Source: Hemileia vastatrix
Taxonomy: Eukaryota; Basidiomycota; Pucciniomycetes; Pucciniales; Zaghouaniaceae
NCBI GenBank assembly: GCA_030280995.1
Contig: JASXTE010000005.1
Span: forward strand, 20,788,501-20,852,500
Direction: 5' to 3'
Length of the DNA stretch: 64,000 nucleotides
The translations under genes and the position numbers were made by a program. Below the pieces are notes generated by a model, which saw only the letters and a list, made by a program, of their open reading frames with translations, did no database searches and had not been told where the DNA came from. Numbering within the stretch: position 1 is the first letter of the stretch; each line of letters begins with the position of its first letter. This document shows positions 1-64,000 of the stretch, piece by piece.

Positions 1-252
1 AAGTATTAGCTCTCTTTACAGAAGGATAATAGGGCACAAGACTTGGAGGAGAAGAAATTTGAACTTACTCTTTGTATTGAAAAAGTAAAAAAAGAGGAGA
101 ACACACTTGAGCATCAATACTTAATGGATCAGAAGAAATTTAAGCATGATCTCAAAGAAAATTCAAAGAAGAAAATTATTTTAATGGAATGTGTTAAAGC
201 CAATAAATCTTATGGGGAGACCTATTGTCTAATGAAATTTTTTAATTACTAG
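1..252 (+). pseudogene. C-terminal fragment of Myb/SANT-like transposon-associated protein (left copy)
   Basis: The fragment enters from outside the window and ends at the TAG at 250-252. Its frame matches the C-terminal part of the minus-strand gene at 15580-16939: the repeat core LEEKKFEL, then the phrases LMDQKKF and ECVKANKS occur in the same order. It is charged and likely a helical coiled coil. An in-frame TAG at about 6-8 stands where the right copy has a GAG codon, so I call it a relic. Proteins of this type (an N-terminal Myb/SANT-like DNA-binding domain and a charged coiled-coil C-terminus) are known as companions of DNA transposons in basidiomycetes; that family assignment comes from the right copy. 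This copy faces right and the other faces left, so they form the outer arms of an inverted arrangement. Confidence 0.6.
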
Positions 253-394
253 TGTGTTTTATTTTTTTCATACTTCAACTATTCCTAATTATTTGTACTT
301 AAAATTTTACAATAATTTGGTGTATTTCATTACTCCATCCATCATTAGTTGAAGTTTTGTATTTTAATGTTAAAAATTCTTTTTTGAATTAACT

Positions 395-720
395 TTTCAA
401 GTCTCATTTGAAAATTTTTTGATCCCCCCCTGCATTTTTTTGAAGTAAGGGGTGGGTATCTCCAAAATTCTCTCAAGTCAAGAATATTAAAAGTCTTATA
501 TGAAAATTTGGCATTACTACCCCCTGAATTTTATGGGGATCACCAAAAATCTTGACTTGAAAGAATTTTGCAAGTCTTATAAGAAATTTTGGCAATAATT
601 TCCCAAGCATTTTATTGAAGAAATTTTTACAAGTCATCAATTTTTCATGTCAGATTTGAAAATTTGGCAATACCCCCCCTGAATTTTATTTAAGTAAGGG
701 GTGTAATTCACCAAAAATTA
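395..720. repeat. Degenerate tandem repeat, 3-4 units
   Basis: Units of roughly 80-120 bp each start near AAGTCTTAT/AAGTCTCAT, continue with GAAAATTTGGCA and a C-run (CCCCCCTG), and end with AAGTAAGGGGTG and CACCAAAA. A reverse-complement relative lies at about 13900-14080 (GGCAAT, CCCTG, TTTTATTGAAGTAAGGG). This supports the inverted relation between the left and right parts of the first 17 kb. Function unknown. Confidence 0.5.
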
Positions 721-3700
721 GTATATAAACAAATAATATAAATCAATTTCCCTAGTTTTAAAGTAATGACAATTCTTCTAGCCAAAATGCGGATAAATCT
801 TGAAAAAAATGTTTGGGACTTTCCAAAAGGATAGGCCAAGGAACCTCATGAGACAAATAAATTATTTCATGATTCCCATTTATACAACACAAGCTCTTTG
901 GCCCATTACTTTACTTTAGGAATTTGAAATATACAAGTCACCACGCAATATTTGGGAGGGACTTGCTAGCAAGTCCTCAAATTGAAGTCAGATGGAACTC
1001 AAACTGAACTCAGGCTGAAATCAGACTGAGATTAACTTTGAACTCATCTTGAAATATTGACCAAGGATGGATGAGTCTTTATTAAAAGCATTATGAAAGT
1101 GTATTCAAAGCTCATTTAAGTCAGAATACGTAAATACTAACAATATTCTCAATCAACAATACCTTTTTGATGAAAAGTATTTAGATCATCATTTTGAATT
1201 AAAGTTGAAGAATAAGAAGACATAAAATTACTTTATATCTTTCATGAGAATTACTTTTAAAACTAGTAATAAATTTATTAAATATTACTGAGAACATCAA
1301 AAAACACCAGTGAATTCTTGATTAATAATCCATTTTTTCAGAATTCAAATCTTCAATCTTATTGATGATACCATACAAAATGAAGTTTTCTTAGATGTAT
1401 TACAGGAATTTTTAGCCGGTGCATGAATTTATTTTCTATTTAAATAAAATATATTTCTAAAAAAAATAGAAATACTTCCTCTCAAATATTATAATTTAGC
1501 ATACTGTATTAAATACACAAAACCATAAAAATAAAACATAGCAATGTTTTTTTTAAAAAAAATTTACTCAATGATGCACTTTCACTTCTCCTTTTCTAAA
1601 ATAATTAAAAATTAACAGAATGTGATTATGTATCTCAAATAAAGGTTAATTCTTCTAGTATCAGGTTCCTATCTTCCTTATAAATGTCATAAATGCATAA
1701 AAAGGATAAAAGCAGTGACAAAATTAATATCTATATTTTTAAGATTAAAATAAGTACTTAAAAACTTAATCATTGTATCAGATATATTTTAAGAGTAAAA
1801 TACTTACTTGAAATTATGAAGCACTATTCATTCAATCAGCCAGTATTCAGTAAGCCTATTTTAATTTGGTTCAGGGATGCAAAAGAGTCATAAAAATTCA
1901 ATTCTACTCAGTGAATTTGTGTTTTGAAAAATAAATGATTAAAGAAAATCTGAAATTTCAAAGGTAAAAATAATATAAATGACAAAATATCCTTTAAAAA
2001 TTAAAACTGAATGCTAGATTTTGCATGAATTAAATAATTAAGTATAACAAAAGTGTTTACCTGAGGGTACCCAACAGATTATACAAATTCTTATTCTTAT
2101 TTTTATCTTTTAAAGTTTAATTTTTGTTATTTTTTAGTGACTTTAATGGTAGATTAAAGTGGACTTTTCTTTATCATCCTATTATTATGTTCATAGAGAT
2201 TATTATGTGAGGGATTTTATTGTGAAGTATGATACAATGGATATATAATTATATCCATTAAACAATTTAATATTGTAGTAATTGATTTATAAGTAATCTG
2301 AAATTACAAAAATATTATAAGTAGAAAGAAAAATATTTCAATTTCTTAGTCTTGAGTAGTAAATTAAATAAAATAGTGCAGGTGCAGAATCTGTTTTTCC
2401 AGAACAAGTGTGTTGACCAATTTGATTGGCAACTCACAGTGCACACATTATTTTTTAAGTGAAAAAACACATATTAATGATTTATCAATTCCATGTTATC
2501 ATTATAATTCTCATGTCAATTGTAAATATATATATATATAATGTGTCATTAAATTATTAAAACTACAACAGAAAATTTATTTTTTATTTTTTTAAAAAAT
2601 AAGGCTAAGTAGATCTTTTTGGTTCCCTTATAAAAAAATCTATGCTTTAATGAATTTATTCTCTTGACATTTCAATCCAAAAGACTTCATTTTAACTTTA
2701 CAGAAAATATTAAAAAGAAATATTAAGTTTGTAAGTTTTAAATCTATTAAAATTTGAATCAATGATTTTTTTTATATTTTTAAATTATCCAAATTAGGCA
2801 CTTGAGGCTTTGTATAAACTTAGAAAGGAAAATCTAAAAAAGGAATGTGATACTTGGAAGGTGCTTGATATCTTTTATTAAAAACAAAAAATTCTTCTTT
2901 TAAAGTATTTTAAACATAACAAAAAAATTGCATGTCTTTTTTTTTATGTATTAGGTTGAAAAAAAAAGTTTAGAACAGTTGGTTCTACACCATATGTAAA
3001 AAAATGAACATACAAATATGATAAAATAAAATTGAAGATTTTTGTATATAAAATTAATTTAAAAAAATCCTCAAAATACATTTATTTTCAGAATTTCGTA
3101 TTACTTGTCATAAATCTGTTCAATAAAAAAATATAACTGTACATATATTAAAAAATCTAATATTGAAATTCAAAATAAATAAAATAAATTCTCATGGAGT
3201 AAGTCATCTTGAGCTACAGTCAGGACAGGATGTCATTAGAAGTTCAATCCAAGTTCCATAAAGTCTAAGATATATAATTTTGAAAAAATGTTTATATTTA
3301 TTGGTGTGAAATATTTTAAGCAATGAAAGGACTCAAGAAACATTCTTCTGTTACAGAATATACTATACTACATATATTGTGATAGATATCTTTTTTAATC
3401 TTCCAAAAATTCTATTTATTACAAGTGGCTATTCAGGTATGTATAGCTATTATAGAACTATAAATAAAGATAAAATTTTAAATATAATAATGTATTTTAT
3501 GTTAAACCTTTTTTTGAATTCTATAATTCTGGTAGCAGATATTTTGAATCCCAAAAAAAGTATTTAAAATTAAACTTAAATCTAATTAAAATTGCCTAAT
3601 AAATAACATGAAAAAAATAGCTTAAACTATTATTATATTTTGGTTCTTGTTACAACTTGTTTCCAAATTTTATTTATTTATTTTTCTTTATCTCATTTAT

Positions 3701-4007
3701 AATTATTTGAAGAATTTTGTGAAATTATTTGTATAAATATTTACTAATATTTCATGGTTACTCTTTTTTTTAAAATTATTTTTCTTCTATAAATATCAGT
3801 ATTTATTAAAAACAGTCAATGATGATGTATGTTTTATGTACTTAGGTGTACACATAGACATACACAAGAGTTTCCAATTATTTTTTATAGTAGAGCAAAT
3901 GTCGTGTTAACTGACAGGGTGAATGCTATCTTTAGGACAAAAGATAGGGTTCACCTTCAGTTTTTTATTGCCTCACTTTATCCCCTCTCCACTTCTCTGA
4001 AAATGTT
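721..4007. other. AT-rich intergenic DNA, nothing recognised
   Basis: Over 3 kb of A/T-rich sequence with no ORF that looks like protein. It holds a short TA microsatellite near 2525-2541 and a palindromic TTGCTAGCAA motif near 962-971 that recurs near 6952. The 60-70 codon frames here have the composition of random AT-rich DNA. No exon signals or domain signatures were seen. Confidence 0.5.
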
Positions 4008-4740
4008 TTGATTTGTTTCCACATGCTTTGCTACTATTTTCTCACATCCCATTTGGCTCACAATCCCTACAAATTTTCTGCACTTGCCAATTCTCCCAGA
4101 CTAGTTTTCCAAACTCTTCACCCTTTTTCACTCATTTATTCTACCTCCCTACATCTCTCTTGTCCATTCTCACTCAACCCAACTCCTCTTGCTACCCTTA
4201 TTACTAAAGCTAACCCCTTTTTCATCTCTCCCTGTCTTATCTCATTGTTATTTATTGAAACATTTACACATCTCACCCACCCCACTTACTACTCTATCTT
4301 ACCCACCCTACCCCTTTATCTACTGATTCCACTCCTGATTCTCTGAATACCACCCCTTTCTCTCTTCACCAAAGTATATCCTTTTCACTTTCCACACCAC
4401 CCATTTTAACTTCTATCTCACCCCATTCACTTTCTATTGAGAAAAAGGGGTGAGAAGGGGAGAAAAAATAGTTGTTTTGATTGAGAGAGGATAAAAAGGG
4501 GTGTAGAGGAAAAATTACAAGCGATGGAGAGGGGATACAAAATGGGATAAGATAATAAAGGGTAAGGGAGCGAGGAGATGTGAGAGATTAGAAGAATAAG
4601 ATCTATGAGAGAGTAGAGAATGAGAAGGAAGGTGAGTTGATAAACTAAATAAAAAATGTATGTATATATATAAATATATATAATATTGAATGACAAGGAA
4701 CAGTTAACAGCCTGAAACAAAAAAATAATAATATAGTGCA
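4008..4740. repeat. Polypyrimidine block abutting polypurine block
   Basis: From about 4040 to 4435 the plus strand is strongly C/T-rich with many CACCC and CTCTC runs. From 4436 to about 4625 it switches abruptly to A/G-rich with GGGGTGAG and GAGAGG runs. The junction at about 4436 therefore behaves like the centre of an imperfect inverted repeat (CTCACCCC against GGGGTGAG). The ORFs on both strands here are low-complexity artefacts (Ser/Leu/Pro/Phe-rich). Confidence 0.45.
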
Positions 4741-4896
4741 CTATTCATTGGCAATATGTTTTTTATCATTAAAGTTTCTCCCTTAATATTTTGATATGTT
4801 GAAGACATAATTGAGTTGTTTTTTTAAATAATATTTCTAAACCATTTTTTACTTAATTGTAAAAAGAATGTATCTATATTAATTACATAAATAATA

Positions 4897-6385
4897 TGTC
4901 AGGCTGAGGTCAAGTACAAAGACGTGATCAAGCTTGAATGGTCAGTGTCTAGAAGATTTAAATGGTCCTATATGAATACTGTAGTACAAATCCAACAAGT
5001 ATTAAAATATAACTCAATATAAGGGTCTCAGTAATATAAATCTCACTAACTATATATGTGGCTTACGATCTTACAGTTGGTAGAAAAATAGATTTAATAG
5101 TTCAGATACTATTCAAAGACTTTATAATCTCTATTGATATGTATTGTAATTGTATTGGTTATATATTTGATTGTAATGATAAAGAATGTAGAAAATAAGA
5201 CCAAAAAACCCCTCCTTTTATACACAATTCCTTCCCCAATGTCCCCCTTGATTTACCAGCTCTATACCCAGTTAATGACGCCTCATTCTAGCTAATATAC
5301 ATGTACAGAAACAAAAAGAGTGACCAGTAACATAATTAGAATGATATCACCTGTTAAAATCCTGTAGTAATAGGGATAATCCATTAAGATAAAGAATAAT
5401 CAAAAAAGAGAGTATATGCATATTAAACATTAATATAAAAAACTTAAAAAGGGAAAATTAAGACTAATTATTACTTAATAATAAGTGGAATTAACTGTAG
5501 AAATTTTGGGGATAATCATAACATTATACTATGTGAAACCCCCATTCAAAAATAACCAAAATTGGCTGAGAAACCACCTAAAAACCCAAAAAAGGTGTGA
5601 GATGTGGGGTAACTACATGCAGTCCTTGGCAGGCGCTTGCACGGGTAGATCCTTGACTAATTTAGGCAAATTTAAGTGTGGTAGTGAATTAAAGCGCCAA
5701 GAATGAGGTTATTAATGAAATTAGTGCATATAAAGAGGGTCAATGCATTTATAATTAAGCTAGGACACTAAATAAGCGCCTGTTGCCTTTTTAGTGTGTT
5801 TACCCACAGTGGGCATAGAATGTGGGGTAGTTATAGTGTGAAAAAGCTAACTTTGCTAAAATTGAAGCTATTCACATGGGAAAATTGCAGGCAGTATGTG
5901 GCCAGTACACAGAAGCCATTTCTGGCATGAAAAACACCAAATTTGAAAAGTGTTATTCTTATGTATTTGAGTAGCCAAATCAATAGTCCTAATTAAAAAA
6001 AATTGATCTCTCAAAGCGCATTTTAATATTATTAAATTTATAGTGCATATAATCAACTTTAAAGTGATTTAAAGTGCATTTCTTGTTTTTTGCATAAAAA
6101 ATGAAAACAACAGCTTTAAGTGTACTTAAAAATTATGTAGCCTTATATTTAAGGCTTTTAAGATTACCCTAGCATATTCCAACTGAATATTAAGTACATA
6201 AGACTTATAAAAGGTGGATATATGGGTGTATATAAGGTGTTATAATTGCAGATATTGTATTTTATCATAATTTTACTTATGTATACTATTTGTGTACTCT
6301 AATTTATTGCTCCCATGTATAGTCCATGTGTTTAAAATAACTTATCAGTACTTTTTACTCAGTCCTGGGGATATCCAGGCTGACA
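4897..6385 (-). mobile_element. Solo LTR of the chromovirus family (TSD TAATA)
   Basis: This 1489-bp block begins TGTCAGGCTGAGGTC and ends CCAGGCTGACA, the same inverted termini as the 1500-bp LTRs at 26510 and 34732, and is homologous along its length. It is flanked by a perfect 5-bp direct repeat TAATA (4892-4896 and 6386-6390). No internal retroelement sequence adjoins it, so it is a solo LTR left by LTR-LTR recombination. Orientation is inferred from the full-length minus-strand element. It carries more differences than the nested pair shows, so it is older. Confidence 0.93.
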
Positions 6386-6390
6386 TAATA

Positions 6391-7034
6391 CCTGCATCCA
6401 AATTTATGTTGAATTGATTTAGAATAGTAATGTGCCTTACACATATATCTTATGGCTTGATGATATTTAATTATATGCAGTCATAAAATTTGAAAAAATA
6501 TTTATTTTTTTGAAAATTTTACTTATAAAATGCAATTAACTATATCTTTTTACTAATTATTTTTCTTAAATTTTTTTTTATGATATTAGGTGATTGCCCT
6601 ATATATTGATAGGTAAAAAAACGTGAATATTTATTTAAAATAGATTTTACTTCAGCTCATATGAGATTTTTACTGTTTATAAATAAATACAAAAAAAAAC
6701 ATGATTTTTTAAAGTCTTAACCATTTTTCAGCCATTGTTAGGCTGTGGGTAATCCTTATTTCAATATTCCTTGAAAACTTCCTATAAGTCAGATATCAAG
6801 ATTTTTTGTATAAATGTACAGCTGCTTCTCCAATCATTATTCAAGTATTTTTCAATGTATTCTCAAAGTAAGTTAAACCTTTTTTGTTTATTGTTTCATC
6901 ACCACCTCAATTTGTGCTCAATTAGATATAAATTAGGGCTGAAGGTTGCAGACTTGCTAGCAAGTCCACCCCCCATATTGCATAGTGAGTTATTTATAAA
7001 AAATTTATGAAAAAATAAAAAATAATTGATGACT
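6391..7034. other. AT-rich spacer, nothing recognised
   Basis: No convincing coding sequence. The frame at 6771-7010 is a compositional ORF. A TTGCTAGCAA palindrome recurs near 6952, next to a C-run (CCACCCCCC). The inverted-repeat arm starts at about 7035. Confidence 0.4.
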
Positions 7035-9452
7035 CTACTCATCCCCATACTTTTTTGATCTACATAAAATTTTTTTATATTTGTTAAATTTACCTTCTTT
7101 TTTTACCTTTTTTATTTGGTGGATTAATTCTTGACTGATTTTAAATGAACATCTGAAATGTGTGAACTTTTGACAAGATTCCAAGCCAGGTGGAGCTTTG
7201 GTCCTTTGGTGATGATCCTGAGAAAATATTTCAAGTAAAGAATAGATTCCTATGAAAATAAAATGAGTGACATGATTTTAAGAATGAAACATAAATTATC
7301 TGATATACCGAGAGAATAGTCTTTAACAAATCCTGGTCTAAACATGAAATAAATTAAGTTAAATTTAGAAAAAAGGCTCAACTTTAAAGGTCAATATCTC
7401 AGCAACCACTGCACAAAAATCAAATCTATTTATGGGAAATTAGATGGGCTTCAGAAGAATCTTCAGCTAAAAGAGTATAAGATTCAAATAAAACTAACCC
7501 TAATTTTGACTCTTATTTTTAAAATTGCACAATTTTTTGAAAATTGATGATGAAAATTACAACAATATGGAGATATAAGCCTAGATAATCATCAGATAAG
7601 AGTTTAAGTAGCCTTATTATCTAATTATGCAATATAAAAACATAAAATAAATTAAGTAACAATTGGAAAAAAAGGCTCAAATTTTAAGGTCAAAATCTCA
7701 GCAACCACTGAACAAAACTCAAACCTATTTATGGAAAATGAAATATAGGCTTCATGAGAATCTGCAGTTAAAGGACATGTGATTTAAATAAACCTGACCC
7801 TAATTTTTTTCATAAAAACATGAAATAAAAAAATTAAATTGGGAAAAGAGTCTCAAATTTAAAAGTCAATATCTCAGCAACCACTGAACCAAGTTCAAAT
7901 CTGTTTGTGGGAAATGAAAGTTAGTCTTCAGGAAAATTAACAGTTAAAAGGAAATTAGATTCAAATAAATCTATCCCTAATTCCATGTCTTATTTACAAA
8001 ATTTTACAAAAGCTTGAAAAGTGGTAATGAGGATGAGAACAAGAAGAGTTTAATAAGTCAAATGTTATCCAGATAAGATTCATGCATATATGTAATTATG
8101 AAATTTTCATAGAAGTAAAGAGATATAATTTAGGCATAAAAAAAGGAGATGAAACTTACCTTGATTGAAAAGTAGAAAAAATAAATTGAAAAAGAATGAT
8201 GTTGGAATTTGGGGGAAATTGAATATGGAGTAAGTGAAATGCATAAAGAATGTGCAATGTATGTTTTTAAATGAAATGGAACCAGGAAAAAGTGAATTAG
8301 GGGAAAGGGGGGATAATGACCATGCCAAGGAGGAATTATGAGTAGGGTGATGGAGCTAAAAAAAAGAAAAGAGGGTGAGAAAAAAAAGTTAATTTTTCCA
8401 TAAAAATCAAATATAACCACTTACAAAAAAAATTTAGATACAAAAGAGAAAAAGATATATATATATAATTAGCAGTCAAAAAAATCAAAAAAATGAATAA
8501 AATGACTTACCAGGAGATATGAGATGAGAAAATAATTAAAACCAAATTGTTTGGGGGATGTTTGAGGGGAGGAGGAAAGGATATGAGGAATGGACGAAAA
8601 AAAGAAACAGTGTAAAATTATGCAATTGCAGAAAATATGCAATTTCATATTGAGATTGTGAATGAAAACAAATGAGAAGTCCAAAAAATAGACATTCAGC
8701 ATAAATTTAAAATAAAAATGAATATGCAAAAAAAACCAAACCAAATGAATAAAGCCTACAAGCTGGAAATCTGGAGAGTTTGAAAAAAAAAATTAAAAGT
8801 GTTGTATTTCAAAATGTTGGAGGGTGATTGGCATAATGACACAGTGTATGCTGGTGGAAAGAATGTTTTGTGATTCAAGGGAGGGGAGAGCTGGTGCAGT
8901 TTTGGGATCCTCTACTTCATAAAGATCATTGAAAAGACATATAAGCTAAAGTTTCTTTCAAACTCAAGTCAGAATCAGTGTCAGCAGCTAGAGTTAAAGT
9001 GATAGCATTCATAGCTGAGTGAAGTTTCTTCCTAGTAGACAGAAGCACTATTACTGTCAGAAGAAGGTTTAGATGATAAGTGGGAAGTGGGAATTTTCCA
9101 CCAAATGAGCAGGTGGGGTGTATAAATAGAAAATTTTTTATGTGTTATCCTCAAAAATTAAGTAGCATAGAGTGAAGAGACAAATAAGTATGAAAAAAAT
9201 GTTAAGTGTTTGCCACCAAAATTAAGTAGCATAGAGTGGTGAATGACTTAATGATTTCATCAGCAATTATAAGTCATGTCACTTTCTGAAAAATCCATCA
9301 TGGATGTGATTGGTTTGGGATCAGGAATTAGAAATGGAAATTGGGGTATAAGAGGTGGGATAATGCATTATTGTGGATAAGAATCTTCCGCAATTAATAA
9401 TGTATGATCCCAGGAATAAAAATCCTGATACCTGATGGCGGATCCCTCAACT
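7035..9452. repeat. Left arm of long inverted repeat
   Basis: This arm reads as the reverse complement of 9567-13640 once the solo LTR at 10149-11649 is removed from the latter. Landmarks found in both arms, in opposite order, are: a GGATCC next to the centre (9440 / 9572), the AATTGCNGAAGATTCT segment, the block with CCCACTTCCCACT, the AAGGGAGGGGAGAGCTGGTGCA segment (8878-8898) facing its complement at about 11654, the three 'CTCAGCAACCACTG' units, and CAAGATTCCAAGCCA near 7180 against TGGCTTGGAATCTTG near 13386. Identity looks moderate (many scattered substitutions), so this is not a recent palindrome or assembly artefact. Confidence 0.85.
7376..7990. repeat. Three tandem units inside the left arm
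   Basis: Three diverged copies start near 7376, 7675 and 7852. Each contains a GGCTCAA-type start, then ATCTCAGCAACCACTG, a GGGAAAT segment, CTTCAG and a closing ACCCTAATT. The complementary units are at about 12600-13200 in the right arm, so the tandem expansion predates the inversion. No coding potential seen. Confidence 0.7.
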
Positions 9453-9999
9453 TTGATAACCCCTATTATGGGATTCTTATTAATAGTATTAGTTGCTTAT
9501 TTAGTTTTAAAATAATTTTTTTATAAAGAAAGTTGGTAGGTTATACAGCAAATAGGGTGTGTCAATGTTCAGGGATCCACAATTAGGGATCAGGAATTTT
9601 TTTTCCCAGGATCAGAAATTATTAATTGCAGAAGATTCTAATCTACTAGCCACAGGGCTAGTGGATAAGTAATCTACAATAATGCATTATCCAGCCTCTT
9701 ATACCCCAATTTCTATTCCTAATTCCTGATTCCAAACTAATCACATCCATGATTGATTTGTAAGCAAGTAACATGACATATAATTGCAGATGCCATCCTT
9801 ATGTATCTCATCACTCTATGATACTTAATTTTGGTAGTGAACACATAACATTTGTTCTTATCTTTATGTGTCTCTTCATTCTATGATACTTAATTTTTGT
9901 CTCAAACACATAACATTTTTTTCTATCTACACACCCCATCTGCTCATTTGGTGGCAAATTCCCACTTCCCACTCACCACGTAAACCTTCTACCAAAAAA

Positions 10000-11780
10000 A
10001 ATGAAGCGCCTCTCTACTAGGAAGCAACTTCACACAGCCATGAATGCTATCACTTTAGTTTTAGAAGCTGACTCTGACTCTGACTCTGGGTTGGAAGACA
10101 TTTTAGCTTATATGTCTTTTCAATGATCTTTATGAAGAAGAGGATCCCTGTCAAGCTGAGATCAAGTATAAGGACGTGAAATAGCTAGAAAATTCTATGT
10201 CTAGAAGACTTTAATGTTCCTATATGAATACTGTAGTATTAATCCAACAAATAGTAAAATATAATCCAAAATAAAGGTCTCAGTAATATGATTCTCACCA
10301 ATTTTATATATGGCTTACAATCTTTTTAGTTGGTAGAAAAATAGATTTTAATAATTCAGATACTACTCAAAAGACTTATAGAAGTACTAATTGATTTTTA
10401 TTGTAATTGATTTGGGTTATATGATTGAATTGTATTGATAAAGAATGTAGAAACAAGACCCAAAAACCTCCTCCTTATATACACACTGAGTTCCCCAATG
10501 AATCCCTTGATGTACCACTCCAATACACAGTTAATGATGCCTCAAACCCACTAATAGACATGTGCATCAAAATCCCCAGTAACTCATACCATAATTAGAA
10601 GAGTAACAACCGCCAAAATCTTGTAATAATAAGGAAAATCCATCAAAATTAAAGAATAAGATAAAAAGAGAGTATATGCATATTAAACAATAATATAAAA
10701 GACTAAAGAGGGAATTTTAAGTTTAATAAAAGCTTAATAATAAGGGGGATTCACTGTAGAAATGATGTGGCTAATCCTGACATTATACTACAGTAAATTC
10801 CCATTCAAAAATGACCAATATTGACTGAGAAACCACCCAAAAACTCAAAAAAGAGCGTGAGATGTGGGGTAACTACATACAGTCCTTGGCAGGCGCTTGC
10901 ATGGGTAAATCCTTGACTAACTTTAGGAAAATTTAAGCGTGGTGATGAAATAAGATGCCAAGAATTAGGTTATTAATGAAATTAGTGCATATAAACAGGG
11001 TCAATGCATTATTAATTAAGCTAGGACACTAAATAAGCGCCTGTTGCCTTTTTAGTGTGTTTACCCACAGTGGGAATAGAATGTGGGGTAGTTATAGTGT
11101 GAAAAAGCTAACTTTGCTAAAAATGAAGCTATTCACACAGGAAAAAAGCAGGCAGTATGTGGCCAGTACACAGAAGCCATTTCTGGCATAAAAAAGACCA
11201 AATTTGAAAAGTGTTATTTTTATGCATTTAAATAGCCAAATCAATAGTCCTAAATGAGACAAATTGATCTGTCAAAGCGCAATTTTTATATTCTCAAATT
11301 TATGGTGCATATAGTCAACTTTTAAGTGACATAAAGCGCATTTCTTGTTTTTTGCATAAAACAGTGAAAATAACAGCTTTAAGTGTACTTAAAAATTATG
11401 TAGCCTTATACTTAAGGCTCTTATGATTACCCTAACATATTCCAACTTAGTATTAAGTACATAAGACTTATAAAAGGTGGATATATGCATGTATATATGG
11501 TGTTATAATGGCATATTTTGTATATTATCATAATTTTACTTATGTATCCTGTTTGTGTACTCTCAATTATTATTCCCATGTATAGTTCATGTGTTTAACA
11601 TAACTTATAAGTACTTTTTTACTCATTCCTGGGGATATACAGGCTGACAATCCCAGACCTGCACCAGCTCTCCCCTCCCTTGAATCACAAAACATTCCTT
11701 CCACCATAATATGCTCTGTCATTATGCCAATCACCCTCCAACATTTTGAAACACAACAATTTTAATTTTTTTTCAAACTC
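10000..11780 (+). pseudogene. Relic of an acidic N-terminal coding exon, interrupted by a solo LTR
   Basis: An ATG at 10000 opens 42 codons beginning MKRLSTRKQLHTAMNAI, followed by an acidic run of alternating Asp and Ser (EADSDSDSDSG), then a TGA at 10124. A one-base frame change near there continues the reading as FNDLYEEEDP up to the LTR insertion at 10149. It resumes beyond the LTR as RPAPALPSLESQNIP (about 11655-11700). The left arm retains the corresponding segment in reverse orientation but without the ATG. Short basic starts followed by Asp/Ser-rich acidic runs are common at the N-termini of PIF/Harbinger-type transposases, but no DDE domain can be found, so the family call is a guess. 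Confidence 0.3.
10149..11649 (-). mobile_element. Solo LTR of the chromovirus family (TSD ATCCC)
   Basis: This 1501-bp block begins TGTCAAGCTGAGATC, ends CAGGCTGACA and is homologous throughout to the LTRs at 4897, 26510 and 34732. It is bounded by a perfect 5-bp duplication ATCCC (10144-10148 and 11650-11654). It sits within the right inverted-repeat arm and is absent from the left arm, so it inserted after the inverted duplication formed and then lost its internal region by LTR recombination. Confidence 0.95.
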
Positions 11781-12599
11781 TCCAAATTTTCAACTTCTGT
11801 GCTTTATTCACTTTATTTCATATTTTTCTTTTGGATATTCATTTTTATTTTAAATTTAAGCTGAATGTCTCTTTTTTGGATGTCTCATTTGTTTTCATTC
11901 ACCAGCTCAACATTAAATTGCTTATTTTCTGTAATTGCATGATTTTTCACAGTTTCTTTTTTTCATTAATCCCTCATATCCTTTTCCTCTTCTCCTCCAA
12001 CATTCCTCAAACAATTTGGTTTTATTTACTTTCTCATCTCATCTTTCCAGGTAAGTCATTTTATTCATTTTTTTGATTTTTTGATTGCTAATTATGTTTT
12101 TTTTGTTTTTTTGTTTTTGTTTTTTTTTTTTATCTAATTTTTTTTTGTAAGTGGTTATAGTTGATTTTTATGGAAAAATTAACTTTTTTTTCTCTCCCTC
12201 TTTCCTTTCTTTTTTAGCTCCATCACCCTGCTCATCATTCCTCCTTGGCATGGTAATTATCCCCCCTTTCCCCTATTTCACTTTTTTTTGGTTCTATGTC
12301 ATTAAAACACATACATTGCACATTCTTTATGCATGTCACTTACTCCATATTCAATTTCCCCCAAATTCCAACATCATTCTTTTTCAATTTATTTCTCCTA
12401 CTTTTCAATCAAGGTAAGTTTCATCTCCTTTTTTTATGCCTAAATGATATCTCTTTCATTCTATGAAAATTTAATACTCAAATATATTCATGACTCTTAT
12501 CTGGATAACGGTGGACATATTAAACTCTTCTTGTTCTCATCCCCATTACCACTTTTCAAGTTTTTGTAAAATTTTGAAAATCAGACTCATAATTAGGGT

Positions 12600-13200
12600 T
12601 CTTTTATTCAAATCTAATGTTCTTTTTGCTGAAAATTCTCCTGAAGGCTACCTTTCATTTCCCACAAACAGATTTGAATTTGGTTCAGTGGTTTCTGAGA
12701 TATTAACCTTTAAATTTGAGCATTTTTTACCCAATATAATTTTTTATTTCATATTTTTATGTAATAACATAGGGTTAGGTTTATTTAAATCATATTTCCC
12801 TTAACTGAAGATTCTCCTAAAGCCTATCGTTCATTTCCCACAAGCAGGTATGAATCTGGTTCAGTGGTTGCTAAGATTTTGACTTTAAAAGTTAAGCCTT
12901 TTTTCTGAATGTTACTTAATTTATATTATCTTTTTATATTGCATAATTAGAGAAAAAGGCTTCTGATCTCTTATCTGATATTTATCTAGGCTTATATCTC
13001 CATCTTGTTAGAATTTTCATTATCAATTTTCAAATTTTTGTTCAATTGTGAAAATCAGAGTCAAAATTAGGTTTAGGGTTATTCAAATCATATGTTCTTT
13101 TTGGTGAAGATTCTTCTGAATCCTATCTTTCATTTCCCATAAATGGATTTGAATTTGGTTCAGTGGTTTTTGAAATATTGACTATTGAAGTTGAGCCTTT
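12600..13200. repeat. Three tandem units inside the right arm
   Basis: Units near 12640, 12810 and 13110 contain TTCATTTCCCA, then TTTGAAT(T/C)TGGTTCAGTGGTT and a GAG(A/T)T(A/T)TT segment. They are the complement of the 7376-7990 units. They lie in non-coding, intron-like AT-rich sequence. Confidence 0.65.
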
Positions 13201-13640
13201 TTTCTTAATTTCATTTAATTTATTTCATGTTTAGACCAGGATTTGTCAAAGGCCATTCTCTTGGTATGTCTGATAATATATATTTCATTCTTAAAATCAT
13301 TTCACTCATTTTATTTCCATATGCATCTATTCTTTACTTAAAAAAAGTTTTTCAAGTTCATTATCAGACAACCAAAGCTCCACTTGGCTTGGAATCTTGT
13401 CAAGAGTTGACACATTTTGGATGTTCATTTCAAATCAGTCAAAAATTAATCCACAGAATATGCAAGGTAAAAAAAGAAGGTAAATTTAACATATATAAAA
13501 TAACTTTAAAAATCCTGTGAAGAATATACTCACTTTGGCTGTTCTTTTCAAATCAATAGGGAGCTTGTCAATAGGATTGATAAGTTAAGAGAAAAAGGTG
13601 AGGTAAATCAAAAAACATTAGGTAGAAAGAAAAAGTATGG

Positions 13641-15579
13641 GGTGTAATATAGGCTTTCAACTTTTATTTTTATTTCACAAATTAAAATTTTACAATTCAT
13701 ATATGATACTCTACTTACCTAAACTAATGAGCCATTGTCCATGTGTCATATAATGGTAATCATGAGGTTCATGTTTACATTTGTGTTTGATTACATTTAC
13801 TTTGGTCACAGACCATTTCCACTCACATTTTTACTTGAATTTTCATTATTTAAGGTTTGTTAATTATCTTATAAGACTTTTTTTCATTTTGCTTTATGCA
13901 ATGAACATAAGTTTTGAAAATCTATGTATGCCCTTACTTCAATAAAACACAGGGAAGGTAATTGCCTTTTTTTTGTCATAAATTTTTTTCTGACTTAGAA
14001 AAAAAATGGCAATCCCCACCCCCTGTTATGGTAAATAGCAGGGGAGGTTATTGTCAAAAAAATTACAAAACTTATTCCTCAAGTGAGAAATTTGGTGAGT
14101 TTGGGGAAATACTTTATGAATATAAAATTGAGACTCAATACAAAAACAATTTTTTTAGGTAGAAAGTGGTGTAGACAATCCTATAGTACTAGCTATAGGC
14201 CTTGACCAAGGGAGTTGGAGTAAAACTGGAGAGAAAAACCCCTGCCCCTTTGAGAAATACCAGGTGAGATTTACTTGCTACAGTAAATCAGAGACTGTTA
14301 CAATATCCCTTCCAAAACACTTCTTGACTGCTTAACAAGTCAAGACAGTAGCCTAGATAGAATACAGACCAAAGAGAACCTGAAATGCAGAAAAATCTAC
14401 ACCAGAAAAACAAACACTGTGCACTTGTTGCACAGGAAACAACAATGATACTTGATGCAGGTTGCAAAGCTACACCGGAGAAAACAGTTTCCAAAGTTAA
14501 GTTAAATGAAGAACTAACCTTGCAACAAACACAGCCAATTGAGGCCAAAAAACAGTGAAAACTGAGGGAGGAACAAGGATATCACCTCTGGATGGTTTTA
14601 TGATAAATAAAGTTGCCCTAAACTGTCTTATTCACTATGTACACACAGACCACTATCTAAGAGCCCCTGCACATCAATGAATATGGCGTTCACGACCGCC
14701 AAATTGCATAAAACTCCTCTAGAAACGCTCCCCAGCCTTCTACCAGCAAGGCGAGCAGTTGTCCTGACGTTGCAAGGCCCACCTGGGGCAGCTAGACCAC
14801 CCTGAAGCCAGAAAACCACCAAAAACCTTCAAAAATACCCAAAATACTTAGAAAAATATACTACGACTACTAAAACCTTTAAAACACATAATTAGGCTAT
14901 AACAACATTGTGACATAAAATTTAGAGAAAAATTAGCTCATTCTAATGGTACTAAGAACTTAACCCTAAGACTTAAGGTTAGCCTGTAAAACATGAAAAA
15001 CAAAATTAAACAGCTATCTTTTTAAAAGAAAAATGAGAAATTATCCCGTTAATACTTAAAATCTAAAAAATGTCAACAAAACATCAAATATAGAGAAAAG
15101 CCGGGGCTATCCAATGGTAGTACCCACATCCCCATAGTCAGAATATTTGCTGAATAAATCTAGAAAAACACCTAATTATTAAACAATTCCATTTAAGACA
15201 TATCAAAACAATGCCAAATAGACCAACAAAGGGCTCCAACAATTTTGGAAGACCACAGCGGTCACAGAAAAATTATTCTTTAAGTAGCACCATGAGAAAT
15301 AAGGGGGTAAACTGCTACTTATGCATAACTTGAGATCAATTGAGGTTAATTTTTGGAACAATCTGAGTATAAATTTAAATCTAACTCTAATTTACTCATG
15401 TTTATAAAGTATTCATAAAACTGGAACAATGAAGGGACACTATAGAGTTCAGGAAAGGAGATTGCTAGCAGTTCACCCCTAGATTTCCCATTGTGAATGT
15501 TTCAAATCTCAGTGAGAAGTGTGTGCCAAGAATTGATTATTAGCTTTAATGCATTCTATCAAGTAAATTTTGTAAACAA
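13641..15579. other. Region between inverted-repeat arm and SANT-like gene; no gene recognised
   Basis: 13900-14080 is an inverted relative of the tandem repeat at 395-720. About 14280-14830 is less AT-rich than its surroundings and holds short frames on both strands (for example a 57-codon plus frame near 14392 starting MQKNLHQKNK, and minus frames at 14288-14548 and 14628-14822). None shows a domain that I know. About 14840-15560 has frequent stops in all frames. It may be decayed coding sequence of the flanking repeat, but I cannot support a gene. Confidence 0.35.
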
Positions 15580-16939
15580 AATAAAAAAAAATAGTTATCA
15601 AACATTTTCATTAAGCATTCAATTTCCTCAATAGATCTATTAGCTTTAACACATTCTCTCAAGAAATCTTTCTTATTTAAACCATCAAGTTTATACTTGA
15701 GTTTCTTTGATCCAATAGGAAATTGTAATCAAGAGTCTTCTCCTCTTTCTTTATCTCGATTTTCTTCTCCTCCAAGTCATGTGCTTTCTCATCCCTCTTT
15801 AAAGAAAGCTCAATTTTCTTCTCCTCCAAGTCTTGTACCCTCCCATCCCTCTGTAAAGAAAGCTTGAATTTCTTCTCCTCCAAGTCTTGTGCCCAATCAT
15901 CCCTTCATAAAGAGAGCTCATATTGTTTCTTTTGAAAGTAGAGAGTATCTCTTGCAACTTCAACTTTACCTAGAGTGAAAAGGAATATTAACAAAAGAAA
16001 AGAAAAGCTCACTTAATTATTAAGAGGTATGCTATCCCTTACCAGATTCACGTTTCTCCAGAAAATCATCAATGGAAGAAAAAGGGGTTTGGGAAAAACT
16101 ATCTCTGTTTTTCTTCCTATGACTGATGAAATTCAAAGTATTTAATTGTATTTGCTTTTTTTGGAGGTAACTTTTTCTTCTTCATCATCAATGCTAGCTT
16201 CAGACTCACTTGCTTGAGGATCCTGGGTTTTTTCATTAGCCTTTTTAAAAATAAAAAAACAACTAGAAAAGAAATAAAAACTTACTGGAGTGGTATCAGG
16301 TTGGTTTATATCACCATAAGGATCTATTGGAAAGCTATCTATATTCATTGAATTTAGAACAGGGGAAGCTTGAGTGGAGGAAGAGGATGGGAAAAGATTT
16401 ATTTTGACATCATGTTCAGAGATAGCATCTTCACCATCCAACATGTTGGCAGGATTAAAATCAGCTTTCTCTCCAAAAATAGCATCCATCTCTTTAAATT
16501 ATGGACATAGCAATTCAAGTTTATCATCTATGGATTTTATGCCCTTGCTGATATCAATGTTGGTAATACTAAAACCAGTAGATAATGAAAGAGTCTTTGC
16601 CTTCTTGTATTTTTCTTGGTAATGCTTGAAAGGTTCAGACATCTGTTTAGGCAAAAGATCAATCCTCCCCTTTGTCTTAATTCATAATTCATTGGCCATT
16701 AAAAGATAGCCATTTACTTTTGATGCAGGGGGCCATCCTTCTTTAGTTGCATTCTCAGTAGCAAAAGAAGAATAATAATTAGTTTTTATTTTTAGCCAGT
16801 TGATAAGTATGAGATAATCGTCTTTTTTTAGTTGAACAGTCTTTGATTTCTCAGCTGAGCGGGGGAAAGAGGGAGTAATGGGATTTAAAGAACAAATGGG
16901 GGAAGGCTTCCTTTGAGAACATTTATGATGATGGGGCAT
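15580..16939 (-). pseudogene. Myb/SANT-like DNA-binding protein, transposon-associated (decayed, spliced)
   Basis: The frame from the ATG at 16937-16939 reads through a basic and proline-rich start into a tryptophan-containing domain (LKKDDYLILINWL) and then KYKKAKTLSLSTGF, matching the Myb/SANT-like proteins that recur in rust-fungus genomes. Next come an acidic or Ser-rich linker, a likely intron beginning GTAAGT (about 16287 downward), a second exon, another intron (about 15970-16043), and a C-terminal coiled coil of three near-identical 17-residue repeats (LEEKK.ELSL.RD). In-frame stops at about 16682 and 16490 (both in the N-terminal exon), one near 15908, and a one-base frame change near 15710 make it a pseudogene. 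The protein would bind DNA in the nucleus. The coordinates of the introns are estimates. Confidence 0.7.
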
Positions 16940-17259
16940 GTTGAGATATTTGAAGATGAAAAGGAGAAGAAAAAAAACAGATGAGATGGGGAGGGGTTTT
17001 TAATGGAAACAAATAGATAGGATGGGAGTGCACAGAAAGGTAGGGAGGCTGGCACATTTAGAAAGTTGTTCAAGATGTGGTTAAGAATAATTGAGGTAAA
17101 AATGTAGGATAGAGGTGAAAATTGACACGTAAAATGTCTAATACCCAATTATTAGCAAAAATTATTGTGGGAAATAATTGGGGTATAATGATCTTTATCT
17201 GAAATTAATTTAATTGCAGATTGGTCAAAATTAATGCCCCCTAATACTGGTCATTCTAA
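16940..17259. other. Upstream flank of the SANT-like gene with a hairpin
   Basis: No coding sequence. An inverted pair near 17142-17185 (TACCCAATTATT against AATAATTGGGGTA) could form a 12-bp stem around an 18-nt loop. It resembles the ATACCCCAATT motif at the inner edge of the inverted repeat and may mark the end of the DNA-transposon-like unit. Confidence 0.35.
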
Positions 17260-17955
17260 TGCATTAAAGAAACAATTATTTTACAGAATTAGCTCTATTA
17301 TATTCAGCTTTTATAGATTTTTTATTATGGATTTGAGGTTCTAATTGAGTCTGGAAGTCCCAAAAAGCTCTGGACAATCTCTAGATGAGCTCTAGATGAG
17401 CTCCAGGTGAGCTCCACAAAGAAAAAAGGGGCACATGACTAGAATATGCATATAAAATCTGTACATTAAAAATTAAAACAGTTGAAGTTGACCACATACA
17501 GTTAAAAATTAACCACCAAAACATATTATTTATGATTTATTAGTACCCTTACAAATACATGATTTTACTTATTATAAAAAAGTTATCTCACAACACATTA
17601 TAAACATATACATAAAGGGTACTATTAGAAAGGTCTTAAATTTAGGGACTTAAATATAAAATTATTTTTGTAAAATAAAGAGTTTAAAAAGTGTATAAAT
17701 TCAATCTTTTAAAGATCTTTTCACTGGTGCAACCTTTTGTTGAATTTCAGTATATATTTCAAGAACAAAGATTCTACTCATGTCAAGAGATTCAATACAA
17801 ACTGATGAAATAACATTTTCTTATCAAGTAGAGTTTTCAGCATATATTATTTATAACTATTTATTTATTTTAAGGTTACAGGTATTTTTTAGGTATATCC
17901 AAGTTTCTTGGATCCTGCTTACAGAAAGGCTACTGTAAGAGTCTTTCTAAATTGT
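17260..17955 (+). mobile_element. Highly diverged solo LTR fragment of Ty3 family B
   Basis: Aligned by eye with the LTR at 54318-55423, it keeps the order of landmarks: AGCTCTATTAT, TTTTTTATTAT, GGTTCTAATTGAGTC.GGAAGTCC, a GAGCTC-rich segment, GGCACATGACTAG, AGAAAGGTCTT, TCAATCTTTTAAAGATCTTTTCACTGGT (here 17701-17727) and GGATCCTGCTTACAG near the end. Substitutions are abundant and the first part of the LTR (before about 17260) is missing. It is far older than the two family B copies. Confidence 0.7.
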
Positions 17956-18689
17956 GAATTAGAAAATCATGAAAATTTAAAAAAAAGAATTCATTAGGAA
18001 AGTAAAAAAAATGGCCAATCTAATGACAAAATTAACAAATTACTTGACTTTTTTAATTGTTTATTTTTTTTTCAATGAAATTCTCTCTTTTGATGCCATA
18101 TTCATTTCCCTGCTCTCCAAAACTTCAAGTTGCATATATGTTACAGTGACTTTGAATTTGACATAAAAAATTCTGGTTTACTTATTTCATATGTTTCTTA
18201 TTCCTCCACAAATTCAAATTGTATATTTTTCCTTATTGCATAATTTTTCATTCATTCACTCTCCTCATATCTCAAAAATTTGACATTTATTTCTTTCTTA
18301 GTTACCACAATCCCTCAAATATTTTGGAGTTTTTTGGTCTTTATTGGTGTTTTTAGAACTTTATTGACATTTATTGGTGTTTTTTAATGTTTTCCTGTAA
18401 ATTTTTGGCCCAAGTAGCATATTTAGTAATTTTAAGGCAAATTAAGCATTTATTGGCTTATCCTTGAGGTGTTTTTGACATATTTTGAAGGTGTTTATTT
18501 CTATCCTTTACATGTATTTATTGGTAAATTTTTCAGAGTTTTTTCTGGTGTTTTACATATTGCTTGCAGGTATTTTTCAGAAATTTTTACAGGGATATCA
18601 TCATTTTATGCCAGTATACAGGTATGGTTTGAAAGTTAAAATTAATGGCCAGACTACTTAAATAGAAATCATTTGTGGTTTAAACATCA
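17956..18689. other. T-rich spacer, nothing recognised
   Basis: Long T-rich tracts with repeated TTTATTGG and GTGTTTTT motifs (18340-18560). No ORF, terminal repeat or RNA gene seen. Confidence 0.4.
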
Positions 18690-18889
18690 GGGGATTATTT
18701 ATTAAATTTTTATACTCAATAATTAACTCACAATATTTGGATAGGTGCATACTTGTGGGAGAAAATAGACTAATAAAATATAATTTATCTATTATAATGA
18801 TTAAATAAATTTATAAGGGCTTTAAAATATATTCAAATTTAATAATAATTGTTTGTATTTGTTTTTTGTATGTGTAGTAAGTGAATGAT
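18690..18889. repeat. About 200-bp dispersed repeat, copy 1
   Basis: Shares with 45885-46080 the sequence ATACTCAATAATTAACTCACAATATTTG, a TTTATAAGGGC segment and the ending GTAGTAAGTGAAT (each quoted in part). Both copies end immediately before Copia-derived sequence. It could be part of an older element into which Copia elements inserted, or an element end. Confidence 0.6.
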
Positions 18890-21054
18890 GTCAAATAAAC
18901 AGGGTATTTCCCCTTTACTTATCCCAAAAATACACTGGAGTGCACAGACCTTTGTTCCAGATGATTGCACTTCTCTCCTCAGAAATTACAGAACTTTCAG
19001 GCATCATCACCTCCTGATGGTGTCCACTTCAAGAAGTTTAATCACCCAGACCTATTTGAAATGTGATAGTGGTTGTGAATATGGTTCTAATAAACTTATT
19101 ACACATCTGAGTTAATGCAGCATTACACATGAGCAAGCTCTGGCAAGAAAACCCCAACAAAACTCTGTTTCTGAACACTTTAACAAAACACTTGTTGACA
19201 GAGTGTGTACTGTTATGATTGATTCATCTTGTCCTGAAGAATTGTGGGGATAATGTGAAATGACATTTAATACCTTTCTGAACATGCTTCCACATACTAA
19301 ACACAAATCAAAAACTCCAAAAGAAATTTTTAATACATTTGTTCCAGGTGGTGGTCTTCATTCAATAGATTACAACTTCATCAAAAGATTTGGCTCACTT
19401 GCAATAGAACTGAATGAAAAAGAAATTCAAACTGGTTAATTTGAACCACATGGTACTGAGTGCACTGTAGTTGGATATGAACCAAACTCTAAAAGTTATA
19501 GACTGTATGACAGTGTCAATAAAAAAATTTGTAAATCTTGTAATGCAAAATTTCTTGAATCAATAAACTACTTTAATGGAAAAACTAGAAACATTCATGT
19601 TTTTGATTATGTTACCCTACCTGATTTAAATATTTTGATAAAAGCACCAACAAATTTGGCTGAATCTCACTCTGAATCATCAACTCGATTTGTATCTGTC
19701 TCTGTCCCTGATAGTAGTCAATTGTAAAATTAAGATTTTTATGATCCACCAACTCAATGTCTAAAACTCATCCTTTATAGTCAAACCCCAGCAAATGATA
19801 AAGATGCACAAGACTCATGTGCTGAACCTTGTGAGGCTGTGTGTGATGAAAATTCTTCTTTCCAAGAAGAAATTTTGCATCATGGTAGGCCTATCCATGA
19901 TATTAAAAAACCCTCTTATTATGGGTATTTTGTTCAACATTCCTCCGACAATCCCACATACAAAAATGCATTAAACAGTGATGAGTTAGAGTTGTGGAAA
20001 AAGGCTATGAATGAAGAGTATGAATCATTATGTGAAAATAATGTGGGGGTTTTAGTAAATAAAACAAAAGATAAGAAGGTCATTGGTAGAACATGGGTGT
20101 TGTCTAAGAATTATACATTTACATGTGGATGATGGAATGGTTTTCTTGAACTCTGTCTCACATGTCAAAAAATTTCATTTGAATCTCATTAATCACTTCA
20201 AATTTAAGTGGGTTGACAATCCAACCCATCATCTTGGTATTAAAATCTCATATTCGGATGACTATATCAGTTTGACTCAGGAAGCTTATGATGATGAGCT
20301 TTCAAGAAAAATTTGATATGAATGAATGTACCAAAATCTCTACTCCACTTCCAGTGAGTTTAACTCTTTGTGATCCTACTCCCAATGATACCAAGGCTGG
20401 TAAAAATGATCCTTATCAAGAGATTATTGGATCATTAAACTATCTCTGTGTTGCAACAAGACCTGAAATTTGTCAGGTGCTTAACTCTTAATCAAAATAT
20501 AATTCAAATCACTCACCTACACATTTTCAACTTGCACTCAAACTGCTTCAATATTTGATTACTAATAAAAATATTGGAATTAAGTATTCCAGACATTGTT
20601 CCAATTTGACATTTAAATCTTATAGTGATTCTGACTATGCAAGTTTCAAATCAACTTGATTTTCAATCACAGGCTATGTCATTTTGTTAAATGATAGTCC
20701 CATCTCCTGGCCAAGTCATCAAAAAAAGGTGGTAAACCTTTCTACTACAGAAGCTGAATACATCTCCATGTGTGAATGTGTAAAATCTTAAATCTGGCTC
20801 ACTAAACTCTTCTTTTATCTCAATATCAGTATTGCTACTCCTCAGTTGTTTACTAGAATTTACACTTCTTAGCTCTTGTGTGATAATAGTGGAGCAATAT
20901 TTTTGGCAAAGGAGGTTCATATCAATGAAAGGTCAAACATATTGATGTTTGATACCATTGGCTGCGACAAAAATTTAAATGGCATAAAATTTCTGTAATT
21001 TTTTTTCTTACCGCTGATATGTTGGCTGACTTATTTACAAAACAACAACCATGT
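18890..21054 (+). pseudogene. Ty1/Copia pol relic (integrase, RT, RNase H), upstream part
   Basis: Broken frames carry Copia signatures in order. The integrase core is at about 19050-19270 (CDSGCEYGSNKL, PQQNSVSEHFNKTLVD, PEELWG). The integrase end is at 19435-19560 (HGTECTVVGYEPNSKSYRLYD), followed by the RT start ELELWKKAMNEEYESL at 19985-20030. RT resumes with LHVDDGMVFL (20132-20160). The region between them, roughly 100 codons, is deleted. The RNase H segment SWPSHQKKV..LSTTEAEYISM lies at about 20707-20770, and the ending ADMLADLFTKQQP runs up to 21051. Many stops and frame changes show that it is dead. Family B copy 1 inserted at 21054; the last codons of this gene resume at 43885. Confidence 0.85.
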
Positions 21055-22150
21055 TATGGTAAGGTAAACTCTTACAGTCGCCTTGCTGTAAGCAGAATCC
21101 GGAGGAGATATGTGGATTTAGTGGAAAACCCCGTCCTTCCAACAAAAAAAATAACAAAATGGGAATTCTAAATCACAAAGCTACCCAGTCTACTTGGATC
21201 TGATTGATAAAAATAATATTATGAAACTCTAAAATATTTAACGCTTATTGAGATTTAAAGAAAGTGGCTGTTGAGAAAGAAATACTGATAACAACAATTA
21301 AGGTGTACCAGAGAAAGATCTGAAAAGATTGACTTTTATGTTTTTATAATAATTTGAATTTTTATGAGACAGCAATAATCAAGTCCCAGTGATGAAGACC
21401 TTTCTAAAGATACCCTGTATGAAGTGTGATTTAAATTGTTGAGTAGTATTTCTAAAATGTTATATATAAAATAAAAAGTTATAAGGGTATTACAATTTTA
21501 TTTAATTTGTTGAGTAATAAAAAATGAGACTGTGGTAGTTAAAGATTAAGCTGTATGATGTATCCCCCCCCCTCAATTTCGAGTCTGAGAGACTCTTAAG
21601 TATTCCTAGTCACGTGCCTAAGTTTTCCCCTCCAGAGCTCACCCAGAGTCAATCCGGAGCCCATACGGACTCCGTCCGGACTTCCGGACTCAATTAGAAC
21701 CTTTAAAACTATAATAAAAAATCTAGAAAAATTACACATGATAGAGCCACTTCCCATTTACATTCCAAACTAATTTTCGTAGTCTGCGCAGCTCTAATTA
21801 CCCCGTGAAATTTCATCAAAGTTAAGTAATTTCTGAAAACGTAAATATTTCTATAAATCTTTAAAATTCATTTAAAAATATAAGAAAAATAGTAAAAATT
21901 CTGGAAAAATTTCCCAAGGTTCTTGAATGACTTGACTTGATACTTATAAACTTTTCAAACCGTAAAAATAAGTTTTCTCCGTAAAATAAAATTGATTTCT
22001 TGTAGGCATTTGCTTTTAACCAAATTTCTTTATATTTAAAACTCAAATAAATTTAAAAAAACCCTTTTATAAAATAATAACGCCAATCTTGCACGCCGTA
22101 ATAACTCCATTTACGTACTTTGGTACCATACTAAACTTTAGGCTACCACA
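21055..22150 (-). repeat. 3' LTR of family B copy 1
   Basis: 1096 bp, reading in element sense from TGTGGTAGCC to CCTTACCATA. It differs from the 5' LTR (1127 bp) by scattered substitutions and by a roughly 31-bp deletion in a run of CGGAGTC-type repeats (about 21655-21690). This indicates a moderate age, clearly older than the nested chromovirus. Confidence 0.93.
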
Positions 22151-22164
22151 TCCTCCCTCCAATT
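22151..22164 (-). promoter_or_regulatory. Polypurine tract of family B copy 1
   Basis: In element sense the bases just before the 3' LTR are AATTGGAGGGAGGA, purine-rich and abutting TGTGGTAGCC. This is the expected primer for plus-strand DNA synthesis in Ty3/Gypsy elements. Confidence 0.8.
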
Positions 22165-22272
22165 GAGAATGTCCCCATTCTTAAAACTTTGCATAAGTGG
22201 TTGAACACAATATTCATCTATAACCTTCAACCACCATCTTCTTTAATCAACTTTAAAATTCATCTTCATCAA

Positions 22273-22966
22273 TATGTCTTTCAAAGAACTTGTCGCTCCA
22301 TGTGAACTCTGCGCTCAATAACAGGTACCTTGTTTAATGTCCAACTCTAATCTTCGTGGCAGGACAGCTTGCGACTTATGCCATGTGAAAAAAGTCAAAT
22401 GTAACCGGCCAATAGTTCCTTCTAAAACAAACGTATATTTAGGACCAGCAGCTCTCCCTGATCCCTCAACTTCTAAAAAACGATCAAAAATTCCTGTCTT
22501 CTTAAAACGAATAAGATCAAAAACAGCTTCAAAAGTTCAATCTTCATCAGCGGATCCCAGCCTAATTTTGCCTTCACAAGATCCTAATCCTATAATGCCA
22601 GTGCCCCCAACCAACTTTGCTGAGACTATGTTTCCTGGCTCTAAATGTAAGACCCTATTATCTTACTAAAAAAAAACTTTTAATCAAAATTGACTAAACC
22701 TATGACTTAATAACATATTTGAACTTCTAGCTGTCGAAATAACCAACACTGATGACGTTGGTAGAGTGAAGACGGACAATATCAATCATTATCCAAATTT
22801 TCATCACTATCTTTTTCTTGACTTTACTAATGAGTTGAAACGAAAAATTCTGGCCTACTTTCAAGAAACTCCAGCTAATAACCATGAAGACCTCATGAAA
22901 AGAAGAATTTTAATGCAATGCCTTGATAATGATGTTGAACAATTTCAAAGAAATTATCTTTTCTAA
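22273..22966 (+). pseudogene. Antisense accessory gene 1 of family B: Cys-rich (zinc-cluster-like), spliced
   Basis: This gene is on the strand opposite gag-pol, just inside the 3' LTR. From ATG 22273 the frame reads a short segment with a CELC pair, an in-frame TAA at 22318-22320, then QVPC, and ACDLCHVKKVKCNR. The last resembles the first half of a fungal Zn(II)2Cys6 cluster (CxxC, Lys-rich, C). A Pro/Ser/Lys-rich linker follows. An intron at 22647-22730 (GTAAGA...CTAG, 84 bp, phase 1) joins it in frame to a C-terminal helical segment containing LKRKILAYFQETP and ending at the TAA 22964-22966. If translation starts at 22337 (MSNSNLRG), the spliced product has 181 codons without a stop. The architecture matches gene 2 at 24113, and the C-terminal exon recurs intact in copy 2 (63822-64000). 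Function unknown; a DNA-binding regulator is a guess from the Cys pattern. Confidence 0.6.
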
Positions 22967-23540
22967 CAGTATAACTTGATAAAATTTTGTTTTTGCTTGG
23001 TCTTCTTTAACTTTCAACATAAATGTTGTTTTCTTTCTTCTCTGGCTTAACATAAAATAATAAATAATATAAATCTTGTGATGATTCCACTACTTAGAGC
23101 AAGGTTTGAATCCCTTCAGACTCCCATTAACCAGTCTTCCTTCTTGTCACAGCATTGAGAGAGTGGATCTTCCTATGAGCCGAATACTCCTGATTCCAAC
23201 CTCATAGGGCCCCCCACTGAGCCGAATTCTATGATTCCAATCTCGCCATAAGGTCCTCCAAGCTTCAAACCAAAAATGGCCTAACAATGAGGCACTAAAA
23301 AAAATCATTCCCTAAAATCCAACTACCATCCTAACTTCTGATTCCTTCATCACAATTTTCAAACTTTGCTATTCAGCAAACCCATAAAATACTTTTTCCA
23401 GGCTTCCAATAATAATATTAACTTTAGACCATGTTAAAGCGCCACAAATTTCACCTAATTAACCATTATGCTTTCCTTAGCATCATCACCACCTAAAATT
23501 TTAACCTCCTAAAGCTTATCAGCACCCAATTCCAGAAATG
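22967..23540. other. Family B 3' non-coding region between antisense gene 1 and the hairpin array
   Basis: Conserved in copy 2 (63240-63815, opposite strand). It includes a paired GAGCCGAAT segment near 23177 and 23221 (ATGAGCCGAATAC and CTGAGCCGAATTC). No ORF is supported. It may be the 3' untranslated part of antisense gene 1. Confidence 0.5.
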
Positions 23541-23548
23541 ATTGAATA

Positions 23549-24018
23549 ACCAGTTTAGAGTCTTAGTGGACAGTGATAAATTAAAAGATTGAATTGAGTT
23601 ATCCAAACAAGATTGACATTCCAGTTTAAAGTCTTGGTGGACCAAACATATAATCAATTGCCAGTTTATGGTCTTGGTGGACCAAAGATCGTTTAGGTGC
23701 ATAAATAACTTAATAAATTCCTAAATAAGGCCTAGGCTTGACCAAAGATTGAATAAATTTGATAATCCAGTTTAATGTCATAGTGGAACAAACATTTGAT
23801 TGACAAGTAATCCAGTATAAGGCCATAGTGGATTAATGAATGTTGAATTATCCTGCAGATATTAATTTTCCAGTTTAAAGTCATAGTGGACTAAACAATG
23901 AATGAACTACCAGTTTAAAGTCATGGTGGACCAAACATTTGATCGATAAGAAATCCAGTTTAAGGTCATGGTGGACCCAACAGCTTGATAACAGTCCAGT
24001 TTGAGGTCTTGGTGGACC
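23549..24018 (-). repeat. Array of nine hairpin-tail motifs, family B copy 1
   Basis: On the plus strand these read CCAGTTTA-N-(paired 4)-N6-(paired 4). Units start near 23549, 23621, 23661, 23767, 23812, 23869, 23910, 23954 and 23996. In element sense each is NNUC-N6-GANN-N-UAAACUGG, here mostly GGUC/GACC, AGUC/GACU or GGUC/GACU stems with a CACCAW or CACTAW loop. Spacing varies from 40 to 106 nt, and the spacers look unrelated to each other. The array lies between the two antisense genes. Confidence 0.85.
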
Positions 24019-24112
24019 TAACAACTTCTCTATCCTTGAACCCAGATTTTGCCACCAGCTTTCTTCATCCTAGTTTCAAGTTTTCTTCTTCAAAAAAATA
24101 TCTCCTAACAAG

Positions 24113-25127
24113 ATGAAACCTTCTGACTTCATTGCTTCAGCTGATCAATCTTGCAAATACTGTGTATTCACCCATAGGGAATGTATCTTCACTTTCAACT
24201 GGCAAAAGCACACTTATAACAGGGCCTGTTTATCCTGTTATGAGAAGAAAAGAAAATTTTCTGGCTTGAATTGTGGTTCTTTCCCCATTACTGCTACTAG
24301 CTTTGCCTCCTTCTGAAAACCTCCTCCTTCTTCTTCACCTTCTACTCCACCCCCTATTCCATCAACTTCTAAAGATCCCATCCCTTTTTCTCCATCAGCC
24401 TATTTAAATCTTTCTTCATCACCTAATCCTCTGGGTCCTTCTCTCCAATCTAGACTTGCTGCTACTCCCCCAAGAACTCTTACTGCTCCCAGGGCCATGC
24501 TTCAACCTTCCAACAATTCTTCTCCTACTTCCAACATCTTGAAGCACAAGAGGTCCTATAATAGCCAGCAATCTTCATCTTCTCTTGTTTCATCCAAAAA
24601 GCCCAGAACATCTACTTCAAACACCAAATCCAACACCAGTCCTCCTCATCTATCAAAAATTAAAAATCCTTTTTTAAACATAAAAAATCCCACTCCATTA
24701 CCAAGTAAGCCGTTTATCTATGATCTTGATAGTGTTGACACAGGTTAGTTGTCTCTTTTTATTTTCTTAATCTTCAGGTTTTAATTTTGCTGATATTTTA
24801 ATTTGATAAGCGTCCACCGGTTCTCCAATTCCATATTCAGCTTATGAATTACCAGAACCTAATCCAAGCTTACCTAGAGTTCCAATTCACCTAGTGTCTG
24901 AAAAGCTCTTTGCTAATTTTAATAACCTTATTGCTTATTTCCAACAATACCCACCCTCTGATAGATCAGAATCTTGGATGAGAGAGCAACTGTTAAGAGA
25001 CCTTTTCAAAATAGCCAACTGCCTTCAACACTATCGTGACCGTGAAATAAGATTCGAATCCCAGGAAATCGATCAAGGTCCTTCTAAATTTTCTAATTTC
25101 AATTCTTCAAAAGATAAAAACCCTTGA
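24113..25127 (+). pseudogene. Antisense accessory gene 2 of family B: Cys-rich, spliced, one stop codon
   Basis: Runs opposite to gag-pol. Exon 1 (24113-24743) begins MKPSDFIASADQSCKYC, has a further Cys and ACLSCYEKKRKFSG (compare ACDLCHVKKVKCN in gene 1). Then comes a long Ser/Pro/Thr/Lys-rich linker with basic patches that could act as a nuclear localisation signal. The intron at 24744-24810 (GTTAGT...ATAAG, 67 bp, phase 1) sits at the same relative position and phase as in gene 1. Exon 2 (24811-25127) contains LFANFNNLIAYFQQYP and NCLQHYRDREIRF, similar to gene 1's C-terminal helical segment. The only break is a TGA at 24314-24316, one C-to-T change from CGA. The two genes appear to be duplicates. 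This one is missing from the corresponding place in copy 2. No known function. Confidence 0.6.
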
Positions 25128-25934
25128 TGGTGTTCTTCCTGGTACGTAGCTTTCTTGAATAATATTTGAAAAATAATAATATAAACATCTAAACTACCTA
25201 AAACTAAAATACCTTTTATTTTAATTTTAATTTTTTTTTTAATTTTTAATTTTTATTTTTATTTTTTATTTTAAAAGATGCCCCCCGGCCATTTGATGAG
25301 CCGTACCCTCGACATCATACCCACATCCAAGTGCAACTTGATGTGGTTACACAATTTTGAGAAATTGAAAAGAAAAGAAAATAAATGAAAGTTTTTAGAA
25401 GATAATTTTTATAATGATGATCACTGGGTGGGCTCCCTCCAATTTATAAAAATGATTAGAGACCACCAGTGAGCATCACCTTTACAATAATTCATAATTT
25501 ATATTAAAGAAAAGAAATCACAATCTAACATAAAAAAAAATAAAAACAAAAATAAAATAAAATAAATCTTTAATCCGGCGTTGAGAGCGGTGTCTCTTGA
25601 TTTGTTCCAGTTTATAGTCTTAGTGGACTTCCTATAATTAAAAGACAAAGCCAGGATTCAACTAGAAACAGGGAAAATTTTGAAAACAAACATTATGGGG
25701 TAATTGTGTATAGAGCAGCCAGCTCATCAATTACCCCCACACTTGCCAATATCAAATTAAGAAGGTTCCCCTGTGAACACTTCTTCCAATAAATTTTTAA
25801 AATTTTCCAACACTATCTTCACCCATATTTTAAGAATTTTAAATTTCGAAAATTTCAAAGAAGATTTTCTTGCATTTTGTTAAGTTTCATCAAAGTTTCG
25901 TCGCGCATAGGCAGTGTAACAACAGTAAAGTATT
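25128..25934 (-). other. Family B region downstream of pol (copy 1)
   Basis: Contains a T-rich low-complexity block (25210-25275), a segment conserved in copy 2 with GATGCCCCCCGGCC (25278-25291) and CATCAAGTTGCACTTGGATGT in complement, and one hairpin-tail motif at 25607-25627. No sense-strand ORF. The Gypsy genomic RNA would carry it as 3' non-coding sequence. Confidence 0.55.
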
Positions 25935-26509
25935 TTAATAAAAAGAAGATAGTTTATCCTCGTTGCGGAGGTCCATAAGATTTTTATAAACATCATAGTT
26001 TATCCTCATTGCAGAGGAATCCATAAAATTCCGTAGATATAATAGTTTATCCTCATTGCGGAGGTAGACTTCGGCACTCCTGGTGCCTCTAGGATAGAAC
26101 CGTTTCACTTGATCTGCTGCTACCCTCTTCTTCAATACTACTCCATCCAACTCTTCTAGCACATATGAACCTCCAGAAACTTGCTCCTTAACTTTATATG
26201 GTCCATTCCACCTATCTGCAAACATTTTCCCCCATTGACTCTCTAGACTTCTATTATACACCAAGACCATATCTCCTGGGTTCAAAGGTTTCCTTAATCG
26301 ATGTGCCAACCGCTCATCCCAATATCTAACTGATTGATTTCGGATCTTCATCATCTGCAAATATGCCTTTTTTAAATATTCTTCTTTCTTTTCTAGCTGC
26401 ATCATTCTTACACACAATAATTCATCAGTAGTTTTGAACGTGTCCCAGTCAACTCAAAGATATGATTCAGCTTCTAAATCAACCAGTAAAACTGCTTTCT
26501 GTCCAGAAA
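25935..26509 (-). pseudogene. Integrase C-terminus of family B copy 1 (cut off by chromovirus)
   Basis: This encodes the end of the integrase. The stretch beginning RMMQLEKKEEYL is followed by the GPY/F-type module (MVLVYNRSLESQWGK, then DRWNGPYKV) that helps integrase multimerise and contact target DNA. It matches copy 2 at about 60700-61165 residue by residue apart from a few changes and one extra stop (TGA where copy 2 has GGA) just upstream of the Met at 26415-26417. The tail has three in-frame hairpin-tail motifs (25951, 25997, 26045), each coding LRNEDKL-like or related peptides, whereas copy 2 stops after the first. Sequence is continuous with 36237 when the nested element and one AGAAA are removed. 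Confidence 0.88.
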
Positions 26510-28009
26510 TGTCAGGCTAGGGTCAAGTACAAGGACGTGATCTAGCTTGAATAGTCAGTTATCTAGAAGATGTTAATGGTCCTATATGAATACTGTAGTT
26601 TTAATCCACTAAGTTATCAAATATAATCAAATATAAAGGCCTCAGTAATATAATTCTCACTATTCTTATATATGGCTTACAATCTTTGTAGTTGGTAGAA
26701 AAATAGATTATTTAATTCAGATACTATTCAAAAGTCTTATAAAAGTACTAATTGATATGTATTGTAATTTATTTGGTTATATTGGTTGAATTGTAATGAT
26801 AAAGAATGTAGAAATACAATCCAAAAACCTCCTCCTTTTATACACACTGAGTTCCCCAATGATTCCCTTGATGTACCACCCAATACACAGTTAATCACGC
26901 CTCTAAACAACTAATAGACATTCCCATCAACAATCCCAGTGATCCTTGACATAATTAGAAGAGTAACAACCGCCAAAATCCTGAAATAACAAGGGAAATC
27001 CATCAAAATTAAAGAAAAAGACAAAAAGAGAGTATATGCGTATAAAACAATAATATTAAGGACTAAAGGAGACTTTTTAAGGTTAATAATAGCTTAATAA
27101 TAAGGGGGATTTACTATAGAAATAATGGGGCTAATCCTGACATTATACTACGTGAAATTCCCATTCAAAAATAACCAAAATTGACTGAGAAACCACCCAA
27201 AAACTTAAAAAAGAGCGTGAGATGTGGGGTAACTACATGCAGTTCTTGGCAGGCGCTTGCACGGGTAAATCCTTGACTAAAATTAGGCGAGTTTAAGCGT
27301 GGTGATGAAATAAAGTGCCAAGAGTGAGGTTATTAATGAAATTAGTGCATATAAACAGGGTCAATGCATTATTAATTAAGCTAGGACACTAAATAAGCGC
27401 CTGTCGCCTATTTTAGTGTGTTTCCCCACAGTGGGCGTAGAATGTGGGGTAATTATAGTGTGAAAAAGCTAACTTTGCTAAAAATGAAGCTATTCACACG
27501 GGAAAAAAGCAGGCAGTATGTGGCCAGTACACAGAAGCCATTTCTGGCATAAAAAACACCAAATTTGAAAAGTGTTATTTTTATGCATTTAAATAGCCAA
27601 ATCAATAGTTCTAAATGAGCCCAATTGATCTGTCAAAGCGCAATTTTGATATTCTCAATTTTATAGCGCATATAGTCAACTTTTAAGTGAAATAAAGCGC
27701 ATTTCTTGTTTTTTGCATAAAACAATGAATATAACAGCTTTAAGTGTACTTAAAAATTATGCAGCCTTATACTTAAGGTTCTTAAGATTACCCTAACATA
27801 TTCCAACTTAATATTAAGTACATAAGACCTATAAAAGGTGGATATATGCGTGTATATAAGGTGTTATAATGGCATTTTTTGTGTATTATCATAATTTTAC
27901 TTATGTATACTATTTGTGTACTCTTATTTATTATTCCCATGTATAGTTCATGTGTTTAACATAACTTATAAGTACTTTTTACTCAGTCCTGGAGATATAC
28001 AGGCTGACA
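26510..28009 (-). repeat. 3' LTR of the nested chromovirus
   Basis: 1500 bp, with inverted termini TGTCAG and CTGACA. On the internal side (28010-28020) the element-sense strand reads GGGTGGGCCAG before the LTR, a weak candidate polypurine tract. LTRs of Ty3 elements carry promoter and polyadenylation signals; none could be pinned down confidently. Confidence 0.95.
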
Positions 28010-28191
28010 CTGGCCCACCCAAAAAAAACAATAAAAAAAATGATAAGTCATACATTTTATTTTATTTAATTTGTAATTTTCAGGTATTCAGAATAAATCT
28101 GTAGCATTAAAGATTCAACTTTAAAGAAATAAAACATAATAAAATATTATGAGTACTGGTTTTTTAACCCCTCAGCTGGTTGAACAGAAAT
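28010..28191 (-). other. 3' untranslated segment of chromovirus
   Basis: Short A/T-rich stretch between the polyprotein stop codon (28192-28194) and the 3' LTR. No other content seen. Confidence 0.7.
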
Positions 28192-31100
28192 TTATTTCTG
28201 TTTAAATTTTTTAAGAAGGGTGGATAAATTAGAAATTTCTTTTTCAGGTATCCATTTATCAAATTCATTTGATTTCCCTTTAAATCTTAGTAAATACTCA
28301 GTTCCTTTTTCTTTAGTAAGGATTCTTTTCTTGAGTATTTTTTCAATCTCTGCTTTTTCCACAATTTCTTCAGGTTGCTTTTTAGGCCTTCCCCTTCTTT
28401 TTGGAAATAAGTCAGGATCATTTGCATGGTAAGGTTTCAATAATGAGATAGGGAAAACTGGATGTTTCCTATCATATGGAGCATATAATATGACTTCCAC
28501 TGCATTATTCCCAACCATTTTATTTACTACAAAAGGTCCTACAAAGGGATCCTTTAATTTAACATTACCTTGTAAGTTAAAATGTAGTGTTGATATGAGG
28601 ACCTCATCTCCTTTTTTAAATTCAAATTCTTTATGAGATTTGTCCCACCTTTTCTTTTCATATTCAAATGCTCTTTGGATGCATTCCTCTGCATGCTTCC
28701 TACACATTTGTTGCATATGAATAAAGGATTTAGTGCCAGGGTGTATATCCAACCTTGGTAGCTTATTTAAAAGATTTACTGGGGTATTTGGTACATATCC
28801 CAGCCAGAGTTCAAATGGTTTCTTCTCTGTTACAGAATGAGTTGTGCTGTTATAAGCAAATTCAAGGCCAGGAATTAATGTTACCCAGTCATGTGTGAAT
28901 TTCTCATTGTCTTTGTATTCTAATCCAAAGGCACAATATCTTCTGATCATATCTTCAAGAGTTTGTATCATCCTCTCAGCCAGCCCATCAGTTTGTGGAT
29001 GGTGTGCTGTAGACAATTTTAATTGACAACCTGATACTTCCATCAAAGATGTCCAGAACTCTGAAGTAAATTTAGGGTCTCTGTCAGAGATTATGGCTTT
29101 GGGGAACCCAGCAGTATTCATCATCTGAGTCCACCATAGTAATGCCAAGTCTTTTGCAGATACCTCTTTATGGGTAGGGATAAACTTACACATTTTTGTT
29201 AATCTATCCACTATTACCCAGCAAGAATTGAAACTTTCTTTTCCTGCTAATGGTAAGCCAGTTACAAAATCCATGTTTATAATTTCCCATGGAGCTTTTG
29301 GCTGCTCTATTTGTTGTAACAACCCAGCTCTCTTCCCAGTTAATCTTTTAGATTTCTGACAAGAGTCACATGTTTCAATGTATTTTTGTACATCCTCTTT
29401 CATGTTTATCCACCAGGCTGTATTTTTAACTCTGGTTAATGTTTTGTTAAAGTCAAAATGACCAGCTAAGATGTCATCATGACAAGTACTCAACATTAAC
29501 TCTTTCATAGAAGGTGGTATTACTATTACATTGCTTAACTTTTTCCTGTAATATATATATCCATCTTCAATTGATAGTTTACCTTTTTCCAACGCATTTT
29601 TATACTTTGGAGGCAAGGTTTTAATTAATGCACTCATGGAGGCATTTGTTGGATCATTAAGAATGGTAGATAGTTTAGACAAATCTTTATCAGATGAATA
29701 ATTTTCCAATATAGTTTGCATAAACTCTTCTTCTAAATCCACTATATAAATCCCAAATATATGTATAACCTCATTTTCAGGTACATAAGCTGGGTTGTCA
29801 GCATCATTTGGCAAAGGACTTCTTGATAATAAATCCACATTTGAATGCAATGTTCCTGCTCTGTGAGTAATTGTCATTCTTCCTCTGTACTCTTGTACAG
29901 CTAGTTGCCATCTAAACATGTGCCTATTAGGTGTTTTCATGTTTAGTAATGATTTTACTGCACTGCAATCTGTTATAAGTTCAAACTTCTGGTCTTCCAG
30001 ATAGTAATGAAGTTTCTCCAAAGCCCACACCACGGCTAAACATTCTAGCTGTGTGGCACCATACCTTAGTTCTGTCTTTCTTAAGGTTCTGGATATATAA
30101 CAGATAACTACTTCAGATAATTTTCCATTTATTATCTGTTTTTGCTGTAAAGCAGCACCCAAACCTATGAAACTTGCATCAGTGTACAAGATAAAAGGTA
30201 GGGTGAAATCTGGCAGTCCCAATATTGGAGCTGACATCAAACATTCCTTTAATTTGTTAAAGGCGTGCTGTCTTTCATTATTCCAAATGAAAGCTTCATT
30301 CTTCCTGATTAATGTTGTTAAAGGGGCTGCAATGGATTGGTAATTTTTAATATATTGTCTATAATATCCACACATACCTAAAAAACTTTGAACCTCTTTT
30401 ACATTTTTAGGTATCCCAATGTTTTTAATTGCTGCCACTTTATTCTGGTCAACACAAATTTGTAATCCAGATACAACATGTCCAAGTACTTTCAAGGATT
30501 GAAATCCAAACTTACATTTCTTTAATGCAATAGTCATATTAATTTCATCCATTTTTTGAAAGACTCTTTTCAGGTGATTTAAATGGTCATCATATGTTTT
30601 TGAAAACACTATGATGTCATCAATATAGACCAATAGCCATCCTTCCACCATTTCCTGATGAAAAACACTATCCATCAATTTTTGGAAGACTGAAGGGGCA
30701 TTCTTTGGGCCAAATGGCATTCTCACATACTTATAAATACCCATATGTGTGGTTATTAATAAGTAATTTTGAGAATCTCTTTCCACAGGAATCTGGTGGT
30801 AACCCTTGTTCCCATCCAGACAGGAAATATATTTTGCTCCTTGTAAGGTAGCATGGATAGAAGCTATCCTTGGTAGAGGGTAAATATCATCTACTGTATA
30901 TGTATTCAGAGCTCTATAATCACCACATAATCTTGCCTTATCTTTTTCATAAGAGATTAATACTGGTGAAATGACACAATACTTAGGTGTTGTGTCCACT
31001 TTTTCAACAATACCCATTTCCAACAACAATTTTATATTGTCTTCAATATCTTTCCTTTTTGCAGGAGATGCTGGGTAAGGTTTCTTTTTTAAGCTGCCAG

Positions 31101-34100
31101 GAATATTATCCAGATCACAGCTTAAAGAGATTTTCATCTCATGGTCTTTGACCAATCCTAGTTCATTTGAGCCATGAGCAAATGCCATAGGATATGATTT
31201 AATCAATCTCAAAATATCTTCTTGTTCAATTTTTGAGAGTTGAGGACTGAAAGAGGCCTTTTGGATTTCATTTTCCAATTCACCCACTTCATTGGTGGTT
31301 CTTCCACCTTGCAGTTGTTCTTCTCTAGGAGAAATGGCATATACTGAATTTTCAGAACATATTTTGAATTTCCTTTTACCATTTACCCCTATGGTGAAAC
31401 AACTGTTTGCAGGATCTAGTTTAATGCCAAATTTTGTCAATAAATCATTGCCAATAATAAACCAATCACTACAATTATTATTATCCATTACTACAAATTC
31501 ACAAACTGCTCTAACATATCCATTACTATATTTAAAGAATACAGCAGTTTTGTATTTGCCAATTGGATTTAATACTGAACCAAAACCCCTCCAGTTCTTT
31601 GTCTGAACAGGTTCTAGTTTTTCCTGGTACTTACTATCAAGTTTCATTAATGCATTAAGTGAAACTACGCTACCTGCAGCCCCAGTGTCAAGAATGGCAT
31701 TCATTTCTTTTCCACATATGATAACAGGTGCTCTGATAGGTGTTATTTTGTAAGTATCCTGAGATACATCTTTAATTATTTCAGCTTCCTCTATGGAAGT
31801 TAAAGATGTGTCTGTATGAGGTATAGCATCATTCAGGAACATTATATCCTGTTCTAATACAAATATCTCATTTTCATCATCACTGTAAGATATGTTACTC
31901 TTGCAATCCTCACTGGATTCCACATTCTCATCTTCATGATTACTAGGTTCAGAATTTTGTGAGGTTTCAATAACATTTATTCTTTTCTTACACGTGTGAC
32001 CTTTAACCCAAGGTTCATTACATTTGTAACAAGTGTTATTTTCTTGTCTCTTAGGGACAAGGGGAGCTGAAGGTTTTTTCTTTTCCACTGGTAACTTACT
32101 TGTAGTAGGTTTTACCACTTCAACACTTTGTCTGTAATTACTATACTTGGTTTCATATTTGTGGTTTAATAATATCTCATTGCATATATTAATGAATCCA
32201 GAGGTGTCTCTGACAGTTTCAGTTCTAGCTACAATAATGTCTCTAACTGATATAGGCAACTTGTATATTATTTTTTCTTTCCACTCTTCATAATCCATTT
32301 TTGGATCCATAGCTTTCATGATTTTTATTAAATTCATTAAGAAGACCATGGGTTTATCTCCAGCATTTGGATTATATCTGGCCCTTTCATACAGTCTTTG
32401 TTGAGTGATTCTAAATTTTGGGCCACCAAATTGCCTTTCAATTAGTGCCTTCCATTCATTCCAGGAGTAATTAATTCCCTCACTCAATACAGATTCAAAC
32501 CATAATAAGGCCACATCTGTAAATAAAGATATTAACTTTGAAGTAATTTCTTCATCAGGTAATTTGTATGAAAATTTTAAGTTATCAATTCTTTGTATGA
32601 ATTGTTGCCAATCAGATTTTGAATCCCCGTCAAAAGAAGGGTACTGATCCAACTTAGGCCAGTTCTTTTGGCTAGTTTTTGCTTCCCTAACCTGAGGAAT
32701 ATTGAGTAATTCACTTACTTTAGAAAGATGATCATTTATTTCATCTTTTACTGATTTTATATTTTCAGAGCCCATGACACTATGTTCATGTTCTATCATT
32801 GGTTTATCCTCAGAGTGTTTCATAAAACCTGGTACTCTCTCTACATAAGAGGTATTATCCTTTATTGTTTCAGTATTTTTCAAAATGTTAGCTACTTCAA
32901 TTTCTACCCTTTGTAACCTATCTTTTATTACAGGTACTTGAGTCAAAGTATCATTTACATTTGAAAAAGACAATTTTACACGTCCCTCTATTGTAGCCAT
33001 AATATTCTGAGAGTGTTCTAATTTACTTTCTAAATTTCTAATCTCAGATTTTAATCTTTTATTCTCATTGATTAATTCATTATTTGAATTTTCAATAATT
33101 TTTAATCTATTGGCTGTGGTACTCAATGATTGTGTTAGCTGTAATAATACATTTTCTGTATTAATGTTTGACTCTTTTGAAAACTCTTCCACTTTTTCAA
33201 TTCTCAATAATAATTTACTTATTATTTTTGATTCCATTGGATTCTCTTTTAAAAAATATTCTATTTTTTCCGTGTCCAATTCAGAAGACTCATTTTCAGG
33301 GTCAAGATTTAATTCATTTGGTTCAATTTTTATATTAATAGTATTTTCCTGGTGATCCATAAAACTATTTACATTGTCCTCATGTAAAGACAAGTTTAAC
33401 ATATTCTGTTCAAATGAATAATCCTTTAAATCCTTATCAATAATATCCAATATTTCCTTATCAATCTCATTACCTATAAGTAATTTATTGTCAGGTTGAT
33501 ATAATTGATCATAAGAAGTTGGATGACTTACCAAGGTCTTATCCCACTTCCTCTGCCTCTCCTTGCCTTTCCCCTGTAAGGGTGACTGCTGGAGCCCTGC
33601 TGTTGAGGATTGTTGTAGTTTTGGGCGTACCAATCCCATTTCCATTTGCTTACTGTAATTTTTTGGTCCTCCTCTTGGGCTGGAGGTGTTGCTATGGAAT
33701 TGTTGGTTGCTACTGTTGGTGGTTGAGTCTTTATGTCCACTAGAGCTTGGTTGACTTCTATGAAACCTTGAGCTGCTCTCTTTTCCAGATTGTTGATCTG
33801 GTCCACTATATTGTTGACTCTTACTGTCAAGGTGTTCATTAGGGTGGATAGGGAGTGAACTTGTTCTTGTAATGTATTTTTTGATTTCTTTATTGAAACC
33901 TGCTTTAGAAGCTTTTCCCTTTCCTCCAGAGACATTGACGGAGTGTTGTTTATTATGGGAGAGTCCTGGCCCTCCATTTGAATGTCCTGTAACAGGTCTT
34001 TCAGCTCTAGGTCTTAAGTTATAAGGTTTTACCTTATTACTTACAATGTCATTGTTGTCACACATTTTTACGTGGAATTTAAGGAATTGAAAGTTTAGAT

Positions 34101-34113
34101 ATGAAAACTTCAA
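28192..34113 (-). CDS. Chromovirus Gag-Pol polyprotein with chromodomain
   Basis: A single 1973-codon frame that builds the particle, copies the RNA and integrates the DNA. The likely start is Met17 (34063-34065, MCDNN). Order: Ser/Gln/Gly-rich basic N-terminus (17-200); coiled coil (about 290-420); Gag capsid-like helical region (about 485-650); degenerate zinc knuckle CYKCNEPWVKGHTC (695-708); aspartic protease with LDTGAAGS (808-815); reverse transcriptase with LVYIDDIIVF (1161-1170); RNase H (YTDAS at 1310, QLECLAV at 1355); integrase with its HHCC finger (H1545, H1552, C1582, C1585), then catalytic D1615, D1677 and E1714. A basic RRGRPKK AT-hook-like patch follows (about 1906-1912), then a chromodomain (about 1918-1966, with YLLRFKG and WIPEKEI). 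There is no frameshift between gag and pol. All key residues are present, so it is probably functional. Confidence 0.97.
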   Translation of the reverse strand: MKFSYLNFQFLKFHVKMCDNNDIVSNKVKPYNLRPRAERPVTGHSNGGPGLSHNKQHSVNVSGGKGKASKAGFNKEIKKYITRTSSLPIHPNEHLDSKSQQYSGPDQQSGKESSSRFHRSQPSSSGHKDSTTNSSNQQFHSNTSSPRGGPKNYSKQMEMGLVRPKLQQSSTAGLQQSPLQGKGKERQRKWDKTLVSHPTSYDQLYQPDNKLLIGNEIDKEILDIIDKDLKDYSFEQNMLNLSLHEDNVNSFMDHQENTINIKIEPNELNLDPENESSELDTEKIEYFLKENPMESKIISKLLLRIEKVEEFSKESNINTENVLLQLTQSLSTTANRLKIIENSNNELINENKRLKSEIRNLESKLEHSQNIMATIEGRVKLSFSNVNDTLTQVPVIKDRLQRVEIEVANILKNTETIKDNTSYVERVPGFMKHSEDKPMIEHEHSVMGSENIKSVKDEINDHLSKVSELLNIPQVREAKTSQKNWPKLDQYPSFDGDSKSDWQQFIQRIDNLKFSYKLPDEEITSKLISLFTDVALLWFESVLSEGINYSWNEWKALIERQFGGPKFRITQQRLYERARYNPNAGDKPMVFLMNLIKIMKAMDPKMDYEEWKEKIIYKLPISVRDIIVARTETVRDTSGFINICNEILLNHKYETKYSNYRQSVEVVKPTTSKLPVEKKKPSAPLVPKRQENNTCYKCNEPWVKGHTCKKRINVIETSQNSEPSNHEDENVESSEDCKSNISYSDDENEIFVLEQDIMFLNDAIPHTDTSLTSIEEAEIIKDVSQDTYKITPIRAPVIICGKEMNAILDTGAAGSVVSLNALMKLDSKYQEKLEPVQTKNWRGFGSVLNPIGKYKTAVFFKYSNGYVRAVCEFVVMDNNNCSDWFIIGNDLLTKFGIKLDPANSCFTIGVNGKRKFKICSENSVYAISPREEQLQGGRTTNEVGELENEIQKASFSPQLSKIEQEDILRLIKSYPMAFAHGSNELGLVKDHEMKISLSCDLDNIPGSLKKKPYPASPAKRKDIEDNIKLLLEMGIVEKVDTTPKYCVISPVLISYEKDKARLCGDYRALNTYTVDDIYPLPRIASIHATLQGAKYISCLDGNKGYHQIPVERDSQNYLLITTHMGIYKYVRMPFGPKNAPSVFQKLMDSVFHQEMVEGWLLVYIDDIIVFSKTYDDHLNHLKRVFQKMDEINMTIALKKCKFGFQSLKVLGHVVSGLQICVDQNKVAAIKNIGIPKNVKEVQSFLGMCGYYRQYIKNYQSIAAPLTTLIRKNEAFIWNNERQHAFNKLKECLMSAPILGLPDFTLPFILYTDASFIGLGAALQQKQIINGKLSEVVICYISRTLRKTELRYGATQLECLAVVWALEKLHYYLEDQKFELITDCSAVKSLLNMKTPNRHMFRWQLAVQEYRGRMTITHRAGTLHSNVDLLSRSPLPNDADNPAYVPENEVIHIFGIYIVDLEEEFMQTILENYSSDKDLSKLSTILNDPTNASMSALIKTLPPKYKNALEKGKLSIEDGYIYYRKKLSNVIVIPPSMKELMLSTCHDDILAGHFDFNKTLTRVKNTAWWINMKEDVQKYIETCDSCQKSKRLTGKRAGLLQQIEQPKAPWEIINMDFVTGLPLAGKESFNSCWVIVDRLTKMCKFIPTHKEVSAKDLALLWWTQMMNTAGFPKAIISDRDPKFTSEFWTSLMEVSGCQLKLSTAHHPQTDGLAERMIQTLEDMIRRYCAFGLEYKDNEKFTHDWVTLIPGLEFAYNSTTHSVTEKKPFELWLGYVPNTPVNLLNKLPRLDIHPGTKSFIHMQQMCRKHAEECIQRAFEYEKKRWDKSHKEFEFKKGDEVLISTLHFNLQGNVKLKDPFVGPFVVNKMVGNNAVEVILYAPYDRKHPVFPISLLKPYHANDPDLFPKRRGRPKKQPEEIVEKAEIEKILKKRILTKEKGTEYLLRFKGKSNEFDKWIPEKEISNLSTLLKKFKQK
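33528..33977 (-). CDS. Overlapping alternative-frame ORF inside chromovirus gag
   Basis: 149 codons, same strand, in the +1 frame over polyprotein residues about 46-196. It has protein-like order: MEGQDSPIINNT, a heptad-rich segment (EEREKLLKQVSIKK to NNLEKRAAQGF) likely to form a coiled coil, a Pro/Thr/Gln linker, and a basic RGKARRGRGSG tail of RNA-binding character. The polyprotein frame over the same bases is a low-complexity Ser/Gln/His/Lys mixture. A decayed relative at 44880-45250 keeps a similar phrase (KLNKNLAELK). It could be the older gag N-terminus reached by frameshifting, an overprinted protein, or chance. Expression is unproven. Confidence 0.4.
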   Translation of the reverse strand: MEGQDSPIINNTPSMSLEEREKLLKQVSIKKSKNTLQEQVHSLSTLMNTLTVRVNNIVDQINNLEKRAAQGFIEVNQALVDIKTQPPTVATNNSIATPPAQEEDQKITVSKWKWDWYAQNYNNPQQQGSSSHPYRGKARRGRGSGIRPW

Positions 34114-34731
34114 AAAGGAGTTTTATCAGTATATTAATACCACTGAAGACAATTTTATTGCTTACTTATTGGTATGAAGTGAATATATAAGTGCCAAAAG
34201 TCAAATATGCTTTTATGTGGTCACTTGATTTAACTGGTCTACAATATGTAGCCGTGTTTTTATATTCAAAAGAAAACAACTGTCAGTATGATTCTTTCTA
34301 AATATTTAATGAATTTTACAAACCAATAAAAGAGAAGATTAAGAGTCCTGTTAAAAGAAAACAATTAATCAGTTTAATTGGTTATCATCTGCAAAGATCA
34401 CAAATTTAATTGGTCTATTGACAGACTCCCACTAAGAACAATTATATGTTAAATTAGTGGTAAAAATTTTATCTGCAAAGATCTCAAATTTAATTGGTCT
34501 ATTAACAGACCCACTAATAACAATCATAAGTTAAATTAGTGGTAAAATTGTTGATTCAATATCACAATTTTATAATATAACAGGGCTTCTTTTTCTAAAA
34601 TCACTATATAAGTGACCCCAACCTGTTGTAATTATCCAAATATTTTTATAGGGATATTATTTACGTGCACCTTCTCTTGAAAATTTCACTTACCAGGATT
34701 ATAACAGAATTCTTGAGGAAAGGCCCCCAAT
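34114..34731 (-). other. Chromovirus leader with 84-bp tandem duplication
   Basis: 618-bp untranslated leader between the 5' LTR and the polyprotein. Two adjacent units start at 34387 and 34471 with ATCTGCAAAGATC and share TTTAATTGGTCTATT and TTAAATTAGTGGTAAAA. Next to the LTR the element strand reads ATTGGGGGCCTTTCC, the likely primer-binding site, though I cannot name the tRNA. Leaders of this kind usually carry packaging signals. Confidence 0.7.
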
Positions 34732-36231
34732 TGTCAGGCTAGGGTCAAGTACAAGGACGTGATCTAGCTTGAATAGTCAGTTATCTAGAAGATGTTAATG
34801 GTCCTATATGAATACTGTAGTTTTAATCCACTAAGTTATCAAATATAATCAAATATAAAGGCCTCAGTAATATAATTCTCACTATTCTTATATATGGCTT
34901 ACAATCTTTGTAGTTGGTAGAAAAATAGATTATTTAATTCAGATACTATTCAAAAGTCTTATAAAAGTACTAATTGATATGTATTGTAATTTATTTGGTT
35001 ATATTGGTTGAATTGTAATGATAAAGAATGTAGAAATACAATCCAAAAACCTCCTCCTTTTATACACACTGAGTTCCCCAATGATTCCCTTGATGTACCA
35101 CCCAATACACAGTTAATCACGCCTCTAAACAACTAATAGACATTCCCATCAACAATCCCAGTGATCCTTGACATAATTAGAAGAGTAACAACCGCCAAAA
35201 TCCTGAAATAACAAGGGAAATCCATCAAAATTAAAGAAAAAGACAAAAAGAGAGTATATGCGTATAAAACAATAATATTAAGGACTAAAGGAGACTTTTT
35301 AAGGTTAATAATAGCTTAATAATAAGGGGGATTTACTATAGAAATAATGGGGCTAATCCTGACATTATACTACGTGAAATTCCCATTCAAAAATAACCAA
35401 AATTGACTGAGAAACCACCCAAAAACTTAAAAAAGAGCGTGAGATGTGGGGTAACTACATGCAGTTCTTGGCAGGCGCTTGCACGGGTAAATCCTTGACT
35501 AAAATTAGGCGAGTTTAAGCGTGGTGATGAAATAAAGTGCCAAGAGTGAGGTTATTAATGAAATTAGTGCATATAAACAGGGTCAATGCATTATTAATTA
35601 AGCTAGGACACTAAATAAGCGCCTGTCGCCTATTTTAGTGTGTTTCCCCACAGTGGGCGTAGAATGTGGGGTAATTATAGTGTGAAAAAGCTAACTTTGC
35701 TAAAAATGAAGCTATTCACACGGGAAAAAAGCAGGCAGTATGTGGCCAGTACACAGAAGCCATTTCTGGCATAAAAAACACCAAATTTGAAAAGTGTTAT
35801 TTTTATGCATTTAAATAGCCAAATCAATAGTTCTAAATGAGCCCAATTGATCTGTCAAAGCGCAATTTTGATATTCTCAATTTTATAGCGCATATAGTCA
35901 ACTTTTAAGTGAAATAAAGCGCATTTCTTGTTTTTTGCATAAAACAATGAATATAACAGCTTTAAGTGTACTTAAAAATTATGCAGCCTTATACTTAAGG
36001 TTCTTAAGATTACCCTAACATATTCCAACTTAATATTAAGTACATAAGACCTATAAAAGGTGGATATATGCGTGTATATAAGGTGTTATAATGGCATTTT
36101 TTGTGTATTATCATAATTTTACTTATGTATACTATTTGTGTACTCTTATTTATTATTCCCATGTATAGTTCATGTGTTTAACATAACTTATAAGTACTTT
36201 TTACTCAGTCCTGGAGATATACAGGCTGACA
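34732..36231 (-). repeat. 5' LTR of the nested chromovirus
   Basis: 1500 bp and, as far as direct reading shows, identical to 26510-28009. Since the LTRs are copied from one template at insertion, lack of differences marks a very recent event. Followed by the AGAAA target duplication at 36232-36236. Confidence 0.96.
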
Positions 36232-37182
36232 AGAAACAAGTTCATAAGGTGAAAATCCGGTCGTCCTTTTGGCAGTGATTCGATCAGCAAATAAAACTAA
36301 AGGTAAATAGTGCCTCCACTTTTCGGCACTTGTCCCACACATTTTAACTAAAGCATCCTTGATAACTTGATGCCCTCTTTCAACCATGCCTTCAGCTTCA
36401 GGATAATATGGGGTTGCTACCCTAACCTTTGATCCAACTTTCAATATGGCCTCTTTAAACTCTGTCTTAAATTCAGGACCTCCATCTACCGTCACCAACT
36501 TCATCACCCCATACCTATATACCCAATTATTTAACAAAAATTCTGCCACATTTTTGGCAGTTAAATTAATAAGAGGAACTGCCTCTACCCAACCAGATAA
36601 ATCATCTCTGGCCACAATTAAATATTTATACCGTCCCTCTTTTATATGAACGGCATCTAAACTAACTCTCCCAAAGAGCGTATATTCACTGGTTGCCCGT
36701 CCAGGTTCTTTTGGCCTTAAATAACTTTGTCTTTGACATTCTTCGCATGACTTAACCCACTGTTTAACAGCCATCTTCATGCCAGGCCACCAAAATTGAT
36801 CAGAAATTCTTCTAAACGTTTCTCCAACGCCTCTATGCCCGAGATCTTCATGCAGTGATTTCAAAACTAATTCTTGCCCCTTCTGTTGAGTTATAACTAC
36901 TTGAAGATTTGGATACCTTCTCCTCATTAAACGTTGACCAGATAGGTAAAACGTGGATGACTTCCTCTTGATAATCACCCATTCATTGTCTTCACAATCT
37001 TCTGGCCTCTCTAAAGTCAACAAATATTTGACTAACAAAAAATAAAAACCAGTCTGACCCCAGACTTCATCTTGAAAATCGATTAATATAACATCAATAG
37101 GGACTTCTCTATCACCAATATCACCTGCACATGAATGAGCCAATAATCGTTGACCCCTAAATAAATCTTTAATCGAGCTATG
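36232..37182 (-). pseudogene. Integrase N-terminal and core part, family B copy 1
   Basis: Encodes the zinc-binding HHCC module (HEDLGHRG, then CEECQ) and the catalytic core with LDAVH, VDGGPEF and AEGMVERGH supplying the D, D and E that catalyse strand transfer. The frame continues RNase H through a linker but is separated from it by a TGA at about 37183. It runs into the chromovirus LTR after the TSD; the continuation is at 26509. Copy 2 has the same protein in one frame across this stop, so the stop is a lesion and not the gene end. Identity with copy 2 is very high. Confidence 0.9.
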
Positions 37183-39990
37183 TCAACGTTTTTCTTCTGA
37201 ACCTTTGGATCCTTTGTAAACCGTATTCAAAAATACCTCTTTCTCTTTATCCACCCTTTTATTTAAATTATCTAATTCTCCAACATATAAACCATTCCTT
37301 AACTTACTACTATCCCACACTACCAATCCATCCTCCTCTACATACACCACATCTTCTTCTACCTCCTTTCTACCAAATTTATCTACACCTTTTCTAACAC
37401 CTTTATTAACATATAAACTATTTTCCAGTTTATCCTCTTGGTGGAGGTCATCATCTCTATAATCTAAACACAATAATCCTGCCAGTTTAACCTCATGGGG
37501 GAGGTATGGAAAGTCTTCAGCTCCTTTAGTGCTGGCTTTGATAATAGGTATATCTTCATCGAACTCTTCTGAGTCTGAATCTTCTTCAGTGGGTGGTCTC
37601 CTTGATAAACCATCTGGCATAGTAAAAGTTTTGCCAGGCTTATGAACTAAATCGAACAAAAAATGTTGAATAAAAGCTACCCATCTCGTCATGGGTGCGT
37701 TTGGTAAACTTGGGGAATTAATCATCTGGATTAACGATTTCGCATCCACTTGCAACTCAAAATGTTGCCCCCACAAAATATGCTGAAGTTTCTTCAGTAT
37801 TTTTGCCACACCACATAATTCCAATTTTGGTTGAGAATATCTTGATTCGACCTCAGTAAATACTACAGATTCATACCTAACTGGCCTGATGTAACCAGCT
37901 TTATCCATCTGAGACAAAACCGCCCCAGCTGCAATCTGACTTGAATCAACTGCTAAATAAATTCTGCCAGCATTTTTTCCATAATCCAACTTGTGCAAGA
38001 CTAAATCCTTCCCTACAACCTTCTTCAACTTCACAAACGCCTTCTCACACTCTTCATCCCACTCCCAGTCTGCATCCTTTCTCTTTAACCGTCTCAATGG
38101 AGCTGCCAATGAAGAAAAGTCCTTGATAAACATTCTAACATATACGCAAACGCCCAAAAACCCTCTAACTTTGGTTGTATTCTTGGGTCTTGGCCAGGAC
38201 TGAATTTTGTTAACTTTCTTCTTGGACATAATCCTACCCTCTCTACATACCACATGGCCTAATATTTCTAAGGCTGGCACACAACATGAAAATTTTGAAC
38301 CTGAAATAGTTAAACCAGCCTCTTCAATTTGAAACAAGATTCTTTCTAAAGTAATTGAAAACTCCCAAATGAATTTGCGTATCCCGGGATTCTCTTCCAA
38401 CGCCTGGTTATCATATTTGGTTGTTGGTCCCTTAATTCCTCCATCATCTATAAAGATTCCAGCATATTGTGGAATTTCGTCTTGAAGGATCCAAGCCATC
38501 TGAGCTTGATAAACTGCAACCAAATTTGTTGCTCCTTGAGGTAATCTTCTTAACTGTAAACGTCCTAGTGGCGTATCAAATGTAGTTAGAGGCCTTGAGT
38601 CTGGATGTAACTCTCTCTCATCATATCCACCCATAATATCTCCCAAACTATAACACACTCTCACTGCAAACGCTTCAACAAACTCCTCAGCACTAGGCGG
38701 TATCCCAGCATCCTTTATTGTAACCCTATTTAATTCCCTAAGATCATGAACAACTCTAAGCTTTCCATTCGGTTTCTTGATACAAAATACCGGACTAGAA
38801 TAACTTGATGTTGATTGCTCATACAGTCCAGTGCATTTCCGTTCTCTGACAACTTCAATATAGGCTTCTTTTAATGCAGCCGGAATAGGAATCGGTTTCT
38901 GCTGCCACGGTTCATGACATACCACAGGAATCTTGTAAGGCTCCCCATAGGAATGCTTCAACACACCCCTCTCCTCTTCTACAAAAGCAATGGCCTTCTC
39001 TCGCTTGACCATCACATCCAACAACAACTTCTTCTCTTCTCCAGAAAACCAACCATCAGGTCCAAAATTAACAACACCCAGTCTCTCAAAAGTGATTCTT
39101 GACGTCTCAGAAACTTCAGGCGGATTCTTTACCAAGGGACTTTCATAAGGATCTCTTGATAACCTTGGTCTTCTCAAAGGTGGATTTAATTCAGCAGGTA
39201 GCAGTTCATTAATAGGTTGAACTTTATTTTCTACCTTCTTATATTTGGCTGCGTCCACATCTAAATAAGCTTGAGGTAAATCATTTACTTTTGTTTCGCC
39301 ATTAAAAATTTCATCAAATGAATCTTCTTCATCGTCAGAATCGGAATAAGAAAAATTAGAAAAATATTTTATTTCATTTTTAAATTTTACCCTTTTCTCC
39401 TTTCCCTCATCTAATTTATAAACAGATTTTCCAACACCTTTGCTTCCCCTATCCAACAGTAAATCACCCGTAAAGAAGGTTTGAAGTTTAACCTCTTGCC
39501 GGAGGACCAGAATTGAATTTTCACAAAAATTATTTTTTTGTGTTTTAATTATACTGAGATTTTTTATTGGATTTTGATAAGATTTTTGCAGTTTAACCTC
39601 TTGCTGGAGGTCTGGAATAACATTTTCGCATAAATTATTTTTTAGTTTTTTTATTATAATAAGATTTTTAATTGGATTTTGATAAGATATTTGCAGTTTA
39701 CCCTCTTGCTGGAGGTCATAAAACATACCTTTCCAATTTTTATCCAACCTAATTTGGCCCATTTTGCCATTTTCACCATTTTTAAATTTAATAGAAAAGC
39801 AGGGTAAATCCAATAAACATATAGAAAAGTCCATAACTTATTTGCACTCCAAGGTAATATTAACAGAAAATAATTGAGAATCCACTTAAATTATTTCCAA
39901 GTGAGCTGACCTATTGCAATCCGGGATCTCATCCTGAGGAGAGATTACAACATTAGAGTGATCAGCCCCAGCTACCCCAAAAAATGAGGG
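37183..39990 (-). pseudogene. Family B copy 1 pol: linker repeats, reverse transcriptase, RNase H
   Basis: Reached from gag by a -1 shift near 39980. The frame has a TAA at about 39835-39837 just before Met 39834, then 883 open codons. Residues counted from that Met: three repeats of LQQEGKLQ/LRQEVKLQ separated by about 35 residues (39-120), each overlying a hairpin-tail motif; an acidic patch (163-175); reverse transcriptase with LGDIMGGYD (motif A, about 398-404) and GIFIDDGG (460-467), an FxDD variant of the usual YxDD; RNase H with AVDSS (628-632), KLELCG and VDAKS; and a tail with two more hairpin motifs (37425, 37482). The final TGA at 37183 replaces CGA of copy 2. Makes DNA from the element RNA. 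Confidence 0.9.
39972..39990 (-). promoter_or_regulatory. Probable -1 ribosomal frameshift site between gag-PR and pol
   Basis: In element sense the gag frame ends CAT TTT TTG GGG TAG. T TTT TTG (39978-39984) fits the X XXY YYZ slippery pattern of retroviral -1 frameshifting, two codons before the stop. The pol frame is open in exactly the -1 register and reads SFFGVAGAD through the site. Copy 2 preserves the bases (56906-56912). A downstream stimulatory structure was not established. Confidence 0.7.
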
Positions 39991-42581
39991 CATCCATCCC
40001 TTTCCAACAAACATAATTCACCAGAAGCTGTCCGTTTTATACGCCGCTTCTTTGTGCAAACACAACACTGGCACAGAGTAGTAATCCCTGGCCGTGTTTC
40101 CCAACCTTCATCTCCAGGAGGCGCTAACCGCATATGTAACCTCCGCATATCTTCACCAGTGATCTCCAAACTAATCCCCATGCCAGCTTGATACCCTATC
40201 CTGGCCTCAAAATCCATTAAAAAAGGACCACCAAGAACAGTTTTGACTGCTCCTCTGGCCACATAAAAGTGAACCTTACCAACAGATCCACCAATGCCTA
40301 ACCTGACATGCTCAGCTGTACCCATCAGCTCTGTTGCATGCCCTCCAATGCCTCTGAGGTTTCCCCCAGTTCCACTTTTAATTGGCAAGCCTATACTCGT
40401 TGCTTGCTCCAATGAAATAAAATTAATTTGAGACCCTGAATCTACCAAGGCCTTTACTTCTTTACCATTAAGAGTTACCACCAGGTAACCCAGGGGAGCG
40501 GAAAAATGCGTATCTACATCTTCCCCAAACTTTTCAGCATTTTCACAAATATATTCCACCTCTCCAGTGGAAACTCGACACCTCGTCAAATGCTTCTTTT
40601 GCTTTTCAGCAAGCACCGGACTAATCGTAAATAACTCCCCCAAAGATAAGGGAATATGCAGTTGATTCACCCTATTCAAAAATTTGTCCATCGCATTAGC
40701 TTGACCAGAAACTACTGGCCGCTCATACTGGACCTTTGATTTAACAACCTTGGCCCTGGGTACCTCTTGAGGTCCAACTGAGCCATCTTCACCCCCCATT
40801 ATAACATCTTCACTTTCTATAACCCTAACTCCATCACCAGCTTCTTGCACTAATCCTGATCCATCGCTAGTCCTTCTTACACCCTCCATTGGGATGGGAC
40901 CGCTAAAACTTGGTCTGGGTAGAGATGCCAACGGTACGTCCTCCTCAGAATCCAAATCATCCTCTGGCATAGGCTCACCATTTAAATCAAACTTGCCATA
41001 ACTAGGGGGCCCCATATCAGCAATCCCCTTCTGCATTTTATATAATTCGTCCTTAGAGTAAGGGTTCAATTTGTTGGAGGCAGTTTGAGAACTAGAATTC
41101 TTGTCCTTAGAGTAAGGGTTCACTTTTTTATTCACCTTGCCAGGATTAGCCCTCAATTGGCTCTGAATGCTACTCTTTGCCTTAGTAGCAGCTGCTCTTC
41201 TAGCAGCATTAACATCGTATTCGCCAGCCATACAGCTACCCTCCACCTGGGCAACCGTTGCCAGCTCTAAACCTCCAAAAGAAGTAGAAAATGTGGCTTT
41301 ACTGACCTCTTTCTCCTTGCCCTTGTCAGCTTTACCACCATTACCATTACCATTTTTGCCACCCTTGGCATTAACATCTTCATCCGTCACCTCTTCAAAT
41401 CTGGCTCTCCTTTCAGCCGTTAAAATTCTTCTGACCAAATCAGAAGGAGACTGTCCATCACTGGGCTTGATGAACAAACCATCAGGAAATTTATAAACTT
41501 TACCATCAAATAAAACTCGCCCAGCATCCATATCCTTATCAAGAGCAAAACAAACTGTTGCTCTGTGCCCCCTCCTATTACAATAGGAGCACACCTTTGG
41601 CTCATCGTAGCCACCTCTATAACTACTACCACCATTCCCACCATTTCTCCCATTTCCTGGGAAGCGGTTACCGTTATTATTGCCATTATAATTTCGACGT
41701 TCATAACCTCTGGACTGATAAGAAGTCGACATCGACAAAGAAGCGATTGGGGCCTTGTTAGCCTTCTGTGTCTCTTGAACAAATATTTTTAACTGTTTAG
41801 TTAAATCGGCCAGGTGATCGACCATCTTATTATCTACATTGCCCTCAACTTTAGCGGCAGGTAATCCCATTTGTGCCTTCTTGGCCTCCTGGGCTTTGAC
41901 CATAATATCGTTGTTTTTGGCCAAAACTTCGCTAACCTTGCTAACATATTGAGTGCAGGACTCTTGATATTTGTCCAATGCTAACAACTTGAGATGGGCC
42001 TGAATGTTGTCCTTGATAACCTCCAGAGCCGGCAGTTTCTGCTCACCATTAGGCAGTTCCTTCATCAAATCTTTTCTTGAAAGATCCTTCAAGACGTCCA
42101 TACGAATATCCCTGCTGCATGCTGTCCAAAACAAATCTTTTTCTTGATTCTCATGCACTAACTCATCCACCAATATAAGATATTCCACCACTTCATCAAA
42201 CTGAACACAGAGCTTTTTGAAGTCAGACATAGAAGAAACTCCACCTTTTGCTTGCCAGTCTCCAACAATTTTATTGAGGTCCATCATAGTAAACCTAACA
42301 CCCCATCTATCAACCATAGCTTTAGAAAGCTTAACCCAATCCTTGTCTTTAAATGCCTGCATAGCAATAACCTCTTTTTCCTCCTCCCTATCAGCAATAA
42401 AAAATCTAACTTGCTTCACCATATCCACATGAGAAGCACCATCAACAGCAGCAGCAGCTTCATACCTGCTAATGAACCATTTAACCTCCTCCCCATCAAA
42501 CTTTGGGCCATCCCAAGAAACAATTCTAACTGAGGGAGTAAGAGGGTTAGAAGATCCAGAAGCAACAGCAGAAGAAGACAT
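39972..42581 (-). CDS. Family B copy 1 Gag-protease
   Basis: 869 codons, no internal stops. Residues 15-200 form a helical Gag region (SVRIVSWDGPKFDGEE, YEAAAAVDGA). A Gly/Asn/Arg-rich box precedes a CCHC zinc knuckle CSYCNRRGHRATVC at about 331-344, which binds RNA. A long linker with PYSKD repeats follows. An aspartic protease domain at about 700-800 has VDSGSQINF (active-site D715 in a DSG triad) and LGGPFLMDF. The C-terminus is Cys/Arg-rich (CQCCVCTKKRR). The start ATG 42579-42581 lies about 160 bp past the primer-binding site and is matched by MSSTSG in copy 2. The stop overlaps a slippery site for entry into pol. Copy 2 lacks the knuckle and protease. Confidence 0.92.
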   Translation of the reverse strand: MSSSAVASGSSNPLTPSVRIVSWDGPKFDGEEVKWFISRYEAAAAVDGASHVDMVKQVRFFIADREEEKEVIAMQAFKDKDWVKLSKAMVDRWGVRFTMMDLNKIVGDWQAKGGVSSMSDFKKLCVQFDEVVEYLILVDELVHENQEKDLFWTACSRDIRMDVLKDLSRKDLMKELPNGEQKLPALEVIKDNIQAHLKLLALDKYQESCTQYVSKVSEVLAKNNDIMVKAQEAKKAQMGLPAAKVEGNVDNKMVDHLADLTKQLKIFVQETQKANKAPIASLSMSTSYQSRGYERRNYNGNNNGNRFPGNGRNGGNGGSSYRGGYDEPKVCSYCNRRGHRATVCFALDKDMDAGRVLFDGKVYKFPDGLFIKPSDGQSPSDLVRRILTAERRARFEEVTDEDVNAKGGKNGNGNGGKADKGKEKEVSKATFSTSFGGLELATVAQVEGSCMAGEYDVNAARRAAATKAKSSIQSQLRANPGKVNKKVNPYSKDKNSSSQTASNKLNPYSKDELYKMQKGIADMGPPSYGKFDLNGEPMPEDDLDSEEDVPLASLPRPSFSGPIPMEGVRRTSDGSGLVQEAGDGVRVIESEDVIMGGEDGSVGPQEVPRAKVVKSKVQYERPVVSGQANAMDKFLNRVNQLHIPLSLGELFTISPVLAEKQKKHLTRCRVSTGEVEYICENAEKFGEDVDTHFSAPLGYLVVTLNGKEVKALVDSGSQINFISLEQATSIGLPIKSGTGGNLRGIGGHATELMGTAEHVRLGIGGSVGKVHFYVARGAVKTVLGGPFLMDFEARIGYQAGMGISLEITGEDMRRLHMRLAPPGDEGWETRPGITTLCQCCVCTKKRRIKRTASGELCLLERDGCPHFLG

Positions 42582-42738
42582 CCCAATAAGTAATGAAAAG
42601 CGTTAACAATTGATAAAATAAAAAGCCTCTTGCAGGCCAATAACAAAAATCCAATTAGAGTTCCAGAAAATAAGCCTCTTGCAGGCTAAGAATGTTCTTG
42701 ATCCAAGTAAGTCTTTAACGAAAGCTAGAGAAATCGAA
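42582..42738 (-). other. Family B copy 1 leader
   Basis: Short leader between primer-binding site and gag start. It contains two spaced copies of AGCCTGCAAGAGGCTTAT-like sequence (element sense), also duplicated in copy 2 (55495-55560), each an inverted pair AGCCT/AGGCT around CTGCAAG. Possible packaging or dimerisation hairpins. Confidence 0.5.
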
Positions 42739-42756
42739 CCCCACGTTGGGCGCCAA
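42739..42756 (-). promoter_or_regulatory. Primer-binding site of family B copy 1
   Basis: Element strand reads TTGGCGCCCAACGTGGGG one base after the LTR end; copy 2 has TTGGCGCCCAACATGGGG. The TGG start pairs with a tRNA CCA end. The tRNA identity is not assigned. Confidence 0.8.
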
Positions 42757-42757
42757 C

Positions 42758-43884
42758 TATGGTAAGGTAAACTCTTACAGTCGCCTTGCTGTAAGCAGAA
42801 TCCGGAGGAGATATGTGGATTTAGTGGAAAACCCCGTCCTTCCTACAAAAAAAATAACAAAATGGGAATTCTAAATCACTAAGCTACCCAGTCTACTTGG
42901 ATCTGATTGATAAAAATAATATTATGAAACTCTAAAATATTTAACGCTTATTGAGATTTAAAGAAAGTGGCTGTTGAGAAAGAAATACTGATAACAACAA
43001 TTAAGGTGTACCAGAGAAAGATCTGAAAATATTGACTTTTATGTTTTTATAATAATTTGAATTTTTATGAGACAGCAATAATCAAGTCCCAGTGATGAAG
43101 ACCTTTTTAAAGATACCCTGTATGAATTGTGATTTAAATTGTTGAGTAGTATTTCTAAAATGTTATATATAAAATAAAAAGTTATAAGGGTATTACAATT
43201 TTATTTAATTTGTTGAGTAATAAAAAATGAGACCGTGGTAGTTAAAGATTAAGCTGTATGATTTATCCCCCCCTCAATTTCGAGTCTGAGAGACTCTTAA
43301 GTATTCCTAGTCACGTGCCTAAGTTTTCCCCTCCAGAGCTCACCCAGAGTCAATCCGGAGCCCGTACGGAGTCCGTACAGAGTCGAAGCGGAGTCCAAAC
43401 GGAGTCTGTCCGGACTTCCCGACTCAATTAGAACCTTTAAAACTATAATAAAACATCTAGAAAAATTACACATGATAGAGCTACTTCCCCTTTACATACC
43501 AAACTAATTTTCGTAGTCTGCGCAGCTCTAATTACCCCGTGAAAATTCATCAAAGTTAAGTAATTTCTGAAAACGTAAATATTTCTATAAATCTTTAAAA
43601 TTCATTTAAAAATATAAGAAAAATAGTAAAAATTCTGGAAAAATTTCCCAAGGTTCTTGAATGACTCGACTTGATACTTATAAACTTTTCAGGCCGTAAA
43701 AATAAGTTTTCTTCATAAAATAAAATTGATTTCGTGTAGGAATTTGCTTTTAACCAAATTTCTTTATATTTAAAACTCAAATAAATTTAATAAAACCCTT
43801 TTATAAAATAATAACTCCAATCTTGCATGCCGTAATAACTCCATTTACGTACTTAGGTGCCATAATAAACTTTAGGCTACCACA
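42758..43884 (-). repeat. 5' LTR of family B copy 1
   Basis: 1127 bp, from TGTGGTAGCC to CCTTACCATA in element sense. It contains an extra roughly 31 bp of imperfect GTACGGAGTC / CGGAGTC repeats near 43360-43410 compared with the 3' LTR. The flanking ACGT at 43885 is the target duplication. Confidence 0.93.
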
Positions 43885-43983
43885 ACGTATGTGTTTTGAA
43901 TCTGATAGAAGAGAACTCAATCTTCTCATGTCTGAAGAAGGGGCGGTGTTGAAGAAAGAAAATTCCAAGGAGAGTAGTGACTG
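43885..43983 (+). pseudogene. C-terminal codons of the split Copia pol
   Basis: After removing family B copy 1 and one 4-bp duplication, the Copia frame continues from ...LFTKQQP into RMCFESDRRELNLLMSEEG and ends KENSKESSD with a TGA at 43981-43983. This length and wording are usual for a Copia pol terminus, and the open junction confirms the insertion point. Confidence 0.8.
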
Positions 43984-44879
43984 ACTAAACTTTGGTATTC
44001 AGAATGCATGCTTAACACATGAGTAGATATGATCAAACTATTGATTTATTGCCTAAGCAGGTTAGTTCTGGTGTATGTTATTATTAAAGGACTATATATT
44101 GTTGGACAATGTTGCTTCTGTTCACATTCAATCTTATACTTGTAAAAACCAAAAATAATCCTTATCAATAAATTGTTTTTCTCTTGTTACTCTATATCTT
44201 TTATTATTTTATCTGAAATTAAACTATCTTGAACTTTTTTTGCTATATCATCACTGGGGACAGATGATTGATATTGTTTTCTCCTTAGCTAACAGTTCAT
44301 AAGGGATTACTTATGTTAAATCTCTGATTAAACAATAAAAGTTTATTGATAGTGTTTTCTCCTTAGCTAAAAGCTCATAAGGGATTACTTACGTTAAATC
44401 TCTGATTAAACAATAAAAGATATCTTAACTATAGATTACTTATATTAAAAAATATTACTCTTTTCTTAAAAGATCTTTACAAATTTCATTCTTCTTTTTT
44501 TCCCAAAAATATTTAACCACACTTACAACATGTGCTTTCACTGTCTTTAAATATTAGATTGGCAGGCGCTTCTTTTAAAATGATTTTTAGAAAGGAGAAA
44601 CAACTCATATTGGATTGTGTCTATAGCTTAGTATTATAGAACCATCTTTTTCTAAACCAGCCATCATCCTAGAATCGTCATCAAGTCAACTTTGCCATTG
44701 GAATATTTCCTCCAGATCATCATCTTCCATTGGGCCTATGTTCCCTTATTAATTATTTTTATCACATTATATTTCACCAGACTATTATTTCATTGGACCA
44801 TCTTCATGCCAATTTATTTATCTTAATCAAATTATTTAACTTAAATCTAACACATTGTTGGTGAAACCAATCTCATCTC
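43984..44879. other. Copia 3' flank and AT-rich spacer
   Basis: Probably begins with the Copia 3' untranslated region and may include its LTR (a TGTTGGACAATGTTG start near 44101), but no partner LTR is available to prove this. The remainder is unrecognised AT-rich DNA apart from the tandem pair at 44268-44423. Confidence 0.35.
44268..44423. repeat. 78-bp tandem duplication
   Basis: Two units start at 44268 and 44346 (TTGATATTG / TTGATAGTG), each with TTTTCTCCTTAGCTAA, CATAAGGGATTACTTA and GATTAAACAATAAAAG. They differ at only a few bases. Non-coding. Confidence 0.85.
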
Positions 44880-45250
44880 TATTTTTCTACAAAGATTTTT
44901 TACTGGAGCTGTTGCTGCTGAGCTGATCCTCCTTGGGTAGGAGGTGAATGGCTTTTCTGCATACCTTTCAGCTCTGCCAGATTTTTATTCAATTTTTGGA
45001 ATTCTTACCTGAAATTTTCTCCACCTTCTCTACCTCTTTGATTATTTAAGACTTGGTTTCCTTCAGTTTCAGGAATTTTTTGGCCAGGTGGAACAGTTGA
45101 CCCTGAAGAGGAGGTGATGTCCTCTTTATTGTTTTTTTTCTTATAAGGGTGTCCTTTTCTTCTATACATAGCTTTTCTGTATGAGTGGGGGTTTTCCTTC
45201 CATGGTGCTGTCCTGCAACACTGTTATTAGCTCTAGACCTGGTATTAAGG
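44880..45250 (-). pseudogene. Decayed chromovirus gag N-terminal relic
   Basis: The minus strand keeps the layout of the start of the nested chromovirus gag: the TCTAGAGCTAATA region corresponds to the LRPRAE codons, followed by VAGQHH and ATGGAAGG (the counterpart of the 149-codon overlapping ORF start). Further on comes the phrase KLNKNLAELKGMQK, followed by a Gln-rich tail. Stops occur in all frames. It is a distant relative of the 9.7-kb element. Confidence 0.5.
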
Positions 45251-45884
45251 GCAGTTTAATCACTTACATCTTTATGTGGAGCACTAATGACATCTGAAAT
45301 AAATATTAAATATTCCAACAAAATGGATTCCTAGTATGGTAATCAGTAGACAAACTATTAGTAAATTTGATAATAATAAAAAGAAATGGAGCTTACCCTT
45401 TATTTATATATTTAAAATATAATATAATAAAAAAATCTGAAAAAATCTATCAAAATTTATATAATAAGTTTAAAAAGACTTTATAATAGTGAGTAATTAG
45501 CTTAAAAATCTTTAACCAAATACCAATTAAATTGGGTATTATATTGGTGAAAAATACCAAGTAAAAGTTGGATTTATATTGGGCACAGTTACTACTATAA
45601 ATACCTGATTTTTATTATATAAAACTTAGTACAATTATTATAAGGGTTCTTTTCCACAATCATTGAGTCATGATGACCAAATAATATTCTTCTGATCCAA
45701 AAATTTAGTTTTTATGAGCTATAGTAGAATAAGAATCACATCCAAAATTTATATCTAAAATAGTAAGTAGCAAACTAGGAAATACACCAAATTGTCAGTG
45801 TATGCTAGTATATTGACATTATTTAATAGCTAATATTATTTTCCAGATCATTTAAAAATATAGTATTTATAGTTTAAATCTCAG
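45251..45884 (-). other. Relic of a related chromovirus leader
   Basis: AT-rich; the TTGTCAG at about 45796-45802 sits where the nested element has the leader/LTR junction, so part of this is probably decayed leader and LTR end. No ORF. Confidence 0.35.
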
Positions 45885-46080
45885 AAAAATATTAATTAAA
45901 CTTTTATACTCAATAATTAACTCACAATATTTGTATTGGTGTGTGCTGGTGGTAGAAATTAAACTAACAGAATATAATTTAGCTATTAAAAAGATAAAAT
46001 AAATTTATAAGGGCATTAGAATACATTTTTATATATTAATAATTACTTTAATTTATTTTTTTAATTTGTAGTAAGTGAAT
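45885..46080. repeat. About 200-bp dispersed repeat, copy 2
   Basis: Same sequence as 18690-18889, including TTTTATACTCAATAATTAAC and the ending TGTAGTAAGTGAATT. As in the first copy it directly precedes Copia-derived DNA. Confidence 0.6.
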
Positions 46081-46154
46081 TTATCTAGAATTAAGCATCA
46101 TTAATTTTTATCAAATATGAACTTAGGTCCATTGCCGTCTTGAGCACAGGTGGG
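46081..46154 (+). pseudogene. Copia 3' end duplicated upstream of an LTR
   Basis: 74 bp matching the pol terminus and polypurine tract found at 49780-49853 (TCTAGAATTAAGCATCATTAA to GCACAGGTGGG). An element's 3' end therefore precedes what should be the 5' LTR, implying recombination between tandem copies or LTRs. Confidence 0.7.
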
Positions 46155-46830
46155 TGTCAATATTCCACTAGCATATTGTTTCCAACCCTTACATATTATA
46201 TTCATATATTTATATATCTATATACCTAAAAATAGAACTGCTTAACCTATTAGTAGAGCACTCATATATATCATCAACTATATACATACCCTAACATTAA
46301 TGTATTTAGGAATGCCCATCAAACTGTGATTTGGCATTCACTTTCTACCCTTTTATTTTATTTCAATTTTCTTATTGTCCGCTCATCTTATTCTAAATCA
46401 TTTAGTCTTTCTTTATTTCTTTATTTTCCTTGCTCATCCACCATTGTCCCGTGTCCTTAGCCTTCTAGTCCACTAACACAATCTGTTGATTGTTATCAGG
46501 TAAAACTGTATGTGCTCTATGACTGCAATGAATTTACTTTCTACCCTTTTATTTTATTTCACTTTTCTTATTGTCTGCCCATATTATTCTACATCATTTA
46601 GTCTTTCTTTATTTCTTTATTGCCCTCACTCGTCTGTCACACTCCCTGGTCCACCATTTTCCCGTGTCCTTAGCCTTCTAGTCCACTAACACAATCTGTT
46701 TATTGTTATAAGGTAAAACTTCTTTCTTTATTTCTTTATTTTCCTTGCTCGTCTGTCCCACTCCCTTGTCCACCATTGTCTCATGTCCTTTTCCTTCTAG
46801 TCCACTAACACAATCTGTTGATTTTTATCA
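46155..46830 (+). repeat. Copia 5' LTR with triplicated 3' end
   Basis: 676 bp. The terminal phrase TAGTCCACTAACACAATCTG plus TTGATTGTTATCA occurs three times (near 46468, 46680 and 46799), each preceded by a CTTTATTTCTTTATT and CTCGTC/CTCATC stretch. The other LTR shows the same triplication. Confidence 0.85.
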
Positions 46831-46846
46831 GGGTTATGGGCCCAGC
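46831..46846 (+). promoter_or_regulatory. Primer-binding site: initiator tRNA-Met half-molecule
   Basis: GGGTTATGGGCCCAGC immediately follows the LTR. It complements the anticodon stem-loop of initiator methionine tRNA (CCCATAACCC), the internal priming used by Drosophila copia and its relatives, not the tRNA 3' end. Confidence 0.8.
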
Positions 46847-46944
46847 GCCCCTCTATTTAATCTAAGCTGGCAACACCCCAATCAACTAACACATTGTCCC
46901 CTCTGTAAAGTCCTTTTCACTCTTCTCATACTTCCACACCAAGA

Positions 46945-49803
46945 ATGACATCACCATCTCCTCCTCCCAATTTTTCTTACCTTCAATATTCCTCTAATTA
47001 CTCTGAAATGAAAGGCATCAAGAAATTGAATGATAAAAAATACAGTACTTTTAAGAAAGACATTAAGTATGCCCTAGCCATGAAAAATCTTGATCAATTT
47101 CTCCTTGTATATTTCCCTATCCCTTCCGATCCTGATCTCCTGAAAGTCTTCAACAATCGACAAATACAAACAAACACTATAATCAAGATGTTCATGGATA
47201 GGCCAAATTAACACAAATTCATTTTAGACAACAATGCAGTAAAGCTGGCTCAAATTTGAAAACATATTAGGGACCACTATGCATCCAAATCTACTCAGAA
47301 CTGCTCCTATGTTGTTAGCCAATTATTCAAGATCAATTTTACTGAAAGAAACCTACTTTCTTTAAATTTTAGATGGACACTCTATTTTTCCACATATTAA
47401 ATTTTTACCACTCAAATGTGAAACATTTGAAAACTATATAGACTTTGAGACACTGGTGGAAAACTAACTGGAGCGGAAAGTAAAATGTTTAATCTCAGAT
47501 AATGGTGGAAAATTTTTCAATTCATCTAAAAGAAATCACTTCAAAAATAAAGGGATTGTTCATTTACATACTGCTCCATATTCTCCCCAACAGAATCCAA
47601 TTGCTGAAAGAGGGAATCACTCTATTGTTGAAAAGGCTAAATGCCTACTGATAGAATCTGGACTGGATGCTCACTGGTTGGCTGAAGCTGTCAATACTGC
47701 CACCTACTTGCTCAACATTTTACCATCCACTTCTATTGAACAAAAAAAATCCCTGTGGGAATTATGGCACAAAAATTCCAAACCACCATCCAAACCACAT
47801 CCCTTTGGTTCTGAAGTTGTCTTCTATCTTCAAAAACACCAACACCTCAGAAAATTTTATAATAGTGGTGAAGAAGGAATTTTCATTGGATATTGTGATG
47901 GTCATGTCAATTACAGAATCTACTCCTCAACATCTGAATCAATAATCACGGCTCACAATTTCAAATTTTTAAACACATTCAATTAATCAAATCAAATATC
48001 TAACGGGGTTTCCATTGATTTGCTTCAATTTCCTAACATTACTATCAATAATCATTTCAGTTTTTTACATCCAACTCCTGTCAACCCCAATTCTTCAGAA
48101 GTAATATCTACTCCCTTTCCTGAATCTCCTGACTTACCAGTGCCAGGTTATGAAGCTCCACTACCAAGTAAATCTAAATATTATGACTATGTTCCTTTTG
48201 ACACTTGACCACCAAAAGAAATTTCTTTCCAAATCGACACTTCCAATAACCTAACCTTCAAACAATGAGCTAATGTTGCATGCATGATTGTCACTCCTTT
48301 TGATACACCAAAAAATTATCACGAAGCCATCAACTCCCCTGAAAGTGACAAATGGATGACAGCCATTAACACTGAACTGAGCAGCATTTTTAAACATTGA
48401 GTTTGGGAAGAATCACCACTACTGGCCAATAATCACTTAATAGGTTCAACCTGGACCTTCAAGAAGAAAACAGACTCTGAAGGAAATATTTTCAAATACA
48501 AATCCCAACTCTGTGCTCAAGGTTTCTCACAAAAAGAGGGCATTGAATACAATGAAACATACACTCATATGGGTCAATTAGCTACTCTCGAATTTCTACT
48601 TGGTCTAGCAGCATATAAAGACTTGGATCTCTTCCAAATGGATGTATGTTCAGTCTTCCTTCATGGAAATTTAGATGAAGACATTTATCTAAGATATCCT
48701 CTTGGTTACTCTTCCAAAAATGACAATCAATGTCTTCACCTCAAAAAGTCACTCTATGGTTTAAAACAGATTCCACGTTGTTAGTAGAATAAACTAGTCA
48801 ATTTCTTCAAAAACATCAATTTCAAAGCCAGTGTAGCAGATCCCTGTCTATTTTATCACACTGATCACACTTGTCTATGCTATGTGATCATCCATGTAGA
48901 TGATCTTATTATTGGGGGCACTTCCATCAATGATTTCAAAAATAAAATCTCAAAAGCATTTGATATCAGTCATCAAGGAGAACTAAATTGGGTCCTTGGA
49001 ATGAAAGTGATCAGAAATTGGGCTGCTAGAAAAATCACTCTCACTTAGCAGATTTATGTTTAAAAATTACTAAACAAATTTAACCATACCAACTGCAGAA
49101 CAGTAACAACACCACTTGTTCCTAACTCACAATTCTCACAAAATAATGAAACTAAACTATCTCATTTATTCAACTATCAAAGAGCCATTGGACTACTAAA
49201 TTACTTGGTCCTATGTACCAGACCTTACTTGACTTTGCAGCTAGTTCTTTAGCTCAACATCTTAATCAACCAACTGACAAGCAAATAGTGGCATTCTTCC
49301 ATATAATACTATACCTTCAACTTACCAAAAACTTTGGCCTTACTTTGGGTGCTGTCCCTGACAGTGAACTTGGTTCACTTGTTGGTTTTTCTGATTCAGA
49401 CTATAACAAATCTCATGATTCTAAATAAACTTCTGGATCATTAGTTTTTCACTTGGGCCTACTTAGCTGGTGTTCATTCAAGCAACAGTCGGTCTCCCTG
49501 TCTACCTCTGAATCCAAATACTATGCCATGACTGAGTGTGGCCAGGAATTTCTATGGAAAAAGGAATTATTGAATGACTTTTTGATCCCTCTCATCTCTA
49601 CGCAACTTCATGGCAACAATCAAGGTGCAATCAATTGAGCTCTGAATCCTCTATATAAACATCAAACTTGCCATATTAACCCTAAAGTGTATTGGCTCCA
49701 AGAACTAGTCAACACTCAAAAACTCAATATCGAATATATTTCAACCAATCTTATGTCCGCAAATATCCTCACTAAACCTTTATCTAGAATTAAGCATCAT
49801 TAA
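46945..49803 (+). pseudogene. Copia gag-pol relic (46155-50523 element)
   Basis: Gag N-terminus at 46945-47211 (KLNDKKYSTFKKDIKYAL). Integrase at about 47480-47980 with ISDNGGKFF, APYSPQQNPIAERGNHS and IGYCDGHVNYRIYS. RT at about 48340-48790 (IGSTWTFKKK, LDLFQMDVCSVFLHG, KKSLYGLKQ), continuing 48790-49070 with IIHVDDLIIGG in the catalytic position. RNase H at 49450-49640 (SVSLSTSESKYYAM), ending with PLSRIKHH at about 49803. Interrupted by many stops (for example TAG after IPRC) and by a deletion of protease and the integrase zinc finger. Non-functional. Confidence 0.87.
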
Positions 49804-49853
49804 TTTTTATCATATATGAACTTAGGTCCATTTCCGTCTTGAGCACAGGTGGG

Positions 49854-50523
49854 TGTCAATATTCCACTAGCATATTATTTCAAACTCTTACATATTATAT
49901 TCATATATTTATATATCTATATACTTAGTAATAGAACTGATTAGCCTATTAGTAGAGCACTCATATATATCACCAACTATATACATACCCTAACATTAAT
50001 GTATTTAAGAATGCCTATCAAACTGTGATTTGGAATTCACTTTCTACCCTTTTATTTTATTTCACTTTTCTTATTGTCCACTCATCTTATTCTACATCAT
50101 TTAGTCTTTCTTTATTTATTTATTGTCCTTGCTCATCTTTCCCTCTCCCTTTTCCACCATTGTCCCATGTCCTAAGCCTTCTAGTCCACTAACACAATCT
50201 GTTGATTGTTATTAGGTAAAACTGTATGAGCTCTATGACTGCAATGAATTCACTTTCTACGCTTTTATTTTATTTCACTTTTCTTATTTTCTGCTCATCT
50301 TATTCTACATCATTTAATCTTTTTTTATTTCTTTATTGTCCTTGGTCGTCTGTCCCACTCCCTCATCCACCATTGTTCCGTGTCCTTAGACTTCTAGTCC
50401 ACTAACACAATCTGTTGATTGTTATCAGGTAAAACTTCTATCTTTTTTTCTTTATTGTCCTTGCTTTTCTGTCCCATGTTCTTAGCCTTCTAGTCCACTA
50501 ACACAATCTGTTTATTGTTATCA
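49854..50523 (+). repeat. Copia 3' LTR
   Basis: 670 bp, same TGTCAATATTCC start and internal triplication (near 50183, 50396 and 50492) as the 5' LTR, with scattered substitutions and small indels showing considerable age. Confidence 0.85.
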
Positions 50524-50534
50524 ATAATGTGTGG

Positions 50535-52388
50535 TGAGATTTTGTCCATATCCATAAAGAAACTAGATGCAAACTGGACCAATGTGCTTTGGTTTGTAAG
50601 TGTATAGGTTATTCATTAAATAATGCAGGTTGAATTTTTTGGCACCTAGAATCAAACTCTTTTTTGAATCTGCTATGGCTGCTTTCCCTGTTTACTGACT
50701 CCCTACTCAAAAAGCTGCTAATCAACCACCACCATCCAAGGGTTCTCTTGGTCATATTCTTGACAATATGAAACTAGGTGACTTCAGGGATGAAAATGCA
50801 CTTCTTTCTCAAGAAAAAGCTGTAAGTGAAACTGTAAAGAAAGGTTTTTCCCAATCATCCATTATCCTCAGAACCCATCTGCAAGCTATTCTCTCACCTG
50901 AAAGTCATAAGTAGGACCAAGAATGCAAAAGGGAACTGTTGAACATGAAATATATGGATTTGTGGTATGAAGAAAAACTTCCTCCTGGTGCCAAACTAAC
51001 CAATGCAAAATGGGTATTCACCATCGAAAATCCTTCCCCACAATCTCCAACCTATAAAGCATGATATGTGGCCAAAGTTTTCTTGAAACAATATAGTATT
51101 GATTTTACTGACACTTTCACTCTCACTGTCACTTTTGCTTCACAATGCATTCTTCTCACATTTTCTGCTTATCACAAATGGCCTGTCAAATCTTTTTGTG
51201 TCACTGCTGCTTATCTTCACAGCCCAATTAATGAAGTAATTTGGGTCTTCCATCCTGAAGGTTACCAGCTGCATGACATTGGAAATGCACTATGTTTGAA
51301 AAAGGCCCTCTATAGCACAAAACAAGCAGCAAGATGCTTGTGGCTCCATATAGTCAGAAAATTGGATGCTCTGGGGTACAAGGCAAGTCAGTATGATAAA
51401 AGTTTCTATGTTCTTAGGAAGAAGGGATGTTTGGGTGTGATATGGATTCATGTGGATTATGGTGTTGATACTGGAAGTAGTGAGGAGGTACTGAAGGAAT
51501 TGAAGGATGGTTTGGATGGTAGTTTGAAGGTAAAGTGGAATGATAATGTGGATGGTATTGTAGGTGTTGCTATCAAAGAAGTTCCAGAAGGTTTTATATG
51601 CACAATTTTCAGATCATTGGCGAGATTCTGCAAACTCATAACCCCTCTGGATTGACCACATGATCACCCCTACCAAATAATCTGGAAATCACCACAGCCA
51701 AAGATGAAGAAGTAGCTATTGATACAACTAAATACCTCTCTATTCTAGGTGCTCTCAGTTATGTGGCAGTTTCAACTAGGCTGGATCTGTCCTTCCCTGT
51801 CAATTTTTTAGCATTTTTCTCCTCCAAAACCACAGCCAAACACTGGATCGCTTTAAACCACCTGCTCAGATATGTTCAACACACTGCCAACCTGTGTTTT
51901 CACATTCATCCTGACCATGATTCCCCACTCAAACTGCATTCTTTTTCTGATTCTAATTTGAATAACAAGTAATTCTCAAAATCTCAGAGTGGACATCTCC
52001 TCCTCAACTCTTGACTCATTGTGTGGACCTCAAGACGTCAATTAACAGTTAGTGATTCATCATGCACTGCTGAATATGTAGCTCCTGGTGGCGGTATGAA
52101 AGATGCCATCTGGATCTCAAACCTTCTTAAAGACATATTCCCTGATATTCCCCCTATCAAGATATTTTGTGACAACAAAGGAGCAATTTCCAATGCAAAA
52201 GGTAACCCAGGCAACAAGAGGACATGGCATGTGGATAGGTGTTTCTATATTGTGAATGAAAAACTATTTTTTAAAAAAGCAACATTAGAATGGGTTCTCA
52301 CTGCTCAGATGTGTGCAGATATTCTCACAAAATCACTGGGCCCATCTCTGACAATGCTTAGAAGGAAAGATGTTTGTGTGTGGCAATG

Positions 52389-52419
<31 letters not shown>

Positions 52420-52541
52420 TCTTTCTTTTCTTATTTTTTCTTTTTCCTCATTTCATTTTATATTTCTTTTCATTTTTGGAGTTGGTTATGTTGGCATGGG
52501 GGGGATATAAGTAATATTTTTTCATAACTAAGTGGGGGGGA
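50535..52541 (+). pseudogene. Second Copia family: pol relic (integrase end, RT, RNase H)
   Basis: Starts within the integrase C-terminus and continues with a linker, then RT with NAKWVFTIE (50998), the long open frame 51068-51655 (FTDTFTLTVTFAS, KKALYSTKQAARCLW) and IWIHVDYG in place of the catalytic VDD motif, so the second Asp is lost. RNase H at 52021-52350 has SDSSCTAEYVA and FCDNKGAIS; the gene end is ADILTKSLG. A (TA)n microsatellite lies at about 52391-52420. A polypurine tract AGTGGGGGGGA (52531-52541) and an LTR follow. Several stops; dead. Confidence 0.85.
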
Positions 52542-52811
52542 TGTTAAGTCACTAGGACTATGTACTTAGTTATGTGTTAATGTATATAGTCTGTAGTCAC
52601 AGTGTCTCCTGTTCTCCAGTTCTTTCTGTATCTCTACAGGCTGACACCATGCTGCAGTTTGTTTCTCTCAGTATTATTAAGGTTTTTATAGCTAGATAAT
52701 GGTAGACTTAGTGATTACGTTTTATGTACATAGTATATAGTATAAAAGCCATGGTTCAGCCAACGCGTCTAACTCTGGTTCACTCCGGACGAAGCTCTGA
52801 CACCGCTACCA
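52542..52811 (+). repeat. LTR of second Copia family
   Basis: Starts TGTTAAGTCACTAGG after a polypurine tract and ends ...CGCTACCA before TAGGTTATGGGC, a partial initiator tRNA-Met half primer site (52812-52823). It is about 270 bp; boundaries are inferred from the flanking PPT and PBS, as no second copy is present. Pol lies upstream and gag downstream of this single LTR. Confidence 0.7.
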
Positions 52812-52969
52812 TAGGTTATGGGCTGTCCCTGATTGATTACTAGCAGTAATTTGAATCTTGTAATTTCCCGGAATTTGTTGTGTGCCCCAAGTTAGTCCCT
52901 TGTTAAAAGTGCCTCCCCATCGGTGTCCACCTTATCCACAACACACGACTCTCTCCCGGCATTTAATTC

Positions 52970-54317
52970 ATGCCGACCGACCCAAATAACTCAAACCCTT
53001 TCAAGTCTAGACCAAAACTTCAGTGTGATAAACCTACCCTAACACAAGAACTGAAGAATCTAGATATTCCTCCCCACATATCTAATGTCAACACCCGTGA
53101 CCACCGTCAATCACAATCTTTTTCCTCCACAATCAATACCTCTTCCAGTGCAACAACAGCACATCCTTATTTCGACCCTCCTGACATCCAACCAAGCACT
53201 TTCCTCACTCATCCCAAATGATTACATCCATCCCCTGTTTTCAATTCCCCACCCAACATGTCTCTACATCCAGAACAGGAGAACCCTATTAACAAATACA
53301 AGGGTAAAGACTGTGGTTTGGTCATCAAAGATATTCTATTCCAGGTGAAACACATGCCCAAACTGAAAAATGATGGGTCTAACTGGCAAATCTGGAACAA
53401 AAGCATCTCGCTCTTCATGCAAAGACATGTCAGATAGATGAAATACACCTCTAATGCCAATGCCATTGTCATGCAACTGATGCTTTTTTTGTGGAAAAAA
53501 TGTGCTGGCACATTATTTACTTTACCATCAAAGAAAAACTCCAAGGCTTCATTGATGTTGGTACTACATGCTTTCATGCTTATGGGGTTCTCTCTTCCAA
53601 ATTTGAGATGGCAACTCACACTGCATGAATTTCCCTCTTCAATGACCTTCTTAAAATTAAGAATTCTCCATTTACCAATGCCATGTCGCATGCCAATAAT
53701 ATTAAGAATGTCCTTGATGCTTTGAAACGTTCCGGTTTCAAGCTGGGGTATGATGAACTAGGTGCCATGCTAATCCAACTTTTACTCCCAGTCTCAGTAT
53801 CCAATCTCTTGGCCAAAATCAACAAACATTTTGAACTGCGCAAAGATATATCTCAACCAAGCTTTGACGATATGCTTACTGCCCTTCAGAATAAAGTAAG
53901 AAATCTTTCAATTCCCAGCAACTTGCCCTCCACCGTGCTAGAAGCATCCGCCTGTCATGATGAGATGTCTGCTATGGCTTTCAGAAGAGGAAAAATGGAC
54001 AGCTATTGTCCAAACAACAAAGACCCAGATTTATCCTGCCAAATGTGCCTCTCAACAGAAAATTTATGGAAAACCTGTCCATATAACAGTAATGGATCCG
54101 CTTTCAACTCGGAAGTATGAACAAGACAAGATGAAAGATTTAAGCAAGCCAAGAATGCTCTGAGTATCATCAAGCGGTCAATACCGGATCGTAAGGGAAA
54201 ACAATCTACATCCAAAGTCCATCTTAATGAAATAGATTCCTCAGCACTTGACGTTCTCACAACATCTTTGAACAAGCTGGACCTTGGCAGTGATGAGTGG
54301 CTTAATTTAATCGATGG
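52970..54317 (+). pseudogene. Second Copia family: gag relic, cut by family B copy 2
   Basis: Opens MPTDPNNSNPFKSRP, passes a TGA at 53219-53221, then KLKNDGSNWQIWNKSI (typical of Copia Gag, about 53363-53410), frame changes, and a longer open segment 53683-54120 (LKRSGFKLGYDELGAMLIQLL, FELRKDISQPSFDDML). A possible Cys motif CQMCLSTENLWKTC follows. Family B copy 2 begins at 54318, so the rest lies beyond the window. The minus-strand ORFs here are shadows. Confidence 0.75.
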
Positions 54318-55423
54318 TGTGGTAGCCTAAAGTTTAGTACGGCACCTAAATATGTAAATGGAGTTATTACGGTGTGCAAGATTGGAGTTATTATTTTTTA
54401 TTTTTTATATATAAAAGGGTTTTATTTAATTTATTTGAGTTTTAAATATGAAGAAATTGGTCACGAGCAAACGCCTACACAAAAACAATTTATTTTACGG
54501 AGAAAACTTATTTTTACGGTCTGAAAAATTTATAAGTATCAATTCAAGTCGCTCAAGAACCTTGGGAAATTTTCCCAGAATTTTTACTATTTTTCTTATA
54601 TTTTTAAATGAATTTTAAAGTTTTATAGAAATATTTACGTTTTCAAAAATTACTTAACTTTGATGAGTTTTCACGGGGTAATTAGAGCTGCGCAGACTAC
54701 GAAAATTAGTTTGGTATGTAAAGGGGAAGTAGCTCTATTATGTGTAATTTTTCTAGATTTTTTATTATAGTTTTAAGGTTCTAATTGAGTCCGGAAGTCC
54801 GGACGGACTCCGTACGGACTCCGTACGGGCTCCGGATTCACTCTGGAAGAGCTCTGGAGGGGAAAACTTAGGCACATGACTAGGAATACTTAAGCGCTTC
54901 TCAAACTCAAAATTGAGAGGGGGGACACATCATACAGCTTAATCATTGACCACCACGGTCTCATTTTTTATTACTCAACAAATTAAAATAAATTGTAATA
55001 CCCTTATAACTTTATATTTTATATATAACATTTTAGAAATACTACTCAACAATTTAAATCACACTTCATACAGGGTATCTTTAGAAAGGTCTTCGTCGCT
55101 GGGACTTGATTATTGCTGTCTCATAAAAACTTAAATTATTATAAAAACATAAAAGTCAATCTTTTCAGATCTTTCACTGGTACACCTTAATTGTTGTTAT
55201 CAGTTTTTCTTTCTCAACAGCCACTTTCTTTAAATCTCAATAAGCGTTAATTATTTTAGAGTTTCATTATTTTTATTAATCAGATCCACATAGATTGGTT
55301 AGCTTAGTGATTTAGAACACCTACTTTGATATTTTATTGGAAGGACGGGGTTTTCGGCTAAATCCACATATCTCCTCCGGATTCTGCTTAAAGCAAGGCG
55401 ACTGTAAAAAATACCTTACCATA
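54318..55423 (+). repeat. 5' LTR of family B copy 2
   Basis: 1106 bp, TGTGGTAGCC to CCTTACCATA. The CGGAGTC-type repeat block (about 54795-54840) again differs in number from both copy 1 LTRs. The left flank GATGG would be the target duplication; its partner lies outside the window. Confidence 0.93.
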
Positions 55424-55424
55424 G

Positions 55425-55598
55425 TTGGCGCCCAACATGGGGTTCGATTTCTCTAGCTTTCTTTAAAGACTTACTTGGATCAAGAACGTTATTAGCCTGC
55501 AAGAGGCTTATTCTCTGCAACTCTAATTGGATTTTTGTTATTGGCCTGCAAGAGGCTTGTTATTTTAACGGTTGTTAACGCTTTTCTTATGTTTTGGG
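55425..55598 (+). promoter_or_regulatory. Primer-binding site and leader, family B copy 2
   Basis: TTGGCGCCCAACATGGGG at 55425-55442. The leader then contains two AGCCTGCAAGAGGCTT inverted pairs (about 55496 and 55543) that could form short hairpins; copy 1 has the same pair. Gag most likely starts at 55599 (MSSTSG), not at the upstream in-frame ATG 55572, by analogy with copy 1. Confidence 0.65.
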
Positions 55599-56804
55599 AT
55601 GTCTTCTACTAGTGGAACTGCTGTGTTGGCTGCTGGTGTACCTGTTAGGCCATCAGTAAGGATTGTATCTTGGGTTGGGCCCAAGTTTTCTGGAGATGAT
55701 TTAGAAGGATTTTTACATAGGTATGAAACTGCAGCTGCAATTGATGGTGCTTTACCTTTGGATATGGTGAAGCAGATTAGGTTCTTTATTTTGGACAGAG
55801 AGGTGGAAAAGGAGGTTATTTCTATGGATGGTTATAAAGATCAAGATTGGAGAAAGCTCAAGATGGAAATGGAAAAAAGGTGGCCAAAAGTTTATTCATT
55901 GGAGGATCTAAAGGATATAGCTAGGAAATGGGAATCAAAAGGTGGTGTAACATCTCTGCATCAGTATCATCAGTTTATGGTTGAATTTCAGGTGGTTCTG
56001 GATTATTTGTTGGAGTATGAAATTTTATTTCATGATAATGCATCAAAGTATGTTTTTTGGGATGCTATGGGGGAAAAGGTTAAGAAAGATGTTTTGATGG
56101 TGCTTATTAATGGGAATTTAATGAAGGATCTCCCAGATGGAGAAACTAGGATTCCTGGTATGGAGGTGCTAAAGAAGGCTATTTTGGAACATCTGGATAC
56201 TCATAACTCTGTTGATTTGGACTCTGGAGAAGACACTGAGGTTGCTCAAGAGATAGAAGAGGATGGTGTAAAAGAACTAGTTACTGATGAAATTCCGGAT
56301 TCAGCCATTCCTGAAGATTTTGTCCAGCCTGAAGATATTATTTTTGTTGACTCTTCTGTTTGGAAAGAAGAGGTTTCTGAAGATGAAGATATTATTGTCA
56401 CTGATGAAGAAAATTTGGATGTTCGGGATAATTTTGTTTTGGATAATTTGGAATTTGATTTAGAGGAATATTTACCTCAGGTTTTGTCTTCAAAAGCGGA
56501 GACTGTCTGCAATTCAGATGTGGATATGGTTTATGAATCTGGTATATGTATGGTGGATTTGTTTCAATCTCAGGAAGAGATTTTTATGGAGGATATAATT
56601 TTCCCTGCACTAAAAAAGAGTGTAGTGGCATTTGATAATAGAGTGCATAAATTGGATGCACTCATGTTTTGGAAAAGGGCTGTTTATTTTTTATGTCCAA
56701 TGGTAGGACAAATTATGGGGGTTTATTTTTGGGTTTTATGGAATCGGTGGATAAGCCCTTGGGGCAAAATTATGGATTATCTCCAGGGGATATCAAGAAT
56801 ATAA
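55599..56804 (+). CDS. Family B copy 2 short Gag with acidic and hydrophobic C-terminus
   Basis: An open frame of 401 codons. The first about 200 residues match copy 1 Gag in order (SVRIVSWVGPKFSGDD, YETAAAIDGAL, WESKGGVTSL, MKDLPDGETRIPGMEVL). After that the two differ completely. Copy 2 has a strongly acidic region of about 130 residues (SGEDTEVAQEIEEDG, SEDEDIIVTDEENLD) and a C-terminus rich in Trp, Phe, Tyr and Val (FWKRAVYFLCPMVGQIMGVY) that could be a membrane or oligomerisation segment. There is no CCHC knuckle and no DSG/DTG protease. The frame is intact although pol is broken. It may be a non-autonomous Gag variant needing protease from another copy; function unproven. Confidence 0.8.
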   Translation: MSSTSGTAVLAAGVPVRPSVRIVSWVGPKFSGDDLEGFLHRYETAAAIDGALPLDMVKQIRFFILDREVEKEVISMDGYKDQDWRKLKMEMEKRWPKVYSLEDLKDIARKWESKGGVTSLHQYHQFMVEFQVVLDYLLEYEILFHDNASKYVFWDAMGEKVKKDVLMVLINGNLMKDLPDGETRIPGMEVLKKAILEHLDTHNSVDLDSGEDTEVAQEIEEDGVKELVTDEIPDSAIPEDFVQPEDIIFVDSSVWKEEVSEDEDIIVTDEENLDVRDNFVLDNLEFDLEEYLPQVLSSKAETVCNSDVDMVYESGICMVDLFQSQEEIFMEDIIFPALKKSVVAFDNRVHKLDALMFWKRAVYFLCPMVGQIMGVYFWVLWNRWISPWGKIMDYLQGISRI

Positions 56805-56860
56805 TTCCTCCGAAATGAGGATAAACTACCTAAACTCGGCTGAAATTTTTTTTTATCGTT

Positions 56861-59800
56861 ATGTCTTCAATTTATTCAGGATTCAAATTATTATGGATGC
56901 CCTCATTTTTTGGGGTAGCAGGGGCTGATCACTCTAATGTTGTAATCTCTCCTCAGGATGAGATCCCGGATTGCAATAGGTCAGCTCACTTGGAGATAAT
57001 TCAAGTGGATTCTCAATTATTTTCTGTTAATATTACTTTGGAGTGCAAATACGTTATGGACTTTTCTATATGTTTATTGGATTTACCCTGCTTTTCTATT
57101 AAATTTAAAAATGGTGAAAAAGGCAAAATGGGCCAAATTAGGTTGGATAAAAATTGGAAGGGTATGTTTTCGGGCCTCCAGCAAGAGGTTAAACTGCAAT
57201 TATCTCCTTCTATTTTGGACCTCCAGCAAGAGGGTAAACTGCAAATATCACATCAAAATCCGATAAAAAATCTTGGTATAATTAAAACACAAAAAAATAA
57301 TTTATGTGAAAATGTTATTTAGGACCTCCAGCAAGAGGGTAAACTGCGAAAATCTTATCAAAATCCAATAAAAAATCTCAGTATAATTAAAACACAAAAA
57401 AATAATTTTTGTGAAAATTTAATTCCGGTTCTCCAGCAAGAGGTTAAACTGTCAACTTTCTTTACGGGTGATTTACTGTTGGATAAGGGAAGCAAAGGTG
57501 TTGGAAAATCTGTTTATAAATTAGACGAGGGAAAGGAGAAAAGGGTAAAATTTAAAAATGAAATAAAATATTTTTCTAATTTTTCTTATTCCGATTCTGA
57601 CGATGAAGAAGATTCATTTGATGAAAGTTTTAATGGCGATACAAAAGTAAATGATTTACCTCAAGCTTATTTAGATGTGGACGCAGTTAAATATAAGAAA
57701 GTAGCAAATAAAGTTCGACCTATTAATGAACCGCTACCTGCTGAATTAAATCCACCTTTGAGAAGACCAAGGTTATCAAGAGATCCTTATGAAAGTCCCT
57801 TGGTAAAGAATCCGCCTGAATTTTCTGAGACGTCAAGAATCACTTTTGAGAGACTGGGTGTTGTTAATTTTGGACCTGATGGTTGGTTGTCTGGAGAAGA
57901 GAAGAAGTTGTTGTTGGATGTGATGGTCAAGCGAGAGAAGGCCATTGCTTTTGTAGAAGAGGAGAGGGGTGTGTTGAAGCATTCCTATGGGGAGCCTTAC
58001 AAGATTCCTGTGGTATGTCATGAACCGTGGCAGCAGGAACCGATTCCTATTCCGGCTGCATTGAAAGAAGCTTATATCGAAGTTGTCAGAGAACGGATAC
58101 GCACTGGACTTTATGAGCAATCAACGTCAAGTTATTCTAGTCCGGTATTTTGTATCAAGAAACCAAATGGCAAGCTTAGAGTTGTTCATGATCTTAGGGA
58201 ATTAAATAGGTTTACAATAAAGGATGCTGGAATACCACCTAGTTCTGAGGAGTTTGTTGAAGCGTTTGCGGGGAGAGTGTGTTATGGTTTGGGAGATATT
58301 ATGGGTGGATATGATGAGAGAGAGTTACATCCGGACTCAAGGCCTCTCACTACATTCGATACGCCACTAGGACGTTTACAGTTAACAAGATTACCTCAAG
58401 GAGCAACAAATTCGGTTGCAGTTTATCAAGCTCAGATGGCTTGGATCCTTCAAGACGAAATTCCACAATATGCTGGAATCTTTATAGATGATGGAGGAAT
58501 TAAGGGACCAACAACTGACTATGATAACCAGGTGTTGGAAGAGAATCCCGGGATACGCAAATTCATTTGGGAGTTTGCAATTATTTTAGAAAGAATCTTG
58601 TTTCGAATTGAAGAGGCTGGTTTAACTATTTCAGGTTCAAAATTTTCATGTTGTGTGCCAGCCTTAGAAATATTAGGCCATGTGGTATGTAGAGAGGGTA
58701 GGATTATGTCCAAGAAGAAAGTTAACAAAATTCAGTCCTGGACAAGACCCAAGAATACGACCAAAGTTAGAGGGTTTTTAGGCGTTTGCGTATATGTTAG
58801 AATGTTTATCAAGGACTTTTCTTCATTGGCAGCTCCATTGAGACGGTTAACGAGAAAGGATGCAGACTGGGAGTGGGATGAAGAGTGTGAGAAGGCGTTT
58901 GTGAAGTTGAAGGAGGTTGTAGGGAAGGATTTAGTCCTGCACAAGTTAGATTATGGAAAAGATGCTGGCAGAATTTATTTAGCAGTTGATTCAAGTCAGG
59001 TACAGCTGGGGCGGTTTTGTCTCAGATGGATAAAGCTGGTTACATCAGGCCAGTTAGGTATGAATCTGTAGTATTTACTGAGGTCGAATCAAGATATTCT
59101 CAACCAAAATTGGAATTATGTGGTGTGGCAAAAATACTGAAGAAACTTCAGCATATTTTGTGGGGGCAACATTTTGAGTTGCAAGTGGATGCGAAATCGT
59201 TAATCCAGATGATTAATTCCCCAAGTCTACCGAACGCACCCATGACGAGTTGGGTAGCTTTTATTCAACATTTTTTGTTTGATTTAGTTCATAAGCCTGG
59301 CAAGACTTTTACTATGCCGGATGGTTTATCAAGGAGACCACCCACTGAAGAAGATTCAGACTCAGAAGAGTTCGATGAAGATATACCTATTATCAAAGCC
59401 AGCACTAAAGGAGCTGAAGACTTTCCATACCTCCCCCATGAGGTTAAACTGGCAGGACTATTGTGTTTAGATTATGATGATGATGACCTCCACCAAGAGG
59501 ATAAACTGGAAAATAGTTTATATGTTAATAAAGGTGTTGGAAAAGGTGTAGATAAATTCGGCAGAGAGGAGGTAGAAGAAGATGTGGTGTATTTAGAGGA
59601 AGATGGATTGGTAGTGTGGGATAGTAGTAATTTAAGGAATGGTGTATATGTTGGAGAATTAGAGAATTTAAATAAAAAGGTGGATAAAGAGAAAGAGGTA
59701 TTTTCAAATACGGTTTTCGAAGGATCCAAAGGTTCAGAAGAAAAACGACGACATAGCCCGATTAAAAATTTATTTAGGGGTCAACGATTATTGGCTCATT

Positions 59801-61167
59801 CATGTGCAGGTGATATTGGTGATAGAGAAGTCCCTATTGATGTTATATTAATCGATTTTCAATATGAAGTCTGGGGTCAGACTGGTTTTTATTTTTTGTT
59901 AGTCAAATATTTGTTGACTTTAGAGAGGCCAGAAGATTGTGAAGACGATGAATGGGTGGCTATCAAGAGGAAGTCATCTACGTTTTACCTATCTGGTCGA
60001 CGTTTAATGAGGAGGAGATATCCAAATCCTCAAGTAGTTGTAACTCAAGAGAAGGGGCAAGAATTAGTTTTGAAATCACTGCATGAAGATCTTGGGCATA
60101 GAGGCGTTGGAGAAACGTTTAGAAGAATTTCTGATTGATTTTGGTGGCCTGGAATGAAGATGGCTGTTAAACAGTGGGTTCAGTCATGTGAAGAATGTCA
60201 AAGACGAAGTTATTTAAGGCCAAAAGAACCTGGACGCGTGACCGGTGAATATACGCTCTTTGGAAGAGTTAGTTTAGATGCCGTTCATATAAAAGAGGGA
60301 CGGTATAAATATTTAATTGTGGCCAGAGATGATTTATCTGGTTGGGTAGAGGCAGCGCCTCTTATTAATTTAACTGCCAAAAATGTGGCAGAATTTTTTT
60401 TAAATAATTGGGTATATAGGTATGGGGTGATGAAGTTTGTAACCGTAGATGGAGGTCCTGAATTTGGGATAGAGTTTAAAGAGGCCGTATTGAAAGTTGG
60501 ATCAAAGGTTAGGGTAGCAACCCCATATTATCCGGAAGCTGAAGGCATGGTGGAAAGAGGGCATCAAGTTATCAAGGATGCTTTAGTTAAAATGTGTGGG
60601 ACAAGTGCCGAAAAGTGGAGGCACTATTTACCTTTAGTTTTATTTGCTGATCGAATCACTGCCAAAAGGACTACCGGATTTTCACCTTATGAACTTGTTT
60701 TTGGACAGAAAGCAGTTTTACCGGTTGATTTAGAAGCTGAATCATGTCTTGGAGTTGACTGGGACACGGTCAAAACTACTGAAGAATTATTGTGTGCAAG
60801 AATGATGCAGCTAGAAAAGAAAGAAGAATATTTAGAAAAGGCATATTCGCGGATGATGAAGATCCGAAATCAATCAGTCAGATATTGGGATGAGCGGTTG
60901 GCACATCAATTAAGGAAACCTTTGAACCCAGGTGATATGGTCCTGGTGTATAATAGGAGTTTGGAAAGCCAGTGGGGAAAGATGTTTGCAGATAGGTGGA
61001 ATGGACCGTATAAAATCAGGGAGCAAGTTTCTGGCGGTTCATATGTGCTAGAAGAGTTGGATGGAGTAGTAATAAAGAAGAGGGTAGCGGCCGATCAAGT
61101 GAAACGGTTCTATCCTAGAGGCACCAGGAGTGCCGAAGTCGAACTCCGAAATGAGGATAAACTATGA
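56861..61167 (+). pseudogene. Family B copy 2 pol: RT, RNase H, integrase (three lesions)
   Basis: A pol ATG at 56861 (MSSIYSGFKLL) follows the gag stop by 56 bp, with a hairpin-tail motif between. The frame has four LQQEVKLQ-type repeats over hairpin motifs (57175-57450), RT at about 58000-58750 with GIFIDDGG, RNase H from about 58970, integrase HHCC (HEDLGHRG, CEECQ), and core residues in LDAVH, VDGGPEF and AEGMVERGH. The GPY/F-type end has DRWNGPYKI, and the stop is at 61165-61167. Lesions relative to copy 1: TAG at 57320-57322, a one-base deletion near 58997 in RNase H (AVDSSQ), and TGA at 60136-60138. No chromodomain. Domain order is standard Metaviridae. Confidence 0.9.
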
Positions 61168-62299
61168 TATCAACAAAATTTTATAAATACCTCCGCAACG
61201 AGGATAAACTATCTTTTTTTTATCAAATAATTTACTATCGTTACACTGCATATGGGCAACGAAACTGTGATGAAACATAACGAAATACGAGAAAACCTTC
61301 ATTGAAAATTTTCAAAATTTAAAATTCTTAAAATATGGGTGAAGATAGTGTTGGAAAAATTTTAAAATTTATTGGAAGAAGTGTTCACAGGGGAACCTTC
61401 TTAATTAAATATTGGCAAGTGTGGGGGTAATTGATGGGCTGGCTGCTCTATACACAATTACCCCATAATGTTCGTTTCCAAAATTTTCCCTGTTTCTAGT
61501 TGAATCCTGGCTTTGTCTTTTAATTTTAGGAAGTCCACTAAGACTATAAACTGGAACGAATCAAGAGACACCGCTCTCAATGCCGGATTCAAGATTTTTT
61601 ATTATGTTTTTGATTTTTTATGTTAGATTGTGATTTCTTTTCTTTAATATATATTATGAATTAATGTAAAGGTGATGCTCACTAGTGGTCTCTAATCATT
61701 TTTATAAATTGGAGGGAGCCCACCCAGTGATCATCATTATAAAAATTATCTTCTAAAAACTTTCATTTATTTTCTTTTCTTTTCAATTACTCAAAATTGT
61801 GTAACCACATCAAGTTGCACTTGGATGTGGGTATGATGTCGGGGGTACGGCTCATCAAATGGCCGGGGGGCATCTTTTAAATTTTAAATTTTGATAATTC
61901 TTTTTACCTTTTTTTATCTTTCTTTTCACGTTCATTTATCTTTCTTTAAAATTAAATTTTAACTTTTATTTCAAACCTATCTTTTCTAAAATCTTTTATT
62001 AAAATAAAACCGGAAAAAAAAAAAAAAAACAAATACAAATTAAAATTTAAAAAAAAAATAATAATAAAAATAAAAATAAAATAAAAATAAAATAAATAAT
62101 AAAAAAAAATAAATAAATAAAAAATAAAATAATAAAAATAAAATAAAAAAATAAAAAAATTAATTAAATAAATAAAAAATTATTTTATTTCTCAGTTTTA
62201 TTTTTTTAGTTTTCATTCTTTTTAGTTTATTCATATAGTTTAGACAGGAAACAGGGTCTAGGGGAACTCAATACCTATGGGATTTTACTTCAAGACATC
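61168..62299 (+). other. Family B copy 2 post-pol non-coding region
   Basis: Conserved with copy 1 to about 61880, including hairpin-tail motifs at 61190 and 61532 and the ATGGCCGGGGGGCATC segment (61859-61874). 61880-62220 is A/T low-complexity, mostly AATAAA-type runs. About 62230 onward leads into the motif array. No sense or antisense gene; antisense gene 2 of copy 1 has no counterpart here. Confidence 0.6.
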
Positions 62300-62303
62300 T
62301 GTT

Positions 62304-63232
62304 AGTCCTCCAAGACTTTAAACTGGCTACTGTTCAAGACTTTCCTTAAGGGTTTTATACAAATTTCGGAGCTGTTAGTCCTCCAAGACTTTAAACTGGC
62401 TATTTTTCAAGACTTTCATTAAGGATAATTTTCTTTATCTTGACATCTGTTAGTCCTCCAAGACTTTAAACTGGCTACTGTTCAAGACTTTCCTTAAGGG
62501 TTTTATACAAATTTTGGAGCTGTTAGTCCTCCAAGACTTTAAACTGGCTACTGTTCAAGACTTTCCTTAAGGGTTTTATACAAATTTTGGAGCTGTTAGT
62601 CCTCCAAGACTTTAAACTGGCTAAATTTCAAGACTGTCATTAAAGATTTTATATTGGAGCTGTTAGTCCTTCAAGACTTTAAACTAAATTTCAAGGATGT
62701 TCAAGATTTTATGGATATTCTTGGAGACGTATTTTTTAAATTTTTTTTTATCAATCAAATGTTAGGTCCACCAAGACCTTAAACTGGACTATTATCAAGT
62801 GTTGGGTCCACCATGACCTTAAACTGGATTTCTTATCTTTTATTTATTTGGTCCACCATGACTTTAAACTGGTAGTTCATTCATTGTTTAGTCCACTATG
62901 ACTTTAAACTGGAAAATTAATATCTGCAGGATAATTCAACATTCATTGGACCACTATGGCCTTATACTGGATTACTTGTCGATCAATTGTTTGGTCCACT
63001 ATGACATTAAACTGGATTATCAAATTTATTCAATCTTTGGTCAAGCCTAGGCCTTACTTAGGAATATATCAAGATATTTATGCACTTAAACGATCTTTGG
63101 TCCACCAAGACCATAAACTGGCAATCGATTATATGTTTGGTCTACCAAGACTTTAAATTGGAATGTCAATCTTGTTTGGATAACTCAATTCAATCTTTTA
63201 ATTTATCACTGTACACTAAGACTCTAAACTGG
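62304..63232 (+). repeat. Array of 15 hairpin-tail motifs, family B copy 2
   Basis: Two blocks. Block 1 (starts 62304, 62377, 62452, 62525, 62598, 62665) has stem AGTC/GACT and loop CTCCAA, in near-regular units of 67-75 bp that also share TTCAAGACTTTC and TTAAGGGTTTTATACAAATTT. Block 2 (62765, 62805, 62850, 62890, 62948, 62993, 63099, 63139, 63210) has mostly GGTC/GACC or GGTC/GACT stems with CACCAW or CACTAW loops and unlike spacers. Tail TAAACTGG nearly always. Block 2 corresponds to the copy 1 array; block 1 is only in copy 2. It looks like a repeat-spacer array but is part of the retroelement. Confidence 0.88.
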
Positions 63233-63821
63233 TTATTCAATCATTTCTGGAATTGGGTGCTGATAGCTTTAGGAGGTTAAAATTTTAGGTGGTGATGATG
63301 CTAAGGAAAGCATAATGGTTATTTAGGTGAAATTTGTGGCGCTTTAACATGGTCTAAAGTTAATATTATTATTGGAAGCCTGGCAAAAGTATTTTATGGG
63401 TTTTCTGTATAGCAAAGTTTGAAAATTGTGATGAAGGAATCAGAAGTTAGGATGGTAGTTGGATTTTAGGGAATGATTTTTTTTTAGTGCCTCATAGTTA
63501 GGCCATTTTTTTTGGTGTGAAGCTTGGAGGACCTTATGGCAAGATTGGAATCATAGAATTCGGCTCAGTGGGGGGCCCTATGAGGTTGGAATCAGGAGTA
63601 TTCGGCTCATAGGAAGATCCACTCTCTCAATGCTGTGACAAGAAGGAAGACTGGTATATGGGAGTCTGAAGGGATTCAAACCTTGCTCTCAGTAGTGGAA
63701 TCATCACAAGATTTATATTATTTTATTTTATGTTATATCAAGCCAGAGAAGAAAGAAAACATCATTTATGTTGAAAGTTTAAGAAGACCAAGCAAAAACA
63801 AAATTTTATCAAGTTATACTG
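63233..63821 (+). other. Family B copy 2 region between array and antisense gene 1
   Basis: Matches 22967-23540 of copy 1 in opposite orientation, including the two GAGCCGAAT-complement segments (ATTCGGCTC near 63557 and 63600). The frame at 63635-63895 on the plus strand is a shadow of the antisense gene. Confidence 0.5.
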
Positions 63822-64000
63822 TTAGAAAAGATAATTTCTTTGAAATTGTTCAACATCATTATCAAAGCTTTGCATTAAAATTCTTCTTTTCATGAGGTCT
63901 TCATGGTTATTAGCTGGAGTTTCTTGAAAATAGGCCAGCATTTTTCGTTTCAACTCATTAGTAAAGTCAAGAAAAAGATAGCAATGAAAATTTGGGTAAT
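63822..64000 (-). CDS. Antisense accessory gene 1, C-terminal exon, family B copy 2 (partial)
   Basis: The minus strand carries an open frame of 58 codons plus the stop TAA (63822-63824). It matches copy 1 exon 2 with only about four residue changes, including LKRKMLAYFQETP and NDVEQFQRNYLF. The upstream exon, intron and Cys-rich start lie beyond the window. Retention of an open antisense frame in a copy whose pol is broken supports it as a real gene of the family, although the two copies are also similar at the nucleotide level. Confidence 0.6.
   Translation of the reverse strand, partial: YPNFHCYLFLDFTNELKRKMLAYFQETPANNHEDLMKRRILMQSFDNDVEQFQRNYLF

Follow-up and report, generated by a model that had tools for sequence, protein, structure and literature searches.

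Why should a retrotransposon carry the same short hairpin with a trailing tail some two dozen times along its length? The question is raised by a window of 64,000 nucleotides of the Hemileia vastatrix genome (the whole stretch of DNA analysed, from contig JASXTE010000005.1), in which a preliminary description listed 25 starts of such a motif in one element copy and proposed that its paired stem changes reflect selection on RNA structure. Each of the 25 motifs proved to be present at the position given, and a further 18 were found on the minus strand in a second copy of the element, so that the window holds 43 in total.

A repeated motif in two copies of a Ty3/Gypsy element

The core pattern TC-N6-GA-N3-TAAACTGG occurs 24 times in the window, where shuffles give 0.01, and TAAACTGG alone occurs 25 times against 3.3. 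A covariance model built from the 43 copies recovers those 43, all in the sense of the element (25 on the plus strand, 18 on the minus strand), and gives the next-best place in the window an E-value of 1.4. Stem S1 joins positions 1-4 with 11-14 around a six-base loop that has C at its first place nearly always and A at its fifth; a linker base and UAAAC follow, and the tail is able to fold back on the loop. The tail had been described as a fixed UAAACUGG, which does not hold: only UAAACU is near-constant (39/43; 6 type I, 31 type II and 2 mixed copies), and the next two bases vary, being GG in 29 copies, GC in 5, AU in 5 and GU, UC, AC and AA in one each, with the last three tail bases of the 43 reading UGG (29), UGC (5), UAU (5), UGU, UUC, UAA and UAC (1 each). 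Type I copies (6/43), found at the gag and pol ends, have G in the loop at motif position 6 and A in the tail at position 22, the same letters as viral coremin, a motif discussed below; in type II copies (35/43) three pairs are possible between loop positions 7-8-9 and tail positions 23-22-21; two copies, 62665 and 39483, are mixed.

Both element copies are broken. Copy 1 has both LTRs, protease, RT, RNase H and integrase, and its LTRs and domain order are those of a Ty3/Gypsy element; copy 2 has one LTR in the window, RT, RNase H and integrase, with no protease match. The 5' ends of the two copies also align beyond the LTR, 54318-55858 being 86.5% identical to 43884-42328 by self-BLAST. The features are as follows.

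54318..55423, plus strand: 5' LTR of copy 2 (self-BLAST, 89.8% to 21055-22150; its 3' LTR is not in the window)
55569..56804, plus strand: gag-like ORF of copy 2, no Pfam match
56807..56829, plus strand: type I motif, loop CGAAAU, tail UAC, 2 nt past the gag stop codon
57175..57452, plus strand: four type II motifs in frame with pol at the junction of gag and pol (loop-tail helix GCA/UGC at 57175, 57220 and 57325, GCA/UGU at 57430)
57323..61167, plus strand: pol of copy 2 (RT, RNase H, integrase), reading frame broken
59430..59509, plus strand: two type II motifs (59430, 59487) in an enlarged RNase H-integrase stretch
61143..61212, plus strand: two type I motifs at the pol end (the pol stop codon shares one base with the 3' edge of 61143; 61190 lies just past the stop)
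61532..61554, plus strand: type II motif in the 3' non-coding region
62304..62687, plus strand: array of six motifs with a unit of about 73 nt and no counterpart in copy 1 (type II at 62304, 62377, 62452, 62525 and 62598; mixed at 62665)
62765..63232, plus strand: array of nine type II motifs spaced 40-106 nt (62765, 62805, 62850, 62890, 62948, 62993, 63099, 63139, 63210)
42758..43884, minus strand: 5' LTR of copy 1 (self-BLAST)
39972..42602, minus strand: gag and aspartic protease ORF of copy 1 (Asp_protease_2 and related models)
39483..39715, minus strand: three motifs of copy 1 (39693 and 39588 type II, 39483 mixed)
37183..39837, minus strand: RT-RNase H ORF of copy 1 (RVT_1, RT_RNaseH)
37425..37504, minus strand: two type II motifs of copy 1 (37482, 37425)
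25949..26064, minus strand: three type I motifs at the pol end of copy 1 (26042, 25995, 25949)
25607..25629, minus strand: type II motif of copy 1
23550..24018, minus strand: array of nine type II motifs of copy 1 (23996, 23955, 23910, 23870, 23812, 23767, 23661, 23621, 23550)
21055..22150, minus strand: 3' LTR of copy 1 (94.4% to 42758-43884)

Two predicted helices and likely selection on RNA structure

Stem pairs do change together, as noted earlier. All four pairs can form in 36 of the 43 copies when G-U is counted, and the remaining 7 have incomplete stems. A second helix (S2), absent from the preliminary description, would join loop positions 7-9 with tail positions 21-23, and all three of its pairs are present in 35/43 copies. 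When both helices were compared with 500 column shuffles of the 28 distinct rows, which are related to one another, a fact that bears on the covariation statistics, 89.3% of cells were paired against 73.1% and the covariation score was 0.382 against 0.162, with no shuffle as high in either respect; S1 and S2 pairing were each more frequent than in shuffles, G-U forms included. The two measures rated by the tool as least prone to false alarm were not above shuffles, with the helices taken jointly or each alone: pairs changed on both sides numbered 3 against a shuffle mean of 3.8 (495/500 shuffles as high), and further pair types 11 against 10.4 (244/500). Single copies have a mildly low folding energy (mean z -1.04 for the 28 distinct copies, mononucleotide shuffles).

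Between copy 1 and copy 2, motif bases differ less often than flanks do, at 13/390 sites against 58/947 (p = 0.044). In 39483, pair 8-22 is lost because tail base 22 is U, not G as in its counterpart 57430, and loop base 6 is G, the type I letter, where 57430 has A. The 14 in-frame coding copies have invariant CTC, GAG and AAA codons while the residues coded by the loop vary, and synonymous sites are frozen at the motif copies inside pol. Selection on RNA structure is thus supported, though not proved: the paired stem changes with G-U intermediates, the loop-tail helix, the sense orientation of every copy and the frozen synonymous sites argue for it, and the shuffle-level result of the two stricter measures argues against.

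The latter result would suit a feature of the DNA itself, either a protein-binding site that is in part a palindrome or a satellite whose short unit is tandemly duplicated as in plant Ty3/Gypsy 3' regions, as would the arrays with 73-nt units and 40-45-nt spacings, the 73-nt array having no copy-1 counterpart, and retrotransposon-derived satellites are reported in the available parts of PMC7004042 and PMC3648361. We nevertheless hold a DNA-level origin to be quite unlikely, as G-U replaces Watson-Crick pairs, pairing of loop with tail across the stem would be meaningless in duplex DNA, and the motif resembles a viral RNA motif; the single orientation of 43/43 copies also speaks against it, though tandem duplication preserves orientation within a cluster. 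The plant repeats are similar in being tandem units of an LTR element that differ between copies, but they are treated as DNA repeats in those parts of the two papers, whereas in the present element the spacers change around a structured RNA motif that is preserved, and this motif occurs inside ORFs as well.

Since the 14 copies inside ORFs share one reading frame, a conserved repeated peptide, LxxExKL, with the RNA pattern secondary to codon use, also has to be weighed. It is a very improbable explanation: residues vary where the RNA is free while the three codons stay fixed, 25995 is read in another frame, 16 of the 25 copy-2 motifs lie well behind pol, and the peptide pattern in relatives is not above chance (5 matches against 7.65 in shuffled sequences, over 112 proteins). 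Two look-alike peptides, P0048 and P0003, were dropped as evidence on that count. A search with the N-terminal region that carries the copies (residues 1-190) was empty up to E = 10.

Likeness to coremin and a probable Xrn1 roadblock

Rfam gave no match on the window at the gathering threshold. The earlier statement that no Ty3/Gypsy signal of this form has been described stands within the open-licence literature, where no natural xrRNA in a retrotransposon appeared among the matches listed; the form itself, however, is described, namely as coremin (xrRNA-C), an Xrn1-resistant RNA of RNA viruses (PMC10520033). Coremin is the Xrn1-stalling RNA of BNYVV RNA3 and relatives. Several RNA viruses, among them viruses of plants and fungi, have it in a hexaloop version, and published examples occur in mycoviruses, in repeats and across stop codons; according to the available part of that source, no structure of the fold had been solved as of 2023 (PMC10520033). 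Stalling of Xrn1 by coremin is reported both in yeast and in vitro (PMC5869530).

The likeness extends to the 4-bp first hairpin hp1 (the full stem of 36/43 copies), to Y as the first loop base together with A-D as the last two (41/43) and to the UAAACU spacer, including the C and U essential in BNYVV. The loops CGAAAU (56807, 61143) and CGCAAU (26042) are among those reported as Xrn1-resistant in the BNYVV context (PMC10520033), and both the repeats and a position spanning a stop codon, here 61143, are shared. A model built from 45 viral-contig sequences alone ranks 39/43 copies above all other places in the window (next E 0.92), the weight of this ranking being limited by the choice of the 45 with a pattern that fixes shared bases.

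There are also clear differences. The full YGNNAD loop rule is obeyed by 5/43 copies (type I 4/6, type II 0/35, mixed 1/2), the UAC that ends the BNYVV spacer is found in 1/43 (56807), and the host is an LTR retrotransposon with 18-25 copies per element. Most copies (35/43) lack the loop G and have instead UGG, UGC or UGU tails and a 3-bp loop-tail helix; when placed in the BNYVV context, which keeps its own tail, loops whose second base is A (CAGAAA, CAAGAA, CAAAGA) are reported not to stall Xrn1, and the same holds for CGAAAC (PMC10520033), whose final C recurs in the loops of 61190 and 25949. The published motif needs a second hairpin, hp2, of which 2 bp are enough with a stable tetraloop (PMC10520033); a hairpin below -1 kcal/mol starting at most 6 nt from motif base 22 was found in 4/43 flanks (39483, 25995, 63210, 23550) against 21% of 3000 random places.

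Taken on its sequence features, the motif probably forms an array of compact, coremin-like RNA pseudoknots in a Ty3/Gypsy element, with exonuclease roadblock as its probable role. A 5'-to-3' exoribonuclease, Xrn1, would come to a halt immediately 5' of the stem of each copy. Decapping of the element RNA, or its cleavage by silencing, would then not lead to its loss, and stable 3' fragments would remain. The copies at the gag stop, the gag-pol junction, the RNase H-integrase stretch and the pol end would act as back-stops one after another, and from the 3' arrays a non-coding RNA would persist that could also occupy Xrn1; in-frame copies would have to be passable by elongating ribosomes.

The preliminary description saw in the motif a binding site of Gag or RT, or a signal for packaging, compaction or processing; another protein of the element could also be the binding partner. 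A single element that carries a structured RNA motif many times over, always in sense, would agree with such a role, and the viral p14 protein is reported to bind the coremin of BNYVV (PMC13431473, available part). This role is not the best fit because the form is already described as coremin, and we judge it improbable: the match to an exonuclease-blocking motif and the stop-codon positions would be left unexplained, and copy 2, in whose gag ORF neither a zinc knuckle nor a protease part was seen, is nevertheless richer in motifs than copy 1.

Ribosomes, rather than exonucleases, might be the target, with knots slowing scanning or elongating ribosomes at ORF junctions and stops and thereby setting Gag-to-Pol output, reinitiation or folding pauses. 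Viral coremin is reported to block scanning ribosomes about five-fold in vitro, the tested Xrn1-resistant hexaloops being equal or better (PMC10520033), and motifs are placed 2 nt past the stop of gag, in frame where gag and pol meet, in the stretch from RNase H to integrase and at the stop of pol. Translation control is nonetheless unlikely to be the main function, since 16 of the 25 copy-2 motifs (61532 onward) are situated well downstream of the pol stop and would not be expected to meet ribosomes; it is compatible with the exonuclease roadblock as a second effect, and the roadblock perhaps also acts on ribosomes.

Luteovirus frameshift signals and preQ1-I riboswitches are compact H-type pseudoknots with a short stem, a short loop-tail helix and an A-rich linker along the stem. 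They differ from the present case in that many copies here lie outside ORFs and that no slippery site was noticed upstream by eye, and a frameshift signal was dropped as a reading on these two grounds. We know of no sequence likeness between the motif and the flaviviral or tombusvirus/polerovirus xrRNAs. These share with it the proposed role, a folded RNA that stops 5'-to-3' exonucleases, and differ in their larger ring folds, as described in the available parts of PMC12412911 and PMC5760640.

Coremin-like motifs in viral contigs and the meaning of the array

Viral contigs, mostly phage-like, show an excess of coremin-like motifs, with 101 stretches where a control pattern has 12; of 21 matches in genomes, 15 are Bacillota by title. 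A separate search for DNA relatives of pol covered prokaryote genomes, in case of contamination, and viral contigs; 119 and 128 stretches respectively matched its pattern, and none encodes a relative. Of 94 distinct viral contexts not selected on the tail, among the matches listed, 63 are outer-paired; G22 goes with C or U at position 8 in 5/5 of these, and A22 with C or U in 3/52 and with G6 in 47/52. This loop-tail rule lends the loop-tail helix modest weight, modest because the outer-unpaired remainder also shows G22 with C or U at position 8 in 3/8, again among the matches listed; pooled viral counts, which include loci chosen by their tail, were left out of the comparison. The type II UGG pattern gave 59 viral-contig matches, which we attribute to chance because 3 have a full stem; a narrower UGG pattern had it in 1/9 distinct contexts and the UGC pattern in 9/20, some of them palindromic by letter content.

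A flaviviral xrRNA is reported to stop bacterial RNase J in vitro, an enzyme it is said never to meet (PMC5760640, available part). RNase J could be the target in Bacillota, and the viral-contig copies, if real, would suggest natural blocks to this bacterial enzyme.

A wider reading, which we advance tentatively and rate at somewhat less than an even chance, is that a retrotransposon RNA armed with about 25 exonuclease-stopping pseudoknots represents a natural xrRNA in a cellular mobile element; that its 3-bp loop-tail helix, replacing the viral loop-G contact and hp2, defines a second coremin class; and that the same fold in phages of RNase J bacteria makes it a general anti-exonuclease module of selfish elements. 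The pattern of types I and II yields a model of how coremin folds that can be tested.

RNAs that resist exonucleases are known as devices of viruses. Their presence in bulk in a retrotransposon, if true, would bear on the assembly of Ty3-like elements with P-body proteins such as Xrn1 (PMC4589538, available part), and would suggest that cellular selfish elements fight RNA decay as viruses do.

Motif copies and the host retrotransposon

All 25 copies of the 23-nt motif listed for copy 2 in the preliminary description are present, and 18 further ones were found in copy 1, giving 43 in total, every one of them in element sense (43/43). A covariance model built from the 43 recovers these same copies in the window, with the next place at E = 1.4. 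Among 20 copy-2 representatives (the 25 without five near-identical tandem ones), information reaches 1.7-2.0 bits at UCC, A9, GA and UAAACU and stays at or below 0.9 bits in each of 50 flanking columns. The tail had been described as fixed, but its two final bases vary, with UGG in 29/43 copies; the proposed stem pairing is complete in most copies and incomplete in 7/43.

The hosts are two copies of one Ty3/Gypsy family, within a window of 33.6% GC, similar to the 33.8% published for Austropuccinia psidii (PMC8063080).

Elements in the window
Copy 1, minus strand: LTRs 42758-43884 and 21055-22150, 94.4% alike
Copy 2, plus strand: begins with LTR 54318-55423 and extends beyond the end of the window
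Nested chromodomain Gypsy splitting copy 1, 26507-36231: LTRs 26507-28009 and 34729-36231, 99.9% alike

Both copies are broken, copy 1 by the nested insertion and copy 2 by an in-frame stop at 57320 plus frame breaks. The chromodomain Gypsy contains no motif copies; it is younger than copy 1 and, because its LTRs are 99.9% identical, a very recent insertion. Two more LTR-like copies (4897-6385 and 10149-11650) are 85-91% alike to its LTRs, and a 1.2-kb inverted self-match (8904-10148) adjoins them. Pfam places RT, RNase H and integrase of the host family in the expected order, with protease in copy 1 only. The copies differ over the gag region, although pol is 95% alike: zinc-knuckle and protease parts, both present in copy 1 (39972-42602), were not seen in the copy 2 gag ORF (55569-56804). 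A search of prokaryote genomes and viral contigs for DNA relatives of pol found none. Its 112 RT-RNase H protein relatives include many unnamed metagenome proteins; the named ones that come closest are from rust fungi (Puccinia and Austropuccinia, at 69% identity or less), together with a small number under bacterial-MAG labels (69-70% identity) that are probably contamination.

Pairing within the motif and its conservation

Loop positions 7, 8 and 9 can pair with tail positions 23, 22 and 21. In type II copies three such pairs are possible in 35/35 cases, pair 8-22 being set by the definition of the type (G22 with C or U at 8), and the loop/tail letter sets are CCA/UGG, CUA/UGG, GCA/UGC (at the gag-pol junction) and GCA/UGU (the copy at 57430). 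Compared with the latter, its copy 1 counterpart at 39483 no longer has pair 8-22, and its loop shows G6 as in type I.

Across both helices (28 distinct rows), pairing reaches 89.3% of cells (shuffles 73.1%) and covariation scores 0.382 (shuffles 0.162). These values are matched by 0/500 shuffles, although the rows are related and the shuffle controls, here and for each helix alone, therefore overstate the contrast. Slid registers score lower, the best of them 0.304. Taken singly, the stem (91.1% paired, shuffles 71.6%; covariation 0.444, shuffles 0.159) and the loop-tail helix (86.9%, shuffles 75.0%; 0.300, shuffles 0.161) have values likewise reached by 0/500 shuffles, and a +1 slide of the loop-tail helix gives 0.296 on its two remaining pairs. 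Neither the pairs changed on both sides nor the numbers of pair types exceed shuffles, for both helices together or for either alone; loop-tail cells changed on both sides number six, and 50/500 shuffles are as high. Even so, several pairing departures are G-U pairs.

Between copies 1 and 2, 13/390 aligned motif bases differ, against 58/947 in the flanks (p = 0.044), which is the direction expected for selection and weakly suggests it. Among the 14 coding copies that are in frame, no variation is seen in the CTC, GAG and AAA codons, whereas other residues differ between copies (Q, H, P, R; Q, H, N; V, G, D), so that RNA rather than peptide seems to be conserved there. The RNase H-integrase stretch, which holds two motif copies, is enlarged: it has 247 residues, whereas it spans 105-122 in those relatives (18 of 112) that have both edges recognisable.

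Likeness to coremin RNAs

The motif shares the stem, the loop ends and the UAAACU spacer of coremin (xrRNA-C), an RNA reported to stop the 5'-to-3' exonuclease Xrn1, with six-base loops following the rule YGNNAD and stalling abolished when the spacer C and U are changed (PMC10520033). CGCAAU and CGAAAU are among the resistant loops described there, and the former occurs at 26042, the latter at 56807 and 61143. Coremin motifs listed by the same source include some from mycoviruses, some within repeats and some that span a stop codon; here, 56807 lies 2 nt 3' of the copy 2 gag stop and 61143 overlaps the copy 2 pol stop.

Type I copies (G6 with A22) number 6/43, and two of them end the loop in C, as in a failed published variant. 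The 35 type II copies depart from the loop rule, having A, C or U where it requires G, and their tails (UGG, UGC or UGU) are unlike those of coremin. Published loops with A at this place failed (PMC10520033), but, in our reading, the tail present in those constructs was unable to form the 8-22 pair. The second hairpin needed by published coremins folds below -1 kcal/mol in 4/43 flanks, against 21% of 3000 random places. By a strict test, the motif is coremin-like and not a filed coremin member, because loop rule, tails and second hairpin mismatch the published motif. We infer that the 3-bp loop-tail helix would stand in for the loop-G contact, and perhaps for the second hairpin.

The type I hexaloop pattern matched 101 viral-contig stretches, against 12 for a control with GA written AG, and such motifs, of the form xGTC-CGNNAD-GACx-N-TAAACTA, are strongly enriched in viral contigs. 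A full 4-bp stem is present in 60/84 distinct viral contexts, where about 14% would be expected by our arithmetic for even base use. A stricter pattern matched 21 prokaryote-genome stretches (a raw count, the control pattern having been applied to viral contigs). Judged by their titles, 15 belong to Bacillota, four come from a single Arthrospira record, Saccharibacteria and Paceibacterota have one each, and Pseudomonadota are absent.

Coremin-like matches in viral contigs and prokaryote genomes
Stretches with matches: L069-L169, L193-L281 (among the matches listed), L283-L303
Motif copies following tRNA or tRNA-like genes at a distance of 0-2 nt: L080:624-1025, L124:1947-2051, L151:4620-4824, L239:12515-12619
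Type I motif immediately 5' of a GP20-b element (Rfam RF03003): L167:6108-6195

Among 40 loci scanned, these four have the motif immediately after a tRNA or tRNA-like gene; at L080 and L151 the copies lie within tRNA arrays, and in the ones starting at L080:1003 and L151:4802 the outermost pair of the stem is missing. A T-loop-like TTCRA occurs within 32 nt upstream in 28 of 132 listed occurrences with type I letters and the outer pair. A model from 45 viral sequences ranks 39/43 window copies above every other window place, the shared bases being fixed by the selecting pattern. Sixteen loci were scanned with Rfam, and none of its families covers the motif there at the gathering threshold. The viral and bacterial motifs may be natural RNase J blocks.

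Possible consequences for the element RNA

Beside the observed pairing pattern, orientation, placement and coremin likeness of the motif, we infer a course in which decapped or cut element RNA would be degraded from its 5' end until Xrn1 reaches the next motif copy, and 3' fragments carrying pol or the non-coding arrays would survive. BNYVV coremin RNA reportedly represses Xrn1 in vitro (PMC5869530), so the arrays could also act as an Xrn1 decoy. Coremin is further described as slowing scanning ribosomes (PMC10520033), a possible second effect of the motif. In yeast, Ty3 assembly is associated with P-body proteins and full transposition is reported to require Xrn1 (PMC4589538); an Xrn1 block would pay at such P-body-associated assembly.
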